A model generated the notes under the pieces. It ran no database searches. It had not been told where the DNA came from and saw nothing but the letters and a program-made list of their open reading frames with translations. Both the position numbers and the translations under genes were made by a program. A DNA stretch of 64,000 nucleotides, from contig NZ_BOOB01000001.1 in the NCBI RefSeq assembly GCF_016863015.1, positions 62,001-126,000 of the forward strand, in the 5' to 3' direction. Every line of letters begins with the position of its first letter. The stretch's first letter is position 1. Below, one piece after another: positions 1 to 64,000 of this stretch. The DNA comes from Microbispora amethystogenes. GTDB taxonomy: Bacteria; Actinomycetota; Actinomycetes; Streptosporangiales; Streptosporangiaceae.

Positions 1-32
1 TGCGTGACGGGCTGGCGGCCCTGGAGGTCTGA
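1..32 (+). CDS. possible 3' end of an upstream gene (partial)
   Basis: Reading frame 3 gives RDGLAALEV followed by TGA at 30-32, with GC-rich third positions. This would be the tail of a plus-strand gene convergent with galK, 14 bases before the galK stop codon. Nine residues carry no family information, so this is only a candidate. Confidence 0.3.
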   Translation, partial: RDGLAALEV

Positions 33-46
33 GGCGGCCGGTGCGC

Positions 47-1168
47 TCAGTGGACGCGGTGGGCGCCGGGGGAGGGGGTGGCGGGCAGGAACGTGGGCGG
101 GGCCCAGCCGCGTTCGGCGTAGGCGCGTTCGACCGTCGTGCGCACCCGGTCCACCCGGTCGTCGGCGACGAGCGCGATGGCCGAGCCGCCGAAGCCGCCG
201 CCGGTCATCCGCGCCCCCCGTGCGCCGCCCCGGACCGCGCTCTCGACCGCCACGTCCAGCTCGGGGCAGGAGACCTGGTACTGGTCCCGCAGCGACAGGT
301 GTGAGGCGTTCAGCAGCGCGCCGATCTCCTGTACGGCTCCCGCGCGCAGCAGCCCGATGACGGCCTCCACCCGGTGGTTCTCGGTGACGACGTGCTGGGT
401 GCGGGCCCGTTCGTCGCCGCTCAGCCGGGACAGCGCCCCGGCGAGGTCGGTCACGTCCCGCAGCGACGCGACGCCGAGGTGCTTGGCCGCGTTCTCGCAG
501 TCCTGGCGCCGCTTCGCGTACTGCCCGTCGGCCAGTTCGTGGTGGACGCCGGTGTCGATGATGAGGATCTGCAGGCCGTACGCCGACAGGTCGAACGGAA
601 CGGCGCGGCTCGCCAGCGAGCGGCAGTCGAGGAACAGCGCGTGCCCTTCCCGGCCGAGCGCGGAGGCCGCCTGGTCCATGATCCCGCAGGGCATGCCGAC
701 GAAGTCGTTCTCGGCCTTCTGGCACAGCTTGGCCAGCTCCATCGGCTCCAGGCCCAGGCCGTACAGATCGCTCAGGGCGAGCCCGACCGACACCTCCAGC
801 GCGGCGCTGGACGACAGCCCGGCGCCCGTGGGCACGTCGCCGTCGATCATGATGTCCGCGCCGCGGACCGGCAGGCCGGCGCCGCGCATCACCTGGACCA
901 CCCCGGCGGGGTAGCGCGCCCAGCCCGCGGCCCGGTCGAGGTCGTCCAGCGCCTGCTCCTCGCCGGGCATCTGGAGGGAGGCGATCCGGACCGTGAGGTC
1001 CTCGCGGGGACGCACGGCCGCGGTGACGCCCCACGGCACCGCGAACGGCAGCACGAAGCCGTCGTTGTAGTCGGTGTGCTCGCCGATCAGGTTCACCCTG
1101 CCGGGCGCGTGCCAGATTCCGGCGGGTTGCTCGCCGTACGCCTGGAAAAAAGCACCAGCAACGCCCAC
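47..1168 (-). CDS. galK: galactokinase
   Basis: Predicted to phosphorylate galactose to galactose-1-phosphate with ATP, the entry step of the Leloir pathway, in the cytoplasm. The 373-residue reading has the galactokinase signature GRVNLIGEHTDYN at residues 23-35, the GHMP-kinase ATP loop PTGAGLSSSAALEVS near 120, and the GGGFGGS motif near the C-terminus. The frame is open upstream, but the GTG at 1166-1168 is chosen because GAGGAG lies 9 bases before it and the length then fits the family. No galT or galE is adjacent. It stands alone, separated from katA by a strong hairpin. Confidence 0.9.
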   Translation of the reverse strand: MGVAGAFFQAYGEQPAGIWHAPGRVNLIGEHTDYNDGFVLPFAVPWGVTAAVRPREDLTVRIASLQMPGEEQALDDLDRAAGWARYPAGVVQVMRGAGLPVRGADIMIDGDVPTGAGLSSSAALEVSVGLALSDLYGLGLEPMELAKLCQKAENDFVGMPCGIMDQAASALGREGHALFLDCRSLASRAVPFDLSAYGLQILIIDTGVHHELADGQYAKRRQDCENAAKHLGVASLRDVTDLAGALSRLSGDERARTQHVVTENHRVEAVIGLLRAGAVQEIGALLNASHLSLRDQYQVSCPELDVAVESAVRGGARGARMTGGGFGGSAIALVADDRVDRVRTTVERAYAERGWAPPTFLPATPSPGAHRVH

Positions 1169-1235
1169 GATCGCACACTCCTCGACATTCTCGGCCTCCC
1201 CGTAGGGTAGCGACCTTCGAGGTCGCCGACATGCC

Positions 1236-1267
1236 GGGGCCCGGCTCGGGATGCCGAGCCGGGCCCC
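1236..1267 (-). terminator. hairpin terminator after katA
   Basis: Perfect 14-bp inverted repeat (GGGGCCCGGCTCGG and its complement) around the 4-base loop GATG, 14 bases past the katA stop codon. No U-run follows, as is usual in high-GC actinomycetes. It also separates katA from galK on the same strand. Confidence 0.75.
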
Positions 1268-1280
1268 CACCTCACGGGTG

Positions 1281-2942
1281 TCACATCGCGGGCACCTCGG
1301 CCCGCTCGTCCGGGACGCAGTGCGTCATCTTCAGACCGGAGACGTCGCGCGGGCCGTTCTTGCCGAGGGCGGACAGGCGCTGCCTGTCCTCGTCGGTCAG
1401 GTCCTGGCTCGCCAGCGGCTCCAGGTGCTGGACGTCGTCCGGCGTGATGCCGAGGCCCTCGCCGACGCGCAGCCCGAGGTCGTCCTCGACCAGCAGGAAG
1501 TGCCAGACCATGCGCTCCTGGATGGGGCGCACGCACTGCGACAGCTGCCCGACGAGGTTCTCCACCAGGTCGTCGCGCTCCCACTGCTCCATGAGCAGGT
1601 AGCGCTCGCCCGCCTGCTTGTAGTCGTTGGTCCGCGGGATGCGCTTGCGGGTGAGCCTGCCGGCGATCTCCGGGCCCTGCTCGTCGTGCGTCGGGAACCG
1701 CGCCTCGCGCAGCCCGCCGGTGATCGAGGGCTCGTAGTTGACGTGCGGGTTCTCGCCCGCCTGGTCCTGCTGATAGGTCATGAGGCCGTCGCGCTGGTTC
1801 GTCCGCACGTTGGCGTTCTTGGCCTGGTTGACCGGCAGCTGCAGGTAGTTCGGCCCGACGCGGTAGCGCTGGGTGTCGCTGTAGGAGAACGTGCGGCCCA
1901 CGAGCATCTTGTCGTCGGAGAAGTCCAGCCCGTCGACCAGGACGCCGGTGCCGAAGGAGATCTGCTCGTTCTCCGCGAAGTTGTTGCTCACGTTGCGGTC
2001 GAGGACCATGCGGCCGACGGGCTTGGCCGGGAAGAGCTCCTCCGGCCAGACCTTGGTGTCGTCCAGCGGGTCGAAGTCCAGCTCGGGGTGCTCCTCGTCG
2101 CTCATCATCTGGACGAGCAGCTCCCACTCCGGGTGGTCGCCGCAGTCGATCGCCTCGCGGAGGTCCTTGGTCGCGTGTCCCAGCTCGTGGGCCTGGACGC
2201 GGGCGGCGTCCTCGGCCGTCATGCTCCGGACCCCCTGCTTGGGCATCCAGTGATACTTCACGAGGTGGGTCTCGCCGTCGGCGTTCACCCACTTGTACGT
2301 GTTGACCCCGAATCCCTGCATGTGCCGGTAGTCCGACGGGATGCCCCGCGGGCTGAACAGGTTGACCAGCATGTGCATGGCCTCGGGCGTCTGCGACATG
2401 AAGTCGAAGATGCGGTTCGGCTCCTGCCGGAACGTCACCGGGTCGGGCTTGAGTGCGTGGATCACGTCGGGGAACTTGATGGCGTCGCGGATGAAGAACA
2501 CCGCGAGGTTGTTGCCGACGAGGTCCCAGTTGCCGTCCTCGGTGTAGAACTTTACCGCGAACCCGCGCGGGTCGCGGGCGGCCTCCGACGAGTCCCGCCC
2601 CCCGATCACCGTCGAGAACCGCACGGCCACGTCGGTGCGCTTGCCGGCCTCCTGGAACAGCTTCGCCCTCGTGAACCGGGCGATCGGCTCGTCGCCCCAC
2701 ATGCCGTACGCCTCGAAGAAGCCGTACGACGTGGCGCCGCGCGCGTGCACCACCCGCTCCGGGATGCGCTCCCGGTCGAAGTGGCTGATCTTCTCCAGGA
2801 ACTGGTAGTTCTCGAGGGTGGCCGGGCCGCGTGCGCCGACCGTCCGCTGGTTCTGGTTGTCGTAGACCGGGTGCCCTTGACGGTTGGTCAGCACCGGGCG
2901 CTCGTCTCCGGGCTCCGGTCCCTTGCTCGACACGTCCGTCAT
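1281..2942 (-). CDS. katA: catalase, heme-dependent monofunctional
   Basis: Converts hydrogen peroxide to water and oxygen. The 553-residue protein shows the distal-side catalytic His in ERVVHARGA (His66), the conserved YGFFEAYG context, and the proximal heme-ligand region [17 protein letters not shown] near residue 350 that carries the R-x3-Y ligand. It is somewhat longer than the roughly 480-500-residue small-subunit clade because of N- and C-terminal extensions. No dedicated regulator is next to it. The ATG is preceded by AGGAG. The symbol follows usual practice for small-subunit catalases and does not come from an orthology test. Confidence 0.93.
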
Positions 2943-3041
2943 GGGACGGCTCCTCTCAGATCACGTTTGAACTGTTAGTCCTTGTCAATGCCTCCCTATC
3001 CGGTTTTCGGCGGGGTATTCACGGGGATGGAGATCGGTCCG

Positions 3042-3068
3042 GCCCCGCCGGGCGCTGCCCGGCGGGGC
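3042..3068 (-). terminator. hairpin terminator after the VOC/AraC operon
   Basis: Perfect 12-bp stem GCCCCGCCGGGC with a 3-base loop (GCT), 12 bases downstream of the VOC gene stop codon on the minus strand. Confidence 0.75.
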
Positions 3069-3080
3069 GGCGGAGGGTGG

Positions 3081-3494
3081 TCAGCCCTTCACGCGCGGCT
3101 CGCCGCGGTAGGTGCCGAACGACCAGAGGTTGTCCTCCGGGTCGCGGACCGTGAACTCGCGGGACCCGTAGTCGGTGTCGGACGGCTCCCGGACGACGCG
3201 CGCCCCCGCGGCGGTCGCCCGCGCGTACAGCCCGTCGACGTCGTCGGTCACGACGTACGCGCCGAACGTGCCGGGGGTGAGGGTCCACTTGTCGTCCGGT
3301 GTCTCGCGGACGCTGCCCAGCATGATCCCCCCGCCGGGCGGCCAGGAGAGCTGGGCGTGGCCGACGTGGTCGCCCTCGCCGTACACGGCGGTCTCCTCGA
3401 AGCCGAAGGCCTCGACGAGGAAGGCGATCAGCGCGCGGGCGTCCCTGGCCCGCAGCGTGGGCCATACCTGAGGTGCTGGTGTGGTGTCGTTCAT
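3081..3494 (-). CDS. VOC-family (glyoxalase/bleomycin-resistance-like) protein
   Basis: 137 residues forming a single vicinal-oxygen-chelate unit: it opens WPTLRARDARALIAFLVEAFGF and closes REFTVRDPEDNLWSFGTYRGE, the typical second-half strand with DPEGN/W-type spacing. The substrate is unknown; such proteins range from glyoxalases to drug-binding proteins. Its ATG overlaps the stop of the AraC-type regulator by four bases (ATGA), so the two are translationally coupled and the regulator probably controls a shared response. The frame runs far upstream, but that part is a shadow of the regulator. Confidence 0.85.
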   Translation of the reverse strand: MNDTTPAPQVWPTLRARDARALIAFLVEAFGFEETAVYGEGDHVGHAQLSWPPGGGIMLGSVRETPDDKWTLTPGTFGAYVVTDDVDGLYARATAAGARVVREPSDTDYGSREFTVRDPEDNLWSFGTYRGEPRVKG

Positions 3495-4408
3495 GCCGCC
3501 GAGTCTGGCCGTCCGTCCTCGTCCGGGGCTTGGACGTATCGGAACGGCGCCCCCTCTTCGGCCAGCCACCGGCTCGGGGAGCATCCGGCGAGGCTCCGGA
3601 ACTCGCGGGCGAGGTGCGCCTGGTCGTAGAACCCGCACTCGGCCGCCGCGTCGGCCAGCGCGAGCCGCCGTCCGGACGCCGCCGCGTTCTGCAGCAGGCG
3701 GCGGACCCGGTCGAACCGGACGACCCGCGCCGCCTCCTTGGGGGACAGGCCGATCTCCTCCCGGAACCGGCTGTTGAGGTGCCGGGCGCTCCAGCCCGCC
3801 TCGCGGGCGAGATCGGACACGGTGACCCGGCCGCCGGCGGCCAGCATCCGCCGCCACGCCAGGGTCACCTCCGGCGGCCGCTCCCGGGTGGGGCGGGTGT
3901 GCCGGGACAGGACCGCGTCGAGGGCCGCGAAGCGGTCGTCCCAGCCGGGCGCCCCCAGCAGGCGCTCGCGCAGTTCGCCCGCCAGGGCGCCGAGGACGTC
4001 GGCGCCGTCCAGGTCGAGCCCGGACAGCTCCCCGGCCGGCACCCCGAGCAGGGCCCGCGCGCCGAGCGGCGTGAGCGCGAGCTGGACCCCCGACTGCCGC
4101 CCGTCGTGCGTGACGATCGCCGGAGCGGTGTGCAACCCGCCCACCAGCGTGTCGTACGTCCCCGCCGGGGTGCGGGGATCGGGATGCGCTGCGACGACGA
4201 GCGGGTCGTCCAGTGTGACGATCATGGTCAGGTACGGCGAGGGCAGGCCGCGATGCGTCCCGGGCGGGACGCCCGCGTCGCGGTAGCCGCTGTACCACGC
4301 GACCAGCGGGCGCAGCGGGGGAGCCGGTCGCCGCCGGACGTACCGGGCCTCCTCCCGCTCGCCCGCGTGCCTGCCGGGGTCCGCTGTCCGCCCTCTCGAT
4401 GCCGCCAT
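3491..4408 (-). CDS. AraC-family transcriptional regulator
   Basis: 305 residues. The C-terminal half carries the two AraC helix-turn-helix units: VSDLAREAGWSARHLNSRF near 198-216 and ADAAAECGFYDQAHLAREF near 255-275, then the conserved GCSPSRW end. The N-terminal ~170 residues are an effector domain of unknown ligand. It is first in a two-gene operon with the VOC gene. An arrangement of AraC regulator plus glyoxalase-like protein usually means the regulator responds to a compound that the VOC protein binds or degrades; that is inference. Confidence 0.88.
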   Translation of the reverse strand: MAASRGRTADPGRHAGEREEARYVRRRPAPPLRPLVAWYSGYRDAGVPPGTHRGLPSPYLTMIVTLDDPLVVAAHPDPRTPAGTYDTLVGGLHTAPAIVTHDGRQSGVQLALTPLGARALLGVPAGELSGLDLDGADVLGALAGELRERLLGAPGWDDRFAALDAVLSRHTRPTRERPPEVTLAWRRMLAAGGRVTVSDLAREAGWSARHLNSRFREEIGLSPKEAARVVRFDRVRRLLQNAAASGRRLALADAAAECGFYDQAHLAREFRSLAGCSPSRWLAEEGAPFRYVQAPDEDGRPDSAA

Positions 4409-4625
4409 CCGCCGCTCCTCCCTCCGCGTCCCCAGTCTCCCCGAAGGGGAGCACGTCGGTCACCGGCGCCTGCGAGGACCTCCCGGCGGGGCGGGCGTGC
4501 GGGCCGGAGGGGAGGAGAAACCACCAGGTGTCACGCCGCACGGCGTGGGTCGACGTCATGCGCCCCGTGCGGGCCCCGCGTGTCGTCACCGTCCTCTCCT
4601 GCGTCGCGGTCTTCCAGGGCTCGCC

Positions 4626-5666
4626 TCAGGGTTCGATCGTGACCTTGATGGCGGCGCCGCGGGCGACGACGTCGATGGCGTCCATGACCTCGTCGAGGCC
4701 GAGGCGACGGGTGATCAGGTCGGCGACCGGCACCGCGCCCTCGGCGATGAGCCGCAGGGCGCGGGCGTTGTGCGCCGGGCTCGACCCGTTCGCGCCGACG
4801 ATGGTCAGCTCCCGGTAGTGCACGAGGTTGGAGTCGCAGGCGATGATCGGATCGTCCTTCGGCAGCCCGCCGAAGAAGCTGATCCGGCCCTGCCGCGCGG
4901 CCATCTGCAGCGCCTGCTGCTGGGCCGCCCCGGAGGCCGCCGCGGTGATCACCACGTCGGCGCCCCGGCCTCCGGTCAGCTTGAGCACCTCGTCCACGAC
5001 GTCGGTCTCTCCCGAGCAGATCGCCGCGTCCGGCCGTACGAGGCCGGCGGCCATGGCGAGGCGCTCGGCGTTCAGGTCGGCGAGGAACACCCGGGCCGCG
5101 CCGCGGGCGCGGGCGAGCCGCACGTGCAGGCAGCCGATCGGACCCGAGCCGACGACTACCACGTCGTCGCCCTCGCCGACGCGGGCCAGTTCCTGCCCGT
5201 TGAGCACGCAGGCGAGCGGCTCGGCGAGGGACGCCTCGGCGAACCCCACCCCGTCGGGGACGCGGTTGAGCCCGTCCACGGCGAGCACCTTGGCCGGCAC
5301 GACCATGAACTGCGCGAAGCCGCCGTCGTAGTGGTAGCCCATCGACTCCTGGTTGGGGCAGACCGTGAGGTGGCCCCGGCGGCACTCCTCGCACTCGCCG
5401 CAGGGGATGGCGGCGATCACCTGCACCCGGTCGCCCGGGCTCCAGCCGGTGACGCCCTCGCCGAGCTCCGCGATCTCTCCGGCGATCTCGTGGCCCATCA
5501 CCCGGGGCGGCCTGATGTGGTGGTGCCCGAACCGGTGGATCTTCACGTCCGTGCCGCACGTCGAGCAGGCGCGCACGCGGATCTTGATCTCGCCGGGGCG
5601 GGCGACGGGCTCGGGCACCTCCTCCAGCCGGATGTCTCCGGGCGCGTGGAATCGGGCGACTTTCAC
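4626..5666 (-). CDS. zinc-dependent medium-chain dehydrogenase (polyol-phosphate type)
   Basis: 346 residues, MDR superfamily. The catalytic-zinc region has Cys34/Cys37 (ACSTCGTD) and GHE at 58-60. The structural-zinc loop with four cysteines CGECEECRRGHLTVC follows near residue 90, and the NAD-binding turn is VVGSGPIGCLH. The start is GTG at 5664-5666, overlapping the EIIA stop (GTGA), so it is the last gene of the PTS operon. By position it should oxidise the phosphorylated polyol delivered by the PTS. It belongs to the GatD/sorbitol-dehydrogenase type and not to the classical MtlD family, which suggests a different oxidation site (see findings). Confidence 0.85.
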   Translation of the reverse strand: MKVARFHAPGDIRLEEVPEPVARPGEIKIRVRACSTCGTDVKIHRFGHHHIRPPRVMGHEIAGEIAELGEGVTGWSPGDRVQVIAAIPCGECEECRRGHLTVCPNQESMGYHYDGGFAQFMVVPAKVLAVDGLNRVPDGVGFAEASLAEPLACVLNGQELARVGEGDDVVVVGSGPIGCLHVRLARARGAARVFLADLNAERLAMAAGLVRPDAAICSGETDVVDEVLKLTGGRGADVVITAAASGAAQQQALQMAARQGRISFFGGLPKDDPIIACDSNLVHYRELTIVGANGSSPAHNARALRLIAEGAVPVADLITRRLGLDEVMDAIDVVARGAAIKVTIEP

Positions 5667-6127
5667 TCCGGGTCCTCCTCTTCGTCGGGCCGCAGCAGGC
5701 CGATGACCTCGTCGACCTCGGTGGCCGCGCGCAGGGCCGCGGCGCGGTCCGGGTCGAGCAGGATCCGGGCGAGTGACGACAGCAGCCGCATGTGGCCGCC
5801 CCCGTGTGCGGCGATGCCGACGCACACCGTCACGCGCTCGCCGTGCCAGTCGACGCCCTCCGGGAAGCGCAGCACGCAGAGGGCGTCGTGGCGGACCGCC
5901 TCCTTCGACTCCAGCGTGCCGTGGGGGATGGCGACGCCCTCGCCGACGTACGTCGAGATCGACCGCTCGCGTTCGAGCATGGCCTCGGCGTAGGTCCCGT
6001 CCACCGCGCCGACCTCCTGGAGCACCGCTCCGCACTGCCGGATGGCGTCCTCGAGGTCCGTGGCGGCCGCGGCCGTCCGTACGGCGCGGGGGTCGAGGGG
6101 GAGCGGGGCCGTGGCCCGGTCAGCCAT
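5663..6127 (-). CDS. mtlF: PTS EIIA component, mannitol/fructose type
   Basis: 154 residues of the PTS_EIIA_2 fold, which passes phosphate from HPr to EIIB. The phosphorylated histidine is His69 in GEGVAIPHGT, and HGGGHMRLLSSLARIL is the conserved second-half motif. It overlaps the EIIB gene start side by 8 bases and the dehydrogenase by 4. It is a separate polypeptide, unlike E. coli MtlA where IIA is fused to IICB. The MtlF-like name is by similarity. Confidence 0.87.
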   Translation of the reverse strand: MADRATAPLPLDPRAVRTAAAATDLEDAIRQCGAVLQEVGAVDGTYAEAMLERERSISTYVGEGVAIPHGTLESKEAVRHDALCVLRFPEGVDWHGERVTVCVGIAAHGGGHMRLLSSLARILLDPDRAAALRAATEVDEVIGLLRPDEEEDPE

Positions 6128-6428
6128 CGATCGTGCCCCCGCTCTTGATGGCGTCGACGACCCGCGTCACGGCCGGGTCGCCGATGAAGACCTGGAACGG
6201 CACGAGCGCGACCCCGGGGGCGCTCGCCCTGGCCCGGTCGGCCAGCCCGGCGTGGCAGACGATCACGTCGGCGTCCCCGGGGATCGAGTTGACCGGGGTG
6301 TGCTCCACGGTGACCTCGGTGCCCTTGAGCTGCCTGCGCAGGGTGCTCGCCAGCATGACGCTGCTGCCCATGCCCGCGTCGCACGCCACGACGAGCTTGC
6401 GGACGTCCTTGCCCTGGATGCTGGACAC
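6120..6428 (-). CDS. PTS EIIB component, mannitol type
   Basis: 102 residues. The active-site cysteine is Cys16 in LVVACDAGMGSS, the phospho-cysteine loop of mannitol-type IIB domains. It accepts phosphate from EIIA and gives it to the sugar bound in EIIC. It lies 3 bases after the EIIC stop codon and overlaps EIIA by 8 bases, so the three PTS genes are expressed together. Confidence 0.88.
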   Translation of the reverse strand: MSSIQGKDVRKLVVACDAGMGSSVMLASTLRRQLKGTEVTVEHTPVNSIPGDADVIVCHAGLADRARASAPGVALVPFQVFIGDPAVTRVVDAIKSGGTIDG

Positions 6429-6431
6429 GTT

Positions 6432-7580
6432 CTACGCCTCCTTGGTGGCGGGCACGCTCTCGGCCGCCGTCTCGCTGCTGCTTGGGTCGTGCTTCTCGGT
6501 GCTCGTGCCGTCGATGTCGTCCGCCTGGTCGCCGTTGGCGCGGCCGAAGCCCAGCAGGGCGGCGGCCACGGCGAAGGAGACGGCCGTCGCGATCACGATC
6601 CCGGCGATCACCCCGAACCAGCCGCCCTTCGGGGTCACCGCCATGTAGGCGAAGATGCTGCCCGGCGACGGTGTCGCGACCAGGCCCGCCCCGGTGACCA
6701 GGAAGGTGAGCACACCCGAGGCGCCACCGGCGATCACCGCGAGGATCAGGCGCGGCTTCATCAGCACGTACGGGAAGTAGATCTCGTGGATGCCGCCGAA
6801 GAAGTGGATGATCATGGCGGCCGGGGTGCTCGGACGCAGGGACCTCGGGCCGAACAGCAGGTAGGCGATCAGCAGGCCAAGGCCCGGGCCGGGGTTGGAC
6901 TCCAGCATGAACAGGATCGACTTGCCGTGCTTGACCGACTCCGCGACGCCCAGCGGCCCGAGCACGCCGTGGTTGATCGCGTTGTTGAGGAACAGCACCT
7001 TGGCCGGCTCGATGATGACCGACGCGATCGGCAGGAGCGAGTGGGAGACGAGCCACGACACGCCGTCACCCGCGACCTCGGTGACCTTCTCCACGACCGG
7101 GCCGATGGCGAGCACGCCGGCGATCGCCATGACCGCGCCGACGATGCCGGCGGTGAAGTTGTCGACCAGCATCTCGAAGCCGGCCCGGGTCCGCTCGGCG
7201 GTGAACCGGTCGGCGTACTTGAGGACCAGCGCGGCCAGGGGGCCGATGACCATCGCGCCGAGGAACATCGGGACGTCCGCCCCGACGACGACGCCCATCG
7301 TCGCGACGGCGCCGACGACCGCGCCGCGCTGGGCGTGGACCATCCGCCCGCCGGTGTAGCCGATGAGCACGGGGAGGAGGGTGCCGATGATCGGGCCGAC
7401 CAGCTCGGCGAGGGTCTTGTTCGGTATCCACCCGGTCGGGATGAACAGGGCGGTGATGAGGCCCCAGGCGATGAAGGCGCCGATGTTCGGCATGATCATC
7501 CCGGCGAGATGGCCGCCGAAACGCTGGATCGTGGCCCGCACACCGGTGCCGTGGACGGTGGGGGTATAAGGCGTGGCCAT
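6432..7580 (-). CDS. mtlA: PTS mannitol-type EIIC permease
   Basis: 382-residue membrane protein with repeated hydrophobic segments, starting with the mtlA-like GGHLAGMIMPNIGAFIAWG. It contains the substrate-binding GGIHEIYFPYVLMKP motif near residue 270 and a NNAINHGVLGPLG loop, both typical of MtlA. The IIB and IIA domains are separate genes downstream. It moves the polyol across the membrane while phosphorylating it. ATG 7580 is preceded by GGAAAGG-type purines. A 179-bp gap separates it from fruK and may carry its own promoter. Confidence 0.9.
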   Translation of the reverse strand: MATPYTPTVHGTGVRATIQRFGGHLAGMIMPNIGAFIAWGLITALFIPTGWIPNKTLAELVGPIIGTLLPVLIGYTGGRMVHAQRGAVVGAVATMGVVVGADVPMFLGAMVIGPLAALVLKYADRFTAERTRAGFEMLVDNFTAGIVGAVMAIAGVLAIGPVVEKVTEVAGDGVSWLVSHSLLPIASVIIEPAKVLFLNNAINHGVLGPLGVAESVKHGKSILFMLESNPGPGLGLLIAYLLFGPRSLRPSTPAAMIIHFFGGIHEIYFPYVLMKPRLILAVIAGGASGVLTFLVTGAGLVATPSPGSIFAYMAVTPKGGWFGVIAGIVIATAVSFAVAAALLGFGRANGDQADDIDGTSTEKHDPSSSETAAESVPATKEA

Positions 7581-7759
7581 GGAAAGGCTCCTTCCGGGCG
7601 ACCGGCCTGGCGGGCCGGCTGGGGGTTCTCGGGTCGCCGCCGTCCCCGGGCAGGCGGGCGAAGAGAGTGGATCAGCAGGGGGAGAGCGAGCGGAGCGGGC
7701 GGGTCGGCAGGGTCGATTCAGCGGGCCGATTCAGTAGGCGCGGGGTTCGGTGGGCGCGG

Positions 7760-8701
7760 TCAGTAGGGGGAGAGCGGCCGGGCCGGGTCGGGTGGGCCGA
7801 TCCGGACGTGGGTGCGATCGATGTCGGCCGGGCCGGGCATCCGGCTGCCGGGCAGGCCCACGGCCGCCCCGGCCCAGGCGAGGCCCTCGGCGAGGGCCGT
7901 CCCGCCGCGGGCCCCGGCGGCGAGGAAGCCCGCCAGCAGCGCGTCGCCCGCGCCCACGCTGCTGCGCGGCTCCTCGACCGCGCATTCGCCGTACCAGACC
8001 CGGTCGTCGTCCTCGACCAGCAGCGCGCCGTCGGCGCCGAGGCTGGTCAGGACGGATCGCGCGCCCATCGCGCGCAGCTTGCCGACGGCGTCGAGCACGT
8101 CGCCGACATGGGCGATCGACGTGCCGGTGGCCTCGGCGAGCTCGTCGCGGTTGGGCTTGACCAGGGCCGGGCCGGCGTTCACGGCGGACACGAGGGCGGG
8201 ACCGCTGGTGTCGACCGCGAGGTTGATACCGGCGTCGGCGAAGCGGCGGCCCAGCCCGGCGTACACGTCGACCGGGACGCCCGGCGGGAGGCTGCCCGAG
8301 GCGACCACCCAGTCGGCCGACCGGGCGGCGTCGAGCACCGCGCCCGCCAGCGTGTCCAGCTCGGCGGGGGTCAGCGCGGTGCCCGGCTCGTTCACCTTGG
8401 TGACGGTGCCGTCCGGCTCGGCGATGGCGACGTTCGACCTGGTGGGGCCTTCGACCGGCACGGGGACCATGTCGATGCCCTCCTCGGAGAGCAGGTCGAG
8501 GAGTCGGCGCCCCTCGCTGCCGCCGTACGGGATGACCGCGCACGACCGCACGTCGTTGGCCAGCAGGGCGCGGGAGACGTTGACGCCCTTGCCGCCGGGG
8601 TCGAGGTGGGTGGCGGCGGCGCGGATGACCGCGCCGCGGGTGAGCGCGCCGACCTCGATCGTGCGGTCGAGGCTGGGGTTCAGGGTCAGCGTGAGGATCA
8701 C
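7760..8701 (-). CDS. fruK: 1-phosphofructokinase (PfkB family)
   Basis: 313 residues. Shows the FruK/LacC hallmarks: TLTLNPSLDRTIEV at the start, HLDPGGKGVNVSRAL near residue 35, VASGSLPPGVP near 125, and the catalytic SSVGAGDALLAGF near 250. It would phosphorylate fructose-1-phosphate to fructose-1,6-bisphosphate; LacC-type tagatose-6-phosphate kinases look similar and cannot be excluded. The GTG start at 8699-8701 overlaps the deoR stop (GTGA), giving a deoR-fruK operon upstream of the mannitol PTS genes. Confidence 0.85.
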   Translation of the reverse strand: MILTLTLNPSLDRTIEVGALTRGAVIRAAATHLDPGGKGVNVSRALLANDVRSCAVIPYGGSEGRRLLDLLSEEGIDMVPVPVEGPTRSNVAIAEPDGTVTKVNEPGTALTPAELDTLAGAVLDAARSADWVVASGSLPPGVPVDVYAGLGRRFADAGINLAVDTSGPALVSAVNAGPALVKPNRDELAEATGTSIAHVGDVLDAVGKLRAMGARSVLTSLGADGALLVEDDDRVWYGECAVEEPRSSVGAGDALLAGFLAAGARGGTALAEGLAWAGAAVGLPGSRMPGPADIDRTHVRIGPPDPARPLSPY

Positions 8702-9459
8702 GCGCGCACCACCTCCGGCCCGGCGGCGGCCAGCGCGGCGGCGAGGTCGGGGTCGATCCCGGCGTCGGTGATGACGACGTCGATCTCGCGGAGCGTCGCG
8801 AAGCGCGCCAGGTAGGTGGCGGAGAACTTCGTGTGGTCGGCCAGCAGGACGGCGCGGTCGGCGCAGGCGATCATCGCTCGTTTGATCGCCGCCTCGGCCG
8901 GGTCGGGGGTCGTCAGGCCCTTGGCCACCGAGCAGCCGTTGGTCGCCATGAAGGCGACGTCCACGTTGAGCTGCGCCAACTGCTGGATGGCCCAGTCCTC
9001 CACGGTCGCCAGCGTCCGGCCGCGCACCCGGCCGCCCAGCATGAGCACGGTCAGGTTGGGGCGGCTCGCCAGCATCGTGGCCAGTGGGGGCGAGTTCACG
9101 ACGACGGTGAGCTCGCGGTCCGGCGGCAGCGCCTGCACGAGCCGGCTCGTCGTGGAGCCCGCGTCGAGGACCACGGCGCCGTCCTGCGGAAGCTCGGCCA
9201 GGGCGGCTTTGGCGATGCGTTCCTTCTCGGCCGTCATCACCTCGTCCCTGGCGGCCAGGGCGGGCTCGAACCCCAGGCGCTCGACCGGGATGGCGCCGCC
9301 GTGCACGCGCCGCAGGACGCCCGCGCGCTCCAGGGCGGTCAGGTCGCGGCGGATCGTCTCCGTGGTGACGCCGAACCGCTCGGCCAGCGTCACCACGTCG
9401 ACCCGGCCGGCGTCCCGGGCCGCCCGCAGGATGTCCTGCTGCCGCTCCTCGGCGTACAT
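8698..9459 (-). CDS. DeoR/GlpR-family sugar regulator
   Basis: 253 residues. The N-terminal HTH, EERQQDILRAARDAG then VTLAERFGVTTETIRRDL, spans residues 4-45, followed by the family wing RRVHGGA. The C-terminal sugar-phosphate sensor has VVLDAGSTTSRL and the DGCSV/ADHTKF-type motifs (here TNGCSV and LADHTKFS). It is first gene of the fruK operon, so it likely represses fruK and the PTS genes until a sugar phosphate accumulates. A direct-repeat site just upstream supports autoregulation. Confidence 0.9.
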   Translation of the reverse strand: MYAEERQQDILRAARDAGRVDVVTLAERFGVTTETIRRDLTALERAGVLRRVHGGAIPVERLGFEPALAARDEVMTAEKERIAKAALAELPQDGAVVLDAGSTTSRLVQALPPDRELTVVVNSPPLATMLASRPNLTVLMLGGRVRGRTLATVEDWAIQQLAQLNVDVAFMATNGCSVAKGLTTPDPAEAAIKRAMIACADRAVLLADHTKFSATYLARFATLREIDVVITDAGIDPDLAAALAAAGPEVVRA

Positions 9460-9476
9460 CGTGTTGGTTCACCGCC

Positions 9477-9493
9477 GTTTCGATGTTGTTTCG
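9477..9493 (-). promoter_or_regulatory. candidate DeoR operator (direct repeat CGAAAC)
   Basis: On the minus strand CGAAAC occurs twice with an 11-bp period, 18-34 bases upstream of the deoR start codon. Direct repeats one helical turn apart are the usual layout for DeoR/GlpR-family operators. The AT-rich stretch beyond it (to about 9510) would be the promoter. Confidence 0.45.
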
Positions 9494-9614
9494 TATGTGT
9501 TTATACCTGGCTGTGTTGGAAGGTCAAGAGTGGCGCAGATCACGAAAAGGGCAATACGCGGGAAGTCCCCCTGCGTGGCGGCCTCTCCGGCGGTCTCGCG
9601 CCCCGTGCCGCCCG

Positions 9615-9641
9615 TGTCACGTCTCGTGCCTCCGGCGCGTC
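9615..9641 (+). promoter_or_regulatory. ECF41-type promoter of the sigJ-like gene
   Basis: TGTCACG, 16 bases, CGTC. This matches the published ECF41 promoter form (TGTCACA, 16 bases, CGTC). It ends 31 bases before the ATG of the sigJ-like gene, so it predicts autoregulation. Confidence 0.7.
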
Positions 9642-9672
9642 TCTATAGGGGAGGCGGAGACAAGGAGGCCAG

Positions 9673-10656
9673 ATGCCCGCGGTGACCGAGGGGCAGCCCG
9701 CACCGGTCGCCAGTTTCGAGAGCAGCCGTGAGCTGCTCTTCGGGGTGGCGTACCGGGTGCTGGGCAGCGTGAGCGACGCCGAGGACGTCGTCCAGGAGGC
9801 GTGGCTGCGGTGGGACCGCGTCGACCACGCCAGGATCGCCGACCCCCGGTCCTTCCTCGTCCAGGTCACGACGAGGCTCGCCCTCGACCGGCTGCGGTGG
9901 GCGAAGGCCCGCAGGGAGGCGTACGTCGGGCAGTGGCTGCCCGAGCCGCTGCCGACCGCGCCCGCGATCGAGGACGGCGCGGAGATCGCCGACTCGGTCT
10001 CCGTGGCCATGCTCGTGGTGATGGAGACTCTCTCCCCGCTGGAGCGGGTCGTGTTCGTGCTCCGCGAGGCGTTCGAGTTCTCCTTCGCCGACATCGCGGT
10101 GATGGTCGGCCGGTCCGAGGCCGCGGTCCGGCAGCTCGCCCGTCGCGCCCGCTCGCACGTGCGGGAGCGGCGGCCCCGGTTCCGGCAGGACCGCGACGTC
10201 CGCAGGCGGGTGACGGAGCGCTTCCTGGCCGCCTGCCTGGGCGGCGACCTGCGGGCGCTGCTCGACCTGCTCGCCCCCGAGGTCACCTTGTGCATCGACG
10301 GGAACGGCCGCCGCGGCGTGGCCAGGAACCGGGTCGAGGGCGCGGAGAAGGTCGGTCGCCTGCTCGTCCGCGGCCTGCGCAGGGTCCTGCGCCCGGACGG
10401 CGCCGCGGTCGCCGCCACCGGCGACGCCCGTGACGACATCGGGGACGACATCGGGAGCGGATCCGTCGTGGACGTCAACGGCGGGCCCGCGGCGCTCATC
10501 ACCGCGGGGGACGAGCCGATCGCGGTGATCGTGGTCGACGTCGACCTCGCCGCCGACCGCGTCACGCGCATCTGGATCATCGCCAACCAGGACAAGCTCG
10601 GGGGCGTCGAGGGCCGGCGACCCGGAAGACCCAGGCCCGTCCGCGCCGCGGGCTGA
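9673..10656 (+). CDS. sigJ: ECF sigma factor, ECF41/SigJ type with C-terminal SnoaL-like domain
   Basis: 327 residues. Sigma region 2 (SSRELLFGVAYRVLGS to SFLVQVTTRLALDRL) covers about 15-85 and region 4 (LSPLERVVFVLREAFEFS to RQLARRAR) about 125-175. The linker has the ECF41 motif WLPEPL near residue 97. A C-terminal NTF2/SnoaL-like domain follows with the ECF41 motifs DGNGRRG and NQDKL, which in this group replace an anti-sigma factor. The start ATG is preceded by AAGGAGG. It has its own ECF41 promoter at 9615. Downstream are qcrA and qcrB after 27 bases. The symbol is by similarity to mycobacterial SigJ. Confidence 0.85.
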   Translation: MPAVTEGQPAPVASFESSRELLFGVAYRVLGSVSDAEDVVQEAWLRWDRVDHARIADPRSFLVQVTTRLALDRLRWAKARREAYVGQWLPEPLPTAPAIEDGAEIADSVSVAMLVVMETLSPLERVVFVLREAFEFSFADIAVMVGRSEAAVRQLARRARSHVRERRPRFRQDRDVRRRVTERFLAACLGGDLRALLDLLAPEVTLCIDGNGRRGVARNRVEGAEKVGRLLVRGLRRVLRPDGAAVAATGDARDDIGDDIGSGSVVDVNGGPAALITAGDEPIAVIVVDVDLAADRVTRIWIIANQDKLGGVEGRRPGRPRPVRAAG

Positions 10657-10683
10657 CGGGCCGCGAGAGAAGCGACTTTCGTC

Positions 10684-11898
10684 ATGACGGACAACGAGCA
10701 CGAGACCGGACGCCCGGACGGGCGGCCTGAGGGGCGCCCGGAGCGGCGGACGCCCGCCCGTGTCATCGGCACCCCCTCGACCGAGGCTCCTTTATCCGGC
10801 ACACCCTTGTCCGGCACGCCCATGTCCGGGCGTCCGGGCGCGGCGGACGAGGGCCCGGACTTCAAGGGGCCGGTCTTCGAGGACCCGGACTTTCCCGCCG
10901 TCCCCGGCGTCGCGGGCGTCGTTCCGCAGGACGAACGGACGGCCCGCAGGGCGGAGCGGATCGCGGCGCTGTGCTTCCTGCTCGCGTTCGCCGCGCTCGT
11001 GGCCTTCCTCGTGACCTACGTCCGGCTCCAGACCGGCGGGCTGAGCGCGACGGGCGCCTCGCACGTCGCCCTCGGCGGGACGCTGACGCTGGCGCTGCTG
11101 GCGCTGGCCTCGGGGATCGTGATCTGGGTGCGCCAGATCATGCCGAAGTACGAACTGGTCCAGCGGCGCCACCCCATGGCCTCACCCGAGGACGTGCGGG
11201 CCGAGGTCGCGGCCACGTTCGTGCGCGGCGCCGGGGAGAGCGGCATCGGCAGGCACCGGCTGCTGCGCCGCACGCTGCTGCTCGCGGCGGCGCCGCTGGG
11301 CCTGGCGCCGCTGGTGCTGCTGCGCGACCTCGACACCACCGGCGTGCCCGCCGCACAGCTCCACCGGAAGCTGCGGCACACGGTCTGGGGGGAGCGGACC
11401 AGGGACGGCAAGCCGCTGCGCCTCGTCGTCGAGGGCACCGGCCAGCCGATCCGCGCGGCCGACTTCAACTCGCCCGGAGGCATCCTGTCGGTCGTCCCCC
11501 AGGGCTACGAGCACGACCTGAACGTCCTCGCCAAGGCGACGGTGATCCTCGTCAAGTTCCGTCCGGAGGAGCTGAAAGCCGGCACTAACCGGAACTGGAC
11601 CCACGACGGGATCGTCGCCTACTCCAAGATCTGCACGCACGTGGGCTGCCCCGCGGCGCTGTACGAGCAGACCACCCACCACATCCTGTGCCCGTGTCAC
11701 CAGTCCACCTTCGACGCCGCCGACGGGGCCAGGGTCGTGTTCGGCCCCGCCGCCCGGCCGCTGCCGCAGTTGCCGGTCGGCGTCGACGAGGAGGGCTACC
11801 TCGTCGCACGCGGCGACTTCGCCGCCCCGGTCGGTCCCAGCTACTGGGAGCGCGGCGACGCGGAGGCGCGGGCCAGGGAGAACGGAGGCCACCTTTGA
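10684..11898 (+). CDS. qcrA: cytochrome bc complex Rieske iron-sulfur subunit
   Basis: 404 residues. A charged, Pro/Gly-rich cytoplasmic N-terminus with near-repeats (SGTPLSGTPMSG near residue 40) is followed by hydrophobic segments near 98-118, 126-148 and 198-216, the three-helix anchor typical of actinobacterial QcrA. The Rieske domain has CTHVGC near 320 and CPCHQS near 338, ligating the 2Fe-2S cluster. It passes electrons from menaquinol to cytochrome c. Its stop overlaps the TTG start of qcrB (TTGA). The usual upstream qcrC (diheme cytochrome c) and ctaE are missing here. Confidence 0.92.
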   Translation: MTDNEHETGRPDGRPEGRPERRTPARVIGTPSTEAPLSGTPLSGTPMSGRPGAADEGPDFKGPVFEDPDFPAVPGVAGVVPQDERTARRAERIAALCFLLAFAALVAFLVTYVRLQTGGLSATGASHVALGGTLTLALLALASGIVIWVRQIMPKYELVQRRHPMASPEDVRAEVAATFVRGAGESGIGRHRLLRRTLLLAAAPLGLAPLVLLRDLDTTGVPAAQLHRKLRHTVWGERTRDGKPLRLVVEGTGQPIRAADFNSPGGILSVVPQGYEHDLNVLAKATVILVKFRPEELKAGTNRNWTHDGIVAYSKICTHVGCPAALYEQTTHHILCPCHQSTFDAADGARVVFGPAARPLPQLPVGVDEEGYLVARGDFAAPVGPSYWERGDAEARARENGGHL

Positions 11899-13556
11899 GT
11901 GAACTGAGAACCGTGCCCGAACGCATCGCCGGGCCGGCCACCTTCCTGGACGACCGCCTGGGCGCGGGCGGCTTCGCGAGACGCAACCTGCGCAAGATCT
12001 TCCCCGACCACTGGTCGTTCCTTCTCGGCGAGATCGCGCTGTACTCGTTCGTCATCCTGCTGCTTACGGGCACCTTCCTGACGTTCTGGTTCAAGCCGAG
12101 CATGGGGGAGATCGTCTACGACGGCACGTACGCCCCGCTCAAGGGGGTGACGATGTCCGAGGCGTACGCGTCCTCCCTGAAGATCAGCTTCGAGGTCCGG
12201 GGCGGCCTGCTCATCCGGCAGATCCATCACTGGGCCGCCCTGATCTTCATCGGCGGCATGATGGCGCACGCCCTGCGGGTCTTCTTCACCGGCGCCTACC
12301 GCAAGCCGCGCGAGCTCAACTGGATCATCGGAGTGGTGATCCTCTCCGTCGCGCTGTTCGAGGGCCTGACCGGCTACTCCCTGCCCGACGACCTGCTGTC
12401 CGGCGCCGGCCTCCGGGTCACCCAGGGGGTGGTCATCGGCCTGCCGGTGGTCGGCACCTACCTCAACTTCTTCCTGTTCGGGAGCGAGTATCCGGGCGAG
12501 GACGTCATCTCCCGCTTCTACTCGATCCACATCCTGCTCCTGCCCGGCCTGATCCTGGCGCTGGTCACCGCGCACCTGATCCTGATGTGGGTGCAGAAGC
12601 ACACGCAGTTCCCCGGCAAGGGACGCACCAACCGCAACGTGGTCGGCGCGCCCTTCTACCCGGCCTTCATGGCGAAGTCGGGGGCGTTCTTCCTGTTCAC
12701 GTTCGCCGTGATCGCCGGTCTCGGCACGTTCGCGCAGATCAACCCCGTCTGGTTGTACGGGCCGTACAGCCCCGCCGACATCTCGGCCGGCTCGCAGCCC
12801 GACTTCTACCTGGCCTTCCTCGAAGGGGCGCTGCGCATCATGCCCGCCTGGGAGCTCAACATCTTCGGCACCTCCCAGGCCGGCACGATCCCGCTCAGCG
12901 TGGTCATCCCCGCGCTGGTGCCGCTGGGGATCATCGTCGTCGGGATGGCGCTCTACCCGTTCCTGGAACGATGGATCACCGGTGACCACCGCGAGCACCA
13001 CCTCGCGGACCGGCCGCGCGACAACCCGCACCGCACCTCGATCGGCATGGCGGCCATCGCGTTCTACGGCGTGCTGTGGCTGTTCGGCGGCAACGACATC
13101 ATCTCCGCGAACTTCCGCGTCAGCCTCTACACGACGACCTGGGCCGGACGGATCCTCGTGTTCGTCGCGCCCGTGCTGGCGTACGCGATCACCTACCGCA
13201 TCTGCCTGGGGCTGCAGCGCTCCGACGTCGCGGTGCTCACGCACGGCGTGGAGTCGGGGGTGATCAAACGGCTGCCGGACGGCAGGTACGTCGAGGTCCA
13301 CTCGCGGCCGGCGGAGGACATCGAGGCGCACCTGCGCGGCCGGGAGCCGGTGCCGGTGCTGCCGTACGACGAGGCCGTGCCTCCCAAGGGCATGCGCGGG
13401 CCGATCGGCAGGCTGCGCCTGCGGATGTCCAGGGCGTACGGAGGGGAGAAGATCCCGATCGCGAACGGCGGCCCGCACGGCGAGAACGGTCAGGCCGCGC
13501 TCCCGGCGGGCGCGTCCCCGGACGCTCTTCCGGAGGACCGTGCGCTGACGCGCTGA
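11895..13556 (+). CDS. qcrB: cytochrome bc complex cytochrome b subunit
   Basis: 553 residues, multi-spanning. The four heme-b histidines lie in IRQIHHWAALIFIGGMMAHALR (first pair region, written in two halves IRQIHHWAA and MMAHALR, near 110-130) and in RFYSIHILLLPG and VTAHLILMW (near 205-230). The quinol-site loop reads AGSQPDFY where many bacteria have PEWY; actinobacteria commonly carry this form. The start is TTG 11895, 6 bases after GGAGG, overlapping the qcrA stop. It ends at a strong shared terminator. Confidence 0.92.
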   Translation: MSELRTVPERIAGPATFLDDRLGAGGFARRNLRKIFPDHWSFLLGEIALYSFVILLLTGTFLTFWFKPSMGEIVYDGTYAPLKGVTMSEAYASSLKISFEVRGGLLIRQIHHWAALIFIGGMMAHALRVFFTGAYRKPRELNWIIGVVILSVALFEGLTGYSLPDDLLSGAGLRVTQGVVIGLPVVGTYLNFFLFGSEYPGEDVISRFYSIHILLLPGLILALVTAHLILMWVQKHTQFPGKGRTNRNVVGAPFYPAFMAKSGAFFLFTFAVIAGLGTFAQINPVWLYGPYSPADISAGSQPDFYLAFLEGALRIMPAWELNIFGTSQAGTIPLSVVIPALVPLGIIVVGMALYPFLERWITGDHREHHLADRPRDNPHRTSIGMAAIAFYGVLWLFGGNDIISANFRVSLYTTTWAGRILVFVAPVLAYAITYRICLGLQRSDVAVLTHGVESGVIKRLPDGRYVEVHSRPAEDIEAHLRGREPVPVLPYDEAVPPKGMRGPIGRLRLRMSRAYGGEKIPIANGGPHGENGQAALPAGASPDALPEDRALTR

Positions 13557-13571
13557 CCTGTCGTGAGCGCC

Positions 13572-13606
13572 GATGTGGTCCGGGCCGATTCGGCCCGGAC
13601 CACATC
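13572..13606. terminator. bidirectional terminator between qcrB and the 13.6 kb gene
   Basis: Perfect 16-bp stem (GATGTGGTCCGGGCCG with complement) around the loop ATT, 15 bases after the qcrB stop and 33 bases after the stop of the convergent minus-strand gene. Confidence 0.85.
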
Positions 13607-13639
13607 CGGCTGCTCAGTGGCCCTGTTCGATGGTCCTGT

Positions 13640-14185
13640 TCAGCGATCCCGCTGCTCCGGCACCGGCCACCGCGACTCCGGCGGGTCGGCCGGGCGGATC
13701 TCGGTGAACAGCTTGAGCGTCACCGGCCGCAGCCGCTGCCACGCCTCGGCCGGCCAGCGCAGGCTCACCGAGGGGAACACGGTCTCCAGCACGATCTTGA
13801 GGTAGGAGCGGCCGGTGCCGGCGACCGGGACCTCCGTGCACAGGGCGGACACGGTCGCGGAGGTCTCCCGCCTGCCGAGCCGAAGCCGGGCGTTCCCCAT
13901 GACCTCGTTGGGGGCGTGGCCGGTCTCGAGGTCCACCGACTCCCAGAAGAGCACGGGGGCCTCGTCCTCCTGCAGCCACGACGGATAGACCGGCAACGGC
14001 AGCTGCAGCGTGAAGCCCGCCAGCAGCCCGGGAGGGCTCAGATAGAAGGAACCGTGGAAACAGGGCAGTTCGTGCAGGAGCCGAGGCCCCTTCGACGTCG
14101 TCATCGACAGCGTTCCCTCGCTGGCGTCCATGGCGATCCGCCATGCGCTCGGATCGGCGTGGGACGCGTCCGGGACGAAGACCAT
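13640..14185 (-). CDS. hypothetical protein, family not recognised
   Basis: 181 residues from ATG 14185, chosen because GAGGTG lies about 8 bases before it; upstream codons in the frame lack coding bias. The protein is soluble-looking, opens MVFVPDASHADPSAWRIAMD, and has mid-part segments rich in beta-strand formers (FHGSFYLSPPGLLAGFTLQL) and conserved-looking tryptophans. No signal peptide or membrane segment is seen. No function is assigned. A TGTCACG-17-CGTC element sits about 80 bases upstream, suggesting it may belong to the ECF41 regulon discussed in the findings. Confidence 0.7.
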   Translation of the reverse strand: MVFVPDASHADPSAWRIAMDASEGTLSMTTSKGPRLLHELPCFHGSFYLSPPGLLAGFTLQLPLPVYPSWLQEDEAPVLFWESVDLETGHAPNEVMGNARLRLGRRETSATVSALCTEVPVAGTGRSYLKIVLETVFPSVSLRWPAEAWQRLRPVTLKLFTEIRPADPPESRWPVPEQRDR

Positions 14186-14267
14186 CAGTTGTTCACCTCG
14201 CTGTGCGGCAGGGAGGCGGCACGGTGGCGAGCGGAGGGGTTCCGCCGATTCGTGCCGCCAAAAGAAT

Positions 14268-14295
14268 GACGTATCCCGGGGGCCGGAACGTGACA
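14268..14295 (-). promoter_or_regulatory. ECF41-like promoter (17-bp spacer) toward the 13.6 kb gene
   Basis: Minus strand: TGTCACG, 17 bases, CGTC. It ends 83 bases before the start codon of the unknown 181-residue protein. The spacer is one base longer than in the other matches, so it is less certain. Confidence 0.45.
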
Positions 14296-14330
14296 TCCGC
14301 ATTGCGGCGGCAATTCGCCGCGCGTTCGCG

Positions 14331-14357
14331 TGTCACATTCCGCGAGTCGCGTTCGTC
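14331..14357 (+). promoter_or_regulatory. ECF41-type promoter upstream of the truncated sigma gene
   Basis: TGTCACA, 16 bases, CGTC: an exact match to the ECF41 consensus. The nearest credible gene is the sigma-like gene at 14644, which would leave a leader of about 280 bases. Confidence 0.65.
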
Positions 14358-14643
14358 TTAATGAGAAAGAGGCGGTCCGGCGTGCCCGCGGGCACCGCCG
14401 GGGCCGTCGGCAAAGGGGCGCCGGCGAAGAGAAGCCGAGCAAAGGAGAGGGGAGGAATTCTGGGCGTGGCGGTTCCGCCGGTGTAAATTGCGGGCGATGA
14501 GGAAAATCGTCGAATCGGGCGTCGCCGGGGCTTGCGGCGCCGCGCGTACTGGTGTCCGGCAGGGCGGGCGACGGGCGGCGACGTACGGCTGGCGGCCCGG
14601 TGGGCGGCGTCCGGAGATCGGACCACGACTACGAGGAGAGCGC

Positions 14644-15171
14644 ATGGAGCGTCATCCGGATGGGCCGGCCGGAGCGGACCACGCGTTCCAGGCGTTCGAG
14701 GAACACGCCGCTCTGCTCCACGCGGTGGCGCGCAGCGTGCTCGGCGACGGCGGGGAGGCCGCGCGCGTGGTCGAGGAGACCCGGACCCGCTGGCTGGCCC
14801 GTCAGGGCGACCGGCCGGCGGGATTCCCGAACGCGCTCATCGGACTGGTCACCGTGCTGGCGCTGACGCGCCTGCGCGTCGCGCAGGCCAACGGCGAGGA
14901 GCACATCGGCCCCTGGCTGCCGGAGCCGCTGCGGGGCGAGCCCGATCTGCAACTGGCCGAGTCGGTCTCGGCGGCCCTGGCGGCCGTCCTCGGCATGCTG
15001 GACCAGGACGAGCGGACGGTGTTCCTGCTGCACCACGGCTTCGGGCTCGCGCACACCGACATCGCCGCCGTCACCGGGCTCACGGAGGAGGCGGTGGACG
15101 TGATCGACGCCAGGGCCAGAGCGCGGGTGCGCTGCGAGGTGCGCCCTGTCCGGCGGAACGACGGTGGCTGA
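14644..15171 (+). CDS. truncated ECF41-like sigma factor without the SnoaL domain
   Basis: 175 residues from ATG 14644 (GAGGAGAG upstream). Region-2-like helices (HAAALLHAVARSVLGDGG, ALIGLVTVLALTRLRVAQ) and the ECF41 linker motif WLPEPL near residue 98 are present. A region-4-like helix set follows (LDQDERTVFLLHHGFG, HTDIAAVTGLTEEAVD). The protein ends right after region 4, so the C-terminal NTF2-like regulatory domain of ECF41 factors is absent. Region 2 looks diverged and may not bind core RNA polymerase well. It could be a constitutive sigma factor, a competitor, or a decaying copy of the 9.7 kb gene. Confidence 0.7.
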   Translation: MERHPDGPAGADHAFQAFEEHAALLHAVARSVLGDGGEAARVVEETRTRWLARQGDRPAGFPNALIGLVTVLALTRLRVAQANGEEHIGPWLPEPLRGEPDLQLAESVSAALAAVLGMLDQDERTVFLLHHGFGLAHTDIAAVTGLTEEAVDVIDARARARVRCEVRPVRRNDGG

Positions 15172-15244
15172 TCCGCACAGCGGAGGGGGCGGGGTGTGCA
15201 ACTGAGGAAAACCCGCAGTTACCACCCGCGCCCGTACCATTCCG

Positions 15245-15283
15245 CACCTGGTATCACCACCTGGTACCACGCCGCACCTGGTA
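15245..15283. repeat. three copies of CACCTGGTA
   Basis: The 9-mer CACCTGGTA occurs exactly at 15245, 15258 and 15275, in the 122-bp gap between convergent genes. Two copies continue as CC to give a GGTACC palindrome core. Function unknown; possible regulator-binding or termination element. Confidence 0.6.
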
Positions 15284-15293
15284 CCGCCCGCGG

Positions 15294-15689
15294 TCAGTGG
15301 CCTCGCTGCGTCAGCCCGTACAGGTTGCCGTCGTGGCCGCGGATCTGCGCCCACCGGCCCCCCTCCCGCCACGGGGTGGCCTGCGGCGCCACGACGATCT
15401 CCACGCCCCGCCCCCGCAGGTCCCGGCAGGTGGCGTCGACGTCGTCGCAGTCGAACCAGCCGTGGGTCATCCGTCCGGCGCGGGCCTCCAGCGCCTCCAG
15501 GATCTCGGGCTCGACGGCGGCGAGGGCCACACAGGTCTGCGCGCCCGGCGGGCGCACCTCCACCCAGCGGCGCCCCTCGCCCTGGGGGACGTCCGCCGCG
15601 AGCTCGAAGCCCAGCGTCCCGGTGAGGAACTCCAGGGTCCTGCTCTGGTCGCTGACGTAGAGCACGGCGAGCCGTGGATTCACGATCAC
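15294..15689 (-). CDS. VOC-family (glyoxalase-like) protein
   Basis: 131 residues with a VOC unit: VNPRLAVLYVSDQSRTLEF at the start, LGFELAADVPQGEGRRW, and the metal-side end WREGGRWAQIRGHDGNLYGL. The start is one of two in-frame GTG codons (15689 or 15683) behind GGGAGG; both give nearly the same protein. It lies 25 bases after the sigma gene stop on the same strand, so it is probably the sigma factor's operon partner and possible target. The substrate is unknown. Confidence 0.82.
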   Translation of the reverse strand: MIVNPRLAVLYVSDQSRTLEFLTGTLGFELAADVPQGEGRRWVEVRPPGAQTCVALAAVEPEILEALEARAGRMTHGWFDCDDVDATCRDLRGRGVEIVVAPQATPWREGGRWAQIRGHDGNLYGLTQRGH

Positions 15690-15714
15690 GATGCCTCCCG
15701 GCGGTCGTCGGGCG

Positions 15715-16659
15715 TCACGCGCTCTGCACCGAGAACTGGCGCCGTACGGACGGTTCGGCCACCGCCGCCGCGCAGTCGGCGAGCCCGAGCCGGACCTCCT
15801 TGAGGCGCGCGGGGTCACCGATGACGTCGATGGACGCGATGCGGTCACCGGAGAAGGCGAACTCGATGACGAGCTGGAGGCGTCCGTGCGGAGCGACCAC
15901 CGCCCCCACGGCGCCGTTGACGAGAGCGGGCCAGGCGAAGCGCGCCCTGCGGATGTTGGTGCGCGTCTCCTCGGCGACCGCGCGTGCGCCCCGCATCTCC
16001 GCCTGCGCCCTGACCTGCCCGCGCAGGGCGACGGCGTCGGCCCGGCGTACGACGTCGGGGGCCAGCACCGCGAGCAGGGCGTCGATGTCGCCGGCCCGGG
16101 AGGCGGCCAGGAAGGCGTCCACCACCACACGCTGCCTGACCAGGTCGGAGGAGGGGACGTCGGCCGTGTCGTGCACCCGGCGGCGGGCGCGGCTGGCCAG
16201 CTTCTTCGCGGCCGCCGGCGTGCGTTCCACGATCACGGCGATCTCGTCGAACGGCACGGCGAACAGGTCGTGCAGCACGAAGGCGGCGCGCTCGGCCGGG
16301 CCGAGCGTGTCGAGGACCACGAGCAGCGCGAGACCGACGGAGTCGGCGAGCACCGCCTCGTCCGCCGGGTCGGCGGTCTCCTCGTGGGGGGCCAGCATGT
16401 CGAGCTCGGTCAGGTCGGCGAAGTCCTCACGCCGGCGGCTGCGCGAGCGCAGCATGTCGAGACAGACCCGCCCGGTGATCGTCGTGAGCCAGGCGGTCAG
16501 GTTGTCGACGGAGGCGGAGTCGGCACGGCAGGCGCGCAGCCAGGTCTCCTGCACCGCGTCGTCGGCCTCGTCCGCGCTGCCCAGCATGCGGAACGCGACT
16601 CCGCGCAGATGCCCGCGGGATCGGTCGAAGTGCTCGGCCAATTGGGCCTGGTCGTTCAT
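15715..16659 (-). CDS. ECF sigma factor with C-terminal SnoaL-like domain
   Basis: 314 residues. Region 2 (HFDRSRGHLRGVAFRMLGS to LTTITGRVCLDMLRSRS) spans about 10-75, region 4 (LGPAERAAFVLHDLFAVP to AAKKLASRARRRV) about 118-165, and an NTF2/SnoaL-like domain (VDAFLAASRAGDIDALLAVLAPD onward) fills the rest. It lacks WLPEPL, so it belongs to a different SigJ-like subgroup from the 9.7 kb factor. It is followed by the VOC gene. No clear ECF41 promoter was seen upstream, so it may answer to another signal. Confidence 0.85.
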   Translation of the reverse strand: MNDQAQLAEHFDRSRGHLRGVAFRMLGSADEADDAVQETWLRACRADSASVDNLTAWLTTITGRVCLDMLRSRSRRREDFADLTELDMLAPHEETADPADEAVLADSVGLALLVVLDTLGPAERAAFVLHDLFAVPFDEIAVIVERTPAAAKKLASRARRRVHDTADVPSSDLVRQRVVVDAFLAASRAGDIDALLAVLAPDVVRRADAVALRGQVRAQAEMRGARAVAEETRTNIRRARFAWPALVNGAVGAVVAPHGRLQLVIEFAFSGDRIASIDVIGDPARLKEVRLGLADCAAAVAEPSVRRQFSVQSA

Positions 16660-17269
16660 CGGTCACCTTTCACCGTCGCGGTTCGTCGTATAGGTGGGGA
16701 GATGGAGAACGCACGTTTGACAAGGAGACGTCGGTGCCCGTACTGATTATTGTTGCCGGTTCGCCTGAACCAACGTGACGGGGAGGGGCACCCAGGGTGA
16801 CCTCTCCGGCTGTGAAGCGCACCGGCCGGTTGCCGCCCGAGGTGCATCCTATCCTCGCATCGACCGCTCATACTTTCGCGCCATGCCGAAAATCGAGAAC
16901 GATGTCCGAAATCGGTGGCCGGTGAGTCGCTTAAAGCTGTGCACCAGGGGCCGGCCGGGTTGCCCGGGGCCCCGTGCCCGGTTCTCCGGGCGCCTATCGA
17001 AACGGTCGTCCCTTAAGGCAGGTACGGTTCCGTGACGCTGGTCATGCCGTGCTGTGCATTTCGTTATATGTCGTGATTGTGATACCTCGACGAATTTCCA
17101 TGGTCCCGTCGCCGTGGGCGGGCAGACCGATATCCAAATTATGGATGACTTGTCATGAATGTGCCCGTTCTGCTCTGGTATGGCAATCATCCGAACCATA
17201 AGCTGAGCGCAGTTGAGCTCCTGTGAAGAATTCGCCCCTGCCCCTGTTCCTTCATAGGAAGGCCCCGCA
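16660..17269. other. 610-bp intergenic region before the phenazine regulator
   Basis: Lower in GC than its surroundings, with no frame showing high third-position GC. It must contain the promoters for the sigma gene (minus) and the StrR-like regulator (plus). I saw no clear conserved promoter or known StrR operator here. Confidence 0.5.
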
Positions 17270-18367
17270 GTGACACTTCACACCGCAGCCGACACCGATC
17301 GCGAACTTGGCACTCGCCTCCCCGACCTGGCGGATCTGCGCCACCTGCCGTGGGAGATCGTGTCCGTCCGCGATCTCGCGTCCTCGCTGTCGCCGCGGAA
17401 GCAACGTGAGGACCCGGCGCACGTCCGGATGCTCGCGGAGATGGATCGCGCGCTCGATCCCCTCCTCGTGCACCGGCCGACGATGCGGGTCATCGACGGC
17501 ATGCACCGGTTGCGCGCCGCCGTGCTGAAGGGCAGGAACGAGATCGCCGTCCGGTTCTTCGACGGAAGCGAGGCCGACGCGTTCGTCCTGTCGGTCCGGC
17601 TGAACGTCGGCCACGGACTGCCGCTGACGCTCGACGAACGGAAGGAGGCGGCCGGGCGGATCATCGCCTCCCATCCGCACTGGTCCGACCGGATGGTGGC
17701 CGAGAACGCGGGACTGAGCGCCAAGACCGTCGGCGGCCTGCGCCGGCGGCTCGGCGGGCAGGTCCAGTTCAGCCGCGTCGGCAGGGACGGGAAATCCCGG
17801 CCGATCAGCAGCGTCGAGGGGCGTCGCAGCGCGGCCGCCCTGCTGGCGGCCAACTCGGAGATCTCCCTCCGCGAGCTGTCCAGGAAGACCGGGCTCTCGC
17901 TGGGGACCGTCCGGGACGTACGCGAGCGACTCGACCGCGGGCAGGATCCGATCCCGGACCGGTTGCGCGCGCGGGAGGAGACCGGCGGCGGGGCGGCGCA
18001 GGCCCAGGACGGGACGCCGTCGCCGCGCACCGGGGTCGTCCGGCGAGCGGCGCAGTCCTCCCGTCGCCCCCACGTGGAGAGCCGGCGCAGGGGCGAGCCG
18101 AGGCCGCCGGGATGCCCGGCGGGGGAGGCGGTCGAAACGGCGTCCGTGCTGCGCAAGCTCGCGCGGGACCCGTCTCTGCGGGCGACCGAGTCCGGGCGGC
18201 TGCTGCTGCGGATGCTCCTGGCGACGGAGGTGGGCCCGGCCCAGTGGAAGGAGATCGCCGAGGCGGTCCCGCCCCATTGCATGCCGCTCGTCCGCGCCGT
18301 CGTGCTCAGGAGATCCGAGGAATGGGAACGCCTGGCGAACCTGGTGCGGGGCGGTTTTCCGGGGTGA
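17270..18367 (+). CDS. StrR/NovG-family ParB-like pathway-specific regulator
   Basis: 365 residues. The N-terminal ParB-like domain has the StrR-family track: LPWEIVSVRDLA near 27, the hallmark LLVHRPTMRVIDGMHRLRAA near 64-85, and VRFFDGSEADAFVLSVRLN after it. A helix-turn-helix with DRMVAENAGLSAKTVGGLRRRL spans about 140-162 and a second HTH-like helix pair with LRELSRKTGLSLGTVRD about 200-217. StrR-type proteins activate streptomycin, novobiocin and glycopeptide clusters. Start GTG with AGGAAGG 8 bases upstream. It precedes phzB in the same direction by 82 bases and is probably the cluster activator. Confidence 0.85.
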   Translation: MTLHTAADTDRELGTRLPDLADLRHLPWEIVSVRDLASSLSPRKQREDPAHVRMLAEMDRALDPLLVHRPTMRVIDGMHRLRAAVLKGRNEIAVRFFDGSEADAFVLSVRLNVGHGLPLTLDERKEAAGRIIASHPHWSDRMVAENAGLSAKTVGGLRRRLGGQVQFSRVGRDGKSRPISSVEGRRSAAALLAANSEISLRELSRKTGLSLGTVRDVRERLDRGQDPIPDRLRAREETGGGAAQAQDGTPSPRTGVVRRAAQSSRRPHVESRRRGEPRPPGCPAGEAVETASVLRKLARDPSLRATESGRLLLRMLLATEVGPAQWKEIAEAVPPHCMPLVRAVVLRRSEEWERLANLVRGGFPG

Positions 18368-18406
18368 CCGGAAATCGACGGAGGTGCTTCTGCGGATAAG
18401 GCACAG

Positions 18407-18420
18407 GGTGAAATATCACC
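18407..18420. promoter_or_regulatory. palindrome GGTGA-AATA-TCACC upstream of phzB
   Basis: Perfect 5-bp inverted repeat with a 4-base AT spacer, 30-43 bases before the phzB start, in a short AT-rich stretch. It could be an operator or a small leader hairpin. Confidence 0.4.
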
Positions 18421-18449
18421 ATTAATCGTCATTCGTTGGAGGGTTCATC

Positions 18450-18938
18450 GTGTCAGAGACGACTCACTTTCCGGGAAGCGACGCGGAGACCGAACTCCGG
18501 AAAATCAACCGGGCGACGGTCGAGCAGTACATGAACACCAGAGGCGAGGATCGGCTGCGGCGGCACCTGCTGTTCACCGAGGACGGCGTCGGCGGCCTCT
18601 GGACCAACGACACCGGGGAGCCGATCGCGATCCGCGGGCGTGACCGCCTCGGCGAGCACGCCGTCTGGTCGCTGAAGTGCTTCCCCGACTGGGTCTGGTT
18701 CAACATCCAGATCTTCGAGACGGACGACCCGAACTTCTTCTGGGTGGAGTGCGACGGCGAGGGCGCCATCCGCTTCCCCGGCTACCCCGAAGGCCACTAC
18801 CGGAACCACTTCCTGCACTCCTTCCAGCTGGAGAACGGGAAGATCAAGCTGCAGCGCGAGTTCATGAACCCGTTCGAGCAGCTGCGCGCGCTGAACATCC
18901 CCGTGCCCGAGATCAGGCGTGAGGGAATCCCCACCTAG
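18450..18938 (+). CDS. phzB: phenazine biosynthesis protein PhzA/PhzB
   Basis: 162 residues, NTF2-like fold. It promotes condensation of two six-membered ring precursors to the tricyclic phenazine skeleton. Typical PhzB features seen are the opening ETELRKINRATVEQYMNT, HLLFTEDGVGGLWTND, and HFLHSFQLENGKIKLQREFM then NPFEQLRALNI at the C-terminus. Only one copy is present; pseudomonads have a phzA/phzB pair, most other producers have one. GTG start with GGAGGG upstream. It is the first gene of the core phenazine operon. Confidence 0.95.
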   Translation: MSETTHFPGSDAETELRKINRATVEQYMNTRGEDRLRRHLLFTEDGVGGLWTNDTGEPIAIRGRDRLGEHAVWSLKCFPDWVWFNIQIFETDDPNFFWVECDGEGAIRFPGYPEGHYRNHFLHSFQLENGKIKLQREFMNPFEQLRALNIPVPEIRREGIPT

Positions 18939-19059
18939 GTCACATCCGCCGCTTGATCGTCAGCGGCCGCAAGGCAACCCCCCAGCCGTCCCCGGCCGGG
19001 CGACGACGACGGCGCCGAGAGCGCCTCGCCCCCCCAGTCTCAACCCCCCATGGAGAACC

Positions 19060-20232
19060 GTGGATGACGTGATGCCCGCCATCCGGCTGAGCGCCGCGCT
19101 GCAGCAGCCGGAGTGGAGCGATGTCTCGCAGGTCCAGCGCGTCAAGGAAGTGCTCGCCTCCCGCCCCTCGCTCGTCAGGCCGGCGGACGTACGCGCCCTG
19201 CGTGCCCTCCTGGCGGAGGTCGCCGCAGGAAACTCCCTGGTCGTGCAGTCCGGCGACTGTGCGGAGAACCCCGAGGAGTGCACGCCCGAGCACGTGAGCC
19301 GCAAGTCCGCGGCCCTCGACGTGCTGGCCGGCGCGCTCAAGATGATCACGCACAAACCCGTGCTGAGGGCTGGCCGCATCGGCGGCCAGTTCTGCAAGCC
19401 GCGCTCGAGCTCCACCGAGAAGATCGGCGACCTCACCCTCCCGGCGTACCGGGGGCACATGGTCAACGGCCCCGAGCCGACCGCCGAGAGCAGGCAGCCC
19501 GACCCGCTGCGGATCCTCACCGGATACATGGCGGCCAGCGACATCATGGAGCACCTCGGCTGGCGCGGACCGTCCGCCCGGTCCCCGATAGACCCGCCCG
19601 TGTGGACCAGCCACGAGGCGCTCCTGCTCGACTACGAGGTTCCCATGCTCCGCAGGGACGCGTCAGGGAGGCTGATCCTCGGCTCCACGCACTGGCCCTG
19701 GATCGGCGAGCGGACGCGGCAGGTGGACGGCGCGCACGTCGCCCTGCTGGCGGAGGTCGCCAACCCGGTCGCCTGCAAGGTGGGCCCGAAGATGAGCAAG
19801 GACGAACTGCTCGGCCTGTGCGAGCGGCTCGACCCCGAACGCGAGCCCGGCAGGCTCACCCTCATCTCCCGGATGGGTGCCGACCAGGTCGCCTACGCCC
19901 TGCCGCCGCTCGTCGAGACCGTGAGATCCGCCGGACACCCCGTCATCTGGCTCTGCGACCCCATGCACGGCAACACCCGGGTCACCCCGTCGGGTCACAA
20001 GACCCGTCTGGTGCCGGCCCTGCAGCAGGAGGTCCGCGACTTCGTCACCGCGGTCGAGAGCGCGGACGGCGTCCCCGGCGGCCTCCATCTGGAGACCACA
20101 CCCGACGACGTGACCGAATGCGTCGCCGACGAGAGCGGCTTCGCCCAGGTGGGCGACCGCTACACCAGCTTCTGTGACCCCCGGCTGACCCTCTGGCAGG
20201 CGGTCTCGGTCATCTCCGCCTGGGGCGGTTGA
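19060..20232 (+). CDS. phzC: class II 3-deoxy-D-arabino-heptulosonate-7-phosphate synthase PhzC
   Basis: 390 residues. It makes DAHP from erythrose-4-phosphate and phosphoenolpyruvate, boosting shikimate flux for phenazine synthesis. Class II motifs present: [20 protein letters not shown] near 65, [15 protein letters not shown] near 105, [11 protein letters not shown] near 245, and [10 protein letters not shown] near 305. The start is set at GTG 19060 ([10 protein letters not shown]) behind GGAG; GTG 19069 and ATG 19072 are alternatives. The upstream extension of the frame to 18919 overlaps phzB and is not used. Confidence 0.93.
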
Positions 20233-20258
20233 CGCGAGAGCTACCAGAAAGGACTTCC

Positions 20259-20882
20259 ATGTCCGGCATACCCGCAATCCCGGCCTACCCCTTTCCGGCG
20301 GCGGGCGACCTGCCTCCCAACGCCGCCGGATGGACGCCCGACCCCGCTCGTGCCGTGCTCCTGATCCACGACATGCAGCGCTACTTCGTCCGGCCGTTCG
20401 CCGACTCGACCAGGCACGAACTCGTACGGAACGTCGCGCTGCTGCGGGACCGGAGCGCGGCGCTCGGCGTTCCCGTCGGCTACACCGCGCAGCCCGGCGA
20501 CATGAGCGAGGAGCAGCGCGGACTGCTCAAGGACTTCTGGGGGCCCGGCATGCGCCGCGCCCCCGAGGACCGGCTCGTCGTCGACGAGCTCGCCCCCGCC
20601 CCCGGCGACTGGATGTTCACCAAGCTGCGCTACAGCGCGTTCTTCCGGTCCGACCTGCTGGAGCGCATGCGGCGGGCCGGCCGCGACCAGCTCGTGGTCT
20701 GCGGGGTGTACGCCCACGTCGGGGTGTTGATGACGGCGGTCGACGCCTTCACCAACGACCTGCAGACCTTCCTGGTCGCCGACGCCGTCGCCGACTTCAC
20801 CGCCGACTACCACCGCATGGCCGTCGAGTACGCGGCCGAGAGGTGCGCGGTCGTCCTGACGGCCAAGGAGGTCTTCTCGTGA
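20259..20882 (+). CDS. phzD: isochorismatase PhzD
   Basis: 207 residues, the same length as Pseudomonas PhzD. It hydrolyses the vinyl ether of 2-amino-2-desoxyisochorismate (ADIC) to trans-2,3-dihydro-3-hydroxyanthranilate (DHHA). Catalytic Asp38 ([11 protein letters not shown]) and Lys122 (FTKLRYSAF) are in the same positions as in the characterised enzyme, and the usual isochorismatase cysteine is absent ([10 protein letters not shown]), as in PhzD. ATG 20259 follows AGAAAGGA. Its stop overlaps the GTG of phzE. Confidence 0.95.
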
Positions 20883-22780
20883 GCGGCCCGCGGAGTGACA
20901 CCGGCACCGGGGGAGGCGGCCTGCTCGACGCCGTGCTGGACCTCCGGGCGCCGGCCTTCGCGCTGCTGCACCGGCCCGAGGCGAACGGGCCGGGCCTGCT
21001 GGACGTCCTCGTCGGCGAGGTCGCCCACCTGAGCGAACTCGGGGACATCCCGCTGCCCGGACAGGAGGAGCCGGAGGCGGCAAACCGCCACCACGCGCTC
21101 GTCGTCGTTCCCTACCGGCAGGTCCGCGAGCGGGGCTTCGCCTGCGCCGACGACGGCGCCCCGCTCATCGCGATGACGGTGACCCGGCAGGGCGTCCTGC
21201 CGGTAGGCGAGGCCTTGGAACAGATCCCCGACCTGCCCTTCGCGGTCTCCGGCGGGCACTTCGACGTGGACGACGACGACTACGCCGAGATCGTCCGCAG
21301 GGTCGTCAAGGAGGCGATCGGCGAGGGGGAGGGCGCGAACTTCGTCATCAAGCGGTCCTTCGTCGCCGACATCGGGAACTACACGCCCCGCTCCGCCCTC
21401 GCGTTCTTCCGGCGCCTGCTGGAGGTCGAGTCGGGCGCGTACTGGACCTTCGTGGTCCACACCGGCGAGCGGACGTTCGTGGGCGCCACCCCGGAACGGC
21501 ACGTGACGCTGCGGGACGGCGTCGCGACCATGAACCCGATCAGCGGCACGTACCGGTATCCGGCGTCCGGCCCCTCCCTGGACGGGGTGATGGACTTCCT
21601 CGCCGACCGCAAGGAGTCCGACGAGCTCTACATGGTCCTCGACGAGGAACTCAAGATGATGACGCGGATCTGCGAGCCGGGCGTCCGCGTGACGGGCCCG
21701 CGGCTCAAGGAGATGGCGCGGCTCGCGCACACCGAGTACTTCATCGAGGGCGACACCGGCTGGGACGTGCGCGACATCCTCCGCGAGACCATGTTCGCCC
21801 CGACCGTGACCGGCAGCCCGGTGGAGAACGCCTGCCGGGTGATCGACCGGCACGAGCCGCACGGCCGGGGCTACTACAGCGGAGTCGTCGCCCTGATCGG
21901 GCGCGACGAGGCGGGCCGGCAGACCCTCGACTCCTCCATCCTCATCCGGACCGCCGACATCGACCACACCGGCCGGGCGCGCATCGGCGTCGGCGCCACG
22001 CTCGTACGCCATTCGGACCCGATGTCGGAGGTGGCGGAGACCCGGGCGAAGACCGCCGGGCTGCTCGCGGCGCTCGACACCGGCGACAGCGGCCGGCTCA
22101 GGACCCGCCCGGAGGTCCGCGAGGCGCTGGAGCGGCGCAACGCGAACATCGCCGGCTTCTGGCTGGGCAGGCGCGGCGGCGGCACGGCCGCCCTGCCGCG
22201 GCTGGCCGGGGTGCGGGCACTGGTGATCGACGCCGAGGACACCTTCACCTCGATGCTGGACCACCAGATGCGCAGCCTGGGCATGGCGGTCACCGTGCGC
22301 CGCCACGACGAGACGCCGTCGCTGGACGGGTACGACCTCGTGGTGCTGGGGCCCGGCCCCGGCGACCCCCGCGACGCCGCCCACCCCAAGATCGCTTACC
22401 TGGGGGCCGCCGCGGACGCGCTCCTGTCCGGGCGGCGCCCGTTCCTCGCCGTCTGCCTGAGCCACCAGGTCCTCTCCACCCGGCTCGGGTTCCCGTTGCA
22501 GCGCCGCGACGTGCCCAACCAGGGGCTGCAGAAGGAGATCAGCCTCTTCGGCGCGCGGGAGCGCGTCGGGTTCTACAACACGTTCGCCGCGCGCGCCGAG
22601 GCGGACCACGCCGAGATCGACGGCCTCGGCACGGTGGAGATCTGCCGTGATCCGGTGACCGGCGAGGTGCACGCGCTGCGCGGCCCCCGTTTCGCCTCGA
22701 TCCAGTTCCACGCCGAGTCGGTGCTCACCGAGAACGGCCCCCGCATCCTGGGCTCTCTGATGGAAGGCCTGCTGTCATGA
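20879..22780 (+). CDS. phzE: ADIC synthase PhzE
   Basis: 633 residues, the normal PhzE size. It converts chorismate to ADIC using glutamine nitrogen. The N-terminal ~420 residues form the chorismate-binding half ([35 protein letters not shown]). The C-terminal ~200 form a class I glutamine amidotransferase with catalytic Cys in [12 protein letters not shown] and the His/Glu pair in [13 protein letters not shown] 20879 overlaps the phzD stop (GTGA) and has AAGGAGG 8 bases upstream. Confidence 0.95.
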
Positions 22781-23646
22781 CGATGACCGGCCACTCCGTG
22801 CTGGAAGGCGCGCGTCCGTACGTGGTCGTCGACGCGTTCACCGACACGCCGCTGCAGGGCAACCCGGTCGCGGTCTTCTTCGAGGCCGAGGACCTCTCCG
22901 GCGAGCGCATGCAGCGCATCGCCAGGGAGATGAACCTCTCGGAGGTGACCTTCGTCCTCCCGCCCCGGCAGGGGGGCGACGCCCGCATCCGCATCTTCAC
23001 GCCGGTGAACGAGCTGCCCTTCGCCGGGCATCCGCTCCTCGGCACCGCCATCGCGCTGGGCGAGGGACGCAGGGAGGACCGGCTCCGGCTGGAGACGGCG
23101 ATGGGAGTCATCGCCTTCGACCTGGAGCGGGTGGACGGGAGGGTCGTCGCCGCGGAGATGGGGCAGCCCGTCCCGACCTGGACGGAGTTCGACCGTGCCG
23201 GAGAACTCCTCGCCGCGCTCGGCCTGACCTCCTCCACGCTGCCCGTCGTGATCTACCACAACGGTCCCCGGCACGTCTTCGTCGGGCTGGAGAGCATCGC
23301 CGCGCTGTCCCGGGTCGACCCCGACCAGCGCGCGCTGGCCGCCTTCCCCGACATGGCGACCAACTGCTTCGCCGGTTCCGGCCCGACCTGGCGGAGCCGG
23401 ATGTTCTCGCCCGCCTACGGCGTGGCCGAGGACGCCGCCACGGGGTCGGCGGCCGGCCCGCTGGCCGTCCACCTCGCCCGGCACGGGCGGATCGGGTTCG
23501 GGCGGTGGATCGACATCCACCAGGGCGTCGAGATGGGCCGTCCCTCGCTGATGCGGGCCCGCGCCGACGGCGCCCCGGAAGCCGTCACGTCCGTACGGGT
23601 CGGCGGTTCGGCCGTGACCGTCGCCCGCGGCGTGATCTACGCCTGA
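22777..23646 (+). CDS. phzF: DHHA isomerase PhzF
   Basis: 289 residues, diaminopimelate-epimerase-like fold. It isomerises trans-2,3-dihydro-3-hydroxyanthranilate to the aminoketone that dimerises into phenazine. The catalytic glutamate is Glu56 in MNLSEVTFVL (Glu45 in Pseudomonas; this protein has an N-terminal extension). Other hallmarks are QGNPVAVF, NELPFAGHPLLG and EDAATGSAAGPLA. ATG 22777 overlaps the phzE stop (ATGA); ATG 22783 is an alternative. Confidence 0.95.
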   Translation: MTMTGHSVLEGARPYVVVDAFTDTPLQGNPVAVFFEAEDLSGERMQRIAREMNLSEVTFVLPPRQGGDARIRIFTPVNELPFAGHPLLGTAIALGEGRREDRLRLETAMGVIAFDLERVDGRVVAAEMGQPVPTWTEFDRAGELLAALGLTSSTLPVVIYHNGPRHVFVGLESIAALSRVDPDQRALAAFPDMATNCFAGSGPTWRSRMFSPAYGVAEDAATGSAAGPLAVHLARHGRIGFGRWIDIHQGVEMGRPSLMRARADGAPEAVTSVRVGGSAVTVARGVIYA

Positions 23647-23663
23647 ACGGCGAGCACCCACCG

Positions 23664-23694
23664 GCGGACCGGCCGGCCCGGCCGGCCGGTCCGC
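23664..23694 (+). promoter_or_regulatory. perfect hairpin between phzF and phzG
   Basis: 13-bp perfect stem GCGGACCGGCCGG with a 5-base loop CCCGG, 17 bases after the phzF stop. No U-run follows. It may act as a partial terminator or mRNA stabiliser separating phzB-F from phzG and the tailoring genes. Confidence 0.65.
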
Positions 23695-23752
23695 ACCCCG
23701 TCATCGCACGCGGCCAGGGCCGCCCGTACCCCCACACCGCCCGGAGGCGACA

Positions 23753-24388
23753 GTGAGCAGCAGGTTCGAGAGTCTGACCGGCGCCATCGACCCGGCGTTC
23801 CCCGAGTACGACATGCCCCCGGCCGAGCCGATGGACCTGGCGCGGCAGTGGATCGCCTCGGCGGTCGAGGAGGGGGTGCGCGAGCCGCTCGCCCTCTCCC
23901 TCGCGACCGCCGACCGCGGCGGCCGCGCCTCCTCCCGCATGGTCGCCGTCATCGACGTCTCCGACCGGGGCCTGGTCTTCACCAGCCACAGCACCAGCCG
24001 GAAGGGCCGGGAGATCGCCGAGACCGGCTGGGGGTCGGGCCTGCTCTACTGGCGCGAGACCGCGCAGCAGCTGATCTTCTCCGGTCCCGTGGTCATGCTG
24101 CCCGAGCCCGAGGCGGAACGGCTGTGGAACGCGCGGCCGGTGCCGCTGCACGCGATGTCGGCGGTCTCGCGGCAGAGCGAACCGCTGGAGGACGTCGCCG
24201 GGCTGAGGGCGGAGGCCGAGCGCCTCGCGTCGTACGCGACCCCCCTGCCCCGCCCGGCGCGGTTCGCCGGATACCGCCTGGAGCCCGCCGCCGTGGAGTT
24301 CTGGTCGGCGGACGCCGACCGGCTGCACCGGCGGCTGCGTTACGACCGGGATCCCTCCGGTTGGCACATCTCACGGCTGCAGCCGTGA
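23753..24388 (+). CDS. phzG: FMN-dependent oxidase PhzG
   Basis: 211 residues, pyridoxamine-5'-phosphate-oxidase fold. PhzG oxidises the unstable dihydro/tetrahydro phenazine carboxylates toward phenazine-1-carboxylic or 1,6-dicarboxylic acid. FMN-site motifs are ASSRMVAVIDVSDRGLVFTS, TSRKGREIAETGWGSGLLYW and the closing RLRYDRDP then GWHISRLQP. GTG 23753 follows GGAGGCGAC. About 106 bases separate it from phzF, with the hairpin between. Confidence 0.93.
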   Translation: MSSRFESLTGAIDPAFPEYDMPPAEPMDLARQWIASAVEEGVREPLALSLATADRGGRASSRMVAVIDVSDRGLVFTSHSTSRKGREIAETGWGSGLLYWRETAQQLIFSGPVVMLPEPEAERLWNARPVPLHAMSAVSRQSEPLEDVAGLRAEAERLASYATPLPRPARFAGYRLEPAAVEFWSADADRLHRRLRYDRDPSGWHISRLQP

Positions 24389-24429
24389 CCCCCTCCCCAC
24401 AGGGACAGGAAACACGAAGGAGTGCGACC

Positions 24430-26100
24430 TTGACCGACTCGATAACGACCGGCCCTCTGGCGACCGGTGCGAGTACGACCGATCCGAGCACGACCGACTT
24501 CGACGCGATCGTCGTCGGCGCCGGCTTCGCCGGCATCTACACGCTGCACAAGCTCCGCAACGAGCTCGGCCTGCGGGCGCGGGCCTTCGACCGCGCCGGG
24601 GGCGTGGGCGGCACGTGGTACTGGAACCGCTACCCCGGCGCCATGTCGGACGTCGAGGGCTTCGTCTACCGCTACTCCTTCGACAAGGAGATGCTCCAGG
24701 AGTGGAACTGGACCACCAAGTACACCCCGCAGCGTGAGCTCCTCGCCTACCTGGAGGCGGTCGTCGCCAAGCACGGGCTGGGCGAGCACATCCAGCTCAA
24801 CACCGGCGTCGAGAGCGCGGTGTTCGACGAGTCCCGCGGTGTCTGGACGATCGGCACCGACACCGGCGAGACCTTCACCACGCGGTACGTCGTCACCGCG
24901 CTCGGCCCGCTGTCGACGGCGAACATCCCCGACATCGAGGGCCGCGAGCGCTTCCAGGGCAGGATCGTCCACACCGGCGCCTGGCCCGACGACCTGACCA
25001 TCGACGGCAAGCGCGTCGGCGTCGTCGGCACGGGCTCCACCGGCACCCAGTTCGTCTGCGCCGCCGCCAAGGTGGCCGAGCATCTGACGGTGTTCCAGCG
25101 TTCGGCGCAGTACTGCGTCCCGTCCGGCCACGGCCCGGTCACCGAGGAGTACGTCGCGGAGGTGCGGGCGGACTACGACCGCATCTGGGACCAGGTGCGC
25201 GGCTCCCGCGTCGCCTGCGGGTTCGAGGAGAGCGACGTCCCCGCGATGAGCGTCTCCGAGGAGGAGCGCCGGCGCGTGTTCCAGGAGTACTGGGACAAGG
25301 GGAACGGCTTCCGCTTCATGTTCGGCACGTTCTCCGACATCGCGACCGATCCGGCGGCCAACGAGGCCGCCGCGGAGTTCATCCGGTCGAAGATCCGGGA
25401 GATCGTGAAGGACCCGGAGACGGCGCGCAAGCTGACGCCGACCGACCTCTACGCCAAGCGCCCCATCTGCAACCCCGACTACTACGAGAACTTCAACCGC
25501 CCCAACGTCACGCTGGTCAGCGTCAAGGAGAACCCGATCAGGGAGATCACCCCCAGGGGGGTGCGCACCGAGGACGGCGTGGAGCACGAACTCGACGTCC
25601 TGGTCTTCGCGACGGGCTTCGACGCCGTGGACGGCAGCTACAAGCGGATGGACATCCGCGGCCGGGGCGGCGTGACGATCCGGGAGCACTGGGAGGACGG
25701 CCCCACCGGCTACCTCGGTGTCGCCACCAACGGCTTCCCCAACCTGTTCATGGTCCTCGGGCCGAACAGCGCCTTCAGCAACCTCCCGCCGGGCATCGAG
25801 ACCCAGGTCGAGTGGATCGCCGGCCTGATCCGCACGGCGGAGGAGAACGGCACGACCGTGGTCGAGGCCACCGCGAGCGCCGAGGACGCCTGGACCGAGA
25901 CCTGCCGGGAACTCGCGGCGTACACGCTCTTCCCCAAGGTCGCCTCGTGGATCTTCGGCGCCAACATCCCCGGCAAGAAGAACACGGTCATGTTCTACTT
26001 CGCGGGCCTGGGGTCGTACCGGGCCAAGCTGAGCGAGGTGGCGGAGGCGGGATACGAGGGATTCGACCTGCAGGCCAGTCCCTCGCTGACGCCGGCCTGA
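24430..26100 (+). CDS. phzNO1: Baeyer-Villiger-type flavoprotein, probable phenazine N-oxygenase
   Basis: 556 residues from TTG 24430 (AAGGAG 7 bases upstream). Class B flavin monooxygenase: FAD motif VVGAGFAGIYTLHKL near 28, the BVMO fingerprint FQGRIVHTGAWP near 180, NADPH motif VVGTGSTGTQ near 200, and a C-terminal VLGPNSAFSN segment. In Lysobacter (LaPhzNO1) and Nocardiopsis (NaphzNO1), proteins of this BVMO-like type were shown to N-oxidise phenazines. Its place directly after phzG makes that role more likely than Baeyer-Villiger ring oxidation. Cofactors expected are FAD and NADPH. Substrate is inferred. Confidence 0.82.
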   Translation: MTDSITTGPLATGASTTDPSTTDFDAIVVGAGFAGIYTLHKLRNELGLRARAFDRAGGVGGTWYWNRYPGAMSDVEGFVYRYSFDKEMLQEWNWTTKYTPQRELLAYLEAVVAKHGLGEHIQLNTGVESAVFDESRGVWTIGTDTGETFTTRYVVTALGPLSTANIPDIEGRERFQGRIVHTGAWPDDLTIDGKRVGVVGTGSTGTQFVCAAAKVAEHLTVFQRSAQYCVPSGHGPVTEEYVAEVRADYDRIWDQVRGSRVACGFEESDVPAMSVSEEERRRVFQEYWDKGNGFRFMFGTFSDIATDPAANEAAAEFIRSKIREIVKDPETARKLTPTDLYAKRPICNPDYYENFNRPNVTLVSVKENPIREITPRGVRTEDGVEHELDVLVFATGFDAVDGSYKRMDIRGRGGVTIREHWEDGPTGYLGVATNGFPNLFMVLGPNSAFSNLPPGIETQVEWIAGLIRTAEENGTTVVEATASAEDAWTETCRELAAYTLFPKVASWIFGANIPGKKNTVMFYFAGLGSYRAKLSEVAEAGYEGFDLQASPSLTPA

Positions 26101-26137
26101 GCCCGCGCGGGGGCGTGCCCCGCGCCCACATCTGAGC

Positions 26138-26166
26138 GTCCGGACGGCCGGGAGGGCCGTCCGGAC
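26138..26166 (+). terminator. hairpin terminator after the N-oxygenase gene
   Basis: Perfect 12-bp stem GTCCGGACGGCC, loop GGGAG, 38 bases past the stop codon. It probably ends the phzB-to-phzNO1 transcript, so the ABM and phzS genes need their own promoter. Confidence 0.75.
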
Positions 26167-26268
26167 CTTCCGCGTCCGCTTGAGATAAGCGGCATTTCCT
26201 GCTCCGCGGACGACATATTCGGTGAGGCGTTCTCGTGTTCGAGGCCCGCGATTGTTTAACAAAGACGC

Positions 26269-26299
26269 TTGACTCTAATGGTTCTTAGTCGGATACGAT
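26269..26299 (+). promoter_or_regulatory. sigma-70-type promoter giving a near-leaderless transcript
   Basis: TTGACT followed after 17 bases by GATACG (or TACGAT after 19) in an AT-rich pocket. The -10 ends only about 7 bases before ATG 26306, so transcription would start at or next to the start codon. CTAA-6-TTAG (26275-26288) lies in the spacer and could be an operator. Confidence 0.5.
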
Positions 26300-26305
26300 G
26301 AAGTC

Positions 26306-26632
26306 ATGACTGAGACCGTGATTCGCGTCGACGACCAAGTCGCCACCTTCATCAACGTCTTCGATGTCGACCCCTCGAAGCAGCAGGAACTAATCGCCAT
26401 TCTGAACGAGGGCACCGAGAAGGTCATGCAGCACCGGCCCGGCTTCATCTCGGTGAACATTCTCGCCAGCGCGGACGGCAGCCGCGTCGTGAACCTCGCC
26501 CAGTGGCGCAGTGTCGACGACATCAAGGCGACCATGGGCGACCCCGAGGCGCAGGCCATCGCGAAGCGGACGGCGGAGATCGCCAAGGCTGCTCCGCAGC
26601 CCTACAAGGTCATCTCCGTCCATCACGCCTGA
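26306..26632 (+). CDS. antibiotic biosynthesis monooxygenase (ABM) domain protein
   Basis: 108 residues, one ferredoxin-like ABM domain: VATFINVFDVDPSKQQELIA, HRPGFISVNILASADGSRVV and LAQWRSVDDIKATMGDPEAQ. This family includes cofactor-free quinone-forming monooxygenases and heme-degrading enzymes. In this cluster it may handle an oxidised (hydroxylated or quinonoid) phenazine, or be a small stress protein; the sequence does not decide. It has its own promoter and no clear Shine-Dalgarno sequence before its ATG, consistent with leaderless translation. Confidence 0.85.
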   Translation: MTETVIRVDDQVATFINVFDVDPSKQQELIAILNEGTEKVMQHRPGFISVNILASADGSRVVNLAQWRSVDDIKATMGDPEAQAIAKRTAEIAKAAPQPYKVISVHHA

Positions 26633-28048
<1,416 letters not shown>

Positions 28049-28050
28049 GC

Positions 28051-28099
28051 GGATGGACCGCCCGGCCGGTAGCCGCACTTATCGCCGGGCGGTCCATCC
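28051..28099 (+). terminator. terminator at the end of the phenazine cluster
   Basis: Perfect 16-bp stem GGATGGACCGCCCGGC with a 17-base loop, starting 2 bases after the phzS stop codon. Confidence 0.85.
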
Positions 28100-28371
28100 T
28101 GAATCACCGCCGGAAAACGCGACAGAAGAATTGCCGGGCTCATGCCGGCGAACCGCGCGACGGCGGCATGACAAATTGAAATACCCGGCCCGGGGGCGTA
28201 ATTGTCCGTTCGCCGGGCGCGGAAAAGTGAGACATCCTGACAATGTGTTTACAGGATGCCGGATCTTCCTCCTCCGGCCCGGCTCGGCCGGCGACGGACG
28301 CGGCAGGGACGCCGGACGACAATGGTGAAAACGGCCTCCAGCCGGGTCGTGGTCACACTCCTCGTCCCTAA

Positions 28372-28398
28372 GACGAACCGCACCGCGGAAAGGTGACA
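28372..28398 (-). promoter_or_regulatory. ECF41-type promoter pointing toward the 3' end of phzS
   Basis: Minus strand: TGTCACC, 16 bases, CGTC. It lies past the end of the azoreductase gene and would transcribe 28365 downward, antisense to the end of phzS. No convincing gene is seen in that 300-bp stretch, so it may make an antisense or small RNA. Confidence 0.5.
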
Positions 28399-28412
28399 CG
28401 CGCGGCCCTGCG

Positions 28413-28442
28413 GGCGGTGTCCGCGGGTGGGCGGACACCGCC
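28413..28442 (-). terminator. hairpin terminator after the azoreductase gene
   Basis: Perfect 12-bp stem GGCGGTGTCCGC, 6-base loop, 31 bases past the stop codon on the minus strand. The ECF41-type element at 28372-28398 sits just beyond it. Confidence 0.75.
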
Positions 28443-28473
28443 TCTCACGACAGGCCGCCGCGCGGCCGGCGCC

Positions 28474-29187
28474 TCACCGCGTACGGGCCGCCGCCCCGCT
28501 GCGGGCCGCCCGGCCCGCGAGGCCGGACACGGCGCTCCGCGCCGCGGCCAGCGAATCGGCCGCCAGGGGCTTGAAGCGGGCCAGGGCGGGCACGTCGGAG
28601 GCCCGGGTCATCTCCGCGCTGACGAAGCACAGGTTCTCCGGGGCCACCCCCAGATCGGTGAAGTAGGCCCTCAGGTAGGGCGTCTGGAAGTCGAAGTCCT
28701 CCCGTGGCGTGCCCGGGGCGTAGCTCCCGCCGCGGGCGGTGACCACCACCACGTTCGTCCTGCGGAGAAGGTGGTCTCCCGTGCGGGGGTCGAGGAACGC
28801 CCCCGGGAAGGTCACCCGGTCGATCCAGGCCTTGAGGGACGCGGGCACCGAGTAGTTGTACATCGGGACGCCGACCAGCACCGTCTCCGCGGCGCGCATC
28901 TCCGCGATCAGCGGCAGGGTCAGCGCCCACTCGCGCTCCTCGGCCGGGCCCTCGGTCAGCTCCGCCACCTCCGGCAGCGCGACCGTGCCCCGTCTCTCCA
29001 CCCGGATGCCGAGGGAGACGAAGGCCGGGGACACCAGCGGGACCGGTTCGGCGGCGAGGTCGCGGTACCGGTAACCCGCGCTCCCGTGCAGACACCGCCA
29101 GGTGTCGGCGTAGAGCGCCGTCAACTGCCTGGTGACCGAGTCGCCGTGGTCGCTGGCGCTGGAGTCCAGGTGAAGCAGGGACGTCAC
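28474..29187 (-). CDS. azoR: FMN-dependent NADH-azoreductase / quinone reductase (AzoR type)
   Basis: 237 residues. Flavodoxin-like fold with the AzoR motifs LLHLDSSASDHGDSVTRQL at the start (phosphate loop), VGVPMYNYSVPASLKAWIDR near 120 and VVVTARGGSY near 155. It performs two-electron reduction of quinones or azo compounds with NAD(P)H. The start is GTG 29187 behind AGGAGGTGA. Promoter of ECF41 type 69 bases upstream. Convergent with phzS, it could protect against redox-cycling phenazines; that role is inference. Confidence 0.85.
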   Translation of the reverse strand: MTSLLHLDSSASDHGDSVTRQLTALYADTWRCLHGSAGYRYRDLAAEPVPLVSPAFVSLGIRVERRGTVALPEVAELTEGPAEEREWALTLPLIAEMRAAETVLVGVPMYNYSVPASLKAWIDRVTFPGAFLDPRTGDHLLRRTNVVVVTARGGSYAPGTPREDFDFQTPYLRAYFTDLGVAPENLCFVSAEMTRASDVPALARFKPLAADSLAAARSAVSGLAGRAARSGAAARTR

Positions 29188-29255
29188 AGGCTCACCTCCT
29201 GTCGCTGCGCGTGCATCGCGCACTCCTTTCCCGATACTTTCCGTCACACACCTAT

Positions 29256-29282
29256 GACGTTCGGTAGTCGCGAGAGGTGACA
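29256..29282 (-). promoter_or_regulatory. ECF41-type promoter of the azoreductase gene
   Basis: Minus strand: TGTCACC, 16 bases, CGTC, ending 69 bases before the GTG start. ECF41 factors are known to control oxidoreductase-type genes (the COE group), which fits an AzoR target. Confidence 0.65.
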
Positions 29283-29303
29283 GGGTCGTACCGGAAGCGG
29301 GAG

Positions 29304-30551
29304 TCAGTAGCCGTAGCGGCTCTTCAGGTGGCGCCAGAGGTCACGGAGCATCCACGCGTCGAACTCGGTGATGGAGGTGGCGGTGCCCGCCTTCATGAGG
29401 AAGCAGCACTGGCCGGTGGGCGTCCAGTCGTAGAAGTCGTCGAGGCCGAAACCGTGCCCGATCTCGTGGAGCAGGATGTGGATGTCGTCGCTGCCGAGGT
29501 TGTCCACGAGATACTCGCTGCCGATGCGCTGGCCCCAGTCGCCTCCCGCACCGCCGTCCATGCCCGCCGTGAGCCACAGGGACATGTCGTAGTGGTGGGA
29601 GGCGCCGCCGGGACAGCCGGGATAGGCGCCCGACTGGTTGAAGAAGCGGCCGCACGGCTCCGCGCACTGCGGCGCGTTCTCCCGCATGTCGCCGACGTAC
29701 ACGTCGACCGAGTCGTCGTCCCACTGCAGGGTGGCGCGGTCGCGGACCGCCCAGCCGACCACCTTGACCGGCACCTCGGCGTACGGCCAGCCGTCGTGAC
29801 CGGCCATCACGTTCATCCACTTGCCGAACGACCTGGCCAGCGCGGCGTGGACGCGGTCGCGCAACTCCGCCGACACGGGGGCGGGGGAGTCCCAGCGGAC
29901 GCAGTAGTTGATCGATCCGCCGTTGGCCATGATCTGGTCCCAGCCGAAGTTGCGGAAGCCGTACGGGTCGCGGTCGCCGGACTCGGTGTGCCGCCAGACC
30001 TCGTCGAGCGGGGTGACCAGGGCGGCGGGCGGGTTCCAGCCGCTCGGCGCGGCGGCGGTGTCGGCGAACGCCTTGACCTCCAGGAGCCCGACCGCGGCCC
30101 GTCCGCTCTCCAGCACGATCCGCAGCCGGGTGGTGGTGACGGCCGGGAACGAGGCGGTGACGTAGCCGTCCACGGCGACGGGGTAGGCGGCGGGGATGTC
30201 GGCGTAGGCGGCGCCGTCCCAGCTCTGCAGCCTCCAGGAGACCGGCTCCCGGACGCCGCCTCCGTCGTCGAAGAAGTAGACCTGCGCCGAGGAGATCGTC
30301 TGGGCGGAGGGCCAGGTCAGCAGGGCCCACTGTTCGCCCGCCTGCGGCCAGGTGCCCCAGCGGCGGTTCCGGAGGTCGTTCGAGCGCGGCGGGTCGATGC
30401 CGTCGTTGATCGCGGCGACGCTCTCCCAGGGGGAGGTGTAGGAGGCGGTCGCGGTGGCCCAGGGCGCCACGTTGCCGAGGGCGGCGTCCGAAGACGCGGG
30501 CACCAGCAGGAAGCCGGCGAGCAACGCGACAACGGCGAACAGACGCCTCAT
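29304..30551 (-). CDS. secreted zinc metalloprotease-like protein with N-terminal discoidin-like domain
   Basis: 415 residues. Signal peptide MRRLFAVVALLAGFLLVPAS then a cut near SSDAAL. Residues ~25-165 resemble an F5/8-type (discoidin) carbohydrate-binding domain (LGNVAPWATATASY to RLRIVLESG then LLEVKAFAD). The C-terminal part has the zinc motif HEIGHGFGLDDF at 362-373 and a Met-turn-like FLMKAG near 385, with paired cysteines (CAEPCGRFF, GCPGG, QCCF). This is metzincin-like architecture. It should act on extracellular protein or glycoprotein. ATG 30551 has GGAG upstream; longer frame starts lie in non-coding sequence. Confidence 0.8.
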   Translation of the reverse strand: MRRLFAVVALLAGFLLVPASSDAALGNVAPWATATASYTSPWESVAAINDGIDPPRSNDLRNRRWGTWPQAGEQWALLTWPSAQTISSAQVYFFDDGGGVREPVSWRLQSWDGAAYADIPAAYPVAVDGYVTASFPAVTTTRLRIVLESGRAAVGLLEVKAFADTAAAPSGWNPPAALVTPLDEVWRHTESGDRDPYGFRNFGWDQIMANGGSINYCVRWDSPAPVSAELRDRVHAALARSFGKWMNVMAGHDGWPYAEVPVKVVGWAVRDRATLQWDDDSVDVYVGDMRENAPQCAEPCGRFFNQSGAYPGCPGGASHHYDMSLWLTAGMDGGAGGDWGQRIGSEYLVDNLGSDDIHILLHEIGHGFGLDDFYDWTPTGQCCFLMKAGTATSITEFDAWMLRDLWRHLKSRYGY

Positions 30552-30812
30552 GCGGGCTCCTTCGCGGCGTCGTGGTGGTCCACGCGCCGCTGTGGGGGGT
30601 GGGGCACGGTCTCCGAGTTTTTTCGGTCCGTTTTGTGGTGTCAAGGGGTGAATTACGGTCATGTGCCGTTTGATGGGCCGAGGGCGGGTGAGATCGTCCC
30701 CCGGTGCCTGTCTCCGTGACCCGTCCTGCCAGCCGTTACGCCGCGGGCCGGCTGGGGGAGCGCCCGGCGAACCGGCGGTGAACCGGCGGAGGCATCGTTT
30801 CGTCTATCCGGC

Positions 30813-31700
30813 ATGAGCCGCTTCCTGCCAAGCGCCGCGCGTGGCCTCCTGGCCGTCCTCCTCGTCGTCCCGCTCGCCGCCTCCGGCTGCGGGTCGCCGC
30901 CGGACGTCGCGGCTCCCGCCGCCGACACCCGCTACACGGCGACGGGGACCGTGCTGCAGAACGGGAAGCACGGGCCGCAGCTGTGCGCCTCGGTCCAGGA
31001 GTCCTATCCTCCCCAGTGCGGCGGAGCGGACATCGTGGGCTGGGACTGGAAGGCGGTCAGAGCCGAGTCGTCCGGTGGCGTCACCTGGGGGGACTACCGG
31101 GTCGTCGGCACCTGGGACGGCTCCCGGCTCACACTCACCGAACCACCCCGCGAAGCCCGTACGTCGGGAGACGGCGTATCGGGGACCGATATGACCAGTC
31201 CGTGTCCGGAACCCGCGGGCGGCTGGCGGCCGGTGGACCGGGCGAAGGCGACCGAGGAGGCCATGCGGGCGGCGATGGACCGCGCGGCGTCCGCCGACGA
31301 GTTCGCCGGCGGGTGGCTCGACCAGCACTACATGGACGGAGTCGACTCCCATGACGTCCGGACCATCGAGAAGATCGGCAACGACCCCACGCGGTATGTG
31401 CTGAACCTCATGTTCACGGGGGATCTCGCGGGGCGCGAGCGCTGGATCCGCGAGGTCTGGGGCGGCGCGCTGTGCGTGAGCGGCGCCGAGCGGACCGAGT
31501 CGGACCTCCGCGCGATCCAGCGTGAGCTGGAGGGAGAGATGGAGAGCAGGCGGTTCCTGACCCTGTCCGTGGACACCATCGGCAACCACGTCAGCGTGGG
31601 GGTATACGTCGCCACGCCGGAGCTGGGACGGGAACTCGACGACCGCTACGGGAAGGGCGCGGTGGCTCTGGAGGGCTTCCTGAAGCCGGTCGGGAGCTGA
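30813..31700 (+). CDS. putative lipoprotein, function unknown
   Basis: 295 residues. A hydrophobic leader ends in the lipobox-like ASGC (Cys26), so the mature protein should be lipid-anchored outside the membrane. A Thr/Ala-rich stretch and a small beta domain (TGTVLQNGKHGPQLCASV, WGDYRVVGTWDGSRL) follow. The second half is mostly helical-plus-beta (ERTESDLRAIQRELEGEMES) with VSVGVYVATPEL at the end. Four or more cysteines could form disulfides. No family recognised. It is divergent from the metalloprotease gene with 261 bases between them. Confidence 0.75.
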   Translation: MSRFLPSAARGLLAVLLVVPLAASGCGSPPDVAAPAADTRYTATGTVLQNGKHGPQLCASVQESYPPQCGGADIVGWDWKAVRAESSGGVTWGDYRVVGTWDGSRLTLTEPPREARTSGDGVSGTDMTSPCPEPAGGWRPVDRAKATEEAMRAAMDRAASADEFAGGWLDQHYMDGVDSHDVRTIEKIGNDPTRYVLNLMFTGDLAGRERWIREVWGGALCVSGAERTESDLRAIQRELEGEMESRRFLTLSVDTIGNHVSVGVYVATPELGRELDDRYGKGAVALEGFLKPVGS

Positions 31701-31727
31701 GCGCCGCCCGGCCCGGAGAACGGGAGA

Positions 31728-31755
31728 GCCCCGCGAGGCGGCTGCCTCGAGGGGC
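31728..31755 (+). terminator. hairpin terminator after the lipoprotein gene
   Basis: 12-bp stem GCCCCGCGAGGC with one mismatch and loop GGCT, 27 bases past the stop codon. Confidence 0.65.
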
Positions 31756-31853
31756 CGTGGGTCCGGCGGGTTCGATGGGCGTGGGCTATCCGGTCCTTGC
31801 GGATGTCGCTTTCTGTCTCTCCCTGCTCTTGTGGCTGTTACCGCGAGCCGTCG

Positions 31854-32363
31854 TCACCGTCCGAACTCCTCCCGGCCCCGCTCGCGCTCGCGGGTGCGCT
31901 CGCGCTCCGCGCCGCGGCCGCGTGTCTCCTCCCGGAAGCGTTCGCGTCCGCGTTCCTCCCGCATGCGTTCGCCGCCGCGGATCTCCTGGCGCATGCGCTC
32001 GCGTCCGCGCTCTTCCCGGATCGGGATCCGTTCGCGTCCGCGTGTCTCCTCCCGGAAGCGCTCGCGTCCGCGCTCTTCCCGGACCGGAATCCGCTCGCGG
32101 CCACGAATCTCCTGCCGCATCCGCTCGCGTCCGCGCGTCTCCTCCCGCATACGTTCCCGCTCCCGGACCTGCCCGGTACGGCCGTACTGGCCGTATCGGT
32201 GGCGCTCCCGTCCACGGCACCTGCCTCCGGGGCAGGGCTGCGCCGGAGCCCGCACGGACTTGGCGGTGATGCCGGCGGCGTTGGCGGACTGCGCCTGCAG
32301 CGCCACCGGGGCGGCGAGAGCCGACACGGCGAGCGTGGCGGCGGCCAGTGCTTCTCTGAGCAT
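31854..32363 (-). CDS. secreted Arg/Glu-rich repeat protein
   Basis: 169 residues from ATG 32363 (GGAG 8 bases upstream); GTG 32372 would add three residues. A signal peptide with an AxA-type cut (SANAAG near residue 28) is followed by a short spacer. The rest is a highly charged low-complexity region built of near-repeats such as RERMREETRG, RERMRQEIRG, RERIPVREERG and RERFREETRG. Arginine and glutamate make up most of it, likely forming a single charged helix or coiled coil outside the cell. No homologous family is recognised. The opposite strand is also open, but lacks a credible signal or start. Confidence 0.65.
   Translation of the reverse strand: MLREALAAATLAVSALAAPVALQAQSANAAGITAKSVRAPAQPCPGGRCRGRERHRYGQYGRTGQVRERERMREETRGRERMRQEIRGRERIPVREERGRERFREETRGRERIPIREERGRERMRQEIRGGERMREERGRERFREETRGRGAERERTRERERGREEFGR
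31863..32175. repeat. degenerate tandem repeats encoding RE-rich units
   Basis: Multiple copies of elements such as CGCTCGCGTCCGCG and CTCCTCCCGGAAGCG (plus-strand sense) recur with roughly 30-60 base spacing inside the Arg/Glu-rich gene. The units are similar but not identical. Confidence 0.7.
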
Positions 32364-32947
32364 AGGTATCACTCCGTCGACTCCGTGATGTCACCGGGAA
32401 CCCCGGCCGCACGGAGCGCGATTCGATCCATCGAACCCTGGATCCAGACCCTGGTTCTCACGCTAGGGGTAACAAACGGCACAGTCACCCATCAAGCCGC
32501 AAACAACGCCTTTCCGCATCAGAAAACGCACCTTCCCCTGGTGTGTGGCCCTGCCGTTCCTCAGGGCTCACGACCGCTTTGCGCGACGGGCGAAACCGTC
32601 ACGGGGAATTGCGCGGGGTTGGTGGTGATCACACCTGCCGGAGCCGGCGCGTGCTCCGTTCCCGTCCCGGCCGTTACCGCGGATCGCCGTCCGAAGCCGC
32701 GCCGATTCCGGAGGTTGCCGTGACCGCCGTCTTCGCCGCCTGCCTGGGCGTACGCGACCACCCGCCTCGTGCGGGTCGCCGGCGCGGACACCGCCGCCGC
32801 GTCGACGAGGCAGGTCCGGGCGGCCCGCCGATGGGGACGGCCGAGCGGACTTTTCCCCGCCTTCGCCTACGCGCCCGTCCGGACACACGGCCGGTAGATC
32901 TTTCTCCAGGTTCCCGGGCAAAGCGCATAACCGGGGTACATTTGCCT
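32364..32947. other. 584-bp intergenic region
   Basis: Between the divergent RE-rich gene and the serine protease gene. It contains a perfect TTCGAT-CC-ATCGAA dyad (32422-32435) about 60 bases before the RE-rich gene start, a possible operator. Several open frames cross it, but none has a convincing start and codon bias. Confidence 0.5.
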
Positions 32948-33724
32948 ATGCGTTTCGTCCCATTTGTCATGATTCTTGTTGGCATGATCGCCGGAGTCGC
33001 CTCCCCCGCGTCGGCCATCACCAATGGCTCGGTGGATCGCAACGATCACCCGCAGGTGGGAGCCCTCATCGGCGACGCGCCGGAGAGCGACGGCACGTGG
33101 GCGTACTGCTCCGGCACGCTGATCTCCCCGACCGTCTTCCTCACCGCCGCCCACTGCGGCGGTTCGGGGCAGCGGACGGCGCGGGTCTCCTTCGCCGACC
33201 GCTACGAGCCCGGGGTCAAGGTCTTCACCGGCCGCTTCGTCCGCGACCCGAGGTACACGCGCGGGCACCATCTCCATGACATGGCGGTCGTCGTCTTCCC
33301 CGCCGCGGTCCCCGGGATCAAGCCGGCCAGACTGCCCGCCCCGGGCCTGCTCGACCGGATGCGGGACGACGGCACGTTGCGGTCGACCCGGTTCACCCCG
33401 GTCGGCTACGGCGCGCTGACCCCCACCAGGAAGAAGCACGGATGGCGGTTCACCTACAACGACACGCGTAACCGGACGTCCATCTCGTTCGAGCGCCTCG
33501 GCGCCGACCTGCTCAAGCTGACGCCGGACTCGGAGCGCGGGGACGGCGGGACCTGCTTCGGCGACTCCGGCGGCCCGAACTTCCTCGGCGCCGCCGACTC
33601 CGATCTGCTCGTGGCCACGACGATCAGCGGAGTGGACGACGCCTGCAGGTCGACGAACATCGACTACCGTCTCGACACCTCCTCCGCCAGGGAGTTTCTG
33701 AGGTGGTTCGTCACCCTTCCCTGA
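32948..33724 (+). CDS. secreted trypsin-like serine protease (S1 family)
   Basis: 258 residues. Signal peptide ends at SPASA (residue 23) and the mature chain begins ITNGSVDRNDHP, similar to the activated N-terminus of chymotrypsin-like proteases. The triad is visible: His69 in LTAAHCGG, Asp111 in HLHDMAVVVF, Ser207 in TCFGDSGGP. Cysteines flanking His and Ser suggest two or three disulfides. Likely degrades protein outside the cell. The real start is ATG 32948; upstream codons in frame are not coding-like. Confidence 0.88.
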   Translation: MRFVPFVMILVGMIAGVASPASAITNGSVDRNDHPQVGALIGDAPESDGTWAYCSGTLISPTVFLTAAHCGGSGQRTARVSFADRYEPGVKVFTGRFVRDPRYTRGHHLHDMAVVVFPAAVPGIKPARLPAPGLLDRMRDDGTLRSTRFTPVGYGALTPTRKKHGWRFTYNDTRNRTSISFERLGADLLKLTPDSERGDGGTCFGDSGGPNFLGAADSDLLVATTISGVDDACRSTNIDYRLDTSSAREFLRWFVTLP

Positions 33725-33763
33725 CGAGTGGCGGAGGCCGTCGCGGTCACGCCGCCTCGCGGG

Positions 33764-33795
33764 CCCGGGCCGGGGCGGCGCCGCCCCGGCCCGGG
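33764..33795. terminator. bidirectional terminator between protease and anti-sigma-like genes
   Basis: Perfect 32-base palindrome (half-site CCCGGGCCGGGGCGGC) located between two convergent genes, 40 bases after one stop and 11 bases after the other. Confidence 0.8.
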
Positions 33796-33805
33796 AACCG
33801 CCTGA

Positions 33806-34654
33806 TCAGGACTTCGCTGCGGCCGGCTTCGCGTCCCGACCCTTGAGATCAGGGGCGGGCTCACTCTTGGCCCCGCCGGAGGCGTCCACCGGCCCGGGCA
33901 CCACCTCGCCGGCGGGTGGGGCGGTGACGCTCACCGGGGTGCCGAAGCCGGCGATGTCCATGACGAGCCGGTGGCCGCCCTCCGGGAAGTCGAACTCCAG
34001 CCGGCGCACCCTGCCCTCGTCGTCCACGTCCACCCGGCCGGAAAGCGCCGAAGACCGGAACTTCGCCTCGCCTGAGCCGGATTCGTCCGTCAGCGTGAAG
34101 ACGAACCGCCGCCCGCTCCACCCGGGGCCGGACGCCGCGCCGTCCTCGCGTACGTCGGTGGCCGCACGCAGCCGCTCGAGGGCCGCCTGCGGGTCCTGCG
34201 GGGCGAGCTTGACCAGGGCGGCCGTCGGCGGCGCGTTCCGCAGTCTCTCGTCGACGCGCGGCAGCGCCTCCCACTTCGCGGCGCCGGCCGGCTTCTGGTA
34301 CATCAGGTCGCCGACGAAGCGGGTCTCGGACGGATCTCCGGCCTCCGCGATGACCCCGGTCCGCCGGACGGGATCGAAGGCGCCGTCCCATCTCCTGCCG
34401 TCCGACTCGACGTGGACGCGGAAGCTCTCACCACTGGTGGTGCGGAGAGCCGCGGCAACCTGGGCCTGCGCCGAGACCTGACCCGCGGGCAGCGCCGTGA
34501 CGATCACGGTCACCAGTGCGGCGGCCCCCAGCGCGACGAGTGACGGCACCAGGATCCGCCTCGGCCGGGGGGCGATCGCCGGCATGAGGTCGATGCCCGC
34601 GGGCCGATCCTCGGTGGCTCTGACAAGCAACGTGCGTAGGTCTCTCTCGTTCAT
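33806..34654 (-). CDS. membrane-anchored sigma-associated (anti-sigma-like) protein
   Basis: 282 residues from ATG 34654 (GAGGAG upstream). A short cytoplasmic N-terminus (MNERDLRTLLVRATEDRPAG) is followed by a single membrane helix (PSLVALGAAALVTVIVTALP, about 36-55). A large extracytoplasmic part follows, with FRVHVESDGRRWDGAFD and LEFDFPEGGHRLVMDI patches that resemble CU044_5270/LolA-like sensor domains. It lies 23 bases after the sigma gene, in the usual sigma then anti-sigma order. It is inferred to hold the sigma factor at the membrane; no ZAS zinc motif is present. Confidence 0.7.
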   Translation of the reverse strand: MNERDLRTLLVRATEDRPAGIDLMPAIAPRPRRILVPSLVALGAAALVTVIVTALPAGQVSAQAQVAAALRTTSGESFRVHVESDGRRWDGAFDPVRRTGVIAEAGDPSETRFVGDLMYQKPAGAAKWEALPRVDERLRNAPPTAALVKLAPQDPQAALERLRAATDVREDGAASGPGWSGRRFVFTLTDESGSGEAKFRSSALSGRVDVDDEGRVRRLEFDFPEGGHRLVMDIAGFGTPVSVTAPPAGEVVPGPVDASGGAKSEPAPDLKGRDAKPAAAKS

Positions 34655-34677
34655 TTCCGGCTCCTCGTGTCGGTGTC

Positions 34678-35199
34678 TCACCGGAGACCACTCCCTTCCG
34701 CCTCGGCGTGGTTGACCACCAGACCGGGCGATATCAGCCGCCGCATCGCCTGCAGCCCCCGGTGGGTGTGCGACTTGACGGTCCCCACCGAGCAGCCCAT
34801 GAGGTCGGCGACCTCCGCCTCGGGCAGGTCGGCGAAGAACCGCAGCACCAGAGCGGTGCGCTGCCGCGCGGGTATCCTGGCCAGCGCGTTCCTGACGTCC
34901 TCGGCCACCGCCCGCGTCTCACCCAGGTCTTCCGCGCTCGGCAGACCGGGGTGCTCGGCGCGCGGGATCTCCCGCCGCCATCGGGCCCGCCACCAGGAAC
35001 GGTGGGTGTTGACCAGGATGCGCCGCAGGTAGGCGTCGGGCTCGCTGCCGGTGTCCAGCCGATGCCAGACCTTGTACAGCTTGCCGAGGCCGGTCTGCAC
35101 CAGATCCTCGGCGGCGTGCCAGTCTCCCGTCAGCAGCACCGCCGTTCGCAGATGATGGTCGCCCCGGCGCCGTACGAACTCCTCGAAATCCGCGTCCAC
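34678..35199 (-). CDS. ECF sigma factor, SigE-family (Streptomyces-type)
   Basis: 173 residues from GTG 35199 (GGAG upstream). Region 2 FEEFVRRRGDHHLRTAVLLT and GDWHAAEDLVQTGLGKLYKVW is typical of the actinobacterial SigE-like group. Region 4 is ARIPARQRTALVLRFFADL, EAEVADLMGCSVGTVKSHT. No extra C-terminal domain is present. It is cotranscribed with the membrane anti-sigma-like protein. The divergent gene is the GH30 enzyme, which could be a target, though a separate LacI-type operator lies in front of that gene. Confidence 0.88.
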   Translation of the reverse strand: MDADFEEFVRRRGDHHLRTAVLLTGDWHAAEDLVQTGLGKLYKVWHRLDTGSEPDAYLRRILVNTHRSWWRARWRREIPRAEHPGLPSAEDLGETRAVAEDVRNALARIPARQRTALVLRFFADLPEAEVADLMGCSVGTVKSHTHRGLQAMRRLISPGLVVNHAEAEGSGLR

Positions 35200-35596
35200 C
35201 CGGTCTCCTCTCGTCGGCGGATGCCACCCCGACACGCCCTGAGGCCCGATCCGGGTTGACGAGAAGCGGGGAATTCGCACGAATCCGGGCCGCCCCGGTT
35301 CGGACCTCGGCTGAACCGGTGCAGAGAGCGCATTCCCTACCTGTAAGTTTCACGGTCCGGCGAGACGTTCGCACACTTCACGGGCGTACGGGACACACCC
35401 CGTGCTTGACCCCCGCCGGGGGCGGAACCACACTCCGCTGGAGTGTTACCCCCTCCGCGCACCACCTTGAGCGGTCCGCATCCCCGGCATCTCCCGTGCC
35501 GGTCCCTGCGAGGGAATGTTAACGCCAACATCCGGGAGCCGATCCGAACCGGAGCGTGCGGGCGCGGACCGGCACCGGAGACCATGAGGAGGAGAC
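35200..35596. other. 397-bp divergent regulatory region
   Basis: Between the sigma gene (minus) and the GH30 gene (plus). It holds the LacI-type operator at 35516. No small gene is convincing. Confidence 0.5.
35516..35531 (+). promoter_or_regulatory. candidate LacI-family operator upstream of the GH30 gene
   Basis: ATGTTAACGCCAACAT: perfect outer half-sites ATGTT/AACAT with an imperfect core. It resembles the ATGTTAGCGCTAACAT-type sites of actinobacterial LacI sugar regulators. It lies 65 bases before the GH30 start. No LacI gene is in the window. Confidence 0.5.
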
Positions 35597-37324
35597 ATGA
35601 CGCACGACCAGAATGGGCCGGTGAGCGGTGAGCGAAGGGCGCTCAGCCGGCGGTCCGTCCTGACGACGATAGGAGCCGTGCCGGTCATCACGGCCACGTC
35701 GGCGGTCCTGGGAGCCACCGAGGCCTCGGCGGCCACCGCGACCGTCAATCCGTCGGCGCAGCGGCAGACGATCAAGGGCTTCGGCGGTATGACCCACGCG
35801 GCCTGGGCCGGCGACCTGACGGCCGCCCAGCGGGACACGGCGTTCCAGACCGGCGAGGGCAAGCTGGGGTTCTCGATCCTGCGGATCCCCGTCGGCGAGA
35901 GCTCGGCCGACTTCGGCCGTGACCTGGCGACGGCGAAGCGCGCGGTCGAGCTCGGGGTGACCGTCTTCGCGTCGCCGTGGAATCCCCCCGCCAGCATGAT
36001 CGAGACGTTCAACCGCAGCGGCCAGACCAACGCCAAACGCCTCCGGTACGACCAGTACGCCGCGTACGCGACGCATCTGAACTCCTTCAGCACGTACATG
36101 AAGAACAACGGCGTGAACCTGTACGCCATCTCCGTGCAGAACGAGCCCGACTACGCGCACGACTGGACGTGGTGGACCACCACCGAGATGGTGAAGTTCC
36201 TGCGGGAGAACGCCGGCTCGATCAACACCAGGGTCATGGCGCCCGAGTCCTTCCAGTACGTGAAGAGCATGTCGGACCCGATCCTCAACGACGCCACGGC
36301 GCTCGCCAACACGGACATCATCGGGGCCCACCTCTACGGCACGTCCTACTCGAACTTCCCCTACCCCCTCTTCAAGCAGAAGGGCGCGGGCAAGGAACTC
36401 TGGATGACCGAGGTGTACTACCCCAACAGCACCGACTCGGCGGACACCTGGCCCCAGGCGCTCGACGTGGGCGAGCACATGCACCGCGCCATGGTGGAGG
36501 CCGAGTTCCAGGCGTACGTCTGGTGGTACATCCGGCGCAGCTACGGCCCCATGCGCGAGGACGGCCAGCTCAGCAAGCGCGGCGCCATCATGGCGCAGTT
36601 CGCCAGGTTCGTCCGCCCCGGGTACGTGCGGATCGACGCGACGGCGAACCCGGCGACGAACGTCTACGTCTCGGCGTACCGGAGCGGCGACACCGTCGTC
36701 ATCGTCGCCATCAACAAGAACACCTCCCCGGTGAGCCAGCAGTTCAGCGTGGCGGGCGCCGGCTCGGCCGGTGTCTCGTCGTGGGTGACCGACGGGAGCA
36801 GGAACGTCGCGCCCCAGTCGGCGACCACCATGTCGAACGGCTCCCTCACCGTCACGCTTCCCGCGCGCAGCATGACGACCTACGTGACCAGCCTCAGCGG
36901 CTCCTCGCCCTCCGCGACGCCCACGGTCACCCCCACCGTGACGCCCTCCCAGTCGCCGAGCCAGTCGCCCTCCCAGTCGCCCAGTCAGTCGCCCACCGGC
37001 GGCACCGGCGCGGCACGGGTCGCCTACACGATGAACACCTGGAGCAACGGCTTCACCGCCAGCATCAGCATCACCAACACCGGGTCGTCGACGATCAACG
37101 GCTGGACGCTGGCGTTCACCCTGCCCTCCGGACAGACCATCACCTCGGGCTGGAACGCCACCTACTCGCCCTCCAGCGGCCAGGTGAGCGCCCGCAACGT
37201 CGACTACAACGGCACGCTCGCCCCCGGGGCCACCGTCGACATCGGCTTCCAGGCGAGCCACACCGGCAACACGTCCAAGCCGACCTCCTTCACCCTCAAC
37301 GGCGTTCCCTGCACCGTGGTCTGA
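35597..37324 (+). CDS. secreted GH30 glycoside hydrolase with C-terminal CBM2
   Basis: 575 residues. Twin-arginine-type signal (RRALSRRSVLTTIGA near 13-27, cut near ASA at 45). Residues ~48-430 form a GH30 clan-A enzyme: acid/base Glu183 in SVQNEPDY and nucleophile Glu272 in WMTEVYY, most like subfamily 8 glucuronoxylan endoxylanases. A Pro/Ser/Thr linker with repeated SPSQ units (about 435-465) leads to a type 2 carbohydrate-binding module (WSNGFTASISITNTGSS, GWNATYSPSSGQ). It would cut glucuronoxylan outside the cell; exact subfamily specificity is inferred. Confidence 0.9.
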   Translation: MTHDQNGPVSGERRALSRRSVLTTIGAVPVITATSAVLGATEASAATATVNPSAQRQTIKGFGGMTHAAWAGDLTAAQRDTAFQTGEGKLGFSILRIPVGESSADFGRDLATAKRAVELGVTVFASPWNPPASMIETFNRSGQTNAKRLRYDQYAAYATHLNSFSTYMKNNGVNLYAISVQNEPDYAHDWTWWTTTEMVKFLRENAGSINTRVMAPESFQYVKSMSDPILNDATALANTDIIGAHLYGTSYSNFPYPLFKQKGAGKELWMTEVYYPNSTDSADTWPQALDVGEHMHRAMVEAEFQAYVWWYIRRSYGPMREDGQLSKRGAIMAQFARFVRPGYVRIDATANPATNVYVSAYRSGDTVVIVAINKNTSPVSQQFSVAGAGSAGVSSWVTDGSRNVAPQSATTMSNGSLTVTLPARSMTTYVTSLSGSSPSATPTVTPTVTPSQSPSQSPSQSPSQSPTGGTGAARVAYTMNTWSNGFTASISITNTGSSTINGWTLAFTLPSGQTITSGWNATYSPSSGQVSARNVDYNGTLAPGATVDIGFQASHTGNTSKPTSFTLNGVPCTVV

Positions 37325-37349
37325 CCGGCACCCTCGTCTGACCGGCACC

Positions 37350-37377
37350 GCGGCCCCTCTCCCAGGAGAGGGGCCGC
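37350..37377. terminator. bidirectional terminator between GH30 and the 11-gene operon
   Basis: Perfect 12-bp stem GCGGCCCCTCTC with loop CCAG, 25 bases after the GH30 stop and 10 bases after the stop of the convergent operon's last gene. Confidence 0.85.
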
Positions 37378-37387
37378 ACCCGCCGGG

Positions 37388-39355
37388 TCACCAGGGGCGT
37401 ACGAGCCGGGCGGGATCGAACCGGCCGTTCACCCGGGGGCCGGGCGGGTAGTTCAGAGTGATCTCGGTCAGTCTCCGCCCGGCCAGGTCGTCGCGGACCG
37501 CGCGGTAGCGCTCCGCGGCCCCGGACGCCCGGGAGTGCGGAGCGAGCGGGTGCCCGCCCAGGGCCCGCCCGTACCGGCTCACCTCCTCGACCCAGGCGGC
37601 GGGCTCCAGCAGGCCCGCGGCGGGCCGGGCCGCCCACCGGTGGACACCGGTGGACACGGGAAGGACCATGACAGCCGGAGCCGTGGAGGGGGAGAGGCGG
37701 CCGGCGAAGAACTCGTCGGCCCATCGTTCCGCCGCGTCCACCGCCGTCAGAGCGGGCAGCGGATCAGGCGCGTCCGGCGCGAGCCCCTGATCCAGCAGGA
37801 AGGCCGACCGGGTCACGAACTCCCCCGAGAGCCGCGGCAGCCGCTCCCGCACGTCGGCGACGAGGGTGAGCCCGTGCACGGGGAACCGCTCGCATCCGGT
37901 CATCCGCAGCCACGGCGTGCCGTCGCGGGGTCCCGCGCCCGGCCGCACCACCCGCAGCGCGCAGAACTCCACCGTCCTGAGGTACGCCGCGGCCTCCTCG
38001 GGCCCCGCCCCGCAGCCGGGGCAGGTGACGACCTCGACGGTGAGCGGGGGAGGGAAACGCGCCGTGCGGAGGAATCCCTCGGCCTCCCGGGTGGCGAGCC
38101 GGCGGAGGATCTCACCGGCCGATAGATCGCCGGAGGCGGCCGTTCGCCTCCGGTCCGCGGTCAGGCCGCGCGTCAGGCCCGCGACGCCCAGATCGGCCAG
38201 GGCCGCCCGAGCGTCACCGGTCAGCAACGCCCTGTCGGCGGCGGGCAACCCCGAGTCGATCCAGCTCGTCACCGCCGCCCGCCGCAGCGGACCGGCGAGA
38301 TCCGCACGCGCGCCGGTTGCAGGCCCCGTTCCGCGCCCGTTCTCAGGGCCGGTTCCGGCGCCGCTCGCGACATCGGCTCCCAGCAGGAACGCCGCCGCCC
38401 ACAGTTCCGCCGCGGTGCCCGGCGCCGTTCCGGCCTCCGCCAGGGCCCGCGCCCGGTCGCGGCCGCCGGAGGACGCGAGGTATTCCTCCAGACCTCCCAG
38501 GACGTCCGCCTGGTCGAGACCGAGCACGCCGCACCAGTCGCTCCATCGCCCGAAGGGATGCCGGACGAACTCCTCGCTCGTCGGCCGCAGAAAGCCGAGG
38601 AAGCAGGTGCCGAAGGCGTAGGTCACGGAGAAGTCCCAGGTGGAGGCGCCCTCCGCGCGCATCACCGCGCCCTTGTCGAAGCGCGGCGGCTCCCGCCAGC
38701 GGTCCGGGAGGAGGTCCGCGCTGGGCAGCAGGACCGTGGCGCGCCGCACGCCGTGATCGGTGTTGCCGGCGACGCTCGCGACCTCGTCGTGGTCGAGCAG
38801 GTGGGGCACGGCCGCCAGGACGAGGTGGTCACGCTCACGGAGGAAGAGATCGATCACCGTGTCGTCGTCGCGGATGTGGTCGGGAACTCCCGCCAGGTAG
38901 TCGCCGAGCTCCTTGGCCAGGCCGACCGGCAGGACGAGCCCCTGCGTGGGGACCCACTCGCCGGGGACCAGCCGCGCCCACGAGGCGCCGCCGGCCGCCG
39001 CCTGGCGGATCGCGTAGGAGTTGTAGGGCGAGTTCCAGTGGGCGTAGAGGGCGAGCGCGTCGTCCGGGCGGGCCGCGACCGCGGCCCGCAGATGGGCGGA
39101 GAACCCGTCCACGAGGAGCACGTCGTCCTGGAGGACGAGATGGTGGGTCGCGTCCGGGCTCCAGGCCGTCCACGCGCGCTTCGCCGTACGCAGCGGGCTG
39201 GGAAACGAGCCGGGGTCGGGGTCGGGGACCGGCACGAGCCGCAGCGGAGCGCACGCCTCGGCGATCCGGGGAATCCTGTCCCCTCTGGCCGGGTGGTACA
39301 TGACGGCGACGCTGATGCGCGGGAACCCGGAGGAACCGTCGAGCCGATCCGTCAT
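37388..39355 (-). CDS. large glycosyltransferase-like protein with uncharacterised C-terminal half
   Basis: 655 residues. The N-terminal ~200 look like a GT-A-type glycosyltransferase: SVAVMYHPARGDRIPRI at the start, HHLVLQDDVLLVDGF (DxD-like) near 90-105, and PNNSY-like turn NSPYNSYAIRQ. The remainder has no recognised domain; it holds CPGCGAG near 450 (a lone CxxC) and several Arg/Ala helices. Its ATG overlaps the stop of the GT2 gene (ATGA). It is the last gene in the operon. It may modify the operon's product with a sugar, or may have been recruited for another group transfer. Confidence 0.7.
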   Translation of the reverse strand: MTDRLDGSSGFPRISVAVMYHPARGDRIPRIAEACAPLRLVPVPDPDPGSFPSPLRTAKRAWTAWSPDATHHLVLQDDVLLVDGFSAHLRAAVAARPDDALALYAHWNSPYNSYAIRQAAAGGASWARLVPGEWVPTQGLVLPVGLAKELGDYLAGVPDHIRDDDTVIDLFLRERDHLVLAAVPHLLDHDEVASVAGNTDHGVRRATVLLPSADLLPDRWREPPRFDKGAVMRAEGASTWDFSVTYAFGTCFLGFLRPTSEEFVRHPFGRWSDWCGVLGLDQADVLGGLEEYLASSGGRDRARALAEAGTAPGTAAELWAAAFLLGADVASGAGTGPENGRGTGPATGARADLAGPLRRAAVTSWIDSGLPAADRALLTGDARAALADLGVAGLTRGLTADRRRTAASGDLSAGEILRRLATREAEGFLRTARFPPPLTVEVVTCPGCGAGPEEAAAYLRTVEFCALRVVRPGAGPRDGTPWLRMTGCERFPVHGLTLVADVRERLPRLSGEFVTRSAFLLDQGLAPDAPDPLPALTAVDAAERWADEFFAGRLSPSTAPAVMVLPVSTGVHRWAARPAAGLLEPAAWVEEVSRYGRALGGHPLAPHSRASGAAERYRAVRDDLAGRRLTEITLNYPPGPRVNGRFDPARLVRPW

Positions 39356-40587
39356 CGCTCCTCACTTTGGGTGGTCTCCGCCGAGGGCAGCCACCGGACG
39401 CGCCGGCCGATCCGGGCCGCCTCGCTCTCCAGGAGGTCCACCGCCCACCGGGGATAGGCGCGCAGGGAGGGGGCGAGCAGGCAGAGATCGAAGGTGGCGG
39501 GCTCCAGCAGCGTGCGGAAACCGTGCAGCGGCAGCACCTCGATGCCGGGGAAGTTCCGGCGCGCCTCCTGCGCGAGTCCGGGATCCGGCTCGACACAGAG
39601 GTCGCCGCCGTTCACGGCGTACAGGCAGTCGGCCCCGAACAGGGCCGTGGCGGGGCCGGGATCGACCGGCGGGCCGGACGGCCGGAGCCGGGCCAGGCCG
39701 ATCCGGTTCCGGTACGCGGCCCGCAACTCGGCGAGCCGCGGATGGAGCTCGTGCGCCCAGCAGACCGTGGAGACCTCGACGACCGGATCGGGGTGCTTCC
39801 GCAGCAGGAGCGCGGCGTGCTTCTCGTAGCTGGGGCGCAGCGCGGCGAGGTCGCGGGTGTGCGGGATCTCGACGCAGGCCGCCCGGCGGGCCAGGGTGAA
39901 CCTCAGCCCCTTCTCGTACAGGCGCCGGCCCAGCTCGACGTCCTCACCGCTCCAGCCCACGAAGTCGTCGTCGAAGCCCCCGGCCAGGTGGAAGTCCGCG
40001 GCGCCGACGGACACGTTGCCGGTCCAGTAGAAGATCCACGGAGCGGCGTACCGGTCGATGTCCTCTCCGAGGCTCCGGTAGCACGGCTCCCGCATGTCCC
40101 GGTGCCGCCCGCTCCGGGTGAACCGGTCGATCAGCTCGTCGGGGGGCTCGTCGAGATCGCCGGTGGAGACCCGGTTCGCCGGGTCGTGGTCGTAGCCGAA
40201 GATGTAACCGATCACGGCCCGGCCGCCGCCCTCGTGCGCGGCCAGGTGCCCGCTCAGCAGGTGGCGGGAGGCGAGCATCCCGCTGTCGAGGAACACGAGG
40301 ATCCGCCCCTCGGCCCGCGCCGCGCCGAGGTTGCGTGCCTGCCCGGCCCGGAAGCCGAGGTCCCGCTGGTAGACGTATCCGATCCGGAGGGTCCCGGCAT
40401 GGCCCTCGGCCACGAGCCGGGTGTCGTCACTCGACCCGTCGTCGGCGACGATCACCTCGTACCGGTCGCGGGGCATGTCCTGGTCGGCCAGGGAGCGCAG
40501 CGTGCGGTCCAGCTCCCGCGCCCGGTTGTAGGTGGGGATGACGACCGACACCTCCGGTGCGCCGTGCCCGGCCGGCCGCTCAGCCAA
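39352..40587 (-). CDS. family 2 glycosyltransferase with extra C-terminal region
   Basis: 411 residues. GT2 signature: VSVVIPTYNRARELDRTLRS near 13-32, VIVADDGSSDDT near 44, the metal-binding region ILVFLDSGML near 95, and GWSGEDVELGRRLYEKG near 205-220 (acceptor-site ED motif). The last ~130 residues (ATALFGADCLYAVNGGD onward) are not part of GT2 and resemble no family I can name. TTG start at 40587 with GGAGG 6 bases upstream, overlapping the substrate-binding protein gene by 8 bases. It probably glycosylates the operon's product. Confidence 0.82.
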   Translation of the reverse strand: MAERPAGHGAPEVSVVIPTYNRARELDRTLRSLADQDMPRDRYEVIVADDGSSDDTRLVAEGHAGTLRIGYVYQRDLGFRAGQARNLGAARAEGRILVFLDSGMLASRHLLSGHLAAHEGGGRAVIGYIFGYDHDPANRVSTGDLDEPPDELIDRFTRSGRHRDMREPCYRSLGEDIDRYAAPWIFYWTGNVSVGAADFHLAGGFDDDFVGWSGEDVELGRRLYEKGLRFTLARRAACVEIPHTRDLAALRPSYEKHAALLLRKHPDPVVEVSTVCWAHELHPRLAELRAAYRNRIGLARLRPSGPPVDPGPATALFGADCLYAVNGGDLCVEPDPGLAQEARRNFPGIEVLPLHGFRTLLEPATFDLCLLAPSLRAYPRWAVDLLESEAARIGRRVRWLPSAETTQSEER

Positions 40588-41608
40588 CGAGGGCCTCCTT
40601 CGCCAGGCTGGTGTCCAGCACCGAGGAGACGGGAGGCAGCGAGCTCATGCCCCGGGCCCGCAGACCGGCGTAGACGGGACCCGCCAGCCGGTCGGGGTCG
40701 ATCGAGCCCAGGCCGCGATCACCGGCGGAGCCGCGGATGAGCGCGCCCTGCACCTCGTTCTCCCGCCGGGCCGCCGCCGGGTCGAGCCCGAGGTCCTTGC
40801 CGTACTTCTCCACGGCCAGCCTGGTCCCGAGCGCCGGGTCCTTCAGGTTCTGCCGGTATCCGCGGATCACCGCGCGCAGGTAGCCGACGAAACGCGCCCG
40901 GTCGGCGGCGAGGTCGGCGCGCCTGACCGCCATGACGAGCGCGTAGTCGGGCATGCCCAGCTGTCCCTGGGTCACGCTGACCACGCGTACGCCCTGCTGC
41001 TCCAGCGCGATCGGCTGGGCGGTGACGTAGCAGGCCATGACGTCGCAGTCCCCCTTGGTGAGCGCCGTGGTGCCGGCGCCGACCGGAACCCGTTCGTACC
41101 GGACGGGCAGTTTGTTGACCTTCAGGATCGCCTCCACCATCACCTCCGCGCCGGGGGACAGGCCGATGCGCCGGCCCACGAGATCCTTGGCGGTGCGCAC
41201 CGGGTTGGACGCGAGGCTGACGAAGCCGCCCGGGCTCTCCTGGAAGACGGCGCCGATCGCGACCAGGTCGGCCTCGCTCTCCCGGGCCTTGACGAGGGCG
41301 CCGAAGTCGACCAGTGCGACGTCCGCGCCTCCCGCGGTGACGACGCTGACGGCGTCGGGGATGTTCGGCCCGCCGGCGAGAAGCGGCGCCGACAGTCCTT
41401 CCTCCTTGAAGTACCCCTGTTCCTCGGCGATGTAGAAGCCGGCGAACGTCACGGTCTTCAGCCAGGATAACTGGGTACGCACCACCTTCCCGCCGTCCGC
41501 GGACCCGCCGCCCGGCGACGGAGAACACGCCGTGAGCAGCCCCGCGGCGCTCATTCCGCCGAGGGCCACGGTGGTGCGCAGGAACCCGCGCCGGGAGAAC
41601 TGGTCCAC
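40580..41608 (-). CDS. ABC importer substrate-binding lipoprotein (NMT1/SsuA-like)
   Basis: 342 residues from GTG 41608. Twin-arginine motif SRRGFLRTT at 5-13 and lipobox LLTAC with Cys28. The mature part is a periplasmic-binding fold of the NMT1/THI5/SsuA type: LSWLKTVTFAGFYIAEEQGY near 48, DVALVDFGALV near 100, AKDLVGRRIGLSPG near 145. Relatives bind HMP, riboflavin, taurine, nitrate or alkylsulfonates. Together with two permeases and an ATPase it makes a complete importer. The ligand is unknown; an aromatic or sulfonated precursor is possible. Confidence 0.85.
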   Translation of the reverse strand: MDQFSRRGFLRTTVALGGMSAAGLLTACSPSPGGGSADGGKVVRTQLSWLKTVTFAGFYIAEEQGYFKEEGLSAPLLAGGPNIPDAVSVVTAGGADVALVDFGALVKARESEADLVAIGAVFQESPGGFVSLASNPVRTAKDLVGRRIGLSPGAEVMVEAILKVNKLPVRYERVPVGAGTTALTKGDCDVMACYVTAQPIALEQQGVRVVSVTQGQLGMPDYALVMAVRRADLAADRARFVGYLRAVIRGYRQNLKDPALGTRLAVEKYGKDLGLDPAAARRENEVQGALIRGSAGDRGLGSIDPDRLAGPVYAGLRARGMSSLPPVSSVLDTSLAKEALVG

Positions 41609-41637
41609 TATGAGTCCGTCCTTTTCTTGGTGCTGTT

Positions 41638-42399
41638 TCAGTGCTTGTGCAGGGAGAGGCGGGCGCGGGTCCTCCGCTCGGCGAGGTCCATGACCTCGTA
41701 CGCGAGCAGGGAACTGGCCAGCGAGGTCAGCAGGATCGCCCACACCGTGGGCGTGTCCAGGAGCCCCTGGGAGCGCGCCAGCAGAGCGCCGAGCCCGTCG
41801 TTGGCGGTGAGGAACTCCGCGGTGAGCGTGGCGAGCACCCCGACACAGGAGGTGAGCTTGGCCGCCTGCACCAGTTCCGGCAGGGCGACGGGAAGCGAGA
41901 CGTGCCACAGGAGCCTGCCCCGGCCGCCCCCGGTGACCCGGACGACGTCGGCGAGGGCGGGCGGGATCCGCCACAGCGCGGCGCCGACCAGGGCGAAGGA
42001 GGGAAAGAAGCTGAGGATCGCCGCGGTGGCCACCGCGGCCGGCCCGCCGTAGCCGAAGAACGTGGCGATCAGCGGGCTCAGGGCGAGCACCGGCACGCAC
42101 CGCATGATCATTCCGGCGGCGCGGGTGAGCGGCTCCACCATCGGGAGGAGGTGCGAGACGATCGCGAGCGCCGTGCCGGACGCCAGTCCCAGCGCGGTGC
42201 CGGCGACGGCACGCGACACGGTGAGCGCCAGCGCGCCCGGGTCCGCGACCTTGGCGGCCAGGCTCTCCGCCACCCTCGCCGGATCGGGCACCAGCAGCGC
42301 CGGCACGGCGCCGCTCGCGCGCACCAGGACCCAGGCAACGGGGAGGACGACCAGGACGACGCCGTATCCGAGCAGCCGGTGCGCACCTGCGCGGCTCAT
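41638..42399 (-). CDS. ABC importer permease (SsuC/TauC-like), subunit 1
   Basis: 253 residues with about six hydrophobic segments and the permease EAA loop VVRVTGGGRGRLLWHVSLPVALPEL near 165-190. Its ATG overlaps the stop of the second permease (ATGA). Forms the channel with the neighbouring permease. Confidence 0.87.
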   Translation of the reverse strand: MSRAGAHRLLGYGVVLVVLPVAWVLVRASGAVPALLVPDPARVAESLAAKVADPGALALTVSRAVAGTALGLASGTALAIVSHLLPMVEPLTRAAGMIMRCVPVLALSPLIATFFGYGGPAAVATAAILSFFPSFALVGAALWRIPPALADVVRVTGGGRGRLLWHVSLPVALPELVQAAKLTSCVGVLATLTAEFLTANDGLGALLARSQGLLDTPTVWAILLTSLASSLLAYEVMDLAERRTRARLSLHKH

Positions 42400-43160
42400 G
42401 CGGCGCTCCCGGTGGTTCCGCGGCGGCGGTGGACCGTCCGGGCCAGCCGGGCGAACACCGCGTAGACGATCGAGGACATCCCGACGACGAGCACGCTGAC
42501 CGTCGCCACCAGGTCGTCCTGCCCGTCCCGCAGCCCCGAGACCAGCAGGACGCCGAGCCCGCGCTCGGCGCCGAACCACTCGCCGATGAGCGCTCCGAGA
42601 AGGGCTCCGGGCACGGCGAACTTGATCCCTTCGACCACGTACGGGAGAGCGCCCGCCGCCTCGACCAGGCGCAGGCGGCGCCACCGCCCCGCGCCGTGCA
42701 CGGCGAGCAGGTCGCGCAGCCCCCGGGGGACGGCCTTCAGCCCGGCCTCGGCCGCGGAGAAGACCGGCAGGGCCACGCTGATCGCGGCGGCGATCACCGG
42801 TATGGCCTCGCGTTGCACGGACGAGGTCAGCAGCGGCCCGAGCGCGACCAGCGGAAGGGCGTAGCAGATCAGCATGAGGAGCTGGAGCGGCCCGCGCGCT
42901 CCGGCCGCGGCGCCGGCCGACCAGGCCGCCACGACCGCGAGTGCGGTGCCGGCGACCAGGCCGTACGCGGCCTCCAGCAGGGTGACGCCGGCCGCCTCGG
43001 TCAGCAGCTCCCGGCGGCCGGTCAGCACGGGCCAGATCGACGCCGGGCCGGCGGCGCCGAACCGGTCCCACACCAGCAGGGCGGCGGACACCAGCAGCAC
43101 CCCGCCCAGGAGGGCCGTGGCCGTCCGGTGAGCGCGGCCGCGGAGAGCTGGACTAGGCAT
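42396..43160 (-). CDS. ABC importer permease, subunit 2
   Basis: 254 residues from ATG 43160, which overlaps the ATPase stop by 8 bases; an upstream in-frame start at 43175 would overlap more. Six or so hydrophobic segments and the EAA-type loop LLAVHGAGRWRRLRLVEAAGALPYV near 165-190. It differs clearly from the other permease, so the importer is heteromeric. Confidence 0.85.
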   Translation of the reverse strand: MPSPALRGRAHRTATALLGGVLLVSAALLVWDRFGAAGPASIWPVLTGRRELLTEAAGVTLLEAAYGLVAGTALAVVAAWSAGAAAGARGPLQLLMLICYALPLVALGPLLTSSVQREAIPVIAAAISVALPVFSAAEAGLKAVPRGLRDLLAVHGAGRWRRLRLVEAAGALPYVVEGIKFAVPGALLGALIGEWFGAERGLGVLLVSGLRDGQDDLVATVSVLVVGMSSIVYAVFARLARTVHRRRGTTGSAA

Positions 43161-43938
43161 CGAGCGCCTCGACACACTCCTGTACGGCGTGCCGGAACGT
43201 CTCGTCCGGGACCTCGGGCCGGGGGCGTGCCATCGGCACCGTGATCTCCCTGACGATGGTGGACGGGCGACCCGACATGACCACGACGCGGTCGGCCAGC
43301 AGCACCGCCTCCTCGACCGCGTGGGTGATCAGAACGGTGGTCGGGCGGACGACGGTCCAGACGCGTTCCAGCTCACGGTTCAACCGGCGCCGGGTGATGG
43401 CGTCGAGTGCCCCGAAGGGCTCGTCCAGGAGCAGCAGCGACGGCTCCATGACCAGCGCCCGCGCCAGCGCGACCCGCTGGCGCATCCCGCCGGACGCCTC
43501 GTGGGGGCGCAGGTGGGCGAGGCTCGCCAGGCCGACGAGCTCCAGGATCTCGTCGACGCGCTCCCGGTCCGGCCGCCGTCCCGCGACGCGGTAGGCGAAC
43601 TCCACGTTGCGCCGCAGCGAGGCCCAGGGGAGGAGCGCCGGGTCCTGGAAGGCCATGCCGATGCGGTGTTCCCGCGCCAGCCGGTCCGGTGGACCGCCGC
43701 AGCAGGTGATCGTGCCGTCGGTGGGCGTCTCCAGCCCGGCGATCATCCGGAGCAGCGTCGTCTTCCCGCAGCCCGACGGGCCGATGATCGCGAGGAACTC
43801 CGAGGTGCGGACCTTCAGGCTGACGTCGTGCACGGCCCGCACGGCCCGCCGGCCGGAACCGTAGCTCTTGGACAGCGCCTGGCCGTGGATCGCCACATCG
43901 CTCCCGGCCGTCGAGGCTCCGTCGTCGTGTGCGCTCAC
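43153..43938 (-). CDS. ABC importer ATPase (SsuB/TauB-like)
   Basis: 261 residues from GTG 43938 (overlaps the Rieske gene stop, GTGA). Walker A GPSGCGKTTLLRM near 57-69, Q-loop MAFQDPALLPW, signature ASGGMRQRVALARAL near 150, Walker B SLLLLDEPFGALD, H-loop LITHAVEEAV. It powers the importer whose permeases and binding protein follow in the operon. Confidence 0.92.
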   Translation of the reverse strand: MSAHDDGASTAGSDVAIHGQALSKSYGSGRRAVRAVHDVSLKVRTSEFLAIIGPSGCGKTTLLRMIAGLETPTDGTITCCGGPPDRLAREHRIGMAFQDPALLPWASLRRNVEFAYRVAGRRPDRERVDEILELVGLASLAHLRPHEASGGMRQRVALARALVMEPSLLLLDEPFGALDAITRRRLNRELERVWTVVRPTTVLITHAVEEAVLLADRVVVMSGRPSTIVREITVPMARPRPEVPDETFRHAVQECVEALDA

Positions 43939-45002
43939 CGAGCGGCCCCGTGCGCGAGGCGGACGCCCGGCCATCGGTCGCCGGGAGGGCCGGCCTCCTC
44001 CACGTAGGACTGCCACCTCGACCGCAGCAGCCGTTCGGCCGCCGCGGCGACCGGGTTGAGCTCGCAGCGCGGTTCGTCCGGCCGGGTCTCCCAGGCGATC
44101 TGCTCGCGCACCCCGATCCAGGCGTCCTGTTCCTGGATCCGGGCGAGCACCAGACGGCGGAAGAACGGCTCGGCGAACTGGCGCAGGCGCCTGGTGCCCC
44201 GCCGGGCCTTGATGTACAGCGTGATGTAGACGGCGACCCGGTCCCGGCTCTCCGGCCGGAAGAAGGCCCACACCACCATCCCGTCCCCGAGACGCGCGTG
44301 GTGGTGGGGATAGTCGTAGTACACCTCCAGCGGGTAGGTCACCGTGGAGGCGTCACGGTCGGAGCCGAGCAGCATCCGGAGCGTACGCTCCGCCCGGCTC
44401 TGCCCGCTGGTCACCTCGTACGCCCCGAAGACGCGGCGCTCGTCGCTCTCGAGGTCGCGCAGGCGCAGCCGTGACCAGGGCTGATACTTCCGGTGCAGGT
44501 GGAAGTGGGTGTAGTCCATCCCGTTGACCAGGCCGACGCCGTAGTGGTTCGGAAAGACCCGGTCCTGCCGGAACGAGAACCACTCGCCGCCGTCCCACTG
44601 CGAGGTGTCCGGCGGCTGCGGAGGCAGCGGGTCGGCGGGCTCGGGGACGAACCAGACGAGGCCGCTGCGCTCGACGACGGGAAAGCTCCGCACCCGCAGG
44701 CGGGGAAGCGGCGCCTCCTCCTCCCAGTAGGGGATCCGGGCGAGCGCGCCGTCCGGGCCGTACTCCCATCCGTGGTAGGGGCAGACGATGCGGCAGTCAC
44801 GCACCTCGCCCTCGTGGAGCGCGACGCGGCGGTGCGCGCAGGCGTTGTCGAGACAGTGGACCGCACCGTGAACGTCACGGAAGACGACGAAGGAACGGCC
44901 GAGGAAACGGACCTCCCTGGCCTGTTCCGGACCCAGTTCGTCGCTGCGGCAGGCCGGATACCAGCAGCGGGGGTCCACACCGATGTCGCAGAGGTTGCTC
45001 AA
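43935..45002 (-). CDS. Rieske non-heme iron oxygenase
   Basis: 355 residues from TTG 45002 (AGGAG 5 bases upstream); an upstream GTG at 45035 lacks a ribosome site. Rieske ligands Cys55-x-His57 and Cys74-x2-His77 (CAHRRV, CPYHGWEYG). The mononuclear iron region is VNGMDYTHFHLHRKYQPW near 155-172. It resembles single-component-like oxygenases of the vanillate/ketosteroid or choline group, needing a separate reductase that is not in the window. It should hydroxylate, demethylate or oxidatively rearrange the pathway intermediate. Confidence 0.85.
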   Translation of the reverse strand: MSNLCDIGVDPRCWYPACRSDELGPEQAREVRFLGRSFVVFRDVHGAVHCLDNACAHRRVALHEGEVRDCRIVCPYHGWEYGPDGALARIPYWEEEAPLPRLRVRSFPVVERSGLVWFVPEPADPLPPQPPDTSQWDGGEWFSFRQDRVFPNHYGVGLVNGMDYTHFHLHRKYQPWSRLRLRDLESDERRVFGAYEVTSGQSRAERTLRMLLGSDRDASTVTYPLEVYYDYPHHHARLGDGMVVWAFFRPESRDRVAVYITLYIKARRGTRRLRQFAEPFFRRLVLARIQEQDAWIGVREQIAWETRPDEPRCELNPVAAAAERLLRSRWQSYVEEAGPPGDRWPGVRLAHGAAR

Positions 45003-45021
45003 TCTTTCTCCTGTTGTGCGT

Positions 45022-45855
45022 TCACGCGGCGGCACGGATCAGGCAGCGCTGCAGCCAGCGGTCCGTGCCGTCGTAGCGCGGTCGGTAGGCGGTGCGGCCG
45101 TGAACGAGGTGGGTGTTGTCGATGAGCAACAGGTCCCCGGTCCGAAGGGTGACCGTGACGGTCCGCTCCTCGATCCCCGCGCGCAGCGCCCGCAGCGGCC
45201 GCTCGTACTCCTCACCGGCCGCGCACAGCGCCTCGGCGTAGTTGAAGCGGAGCCGGCCTCGCCACTGCGACGCCACCGGTTTGGGTTCGGTGAGCGTGCC
45301 GCCGGGCAGGCGGAAGGCGAAGGCCGGCTCGGCCAGCGCCCGGCGGGTGCCGGGGTCGAGCCCCGCCCACACGTCGAGCAGGTCGCAGACCAGCGTGCCG
45401 ACCCTCTCGTCCGCACGCAGGCAGAGCAGGACGAGGGCGTCCGGGGTGTTCGGACGGAACGCCGTCTCGGTGTGCATCTCCAGGTACACGGCGTTGCTGG
45501 CGTTCTGCCGGGACGCCTCCCCGCGGAGCGGGTACAGGTTCTGCACCCGCGCGCCCGCGTGCCAGTCCGCGAAGGAGATCACCTCGCCGACCAGGGACGC
45601 GAGCGCGAGCAGCGGCGACTCGGTCCCGATGGGGTGCCCCAGCTCGGCGTAGGGGCGGTCGGGCGTCGGCGGAAGGACCGGCGGCACCCGGACCCCGGTG
45701 ACGTGCAGGAGGCCGGCCTCGCCCAGGGTCCGGCCGAACCGCGTCGCGGCCCGCGCCAGCTCGGGCCCGAGGCCGTACGATCGCTCATCGCCGCCTACGG
45801 CGGTGTCCGCGGGCAGGGTCAGCAGCGCCCGGCGGTGCGGGCCGGGCTCAGGCAA
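45022..45855 (-). CDS. clavaminate-synthase-like Fe(II)/2-oxoglutarate oxygenase
   Basis: 277 residues. Iron ligands HxE at 128-130 (EMHTETAF) and a distal His in LVHGRTAY near 251; the 2OG-binding Arg is in GTDRWLQR. The context HTETAFRPNTPDALVLLCLR resembles AsnO/VioC, which hydroxylate free or carrier-bound Asn and Arg at C-beta. The TTG start overlaps the radical SAM gene stop by 8 bases. It probably acts on an amino-acid-derived intermediate; regiochemistry is unknown. Confidence 0.87.
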   Translation of the reverse strand: MPEPGPHRRALLTLPADTAVGGDERSYGLGPELARAATRFGRTLGEAGLLHVTGVRVPPVLPPTPDRPYAELGHPIGTESPLLALASLVGEVISFADWHAGARVQNLYPLRGEASRQNASNAVYLEMHTETAFRPNTPDALVLLCLRADERVGTLVCDLLDVWAGLDPGTRRALAEPAFAFRLPGGTLTEPKPVASQWRGRLRFNYAEALCAAGEEYERPLRALRAGIEERTVTVTLRTGDLLLIDNTHLVHGRTAYRPRYDGTDRWLQRCLIRAAA

Positions 45856-46963
45856 GGCTGAATACCCCCGAGAAGACGGGGAGCCGGTGGTGCTCGATGA
45901 TCTCGTTGAACCTCACGTGCACGCGGATGAGCTCGTCGAGGTCGTAGACGAAGGGAATCCGCTGCTGCTTGACCACGAACGCGGTGAAGACCGTGGGAGA
46001 GGGCACGACCCCGAGTTCGGCGATCGTCTCCAGTCCACGCAGGGTCTCCTCGGGCGGCTCGATCCCCGCGAGCAGGCAGCTGCCGACGTTTCCGGCGCCG
46101 AACACCTCCACGGCGTCGGTGAAGATGTCCACGTAGTCCGCGAAGGTGATGTCGGCCTTGTATCCGTGGATGAGGCGCCGCCGGTAGTCCGCGTTCACCA
46201 CCTCGATCCCGCTGTTGAAGCGGGAGACGCCCGCGTCGCGCAGGGTGGTGAGGTAGTCGATCCGGCGGGCCCGGTTCCCGATGAGGCTCGGCGGGATGAC
46301 CTGCGAGACGTAGATCCCCTCCGTGTAGCCGGCGTCGCGCAGCGCCGTGGCCATCCGGCAGTGGCGCTCCAGCTCCAGCGCCTCGTTCGTGATGCTGCCG
46401 GTGCACAGCCAGACGATGTCGTACTTGGTGCGGAAGTCCTCCGCGTGGTCGTCGACGTAGCGGAGGCACTCGTCGAAGTTGGCCTTGTAGCTCCCGGTCT
46501 TCGTCTGCTGGATGGCGAGCACCTCCCACTCGCTCTCCTTGAAGCAGAAGTCGCAGGAGTACGCGCAGTAGGTGTGGTAGTCGAAGACGAAGCTGCGGGT
46601 GCCGTTCTCGCGGAGCAGCCCGAAGTTGTACATGCCGGTGGGCGCCCGGTCGTCGTCGACGAACTGCTCGCAGGCCACCTCGCGCTCCTCGTCGTTGATC
46701 AGCGCGCTGAGCCGGGTGCCGTCGAAGCAGAAGGGGGAGGCCTGGTTCACCCGTACGGTGATCTTCTTGCGGAAGCCGGGGCCGCTGATCACGATCTCGA
46801 TCCGCGGCAGCACCTGGCCGAGGATCGGCAGCCGGATGTCCGTGGTGGCGAAACGCACTCCGTCCCGGAGGGCGCCGAGCCGGAACACCTCCTCGATCCG
46901 CACGAGATCGAGATTCTTCAACGTCAGCGGGATGTGGGAGTCACGAGCGGCCGCACGTCTCAT
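45848..46963 (-). CDS. radical SAM enzyme
   Basis: 371 residues. The 4Fe-4S cluster motif CxxxCxxC is Cys133, Cys137, Cys140 (TYCAYSCDFCFK), placed after a ~130-residue N-terminal domain, later than in most family members. Downstream are the SAM-barrel landmarks DIVWLCTGSITNEA, SRFNSGIEVVNADYRRRLIHG and VGSCLLAGIEPPEETL. No SPASM or B12 domain is visible. Start ATG with AAGGA 6 bases before. It likely catalyses a C-C, C-S or skeletal rearrangement step specific to this operon; no characterised homologue recognised. Confidence 0.82.
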   Translation of the reverse strand: MRRAAARDSHIPLTLKNLDLVRIEEVFRLGALRDGVRFATTDIRLPILGQVLPRIEIVISGPGFRKKITVRVNQASPFCFDGTRLSALINDEEREVACEQFVDDDRAPTGMYNFGLLRENGTRSFVFDYHTYCAYSCDFCFKESEWEVLAIQQTKTGSYKANFDECLRYVDDHAEDFRTKYDIVWLCTGSITNEALELERHCRMATALRDAGYTEGIYVSQVIPPSLIGNRARRIDYLTTLRDAGVSRFNSGIEVVNADYRRRLIHGYKADITFADYVDIFTDAVEVFGAGNVGSCLLAGIEPPEETLRGLETIAELGVVPSPTVFTAFVVKQQRIPFVYDLDELIRVHVRFNEIIEHHRLPVFSGVFSLA

Positions 46964-47002
46964 GAGAGTCCTTCGGGAAGGGGAACTACCGGGCCGTGGG
47001 AG

Positions 47003-48142
47003 TCATTTGTCCAGGATGCGGAGGGCGTTCTCGCCGAGCAGGGCGCGGCGCAGGTCCTCGGGCAGGGACGCCAGAACCGGCTCCCACTCCTCCCGCGGCC
47101 GGAAGGGCGTGCCGGGGTGGGGGAAGTCGGTGGCGAGGAGCACCCGGGAGCGGAGTTCTCCGGGGAGCCGGTCGAGACGCTCGCCGAGGCCGGTCGAGAA
47201 GAAGAAGGCGTCGCGGTCGTACAGGTAGTGCCGGGGCGGGTGATCGGGGGTGTCGCGCCCGGTCTCCCGCAGCGTCTCGAACGACTCCTGCGCGCGCTCC
47301 AGCCAGGCGGGCAGCCAGCCGATGTTGCACTCGTGGAAGGCGAACCGCAGGTCCGGGAAGCGGTCGGGGACCCGCGCGTCGAGCAGCCCCGCCAGGAAGA
47401 GCTGACCGGGCAGGATCTCGTTGACGTGGTTGAAGAACGCGCCGGCGCCGGGCGCGCGCACGCTGGTCGGGAGGGGCAGCGGCAGCAGGTGCGGCACGGC
47501 GACCTTGTGCAGGTGGATCACCAGGCCGTGGTCCTGCGCGGCCGCCCAGAACGGGTCGAGCCGGGCGTCGAGGACCGTCACCCCGTGGGGAAGCATCACG
47601 TGCCGGAAACCCGCCCCGGCGAGCGCGGCCACCTCCTGCGGAAACGGCGCCTCGGGGGACAGCGCCAGCTGGCCCACCGGGACGAGCCTGCCGGGGGCCG
47701 CCGAGGCGAAGTCCGTCATCCAGCGGTTGTAGGCGCGCAGGTGGGCGACCGCGTAGGGAGAGGCGCAGTCCACCTCTCTGGGCCAGATCAGCCCGAGGGA
47801 CGGGAAGAGCAGCGTGGCCTCGACGCCCTCGGCGTCCAGCCACCGCACCCGTGCCTCACCGTCGTAGGACGCCGGTGGGCACGACTCCATGAAGGGGGCG
47901 TACTCCGCGCGTTCCAGGGTGTTCCATTCCACGATGGGCTGGGCCGGGTCGTAGGGGACGCCGCCGAGCCGGCGGATGAGCCGGGAGGGACTCCCGTCGA
48001 TCAGGAGGCGGTCGCCGTCGGACGGATCACGCTCCACCCGCAGGCAGGTCTCCCGGAACGCGGGGTCGACGTACTCCTCCCACAGTGTCCCGGGTTCGAT
48101 GACATGGCCGTCCGCGTCGACGACCGGGTAGCCGTTCCACAT
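47003..48142 (-). CDS. amidohydrolase family 2 protein (decarboxylase/hydrolase)
   Basis: 379 residues. The N-terminal metal-binding start VVDADGHVIEP near 8-18 matches ACMSD-type amidohydrolases. Other barrel landmarks are the His-rich strand LVIHLHKVAVPHLL near 208 and ATDFPHPGTPF near 345, with the conserved Asp in DFPHP. Members decarboxylate or hydrolyse small carboxylated aromatics or amides. It follows the upstream 2OG oxygenase gene after 33 bases and precedes the radical SAM gene. Confidence 0.82.
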   Translation of the reverse strand: MWNGYPVVDADGHVIEPGTLWEEYVDPAFRETCLRVERDPSDGDRLLIDGSPSRLIRRLGGVPYDPAQPIVEWNTLERAEYAPFMESCPPASYDGEARVRWLDAEGVEATLLFPSLGLIWPREVDCASPYAVAHLRAYNRWMTDFASAAPGRLVPVGQLALSPEAPFPQEVAALAGAGFRHVMLPHGVTVLDARLDPFWAAAQDHGLVIHLHKVAVPHLLPLPLPTSVRAPGAGAFFNHVNEILPGQLFLAGLLDARVPDRFPDLRFAFHECNIGWLPAWLERAQESFETLRETGRDTPDHPPRHYLYDRDAFFFSTGLGERLDRLPGELRSRVLLATDFPHPGTPFRPREEWEPVLASLPEDLRRALLGENALRILDK

Positions 48143-48175
48143 GCTTTGCGTCCTCGCGTCGGGGAGCCCGGCCCG

Positions 48176-49213
48176 CTACGGCTGGGCGGCGGGCCGGCTG
48201 AGCGCCTTCTGGTAGTCGTCGGGGTAGTTCGCGTAACGCCGATCGGAGACCAGGCGGCCGGTCTCCCGGTCGCCGTCCAGCAGGCGGGTGGTGACGAGCA
48301 TGCGTTGCAGCCAGCGATCGGTCCCGTCGTAGCTCGGGACGATGGCGTTGCGCCCGTGGACGACCCGCGAGTTGTCCAGGACGAGCAGGTCTCCCGTGAC
48401 CAGCGGGACGTCGGCGGCGACGGCCAGGACCCGCCGGGTCAGCTCGTCCAGCGTCCGCTGCGACTCCTCGTCGATCGCGACCAGGTCGCCGACGTACTCG
48501 ACCACCCGCGTGCCGTCCCGGTAGCTGATGATCGGCTGCGGCTCGGTGAGCCCGCGCCCGTCGATGACGACCACCGGGTTGTCGGTCTCGAACGCGTACC
48601 GTGCCTGGGCGAGCACCGCCAGGTCGGCGTCGTCCAGGGCGTCGACCACCCGGGTGATGTCGGCGACCCGCGTCTTGGCCTGACCGGTCGGGTCGCCCCG
48701 CAGACAGAGCAGGGCGAGATAGTCGGGGGACACGTCGCGGAAGGGCGTCTCGGTGTGCAGGAGGAACTCCACCGCGTTGGATCCGAACTGCAGATCGCGG
48801 TGGGCCCGGATCGGGTACTTGTTGTGGACCAGATGCCCGGAGTCCCACTCCAGGTAGCTGAACGGCTCGCCGAGAAGGTCCACCACGCCGGCGAGCAGCG
48901 CCTCGGTGCCCACAGCGGCGAGGTCGGGCAGCGAGGCGAAGGACCGTCCGGGCGTGGGCGGCAGATCGTGGACGATCGGCAGGTTGCGGAGGAGCAGCGC
49001 GCCGGGCGCGCGGCGGATCCGGAGGGCCTCCACCGCGGCGCGCACCCGTGCGGGGACCACGTCCCGTCTCCCGCGGACCTGCGCCAGGAAGGTCTCGAAC
49101 TCGTCGTACGGATTGGCGTCGACGGAGCCGATGCCGGCGCGCAGGGCCTCCCTCTCCGCGTCCGTAAGCTCGACGACGGGGATCTCTGTCAGCGGCTCAG
49201 TTGATTCGGACAT
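48176..49213 (-). CDS. clavaminate-synthase-like Fe(II)/2-oxoglutarate oxygenase
   Basis: 345 residues, first gene of the operon. Iron ligands HxE at 153-155 (LLHTETPF), distal His in VVHGRNAIVPS near 301 and 2OG Arg in GTDRWLQR. LTEPQPIISYRDG is near 230. Closest in character to the AsnO/VioC/clavaminate synthase group but about 70 residues longer than its 45 kb paralogue. The two share the GTDRWLQR end, suggesting successive oxidations of the same type of substrate. Confidence 0.86.
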   Translation of the reverse strand: MSESTEPLTEIPVVELTDAEREALRAGIGSVDANPYDEFETFLAQVRGRRDVVPARVRAAVEALRIRRAPGALLLRNLPIVHDLPPTPGRSFASLPDLAAVGTEALLAGVVDLLGEPFSYLEWDSGHLVHNKYPIRAHRDLQFGSNAVEFLLHTETPFRDVSPDYLALLCLRGDPTGQAKTRVADITRVVDALDDADLAVLAQARYAFETDNPVVVIDGRGLTEPQPIISYRDGTRVVEYVGDLVAIDEESQRTLDELTRRVLAVAADVPLVTGDLLVLDNSRVVHGRNAIVPSYDGTDRWLQRMLVTTRLLDGDRETGRLVSDRRYANYPDDYQKALSRPAAQP

Positions 49214-49337
49214 GGCGGAAATCCCTTCCGTAGCGGAGGGGTGCGCGTGCCGGGGTGGTCATTCCCGCCCGGGCCCTCCGTATATCGGGGTGGAAAACCG
49301 GGGCTGAGTCGATCGGTATTTCGAGAGGCGCGGGCCA

Positions 49338-49373
49338 TGCCATCTCCGATGGCACACCTCCTCCGATTGCACA
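49338..49373. promoter_or_regulatory. candidate operator of the 11-gene operon: direct and inverted repeats
   Basis: CTCCGATGGCACA (49344) and CTCCGATTGCACA (49361) form a 17-bp-period direct repeat with one mismatch. The first copy overlaps a perfect inverted repeat TGCCATC-TCC-GATGGCA (49338-49354). It sits 125-160 bases upstream of the first gene, next to the LAL regulator gene. It is a plausible binding site for that regulator. Confidence 0.45.
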
Positions 49374-49477
49374 CGCAGCCGGCCCGGCGGCCGGTTTCAC
49401 CGGAGTTGATTAAACAGTTCCCCCTTTGCGGCGTCATTGGGGGAAACCCTGAAACGCCGTGGGCCGGACGCGGATCG

Positions 49478-52219
49478 TCACCCGGGCGTCCGCCTGCCGG
49501 TGCTCACGCGCAGCGCGAGCTCGGTGCGGCTGCGCACCCCGAGTTTCCGGTAGACGCTGGACAGATGGCTCTCCACCGTCTTCACGCCGATCGCCAGCTC
49601 CTTGGCGATCTCCTGGTTGGTCCGGCCCTCGGCCGCCAGCGCGACGACCTGCGCCTCCGACACGGTCAGGCGGTCGGGTGCGGAGAGCCGCGGCCGCGGC
49701 TCACCCCGCCCTGCCCACCACTCGGCGCCGATCTTGGTGAAGACCCTGGACGCCCGTTCCATGGTGCGCCGCGCGGCCTCCCGGCGGCGCAGGCGGCTCT
49801 GTGACCTGCTGAGCGCGAGCAGGGTGCGGCCGAGCTCGAAGGGCATGCCGGCGGCGGAGAACTCGGCCACAGCGGCCTCCAGCTCGGCGGCTCCCCGTTT
49901 CGGCGATCCGGTGGCGGTCAGCAGCACGCCGTGCGCCCGGGCGGCGAGGCCCCGGCCCAGCGGCCGGTCGACGACGCGCAGGTGCCGCTGGATCCTCTCG
50001 ACGCGCTCGGCCGCCTGCTCGTACTGTCCGACCTGCACCAGCGCCTCGACGTGGTCGGCGCCCGCCGTCGGGCAGACCACGTCGGGGACGACGCCGAGAG
50101 AGCGGGACGTCTGCTCGACGGCGTCCAGGTGCCGGACGGCCGACATCGGATCGCCGTCGGACAGGTCGACGAAGCCGAGCAGCGCGCGCACCGAGAGCGC
50201 GGCCAGCCTGTTGCCCGAGGCCTTGGCGATCCGCAGCCCTTCAGCGGCCAGCAGCCGGGCCCTGCCCAGCTCGCCGTGCATGGCGAGCAGGAGTGCCTCG
50301 GCGAACAGGGCGGCGGACGTGGGGACGCCGGTCGCCTCCACCGCGCGTGCGGCCAGGTCCGCGTAGCGCGCCGCCGCGCGCAGATCACCGGCGAGGCACT
50401 CCACCTCGGCGGCCCAGGCCATCCCCCAGTCGGCGCAGGCCACGGTGCCGGTCTCGACGGCCGCGGTGCGCAGGGCGGCGAACACGGCCCGCGCCTCGGG
50501 CAGGTCCCCCAGGCAACGGCACAGGAAGCCGTACAGGTGCGGGCCCACGAGAGGCCGGCGATCCACGGGGTTGTGACAACGAGGCGCGGGCATGGCCGCC
50601 GGGGGCGGGGCGCCGCGCATGAGCTCGATCGCGGACAGCACGGCGACGGCCTCGCCGCGCGCGTCCTCGTTCCCGGCCGCCTCGGTGAGGCGCAGCAGTT
50701 CCCTGGCGTGTCCCTGGGCGGCGGCGAGATCGCCTCTGTGCACGCAGTAGTACGTCAGGCCGGCCGTGATCGGGATCAGCAGGTCGGGCCGCCCGGCGGC
50801 CTCGGCGCGGCCGCGCTCCAGACGCGTGATCGAGCCCGGGACGTCGCCCGAACCAAAAGCCGCCTGTCCCAGGAGGAGGAGCATCTCCGCCCGGACCGGC
50901 CCGGGCGGGCAGCGGCGCAGCGCGTCCTCCAGGACGACCAGGGCCCGCGATCCGTCTCCTCCGGAGATCAGGTGACCGGCGGCGTCGCGCCAGCGGCGCA
51001 GGCCGAGCTCGCGCTCCCCGGGAGAGGTGAGCCGGGCGGCGTGCGCCGTCATGTCGCCCGCGGTGAGCGGGTCGCCGCGGGCGGCCGTCAGTGCGGCGGC
51101 GGCGGCGAGCGTGTCGGCCACGACCGGGTCGGTACGGCCGGCCGTCGCGGCCAGGTGCCGCGCGCGTTCCTCCACGTCGGTCACCACCCGGGCGAGCCGC
51201 TGATGCATCTCCCGGCGTCGCAGCGGCCCCGCGACCTCGAACACCACGTTCCGGAACAGCGGGTCGCGGAAGCCGAGGGACTCGTGTTCGAGCACGACGA
51301 GTCGCCGGTTGATCGCCTCCGCCAGCCCCGTCAGCGAGCCGGTCACGGTCCGGACGAGAGCGATCGTGGGCGTCTCGGCACAGGCGACCAGCAGCACCGC
51401 CTCCGCCGCCGCCGGAGGCAGCGCGCGGACGCGCCCGCGGAGCAGGTGCCGCAGGCTCTCCGGCAACGGGAGGTCGCCGGACGGATAGGACCGCTCGCTC
51501 CAGGCCCGGGCCGTCTCCAGGCCGAACAGGGGATTGCCGCCGCACGCCCGGTGCAGCCAGCGCAGCAGGGGCCGGGGAAAGGCCGTGCCGTAACGGCTCT
51601 CCACCACGGCGGCCAGGGCGAGGGGAGCCAGGGGCCCGACCTCCCAGCAGGTGACCCGTTCGGGGGGCAGCACCCGGACCAGCGTGGGCCAGGCGTCGCC
51701 CTCCGTCCCCGCGCCGAGCGTGACGAGCAGCTTCACGGGCTCGACGGTCAGGCGCCGGAGCACGAACGTGAGCACGACCTCGGTCGCGGAGTCCAGCCAC
51801 TGGAGGTCGTCGAGGGCGATCAGCACGGGTCCTTCGGCGGACAGGTTCCTGATCAGGTCCAGCACGGCCAGCGCCACCGCGCGCTGGTGGGGCGGCACCC
51901 CGGGGGCCTGCTCCCACCACAGGGTGCCGGCCAGCACGCCGCGCAACGGCTCACGCAGGCCGCGTACGGCCGCGGAGCCCTCCAGGCCGGCGAAGAGGTC
52001 GCCGAGGCCGACATAGGACAGGCCGGTCTCGCTCAGGTCGGACCGGCAGGAGAGGACCTGGAACGACCGCTCGTTCGCGGCGGCCAGGGCGGCGGACCAG
52101 AGGGTGGACTTGCCGACGCCCACGTCTCCGCCCAGCACTCCCATGCAGGGGCCGGAAACGTCGGCGTCGAGCCACGTCTCGATCGCGCGGGCCTCGTCGA
52201 CCCTGCCGGGGACGTCCAA
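49478..52219 (-). CDS. LuxR-family LAL transcriptional activator
   Basis: 913 residues. N-terminal STAND ATPase: Walker A GGDVGVGKSTLW near 29-40, Walker B-like VLIALDDLQWLDS near 125, then long TPR-like helical repeats. C-terminal LuxR HTH LTVSEAQVVALAAEGRTNQE, IAKELAIGVKTVESHLSSVYRKL within the last ~70 residues. TTG start at 52219 behind AGAGG. LALs activate antibiotic clusters. It lies just upstream of the 11-gene operon on the same strand and divergent from the fused exporter, so it probably controls both. Confidence 0.9.
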   Translation of the reverse strand: MDVPGRVDEARAIETWLDADVSGPCMGVLGGDVGVGKSTLWSAALAAANERSFQVLSCRSDLSETGLSYVGLGDLFAGLEGSAAVRGLREPLRGVLAGTLWWEQAPGVPPHQRAVALAVLDLIRNLSAEGPVLIALDDLQWLDSATEVVLTFVLRRLTVEPVKLLVTLGAGTEGDAWPTLVRVLPPERVTCWEVGPLAPLALAAVVESRYGTAFPRPLLRWLHRACGGNPLFGLETARAWSERSYPSGDLPLPESLRHLLRGRVRALPPAAAEAVLLVACAETPTIALVRTVTGSLTGLAEAINRRLVVLEHESLGFRDPLFRNVVFEVAGPLRRREMHQRLARVVTDVEERARHLAATAGRTDPVVADTLAAAAALTAARGDPLTAGDMTAHAARLTSPGERELGLRRWRDAAGHLISGGDGSRALVVLEDALRRCPPGPVRAEMLLLLGQAAFGSGDVPGSITRLERGRAEAAGRPDLLIPITAGLTYYCVHRGDLAAAQGHARELLRLTEAAGNEDARGEAVAVLSAIELMRGAPPPAAMPAPRCHNPVDRRPLVGPHLYGFLCRCLGDLPEARAVFAALRTAAVETGTVACADWGMAWAAEVECLAGDLRAAARYADLAARAVEATGVPTSAALFAEALLLAMHGELGRARLLAAEGLRIAKASGNRLAALSVRALLGFVDLSDGDPMSAVRHLDAVEQTSRSLGVVPDVVCPTAGADHVEALVQVGQYEQAAERVERIQRHLRVVDRPLGRGLAARAHGVLLTATGSPKRGAAELEAAVAEFSAAGMPFELGRTLLALSRSQSRLRRREAARRTMERASRVFTKIGAEWWAGRGEPRPRLSAPDRLTVSEAQVVALAAEGRTNQEIAKELAIGVKTVESHLSSVYRKLGVRSRTELALRVSTGRRTPG

Positions 52220-52321
52220 TGGATCCTCTTGCGGGAAGTTTCCTTACCGGCAGCGGTCGCCGCGGCAGTGAGGAGATTCAACTACCGCGATGATCGTCAC
52301 GTAACAGTTAATGCGAAACAT

Positions 52322-52337
52322 TCAGGGTTTTCCCTGA
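52322..52337. promoter_or_regulatory. dyad TCAGGG-TTTT-CCCTGA
   Basis: Perfect 6-bp inverted repeat with a TTTT spacer, about 100 bases upstream of the LAL regulator start and 185 bases upstream of the exporter start. Candidate operator. Confidence 0.4.
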
Positions 52338-52424
52338 TGAAACCGCCAAGAATGTCACGTTAACTTCCTTCGGTGGAGCGGCCGCGAGTACCGCGTGCAC
52401 GGGCGGGCCTACGGACATCCCTCT

Positions 52425-52436
52425 TACCAAAAGGTA
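52425..52436. promoter_or_regulatory. dyad TACC-AAAA-GGTA
   Basis: Perfect 4-bp inverted repeat with an AAAA spacer in an AT-rich stretch on the exporter side. Together with the dyad at 52322 it suggests regulated divergent transcription. Confidence 0.35.
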
Positions 52437-52523
52437 CTTCTCCCTTTGAATAGCCATAATTCGGTCGATCCTGAAGTGGCCGATCCCGCGTTCGCCGGTC
52501 CTTCCGTCCGGGCGCCGCTGACC

Positions 52524-54320
52524 ATGGCTGTGGAGGGCCATGACCTGTCCCGCCGGCATGGCTCCCATCTCGCCGTGGACGGCGTCTCGCTCGCGATCCC
52601 GGCGGGCGAACGCCACGGGCTGGTGGGACCCAACGGCGCCGGCAAGACCACGCTGATGCGCATGCTCAGCGCCACGCTCGCACCCGACCACGGATCGCTC
52701 CGGGTGCTCGGGCACGACGTGACACGCCACCCCAGGGCCGCCAAGGCGCGGATCGGCGTGGTGCCCCAGGGGATGACCCACGACAACGAGATCCTGGTGC
52801 GGGAGAACCTCACCACCTTCGGCCGCTACCACGGGCTCTCCAGGCGGGGGGCCGCAGCGCGCGCCGACGAACTGCTGGAGACGGTGGGTCTCACCGCGCA
52901 CGCTCGCGCCATGCCGCAGACACTCTCCGGCGGCATGCAGCGGCGGCTCCTGATCGCCCGGGCGCTGGTGAACGACCCTGACCTGATCCTGCTGGACGAA
53001 CCGAGCACGGGACTGGACCCGGAGAGCCGGGTGATGCTCTGGGACCTGCTCGACACGCTGTGCGCCACCGGAAAGACGCTGGTCATCACCACGCACTACC
53101 TGGAAGAGGTCGAACGCCTCTGCGACAGGGTGACCGTGCTCCGCGCCGGACGGGTGCGGCACTCGTCCCACCCGCGGCGGCTGATCGCCGCGACGCTGCC
53201 GAGGTACGCGGTCGAACTCGACCTGCCGGCCCCCGGGGCCGCGGCTCGCGAAGCGACGGTGCCCCGGCTCGCGGGGGAGCGCGAGCGGCTGCGGGTGGGC
53301 AACCGCCTGCTGGTGTTCGGGGACTCCGTCGCCGACCTGACCAGGGGCCTCGCGGCGGCCGGCGCCGGCGACCGCCTCGCCCGGCCGACGTCGCTCCAGG
53401 ACGCGCTGCACGCCCTGGACCGGCGGGAGGCGGCCACGCCGACGGACCGGGCGCCGGTGACTCCCGCCGCGCCGCCGGGCCCGAGGACAGGCCGCCGAGG
53501 TGCGGGCGACCGGCAAGGCGCGCGGCACCGCGCGCGCACGCGCCGTGCCCTCCCCGTGCCCTCCTTCGCCCTCGCCCGGCGGATCTGGTGGCGTGACCTC
53601 ACCCTGTTCAGGAAGTCGTACCGGACCACCATCGTCCCCAACTTCTTCGAACCGGTCTTCTCGCTGGCGGCTCTCGGGATCGGCCTGGGGTTCTACGTGG
53701 ACGGAGCCGCCCTCGGCTCGTCGTACGCGAGCTTCGTCGCCCCGGGACTGCTCGCCGTCACCGCGATGAACGGCGCCGTCTTCGAGGTCACGTACAACGT
53801 CTTCGTACGGCTCCGGCACGCTCGCAGTTACGACGCGGCCGTGACCAGTCCCGTGGAGCCGCCCGACATCGCGCTGGGTGAGCTGATGTGGGCGCTGACC
53901 CGATGCCTGGTCTACACCGGCGTCTACCTGGCGATCGTCGCGGCCCTGGGCTACGCGCCCGCGAGCACCGCCCCGCTCGCCGTGCCCGCCCTGCTTCCGC
54001 TCGGCCTGGTGTTCGCCTGCGCCGGACTGATCTTCACCGGTGCCGTCCGCGCGATCAACGCCTATTCCTACTTCTACACGTTGGTGCTGACCCCGCTCAC
54101 CCTGCTGAGCGGGGTCTTCTTCCCCACGAGAAGGCTCCCTCCGGTGCTACGCGCAGTGGCCGAGGCCTCCCCGCTCCACCACGGGGTGGAGCTGTCGAGA
54201 GCCCTGGTGATCACCGGTGATCTCCCGGCCGCCGCCGGGCACCTCGGCTGGCTGGTCGCGCTCTCGCTGGTCCTGCTCGGTCCTGCCCTGTACAGCCTGC
54301 AGCGGCACCTGTGCGCGTGA
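52524..54320 (+). CDS. NodI-NodJ-like fused ABC-2 exporter
   Basis: 598 residues from ATG 52524; in-frame GTG 52476 and TTG 52446 would extend it. ATPase half: Walker A GPNGAGKTTLMRM near 35-47, signature LSGGMQRRLLIARAL near 140, Walker B LILLDEPSTGLDP. After a ~70-residue Arg/Pro-rich linker, the permease half (from SFALARRIWWRDL near 380) has six hydrophobic segments of the NodJ/ABC-2 type. ATPase and permease are usually separate proteins. It should export the locus product or a glycoconjugate. The preceding AT-rich region holds its promoter. Confidence 0.83.
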   Translation: MAVEGHDLSRRHGSHLAVDGVSLAIPAGERHGLVGPNGAGKTTLMRMLSATLAPDHGSLRVLGHDVTRHPRAAKARIGVVPQGMTHDNEILVRENLTTFGRYHGLSRRGAAARADELLETVGLTAHARAMPQTLSGGMQRRLLIARALVNDPDLILLDEPSTGLDPESRVMLWDLLDTLCATGKTLVITTHYLEEVERLCDRVTVLRAGRVRHSSHPRRLIAATLPRYAVELDLPAPGAAAREATVPRLAGERERLRVGNRLLVFGDSVADLTRGLAAAGAGDRLARPTSLQDALHALDRREAATPTDRAPVTPAAPPGPRTGRRGAGDRQGARHRARTRRALPVPSFALARRIWWRDLTLFRKSYRTTIVPNFFEPVFSLAALGIGLGFYVDGAALGSSYASFVAPGLLAVTAMNGAVFEVTYNVFVRLRHARSYDAAVTSPVEPPDIALGELMWALTRCLVYTGVYLAIVAALGYAPASTAPLAVPALLPLGLVFACAGLIFTGAVRAINAYSYFYTLVLTPLTLLSGVFFPTRRLPPVLRAVAEASPLHHGVELSRALVITGDLPAAAGHLGWLVALSLVLLGPALYSLQRHLCA

Positions 54321-54340
54321 ACCGGAACGCGGCCCGAGGG

Positions 54341-55639
54341 TCAGGGCGCCAGGCGGTGCAGGTCACGCGGGAAGAGCGTGGTCCAGCGGATGTTGTCCGC
54401 CTCGGTCAGCCGGGCCACGAACCGCTCCAGCCCGAGCGCGAACCCGCCGTGCGGCGGCATGCCGTGGGCGAACGCGGCCAGATAGCCGGCGTACGGCTCC
54501 GGGCTCTCCCCGCGTGCCTCCAGCGCGGCCAGGTAGTCGGAGTGGCGGTGCAGCCGCTGCCCGCCGGTGACCAGTTCCAGGCCGCGGAAGAGCAGGTCGA
54601 AGCTGTTGGAGAACTCCGGCCGCTCCGGGTCGGGGTGCGTGTAGAACGGCCGCTTGCGCATCGGGTAGCCGGTGACGAAGAGGAACTGCGAGCCGTGCTC
54701 GCGCAGGGCCCAGTCGCACAGCCACCGCTCGTGCGCGGGGGCCAGGTCCGGCTCACCGCGCGGGTCCTCGTCGGTCTCCCGCGCCAGCAGTTCCTGCGCG
54801 TCGGCGAAGTGGATCGACGGGATCTCCTCCGGCACGTCCGGCAGCTTCACTCCGAGCAACTCGACCGCGCCCGGGGCGCGCTCCGCGATCGTGGCGACCA
54901 TCTCGGCCACCGCCTGGCGGACCACGGCCATGACGTCGCGGTGGTCGGCCACGAAGCCCAGCTCGGCGTCGAGGCTGGTGTACTGGGCCAGGTGGCGCGC
55001 CGTGTCGTGCGGTTCGGCCCGGAAGACGGGGCCGACCTCGTAGACGCGCTCGAAGACCCCGACCATGGTCTGCTTGTAGAACTGCGGCGACTGCGCCAGG
55101 TAGGCCTTGCGGCCGAACCAGTCCAGCGCGAAGACGTTCGCCCCGGACTCGGTGGCCGACGAGACCACTTTGGGCGTGTGCACCTCGGTGAAGCCCAGCC
55201 GGTCGAGCGCGCGGCGGTACCCCGCCACCGAGGCCGCGGAGATCTCGAACGGCGCGCGCAGCCTGGGGTGGCGCAGGGCCACCGCCGCGTTGTCGAGCAC
55301 GGTCGGCAGCGCGGCCGAGACCACCGGCCGGTAGAGGTCGAACGGCGACGCGACGGCCGGCTCGGACAGCTCACGGACCGCCGGCGAGGTGATCTCCACT
55401 CCGCCCGGCGCCTGCTGGTTGGCGGTGACGGTCCCGGTCACCTCGACGACGGTCTCCTCGGTGAGCACCGCGAGGCGCTTCACCAGTTCCGGCTCGGCGG
55501 CGACGACCTGCACCAGACCATCCCGGTCACGCACGATGGCGAAGGTCACCGACTTCAGCGCGCGGACGCGGTGCAGCCAGCCGGCGACGGTCACCTCTTC
55601 CCCGACATGCTCGGAGACCTGGGAGGACAGAATTCGCAT
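54341..55639 (-). CDS. aspS: aspartyl-tRNA synthetase, short archaeal-type
   Basis: 432 residues, versus about 590 for the usual bacterial AspRS. OB-fold anticodon domain at the N-terminus (VTVAGWLHRVRALKSVTF). Class II motifs: motif 2 VGPVFRAEPHDTARHLAQYT near 215-235 and motif 3 GGFALGLERFVARL near the C-terminus. The bacterial insertion domain is missing. This form often charges both tRNA-Asp and tRNA-Asn. It is convergent with the exporter gene and led by a T-box element with a GAC specifier. It may be a second, resistance-type copy; the main AspRS is outside the window. Confidence 0.88.
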   Translation of the reverse strand: MRILSSQVSEHVGEEVTVAGWLHRVRALKSVTFAIVRDRDGLVQVVAAEPELVKRLAVLTEETVVEVTGTVTANQQAPGGVEITSPAVRELSEPAVASPFDLYRPVVSAALPTVLDNAAVALRHPRLRAPFEISAASVAGYRRALDRLGFTEVHTPKVVSSATESGANVFALDWFGRKAYLAQSPQFYKQTMVGVFERVYEVGPVFRAEPHDTARHLAQYTSLDAELGFVADHRDVMAVVRQAVAEMVATIAERAPGAVELLGVKLPDVPEEIPSIHFADAQELLARETDEDPRGEPDLAPAHERWLCDWALREHGSQFLFVTGYPMRKRPFYTHPDPERPEFSNSFDLLFRGLELVTGGQRLHRHSDYLAALEARGESPEPYAGYLAAFAHGMPPHGGFALGLERFVARLTEADNIRWTTLFPRDLHRLAP

Positions 55640-55679
55640 GACAACTCCACAGACGAGAACCGTAGGTATCCCTGTCCGG

Positions 55680-55935
55680 TGTGGGCGAGCAGGGACCTGT
55701 CGCTCGCGGTGCCACCACACCTTCGCCCCGCCACCGGCGGGACCTCGTTGCGGCCCGGTCACGAGGGCCCACCGGCGGGGCATTGGGCGGCCACCACGAC
55801 GGCGCCGCCGTTCCTCCCCGCAGCTCAGAAGGGTCTTCGACCGGGGGGCGAGGCCGCGTTTCCAGCGACGGCGGCTCTCTCGTGACTCGCGCGGTCCCGG
55901 CCTACTTGGCTTCGTCACAGCTTTGCTTCCGATCA
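55680..55935 (-). ncRNA. T-box riboswitch leader, aspartate (GAC) specifier
   Basis: Minus strand, just upstream of aspS. Seen in order: K-turn strands AGCUGUGACGAAG (55910-55922) and CUUCUGAGCU (55822-55831); AGUA (55903-55906) opposite GAA-GAC (55833-55838) in the specifier loop; stem GGCCGGG paired with CCCGGUC closing that loop; AGAGAG (55875-55880) then GCUGGAAA in the distal part; and the T-box GGUGGCACCGCG (55705-55716). The specifier GAC codes for aspartate, matching the gene. A GCGAGC/GCUCGC hairpin follows the T-box. No U-run is seen, so control may be translational. Confidence 0.85.
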
Positions 55936-55969
55936 TAGTCGAGATCGGCTCCGGGAGCGGAAGGAACGC

Positions 55970-57859
55970 ATGACCACGGAAACACGCGCCGCGTCCGCCA
56001 CCGGGTCAGCCGGCAGGTCCGCCGCCACGAGGCGCCGGCACGCGTTCGCCCGGCTGCTTCCCTACGCCGGGGCGGCCCCGCTGAGCGTCGCGGTTCTGCT
56101 CAACCTGCTCGCGGGCCTGCTCCCCGTCTCCTTCATCGTGGGGACGAGCGTGCTGCTGAGCGAGGTCTCAAGGTTTGCCGGGGAACGGACCGGCGACCTC
56201 GGCGCGATCGGCACCGCGCTGGCGCTGACGGTCGGCGCCTACGTCCTCCAGCAGGTGCTCGTGCCGTACCAGGCCGCGGTGGGGGAGGTGATCGCGCGCC
56301 GGGTGGACGGCCGGTGCGCCGGCCGCCTGATGACCTCGGCCCTGACGCGGGCCCCGATGTCGGTGCTGGAGCGGGAGAACGTCGTGAGCAGGCTCGGCGA
56401 CGCGCGTGACGGCCTCGGCCGCCGGCCGCCCACGCCGGGGGAGGCGGTGGCGGGCGCGCTCACCCTGATCGCCAGGTACACGCAGCTGGCGGGCGCGGTG
56501 GTCCTCATCGGGATCGCGCTCTCACCGATCGCGGGCGCCGTCGCGGCGGCCACCGCGCTGGTGATCCGCCGGGGTCAGCGCGGATCGCTCGGACGGCTCG
56601 GCGGGCTCTGGCACGAACTGTCCGGCCCGCGCCGCCGCGTGACCTACCTGCGCGACATCGGGACCACGGTCACGGCGGCCAAGGAGTTCCGGACCCTGGG
56701 CCTGATCGACTGGCACGAACGCCGCCACCGCGCGGACGCGAAGGAGTATCTGGCGGCGCTGTGGACCGGCCGGCGGCGCATCCTGTTCTGGCCGTTCGTG
56801 CGCTACACGCTGGTCGGCCTCGCGGGCGGCTCCGTCCTCCTGGTCTGGCTCGGCCGCACCGCCGCCGGCGGCGGGTTCGGCCTGCTGGAACTCTCCGTCG
56901 TCCTCCAGGCGGCGATCGTCGCGATCCGCTTCGGGGCCTTCTTCCCGGAGAGCGACGTCCAGACGCAGTACGGGCTGAACGCCTACGAGGCCCTGGCCGA
57001 GTTCGAGGAACTCGCCGAGGAGAACCGCGAGGACACCCCCCGGGGCCGTCTCACGGCTGAGGGGCTTCCCGCCCGCGGCATCCGCTTCGAGAAGGTCCGG
57101 TTCCGCTACGGGGAGGGACGGTGGGTTCTCGACGGTCTCGACCTGGAGATAGCGGCGGGCGGTTCGACCGCGATCGTCGGGCTCAACGGCGCGGGCAAGA
57201 CCACGATGGTCAAACTGCTGACCCGCCTGTACGACCCGGAGGAGGGCAGGATCGTCGTCGACGGGCAGGACCTGCGGCGGTTCGATCCCCGGGAGTGGCA
57301 ACGCCGGATCGCCGTGATCTTCCAGGACTACGTGCGGTACGAACTGTCCGCCGCCGCCAACATCGGCCTCGGCGCGCCGGCCGCTCTGGCCGACCGGGCC
57401 GCACTTCTCGCGGCCGCCCGCCGGGCCGGCGCGCTGGAGGTGGTGGAGTCGCTGCCCGCGGGGCTGGACACCCCGCTCTCCCCGCGGTACCGGAGCGGAC
57501 GCGACCTGTCGGGCGGGCAGTGGCAGCGGATCGCCCTGGCCAGGGCCTTCCTCGCCGTCGCGCAGGGCGCCTCGGTGCTGGTGCTGGACGAGCCCACGGC
57601 CCAGCTGGACGTACGCGCCGAAGCGGAGTTCTACGACCGGTTCCTGGACATCACCGGCGGACTGACCACGGTGATCATCTCGCACCGGTTCTCCTCCGTA
57701 CGCCGGGCCGACCGGATCGTGGTCGTCGAGCACGGCAGGGTCGTCGAGCAGGGCGACCACGAAGGGCTGATCAGGTCGGGGGGACGCTACGCCGACCTGT
57801 TCCACCTGCAGGCACGGCGTTTCGGCGCCGACGAGACCGGGACGGGGTCTCCGAGATGA
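55970..57859 (+). CDS. ABC exporter half-transporter (membrane + ATPase)
   Basis: 629 residues. N-terminal membrane domain with about six segments (LSVAVLLNLLAGLLPVSFIV at 43-62 and others), then ATPase: Walker A GLNGAGKTTMVKL near 400, signature LSGGQWQRIALARAF near 510, Walker B VLVLDEPTAQLD, H-loop IISHRFSSVR. GGAAGG precedes the ATG. Its stop overlaps the next ABC gene (ATGA), so they probably form a heterodimeric exporter. It shares the intergenic region with the aspS T-box leader. Confidence 0.9.
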   Translation: MTTETRAASATGSAGRSAATRRRHAFARLLPYAGAAPLSVAVLLNLLAGLLPVSFIVGTSVLLSEVSRFAGERTGDLGAIGTALALTVGAYVLQQVLVPYQAAVGEVIARRVDGRCAGRLMTSALTRAPMSVLERENVVSRLGDARDGLGRRPPTPGEAVAGALTLIARYTQLAGAVVLIGIALSPIAGAVAAATALVIRRGQRGSLGRLGGLWHELSGPRRRVTYLRDIGTTVTAAKEFRTLGLIDWHERRHRADAKEYLAALWTGRRRILFWPFVRYTLVGLAGGSVLLVWLGRTAAGGGFGLLELSVVLQAAIVAIRFGAFFPESDVQTQYGLNAYEALAEFEELAEENREDTPRGRLTAEGLPARGIRFEKVRFRYGEGRWVLDGLDLEIAAGGSTAIVGLNGAGKTTMVKLLTRLYDPEEGRIVVDGQDLRRFDPREWQRRIAVIFQDYVRYELSAAANIGLGAPAALADRAALLAAARRAGALEVVESLPAGLDTPLSPRYRSGRDLSGGQWQRIALARAFLAVAQGASVLVLDEPTAQLDVRAEAEFYDRFLDITGGLTTVIISHRFSSVRRADRIVVVEHGRVVEQGDHEGLIRSGGRYADLFHLQARRFGADETGTGSPR

Positions 57860-59676
57860 GACGGATCGTGCTCAGCGCCGTGTTCGTGCTGCGCCTCGCC
57901 GCGGCGGCAGACCGGACCCGCCTGCTGCGGGCCATCGGGCTGATGACCGTCGGCTACCTCGCCACGCCCGTCATCGCCCTCGGGCTCCGGGAGTTCACCG
58001 ACGCCGCCCTCGCGCGACGGCTGGAGGTGGCGACGTGGGTCATCGCGGGCGTCGCCGTCCTGCTCGTCCTGGAACTGATGCTCGGGCACTTCGCGCACCT
58101 GTCGTACTTCGAGGTCGGCGAGCTCGCCGAGACCACGCTCAACGAGGAACTGGTGCGTCACGTCAACGGCTCTCCCGGGATGGAGCGCCTCGACGACCCC
58201 GATTTCGCCGACAACGTGAACCTCGTCCGGGAGGAACTCGGCAACACCCGCACCGCGGTGGAGTCGGTGCTCCAGCTGGGCGGGCTCGCCCTCCAGACAG
58301 GGCTCACCACCGTCGTCCTCGTCACGCTCGATCCGTGGCTGGCCCTCCTGCCGCTGGCCGCGCTGCCCTCGGTGCTGGTGGGCAGGTGGGCCCAGAACCT
58401 CCTGGAGTCGGCGAAGGAGGCGAGCGCGGAGAACACCCGCCGCACCCGCCACCTGCTCGCGCTGGCGACCGCGCCGGCCTCGATCAAGGAGATCCGCCTC
58501 TTCCACGCCGAGGCCGCGCTCCTCCGGGAGCAGGACGCCAACTGGTCGAGGACCAGCGCGGTGCTGCGGAGGGCGCACCTGCGGGCCGCCGCCCTGCGCG
58601 CGGCGGGCCAGCTCGTGTTCGCCCTCGCCTACGGCGGCGCGATCACACTGGTGCTCTGGCAGGCGGAGCAGGGCAGGGCGGGCGTCGGCGACGTGATCCT
58701 GGTCATCACCCTGGCGGTCCAGGTGAGCGTGCAGGTGGCCGGCGCCGCGACCCTCCTCACCGGCCTGCAGGGCGTGGGCCGGACGCTGGACCGGCTGACC
58801 TCGCTCCGCGACCACGGGTCACGGGAGGGCGGACCACGAGAGGACGGCCGCGTCACACCGGCCCGAACGGCGCCGGTGCCCCGAGCCGTCCCGGCCGCGC
58901 TGCGCGAAGGGATCCGGCTGGAGAACCTGAGCTTCGTCTATCCGGGCACCGGCAGGGTGGTCCTGGAGGACGTCACGCTGACGATCCCCGCCGGAGGGTC
59001 GGTGGCGCTGGTGGGCGAGAACGGCGCGGGCAAGAGCACGCTCGTCAAGCTGCTGTGCGGCCTCTACCGGCCGACATCCGGGCGGATCCTGGTGGACGGG
59101 ACCGACCTGCGCGACCTGCCGGCCGGAGAATGGCAGGCGAGAGTGGCCTCCCTGTTCCAGGACTTCGCCCGGTTCGAACTGCTGCTGCGGGAGAACGTGG
59201 GGGTCGGCGACGTCGCCCGGATGGAGGACGAGCAGGCGGTCCTGAAGGCCGTCGAGCTGTCGCGGGCCGGCCGGATCGTGGCGTCGGTGCCCGGCGGCCT
59301 CTCCGGGCTGCTCGGCCACGGCTACGGCCAGGGCACCGAACTCTCCACGGGCCAGTGGCAGACCCTGGGCCTCGCCCGCAGCCACATGCGTGAGGACCCG
59401 CTCCTCCTGGTCCTGGACGAGCCCGCGGCGGCGCTCGACGCCGCCGCCGAGCACGCCGTCTTCGAACGCTACGCCACCCTGTCGGCCGAGACCGGCCGGC
59501 GGTCCGGCGGGATCACCTTGTTCGTCTCCCACCGCTTCTCCACCGTACGGATGGCCGACATGATCGTCGTCCTGGACCAGGGCCGGGTGGCGGAGAGCGG
59601 CGACCACCGGGCGCTGGTCACGAGGCGAGGACTCTACGCGGAGCTCTACGAACTCCAGGAACGCATCTACCACTGA
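57856..59676 (+). CDS. ABC exporter half-transporter, degenerate signature
   Basis: 606 residues. Membrane segments near 30-50, 62-85, 135-190 and 245-295, then ATPase with Walker A GENGAGKSTLVKL near 390. The signature reads LSTGQWQTLGLARS instead of LSGGQ, while Walker B LLLVLDEPAAALD and H-loop FVSHRFSTVR are intact. The first half-transporter has a canonical signature, so the pair would have one regular and one altered ATP site. Overlap with the upstream gene (ATGA) makes cotranslation certain. Confidence 0.9.
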   Translation: MRRIVLSAVFVLRLAAAADRTRLLRAIGLMTVGYLATPVIALGLREFTDAALARRLEVATWVIAGVAVLLVLELMLGHFAHLSYFEVGELAETTLNEELVRHVNGSPGMERLDDPDFADNVNLVREELGNTRTAVESVLQLGGLALQTGLTTVVLVTLDPWLALLPLAALPSVLVGRWAQNLLESAKEASAENTRRTRHLLALATAPASIKEIRLFHAEAALLREQDANWSRTSAVLRRAHLRAAALRAAGQLVFALAYGGAITLVLWQAEQGRAGVGDVILVITLAVQVSVQVAGAATLLTGLQGVGRTLDRLTSLRDHGSREGGPREDGRVTPARTAPVPRAVPAALREGIRLENLSFVYPGTGRVVLEDVTLTIPAGGSVALVGENGAGKSTLVKLLCGLYRPTSGRILVDGTDLRDLPAGEWQARVASLFQDFARFELLLRENVGVGDVARMEDEQAVLKAVELSRAGRIVASVPGGLSGLLGHGYGQGTELSTGQWQTLGLARSHMREDPLLLVLDEPAAALDAAAEHAVFERYATLSAETGRRSGGITLFVSHRFSTVRMADMIVVLDQGRVAESGDHRALVTRRGLYAELYELQERIYH

Positions 59677-59715
59677 CGTGCCGGGCACACCGGAGAGGCG
59701 GAACGGCGGCCGTTC

Positions 59716-59967
59716 TCACTCCTTGAGGTCGAGGGCGCCGTACCCGGCCCTGCGGGCGTGCCTGCGCAGGTCGTCGAGGGTGACGGAGGGGTCCGGTTCC
59801 AGCTGGCGGCAGACGCGGTCGAGGAACGCGGTCACCTCCGGCACCGTACGGCGGGTGGCCGTGGCGTAGGCCAGCGCCCGGGTGAGGACGGCCCTGACCC
59901 GGGTGGGCACGTCGTCGCACCACAGTTGCAGGACGTGGCCGCGCGGAGCCACGTACGCGCCGAGCAT
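59716..59967 (-). CDS. small hypothetical protein
   Basis: 83 residues from the only in-frame ATG. The frame and codon bias stay coding-like for about 30 residues further upstream (into the AAA gene's stop region) without a start codon, so this may be the tail of a longer or frameshifted protein. Mostly helical (TRVRAVLTRALAYATATRR, LDDLRRHARRAGYG). No family recognised. It follows the AAA gene on the same strand. Confidence 0.5.
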   Translation of the reverse strand: MLGAYVAPRGHVLQLWCDDVPTRVRAVLTRALAYATATRRTVPEVTAFLDRVCRQLEPDPSVTLDDLRRHARRAGYGALDLKE

Positions 59968-60049
59968 CGCCAGGGAGAAGGCGCCCTTCCCGCGCGTCCC
60001 GTCCTCGCGGTCGGAGTAGGGCGCGGCCTCGCGGAACTGGTCACCTCCG

Positions 60050-61648
60050 TCACACGCGCAGGACGGTGACCTGGCGGCCGGAGGGGGTGGTCGTCTGCTC
60101 GAAGCTGCCGCGTTCCTTCCAGGGCGGGGCCTCGGGGCGGCGGTCGAAGATCACCAGGCCGCCGGTGGGGAGGGTGAGCCGGTCCAGATAGCGGTCGAGC
60201 TGGGCGAGGCCGTCGGGCAGCGGGTCGGTTTCGCCCGCGCGCCAGACCTTCAGCTCCATGGCCTCCCGTTGCATCAGCCTTTCGCCATCGGGGCCGGTGT
60301 AGGGCCAGCGGACCAGCACGTCCAGGCGCTTGGTCCCCGCAGCGTATTCACGATCGAGATAACCTCCGCCGTTCACCAGCCGGTGCAGGAACGCCATGAG
60401 GATGATCTGGCAGGCGGCCTCGTGGTAGCCCTCCTGCCGGACGAGCACCTCGCCGTGCTCGCGCCAGAACACGACGAACGCCTCCAGCAGGCGCGGCAGG
60501 TCGAATCTGCCGTCCGGCAGCACAAAACTGTGCGGATCGGCCATCACGTACTGTTCCGACGGGTCGCCCAGCACCCGCAGGATGACCTCCCGATAGATCG
60601 GGTTCGCCACTTCCAGTGGGGGTTTCTGCTTGATCAGGCCCAGATCTCGGACGTAGGACAGATCGTCGGAGAAGGTCGGATCGATGTGAGGGAGCGATCC
60701 GGCTACCACAGGCTCCATCACTCGCTTGATCCGAGGCTCGTGCAGCCGGGCCACGAGGGAGTCCAGGTGCATGCCCCGCTTCCGGATCAGCCGCTCCTTG
60801 GCGTCTTCCACCTGCCCGGCGGTGATGGCGCCGGTCTTTCCCATCTGGAGGATGGTCTCAAAGGCGAGGGCGTTGACCAACCAGGGTTGCCCTTGGGTCA
60901 GCTCGAAGACCCGGTCCACCGCGTCCTTGGTGAACTCCTGGCCGGTCGCCTGCGTGTGCTGGTCGTAGAGTTCGGCGATTTCGTCGGCGGTGAAGTCGCC
61001 CAGGCGCAGCGACTCGGCGACGATGTTGAACGGGCTGGCCGGGTTGGACCGACCGGCCTCGCCCCCTGAGGCGACCTTGTAGTCACGTACGTCGCGCAAC
61101 CCGCACAGCACCACGGACGCGGGAAACGAATGGCCCTCATGCCGCGCGTTGTGACCATGGCGGAGCTGGCTGAGGATGCTGACCATGCTGTTGCCCTGCA
61201 GGGCGTCGATCTCGTCGAGGAACAGCACCACCCGGCGCGGGCAGCGGCGGCACCACTCGGTCAGGGCCGAACCGACTCGCGTGCCCGCCGGAGCTTCCGG
61301 CCAGGTGTCCGGCGGTAGCAGCTCCGCCGGCAATGCCGCCCATTCGGCGGCCTGGCGGAGGGACGCCAGCAACATCTCTTCCGCGGCGGCGTAGTCGTCT
61401 CCGGCTGCCTTGGCGCGCTCGCAGGAGAACATCAGGGCGGCGACGTCGCCCTCGGCGTTCAGCTCGGACGCCAGGGCGTTCAGCGTGGTCGTCTTACCGG
61501 TCTGCCGGGGCGCGTGCAGCACGAAGTAGCGGTCCATATCGATGAGCTCGCGCGCCTGGGGGATCCGGTGCGCGGGAGGCAGCATGTAGTGGTGCTGGGG
61601 GCTGCACGGGCCAGTGGTGTTGAAGTACTTCGCTCCGGGTGGCCGCAT
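60050..61648 (-). CDS. AAA-type ATPase with C-terminal PD-(D/E)XK nuclease-like region
   Basis: 532 residues from ATG 61648; starts at 61672 or 61774 are possible. Opens PGAKYFNTTGPCSPQHHYML (AAA_14-like N-terminus), Walker A APRQTGKTTTLN near 48, Walker B RVVLFLDEIDALQ near 140, sensor region VVLCGLRDVRDYK near 178. After a winged-helix-like middle part, the last ~110 residues have LDVLVRWPY and AMELKVW, matching the D...ExK core of PD-(D/E)XK nucleases. Related ATPases occur as orphan proteins or in mobile and defence contexts. Function unknown. Confidence 0.78.
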   Translation of the reverse strand: MRPPGAKYFNTTGPCSPQHHYMLPPAHRIPQARELIDMDRYFVLHAPRQTGKTTTLNALASELNAEGDVAALMFSCERAKAAGDDYAAAEEMLLASLRQAAEWAALPAELLPPDTWPEAPAGTRVGSALTEWCRRCPRRVVLFLDEIDALQGNSMVSILSQLRHGHNARHEGHSFPASVVLCGLRDVRDYKVASGGEAGRSNPASPFNIVAESLRLGDFTADEIAELYDQHTQATGQEFTKDAVDRVFELTQGQPWLVNALAFETILQMGKTGAITAGQVEDAKERLIRKRGMHLDSLVARLHEPRIKRVMEPVVAGSLPHIDPTFSDDLSYVRDLGLIKQKPPLEVANPIYREVILRVLGDPSEQYVMADPHSFVLPDGRFDLPRLLEAFVVFWREHGEVLVRQEGYHEAACQIILMAFLHRLVNGGGYLDREYAAGTKRLDVLVRWPYTGPDGERLMQREAMELKVWRAGETDPLPDGLAQLDRYLDRLTLPTGGLVIFDRRPEAPPWKERGSFEQTTTPSGRQVTVLRV

Positions 61649-61850
61649 GGTCACATACTGCCACTGCCTCATCCGGGGCGTGGGCCGATGCCGCCCCCGG
61701 TGGTCGCCTGCGTGTACTTCGGCGGCCTGTGCCCTGCTGAGGCGGCCGGGCTGCGTGAGAAGGGCCCTCGTCACGTTGGAGCCTGCTGACGCTGGAGACG
61801 CCCAACAGAATGCGGTGGGATATTCGCGAGACGAAACCTGGAGGTGTGGC

Positions 61851-62795
61851 TTAGATCGGGAAGCGGCCGCGGCGCCAGTGCCAGTGGCGGCCGGCCTTCA
61901 GGTGGTCGACGATCGCGCGCTGGAGCACGGTGCGGCGCGGCAGCTGGTCGAGCGGCGTGGTCAGGGTGCGGAACACGAACCGCAGCACCTCGACGTCGGC
62001 GTCCAGCCCTTCCGGCTCCTCGTAGGGATCAAGCTCGAACCTTCGCTGGAACCGGACGATGTTGGAGTCCTTGGGCAGGTACTCCAGCAACTGCGGGTCG
62101 AGCAGCCACGAGCCGCAGGAGAACGACGTGTAGCGCTCGTCGGGAAAGTGGCGCGGGAAGAACGCGCGGGCCTCGTCGAGTGACGCCGCGACCGCCTCCG
62201 GGGCCAGCGGCCCCGACTCGAAGATGTGTACGCCGATGTCGGTGTCGCCGCGCTGGTACTGCAGCCGGCCCAGCTCGTACAGGCCCCCGCGGGCGTGCAG
62301 CGTCAGCCAGCTCTGCATGACCGGCCAGCCCTCGCGGTGCATCCGCCGGTCGACCGCGAGGTTGCGACCCAGGTCCGCGAGGGTCGTCCACGACACGGCA
62401 TCGGCGATGCCGTGGTCGCGGTGGTACCCCCTGACGACGTCGACCAGGGCCAGGTACGCGTACACGTAGAGATGCCGCCAGGCGGGGCCCCGCTCGCGCG
62501 GCAGCTCCGGACCCGGCGAGAGCCAGCCGTGCCCCCCGAGATCGGCGCGGACCAGCGCGATCGAGCGGTCGAGCAGCCAGCGCAGCTCCGGAGTCCACAG
62601 TGGAGATCCGGGGTCGGGCCAGCCCGCCATGATCTCGGCGGCGTCGTCCGGCCGCACCGCGAGCCGGTCGAGGATCGCGGGCGCGTCGGCCTTGGCGGGC
62701 AGCGGAGCCGACGGCCGGTCGCCGGCGAGCCGGTGCACGCGCTCGACGTCCTCGACGGATACCCCGAGCCGGGCGGCGGTGTCGTCAAGATCCAC
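61851..62795 (-). CDS. GNAT-like acyltransferase domain protein (NAT_N/GNAT_C type)
   Basis: 314 residues from GTG 62795. The N-terminal part is helical (VSVEDVERVHRLAGD, WLLDRSIALVRADLGG); the C-terminal GNAT-like half contains the family block YTSFSCGSWLLDPQLLEYLP followed by KDSNIVRFQRRFEL. In actinobacteria these two-domain proteins are annotated as acyltransferase domain-containing proteins without a known substrate. It stands alone with about 200 bases to the AAA gene. Confidence 0.75.
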   Translation of the reverse strand: MDLDDTAARLGVSVEDVERVHRLAGDRPSAPLPAKADAPAILDRLAVRPDDAAEIMAGWPDPGSPLWTPELRWLLDRSIALVRADLGGHGWLSPGPELPRERGPAWRHLYVYAYLALVDVVRGYHRDHGIADAVSWTTLADLGRNLAVDRRMHREGWPVMQSWLTLHARGGLYELGRLQYQRGDTDIGVHIFESGPLAPEAVAASLDEARAFFPRHFPDERYTSFSCGSWLLDPQLLEYLPKDSNIVRFQRRFELDPYEEPEGLDADVEVLRFVFRTLTTPLDQLPRRTVLQRAIVDHLKAGRHWHWRRGRFPI

Positions 62796-63215
62796 GCCAA
62801 CGACCCTACCGGCCGGGGACGTCTTCCGCGTACCTGCGAGTAACGGCTGAGCAACCATGCGTCCTTGACCATCGCAGTCGTCCAACTGCGGCCGACAGGC
62901 GCTCCTGCTGCCGAACACCCGCCGGCACCGGCCGCCCTGAGGGCGGCCGGTGCCGGCGTTCGAGGTTCTGCCTGGCGATGGAGGCGCGGGCGGAGCCCGG
63001 GGGTCGAGGAACGAGCGTGACGGATCGCTACTCCACACGATGTAGCCGGGCGCGGACTACTTCCCCGGTGCCAGCCTGAGATGTCTTCCTGGGCAGGACG
63101 ACCTCTGACCAGCCCGAGCGGCACGATGAACGGGCCTCGGCCGAGTAAGGCGGGGCGTCGGAGAGCCCGGGGGACAGTCCCCGTCCCACCCATGGATCAC
63201 GAGAGGACGAATGGT
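62796..63215. other. 420-bp divergent intergenic region
   Basis: Between the acyltransferase (minus) and the serine hydrolase (plus). It holds an 18-bp perfect hairpin (listed) and no frame with coding bias. Confidence 0.5.
62920..62958. terminator. orphan 18-bp perfect hairpin
   Basis: Stem CGCCGGCACCGGCCGCCC with its exact complement and loop TGA. It looks like a strong terminator, yet it lies between the starts of two divergent genes and not after a recognisable gene. Confidence 0.6.
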
Positions 63216-64000
63216 GTGAAGATCGGACTGATGGCATGGGCAAGCGCGGCCATGCTGGGTATCGGCGCGGGCACGGTGAGGGCGGTGCCCGCGACCAGCG
63301 AGACGGCGGTCGTGCCGGCCGGCGCCACCCGCTCGGTGACGGGCGTCGATCCCGCGAGGCTGAAGTCCGCCATGGACGACGTGCACCGCGCGGGGATGCC
63401 CGGTGTGTTCGCCGAGGTGCGCTCTGAGGGCCAGGTCTGGCGCGGTGCCTCAGGGGTGGCCGATCTGGAGACCGGCCGTCCCGTAACGCCTGGCATGCTG
63501 CATCGCGTCGGCAGCCTCGCCAAGACCTTCGTCGCCGCCGCGGTCCTGCAGCAGGTCGAGAAGGGGCGAGTCGAGCTCGACGCGCCGATCGGCCGCTATC
63601 TGCCGCGCCTGGTGCCAGGCGAACGCGGCGAGAAGGTCACTGTTCGGATGCTGCTCAACCACACCAGCGGCATAGCCGAGTACCTCGGCTATGCGTTCCC
63701 GTCCCTCCAGAAGTTTCCGTCTCTACCGGACATGTCGCCCAAGAGCCTGGACGACAACCGGTTCAGGCGGTTCACCCCGGCTGAGCTGATCGAGATGGGA
63801 CTCAGGGCGCCCGCCGTCGGCGAGCCCGGAGGCGCGCCGGGGGTGTACGCCAACACCAATTACCTGATCCTCGGCGAGCTCCTGGAGAAGGTGACCGGTA
63901 CCACCGCCGAGAAGTACATCACCCAGAACGTCATCAGACGCGCCGGGTTGCGGCACACCATGTTTCCGGCCGGGCCGCGGGTCAGGGGACCGCACCCACG
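63216..64000 (+). CDS. secreted serine hydrolase (beta-lactamase/DD-peptidase fold), partial
   Basis: Runs off the window; 261 codons seen. GTG 63216 follows GAGAGGA. A signal peptide (KIGLMAWASAAMLGIGAGTV, cut near VRA) is followed by a class C beta-lactamase-like domain. The nucleophile SxxK is SLAK near residue 102 (RVGSLAKTFVAAAVLQQ), the second motif YxN is YANTNYLILG near 213, and LLNHTSGI is near 146. This family includes D-alanyl-D-alanine carboxypeptidases and esterases; the C-terminal HxG-type motif is beyond the end. Confidence 0.87.
   Translation, partial: MKIGLMAWASAAMLGIGAGTVRAVPATSETAVVPAGATRSVTGVDPARLKSAMDDVHRAGMPGVFAEVRSEGQVWRGASGVADLETGRPVTPGMLHRVGSLAKTFVAAAVLQQVEKGRVELDAPIGRYLPRLVPGERGEKVTVRMLLNHTSGIAEYLGYAFPSLQKFPSLPDMSPKSLDDNRFRRFTPAELIEMGLRAPAVGEPGGAPGVYANTNYLILGELLEKVTGTTAEKYITQNVIRRAGLRHTMFPAGPRVRGPHP

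Follow-up and report, generated by a model that had tools for sequence, protein, structure and literature searches.

A radical SAM and oxygenase gene cluster of Microbispora amethystogenes whose product may inhibit aspartyl-tRNA synthetase

Introduction

What does an actinomycete do with an operon that joins a radical SAM enzyme, a Rieske oxygenase and two 2OG oxygenases to a complete importer? Such an operon lies in a stretch of 64,000 nucleotides from Microbispora amethystogenes (contig NZ_BOOB01000001.1, positions 62,001 to 126,000), referred to below as the window, and no paper recognisable as describing it was found in a literature search of open-licence PMC papers. We propose, with a probability of roughly 0.55, that the operon supplies the biosynthetic genes of a specialised-metabolite cluster of 22 kb and that the product of this cluster inhibits aspartyl-tRNA synthetase (AspRS).

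Results

All eleven head-to-tail minus-strand genes that a sequence-only reading had reported at this locus were found intact and in the order that it gave (Table 1). Their third-position GC is coding-like (0.91-0.95), and six of the eleven begin with TTG or GTG. With the starts chosen here, the genes overlap at six of the ten junctions (by 8, 4, 23, 4, 8, and 4 nt) and are separated at the other four (by 33, 39, 19, and 29 nt); the statement that most junctions overlap by 4-8 bases was thus slightly generous, as five of ten do. Judged from this spacing, the genes would form one transcript. Pfam backs the earlier domain calls for the two 2OG/TauD enzymes, Amidohydro_2, Radical_SAM, Rieske, the ABC ATPase, the two BPD_transp_1 permeases, NMT1/THI5, and GT2, while no NCBIfam model scored over its cut-off for any operon protein among the matches listed (for the ATPase, the best 25 of 192).

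A larger, so far uncharacterised cluster of 22 kb (37,388-59,676) has these eleven genes at its core. A related Microbispora genome (G119) lacks 37,558-59,338 as a single block, with 37,557 joined to 59,339 and the end pieces of the two outermost cluster genes retained, and the block recurs in two Sphaerisporangium genomes, where the genes that flank the cluster in the window were not found. The span 37,388-49,213 originally assigned to the unit is therefore too short, and with the remainder a LuxR-type regulator, three exporter genes and an AspRS gene were missed, the last being the best hint at function.

Table 1. Genes of the cluster in window coordinates, with the evidence for each assignment.
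Gene	Position	Strand	Evidence
Large protein, 655 aa, no family assigned	37388..39355	-	63-90% identical in 3 relatives
GT2 glycosyltransferase	39352..40587	-	Pfam 82.2 bits
NMT1/THI5-type substrate-binding protein	40580..41608	-	Pfam 114.5 bits; PDB 4nmy, formylaminopyrimidine-binding 3ix1
ABC importer permease 2	41638..42399	-	Pfam BPD_transp_1
ABC importer permease 1	42396..43175	-	Pfam BPD_transp_1
ABC importer ATPase, taurine/sulfonate/nitrate type	43153..43938	-	Pfam ABC ATPase; listed NCBIfam rows below cut-off
Rieske non-heme iron oxygenase, terminal component, TTG start	43935..45002	-	Pfam 80.7 bits; SdmA-like below cut-off; PDB Rieske oxygenases match
2OGb, second AsnO-group 2OG oxygenase, TTG start	45022..45855	-	Pfam TauD 61.7 bits; AsnO 3e-24
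rSAM, radical SAM enzyme	45848..46963	-	Pfam Radical_SAM exactly at cut-off
AHH, Amidohydro_2 metal hydrolase, PtmU3/DitZ-like	47003..48142	-	Pfam 71.5 bits; PtmU3 5.4e-19
2OGa, Fe(II)/2OG oxygenase, AsnO/VioC/clavaminate-synthase group	48176..49213	-	Pfam TauD 63.1 bits; AsnO 3.6e-32
LuxR-type regulator with AAA domain (LAL type)	49478..52219	-	Pfam GerE, AAA_16; 61-91% identical in 3 relatives
NodI/DrrA-like ATPase fused to NodJ/ABC-2 permease, predicted exporter	52395..54320	+	Pfam; listed NCBIfam rows below cut-off; 71-91% identical, same position in 3 relatives
AspS2, archaeal-type AspRS paralogue	54341..55642	-	Start 55,642 or 55,639
ABC1, predicted exporter, fused permease/ATPase	55970..57859	+	Listed NCBIfam rows below cut-off; in 2/15 Microbispora, 72-77% in 2 Sphaerisporangium
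ABC2, second exporter half	57856..59676	+	65-76% in the two Sphaerisporangium, where ABC1 and ABC2 also match at each other's positions (46-48%)

The operon arrangement is not a matter of chance, because the complete set is shared by four genomes from two genera. Conservation of at least six genes across genera had been proposed beforehand as the mark of a dedicated pathway, and eleven are conserved in Microbispora (n = 2) and Sphaerisporangium (n = 2), which supports such a pathway. The distribution of rSAM is patchy (7 of 297 genomes); a phylum-wide search of 396 genomes returned only the organism's own, and 15 pattern matches in viral contigs included no relatives. The rSAM enzyme is one family throughout, with 58-96% identity to the enzyme of the window over three phyla. 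AHH relatives (44-60%) occur in five of the 11 further rSAM genomes and adjoin rSAM in all five, and a 2OGa orthologue adjoins the AHH-rSAM pair in L014/L021, in Streptacidiphilus (L018) and in a Pyrinomonadaceae genome (L019), the last having the order 2OGa-AHH-rSAM-2OGb-Gfo/Idh-Rieske. On these gene neighbourhoods, 2OGa, AHH and rSAM, together with AspRS, make up the wider core. Actinocorallia sp. API 0066 retains only rSAM and AspRS, with no AHH relative at 1e-20, and this reduced form counts against our proposal.

The rSAM enzyme has its CX3CX2C motif at C133/C137/C140, with the cysteines invariant in 14 aligned rows, and its model includes an N-terminal beta-rich domain (pLDDT 77). A fold search gave generic radical SAM proteins (LipA, BioB, NifB, AprD4, and HydG) at TM-scores below 0.6 and nothing specific among the 50 matches listed. 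The NCBIfam models NF045502 (79.5 bits) and TIGR04043 both fall below cut-off; rSAM is a distant relative of MSMEG_0568 of the Nit1C nitrilase cluster, but it reaches only 47.0 bits against the TIGR04043 cut-off of 303.7, and no nitrilase is present among the scanned cluster proteins. The two 2OG enzymes fall in the same oxygenase group as those of the AsnO, VioC, and clavaminate synthase pathways, but the listed equivalogs for VioC, clavaminate synthase, and GntD are far from reached (best 152.4 bits for 2OGa and 129 bits for 2OGb, cut-off 345). Since AsnO is, for each of the two, the nearest relative of solved structure, an amino-acid-like substrate is reasonable. The scanned cluster proteins include no NRPS or beta-lactam enzyme.

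The idea of an amino acid or derivative that is imported, oxidised and glycosylated is therefore reasonable as to the kind of substrate, but a central place for import and glycosylation is not supported. The importer, GT2 and large-protein genes were not found in 13 stretches around the other rSAM genes, and so appear restricted to the Microbispora/Sphaerisporangium form. The name "large GT-like protein" is likewise not upheld, as neither a Pfam match over cut-off nor an NCBIfam match up to E 0.01 was found for this protein and its fold model (pLDDT 47) is too poor for a structure search. The importer bears on whether the operon could serve uptake and degradation, or salvage, of a small compound, with the oxygenases and amidohydrolase breaking down what is imported and AspRS and the exporters as accidental neighbours. 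2OG, Rieske, and Amidohydro_2 enzymes are frequently catabolic, the importer within the operon is complete, and AspS2 is common in the family. We consider such a role distinctly unlikely, however, because the core is wider than the importer, the block including AspRS and exporters is lost, and conserved, as one unit, the AspRS linkage recurs in three phyla, and the LAL-type regulator, exporters, and patchy occurrence of rSAM fit a specialised metabolite.

AspS2 is an archaeal-type enzyme (554.6 bits to NF003483, cut-off 353; 1.2e-114 to Thermus thermophilus AspRS2) with its catalytic motifs intact. It is not the organism's only AspRS, as a separate bacterial-type enzyme is encoded at G000:C43 (697.9 bits), and the two are about 30% identical. 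In all ten non-rhizobial genomes, which span three phyla, rSAM has an AspRS gene no more than 8 kb away, and in three genomes of the Actinocorallia group this gene follows about 0.13 kb behind; the extra AspRS is found in two of 15 Microbispora genomes, the same two that have rSAM. The linked enzymes are of at least three kinds, with two separate archaeal-type clades, a bacterial-type enzyme from a gammaproteobacterium (G694) whose genome has a second, 40% identical AspRS, and a divergent bacterial-type enzyme in Pyrinomonadaceae. The latter no longer has the arginines of motifs 2 and 3, could thus hardly replace an AspRS, and in this respect counts against self-resistance; its gene is adjoined by one for an MccF-like peptidase (9.9e-52 to MccF). 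Peptidases of this type confer immunity to mimics of aspartyl-adenylate, and none was found among the scanned cluster proteins of the window. The other AspRS-like gene of the Pyrinomonadaceae genome is archaeal-type and on the same contig, and G693:C4, considered as its housekeeping AspRS, reads as LysRS. Active-site changes are seen in the linked AspRS of L022, and an apparent interruption in that of Streptacidiphilus was dismissed because the record holds a run of N there. No AspRS was found in the seven rhizobial rSAM stretches, some of which are short, nor was a separate bacterial-type AspRS evident with the query used in the two Sphaerisporangium genomes, and both observations count against self-resistance. 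PADLOC gave no match for AspRS, rSAM, or AHH.

Discussion

A spare and different AspRS accompanies the cluster in several unrelated bacteria, which is why we take AspRS as the probable target of the product. The pairing of unlike synthetases with one core suggests self-resistance, in which case the product is probably a small antimicrobial that inhibits AspRS, and AspS2 is a likely self-resistance enzyme. Second synthetase copies about 30% identical are described as protecting the bacteria that make albomycin, mupirocin, and indolmycin (PMC9437257). As in those clusters, an essential synthetase here has a distant second copy linked to biosynthetic genes while the housekeeping copy is elsewhere, and three of the expected features are present, namely an extra synthetase inside a conserved block, a housekeeping AspRS in the same genome (also in G694), and co-occurrence with the pathway. 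Unlike in those clusters, the extra synthetase is an AspRS whose type varies by lineage, and the biosynthetic enzymes differ as well.

Could the synthetase instead be a biosynthetic enzyme, supplying Asp-tRNA or activated aspartate for the product? Seryl-tRNA is reportedly used as a building block in the synthesis of valanimycin. Synthetase-like proteins that make bioactive molecules are described in PMC9437257, and the tight linkage to the core, closest in the Actinocorallia group, and the retained catalytic motifs of the window enzyme would suit such a role. It is nonetheless unlikely, since a pathway enzyme should be orthologous and the linked AspRSs differ in type by lineage, both catalytic arginines are gone in Pyrinomonadaceae, rhizobia carry rSAM with no AspRS found nearby, and no known tRNA-dependent transferase is present among the scanned cluster proteins.

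The wider occurrence of AspS2-like genes raises a further possibility, that AspRS is a general accessory synthetase, directed for example against the AspRS inhibitors of other microbes, that entered the cluster for some other reason and has nothing to do with its product. AspS2-like genes occur in 36 of 120 Streptosporangiaceae genomes, only four of which have rSAM; the remaining 32 also count against self-resistance. Twenty AspS2 contexts without the cluster contain no relative of 2OGa, AHH, rSAM, 2OGb, or Rieske at 1e-10, a result that agrees both with this possibility and with our proposal. We regard this possibility as highly unlikely, as rSAM is repeatedly linked to an AspRS in several lineages, with the type of AspRS varying, and an MccF-like gene is present in L019.

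If the product does inhibit AspRS, it would be simplest as a mimic of aspartate or aspartyl-adenylate. 2OGa, the amidohydrolase, and rSAM may turn a small, amino-acid-like precursor into the core, with further oxidation by 2OGb, the Rieske enzyme, and in relatives also a Gfo/Idh-type oxidoreductase, while GT2 and the large protein would decorate the product in Microbispora and Sphaerisporangium. The LuxR-type regulator would turn the cluster on, the exporters would pump the product out, and the NMT1-type importer might serve precursor uptake or product recapture. The archaeal-type AspRS would then sustain tRNA charging while the normal AspRS is blocked, which is the part played by the second SerRS in albomycin producers, the second IleRS in mupirocin producers, and the second TrpRS in indolmycin producers.

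Microcin C is described as a natural product that inhibits AspRS itself, and tobramycin as acting via tRNA-Asp (PMC7916415), and MccF is described as cleaving processed microcin C, an aspartyl-adenylate mimic (PMC9239234). The cluster resembles the microcin C system in its inferred target and, in one relative, in the MccF-like peptidase, but it differs in its radical SAM, 2OG, and Rieske enzymes, and a ThiF-like MccB adenylyltransferase was not found among the scanned cluster proteins, those encoded at 37,388-57,859. More tentatively, and at somewhat less than even odds, these clusters may produce a family of AspRS inhibitors distinct from the microcin C type and based on an rSAM-amidohydrolase-2OG core with no MccB-like enzyme in Actinomycetota, Acidobacteriota, and Pseudomonadota, where lineages would have recruited different AspRSs, and one an MccF-like peptidase, for self-protection and a rhizobial branch would use rSAM differently.

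The cluster allows a direct test because both the predicted target and the predicted resistance gene can be named, and rSAM, which is strongly conserved, is a ready subject for enzymology. If our proposal is true, this would be a second, unrelated chemistry directed against AspRS, and thus a new antibacterial scaffold, in which one biosynthetic core is paired with different resistant synthetases by lineage.

Extent and composition of the cluster

The sequence-only reading placed an operon of eleven genes on the minus strand, and these are all intact and in the order it gave: a 2OG oxygenase (2OGa), an amidohydrolase (AHH), a radical SAM protein (rSAM), a second 2OG oxygenase (2OGb), a Rieske oxygenase, an importer ATPase, two permeases and a binding protein, GT2 and a large 655-aa protein. 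Six of the ten junctions overlap (8, 4, 23, 4, 8, and 4 nt) and the remaining four are gaps of 19-39 nt. Pfam backs the domain names except for the last gene, where 'GT-like' has no such support. AsnO is the nearest solved structure for both 2OG oxygenases. The rSAM is a distant MSMEG_0568-type relative scoring well below the family cut-off, and no solved relative was found by sequence up to E 0.1. No curated family scored over its cut-off for the operon enzymes among the matches listed, and a search of open-licence papers found no description of the cluster. A plasmid search returned 404 records matching rSAM (371 from Klebsiella), nearly all along a short stretch only, and 17 of 20 among the matches listed are annotated as MSMEG_0568-family radical SAM.

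The boundaries first drawn were too short, as the conserved unit extends past 49,213 (see table). In the related Microbispora genome G119, where matching DNA is 89-96% identical, window position 37,557 is joined directly to 59,339, and because the ends of the first and last cluster genes are retained, the block appears to have been lost by deletion; other, smaller stretches outside it also differ. Two Sphaerisporangium genomes have the operon, regulator, exporter, aspartyl-tRNA synthetase (AspRS) and both ABC genes, and no GH30, ECF sigma or AAA ATPase gene corresponding to those outside the block in the window turned up in the four Sphaerisporangium flank stretches searched. The first ABC exporter gene occurs in 2 of 15 Microbispora genomes. 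It is nearly certain that the operon and these neighbors are one dedicated cluster.

Positions of features in the window and in fetched relative stretches
Stretch	Feature	Position	Remark
Window	GH30-like glycoside hydrolase with CBM2 domain	35,597-37,324	just outside cluster; DNA retained in G119
Window	eleven-gene operon	37,388-49,213	minus strand
Window	LuxR-type regulator	49,478-52,219	adjoins operon
Window	NodIJ-like fused exporter	52,395-54,320	adjoins operon region
Window	AspRS (AspS2, archaeal-type)	54,341-55,642	
Window	two ABC exporter genes	55,970-59,676	
L018, Streptacidiphilus melanogenes	2OGa	7,768-8,774	two pieces, one with stop
L018	AspRS gene	11,445-11,886	contains a run of N in the record
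L019, Pyrinomonadaceae	AspRS-like protein lacking motif 2 and motif 3 arginines	15,370-17,214	possible non-catalytic synthetase paralogue
L022, gammaproteobacterial	APH-family kinase, pyruvate-kinase-barrel protein, HPr-kinase-like protein (last below cut-off)	5,769-8,899	between rSAM and AspRS
L072, Streptosporangiaceae	archaeal-type AspRS-like gene and its neighbor	9,061-12,142	directly adjoins bacterial-type AspRS gene
L078, L079, Mesorhizobium plasmids	queC-queD-queE	9,583-13,116	region with the three genes ~0.6 kb upstream of rSAM; two root-nodule isolates
L080, L081, Bradyrhizobium	2OGa relative and neighbors	~4,000-10,600	

Distribution

Of 297 family genomes, 7 carry the rSAM. A sample of 396 genomes across the phylum yielded it once, in M. 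amethystogenes itself, and a degenerate-pattern search found it at 13 GTDB-collection loci from 56 candidate stretches; the distinct records number 17 (10 non-rhizobial, 7 rhizobial). All eleven genes occur in four genomes (M. amethystogenes, M. triticiradicis, S. corydalis, and S. rufum), with a Gfo/Idh-type gene inserted between 2OGb and Rieske in both Sphaerisporangium. Gene order in the Pyrinomonadaceae genome is 2OGa-AHH-rSAM-2OGb-Gfo-Rieske-MccF-like-AspRS. Actinocorallia and Streptacidiphilus have shorter sets with AspRS immediately behind rSAM. A. populi and Streptacidiphilus carry 2OGa-AHH-rSAM, G103 carries AHH-rSAM, and Actinocorallia sp. API 0066 has rSAM alone of the set. The gammaproteobacterial genome has AHH-rSAM, three other genes and AspRS. 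Relatives of the importer, GT2 and large protein were not found in the 13 rSAM stretches outside the Microbispora/Sphaerisporangium form.

The associated aspartyl-tRNA synthetases

At 554.6 bits, the window AspRS scores above the cut-off (353) of the aspartate--tRNA(Asn) ligase model, and T. thermophilus AspRS2 is its closest solved structure. A bacterial-type AspRS (697.9 bits), with ~30% local identity to it, is encoded elsewhere in the genome; in the two Sphaerisporangium genomes none was clearly seen with the query used, which its sensitivity may explain. The extra AspRS occurs in 2 of 15 Microbispora genomes, exactly the two with rSAM (computed chance probability, 1 in 105).

The rSAM tree is a single family in which the nine AspRS-linked of 14 members form one side of a 97/96 branch. 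In a tree of 29 rows, the archaeal-type AspRSs linked to the cluster fall into two separate clades, both supported (99/100 and 100/100). The gammaproteobacterial AspRS is of the bacterial type and shares 40% identity with its genome's second AspRS, and the Pyrinomonadaceae one is divergent, having lost the arginine and glutamate of motif 2 and the arginine of motif 3. Hence a single biosynthetic core goes with AspRSs of differing types, as would be anticipated for resistance genes rather more than for enzymes of the pathway.

An S66-type peptidase adjoins the Pyrinomonadaceae AspRS. It matches Lmo1638 (4.5e-65) and MccF (9.9e-52), and more weakly chains named muramoyl- or murein-tetrapeptide carboxypeptidase (5.2e-23 and 1.3e-19), making it a putative MccF-like enzyme. 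As described in PMC9239234, processed microcin C is an aspartyl-adenylate mimic, and MccF hydrolyzes the amide joining its aminoacyl and nucleotide parts.

Against the AspRS link, 36 of 120 family genomes encode an AspS2-like protein, 4 with rSAM and 32 without. Twenty fetched contexts of the latter held no relatives of 2OGa, AHH, rSAM, 2OGb or Rieske at 1e-10; six had a generic importer-ATPase match, one a partial-regulator match, and no neighbor family was common to more than four. In rhizobia (five genomes and two Mesorhizobium plasmids), rSAM is present with no AspRS in the fetched 15-25 kb stretches. In Mesorhizobium AR02 and AR10, queC-queD-queE precede rSAM by ~0.6 kb, a possible link to 7-deazaguanine chemistry. 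In L025, queC- and queE-like ORFs, read by eye, lie 3-5 kb upstream. The nearest Bradyrhizobium 2OGa relative (42%) is on a different contig from rSAM, beside PhnW-type (2-aminoethylphosphonate) transaminase, NTP-transferase-like, PhnY-like oxygenase and aldolase-like genes; PEP mutase was not recognized by eye among the ORFs listed. The rhizobial contexts may reflect a broader role for rSAM.

As the best single explanation we propose, at somewhat better than even odds, that the cluster product inhibits AspRS, with AspS2 as the self-resistance enzyme. The predicted product is probably small and amino-acid-derived.
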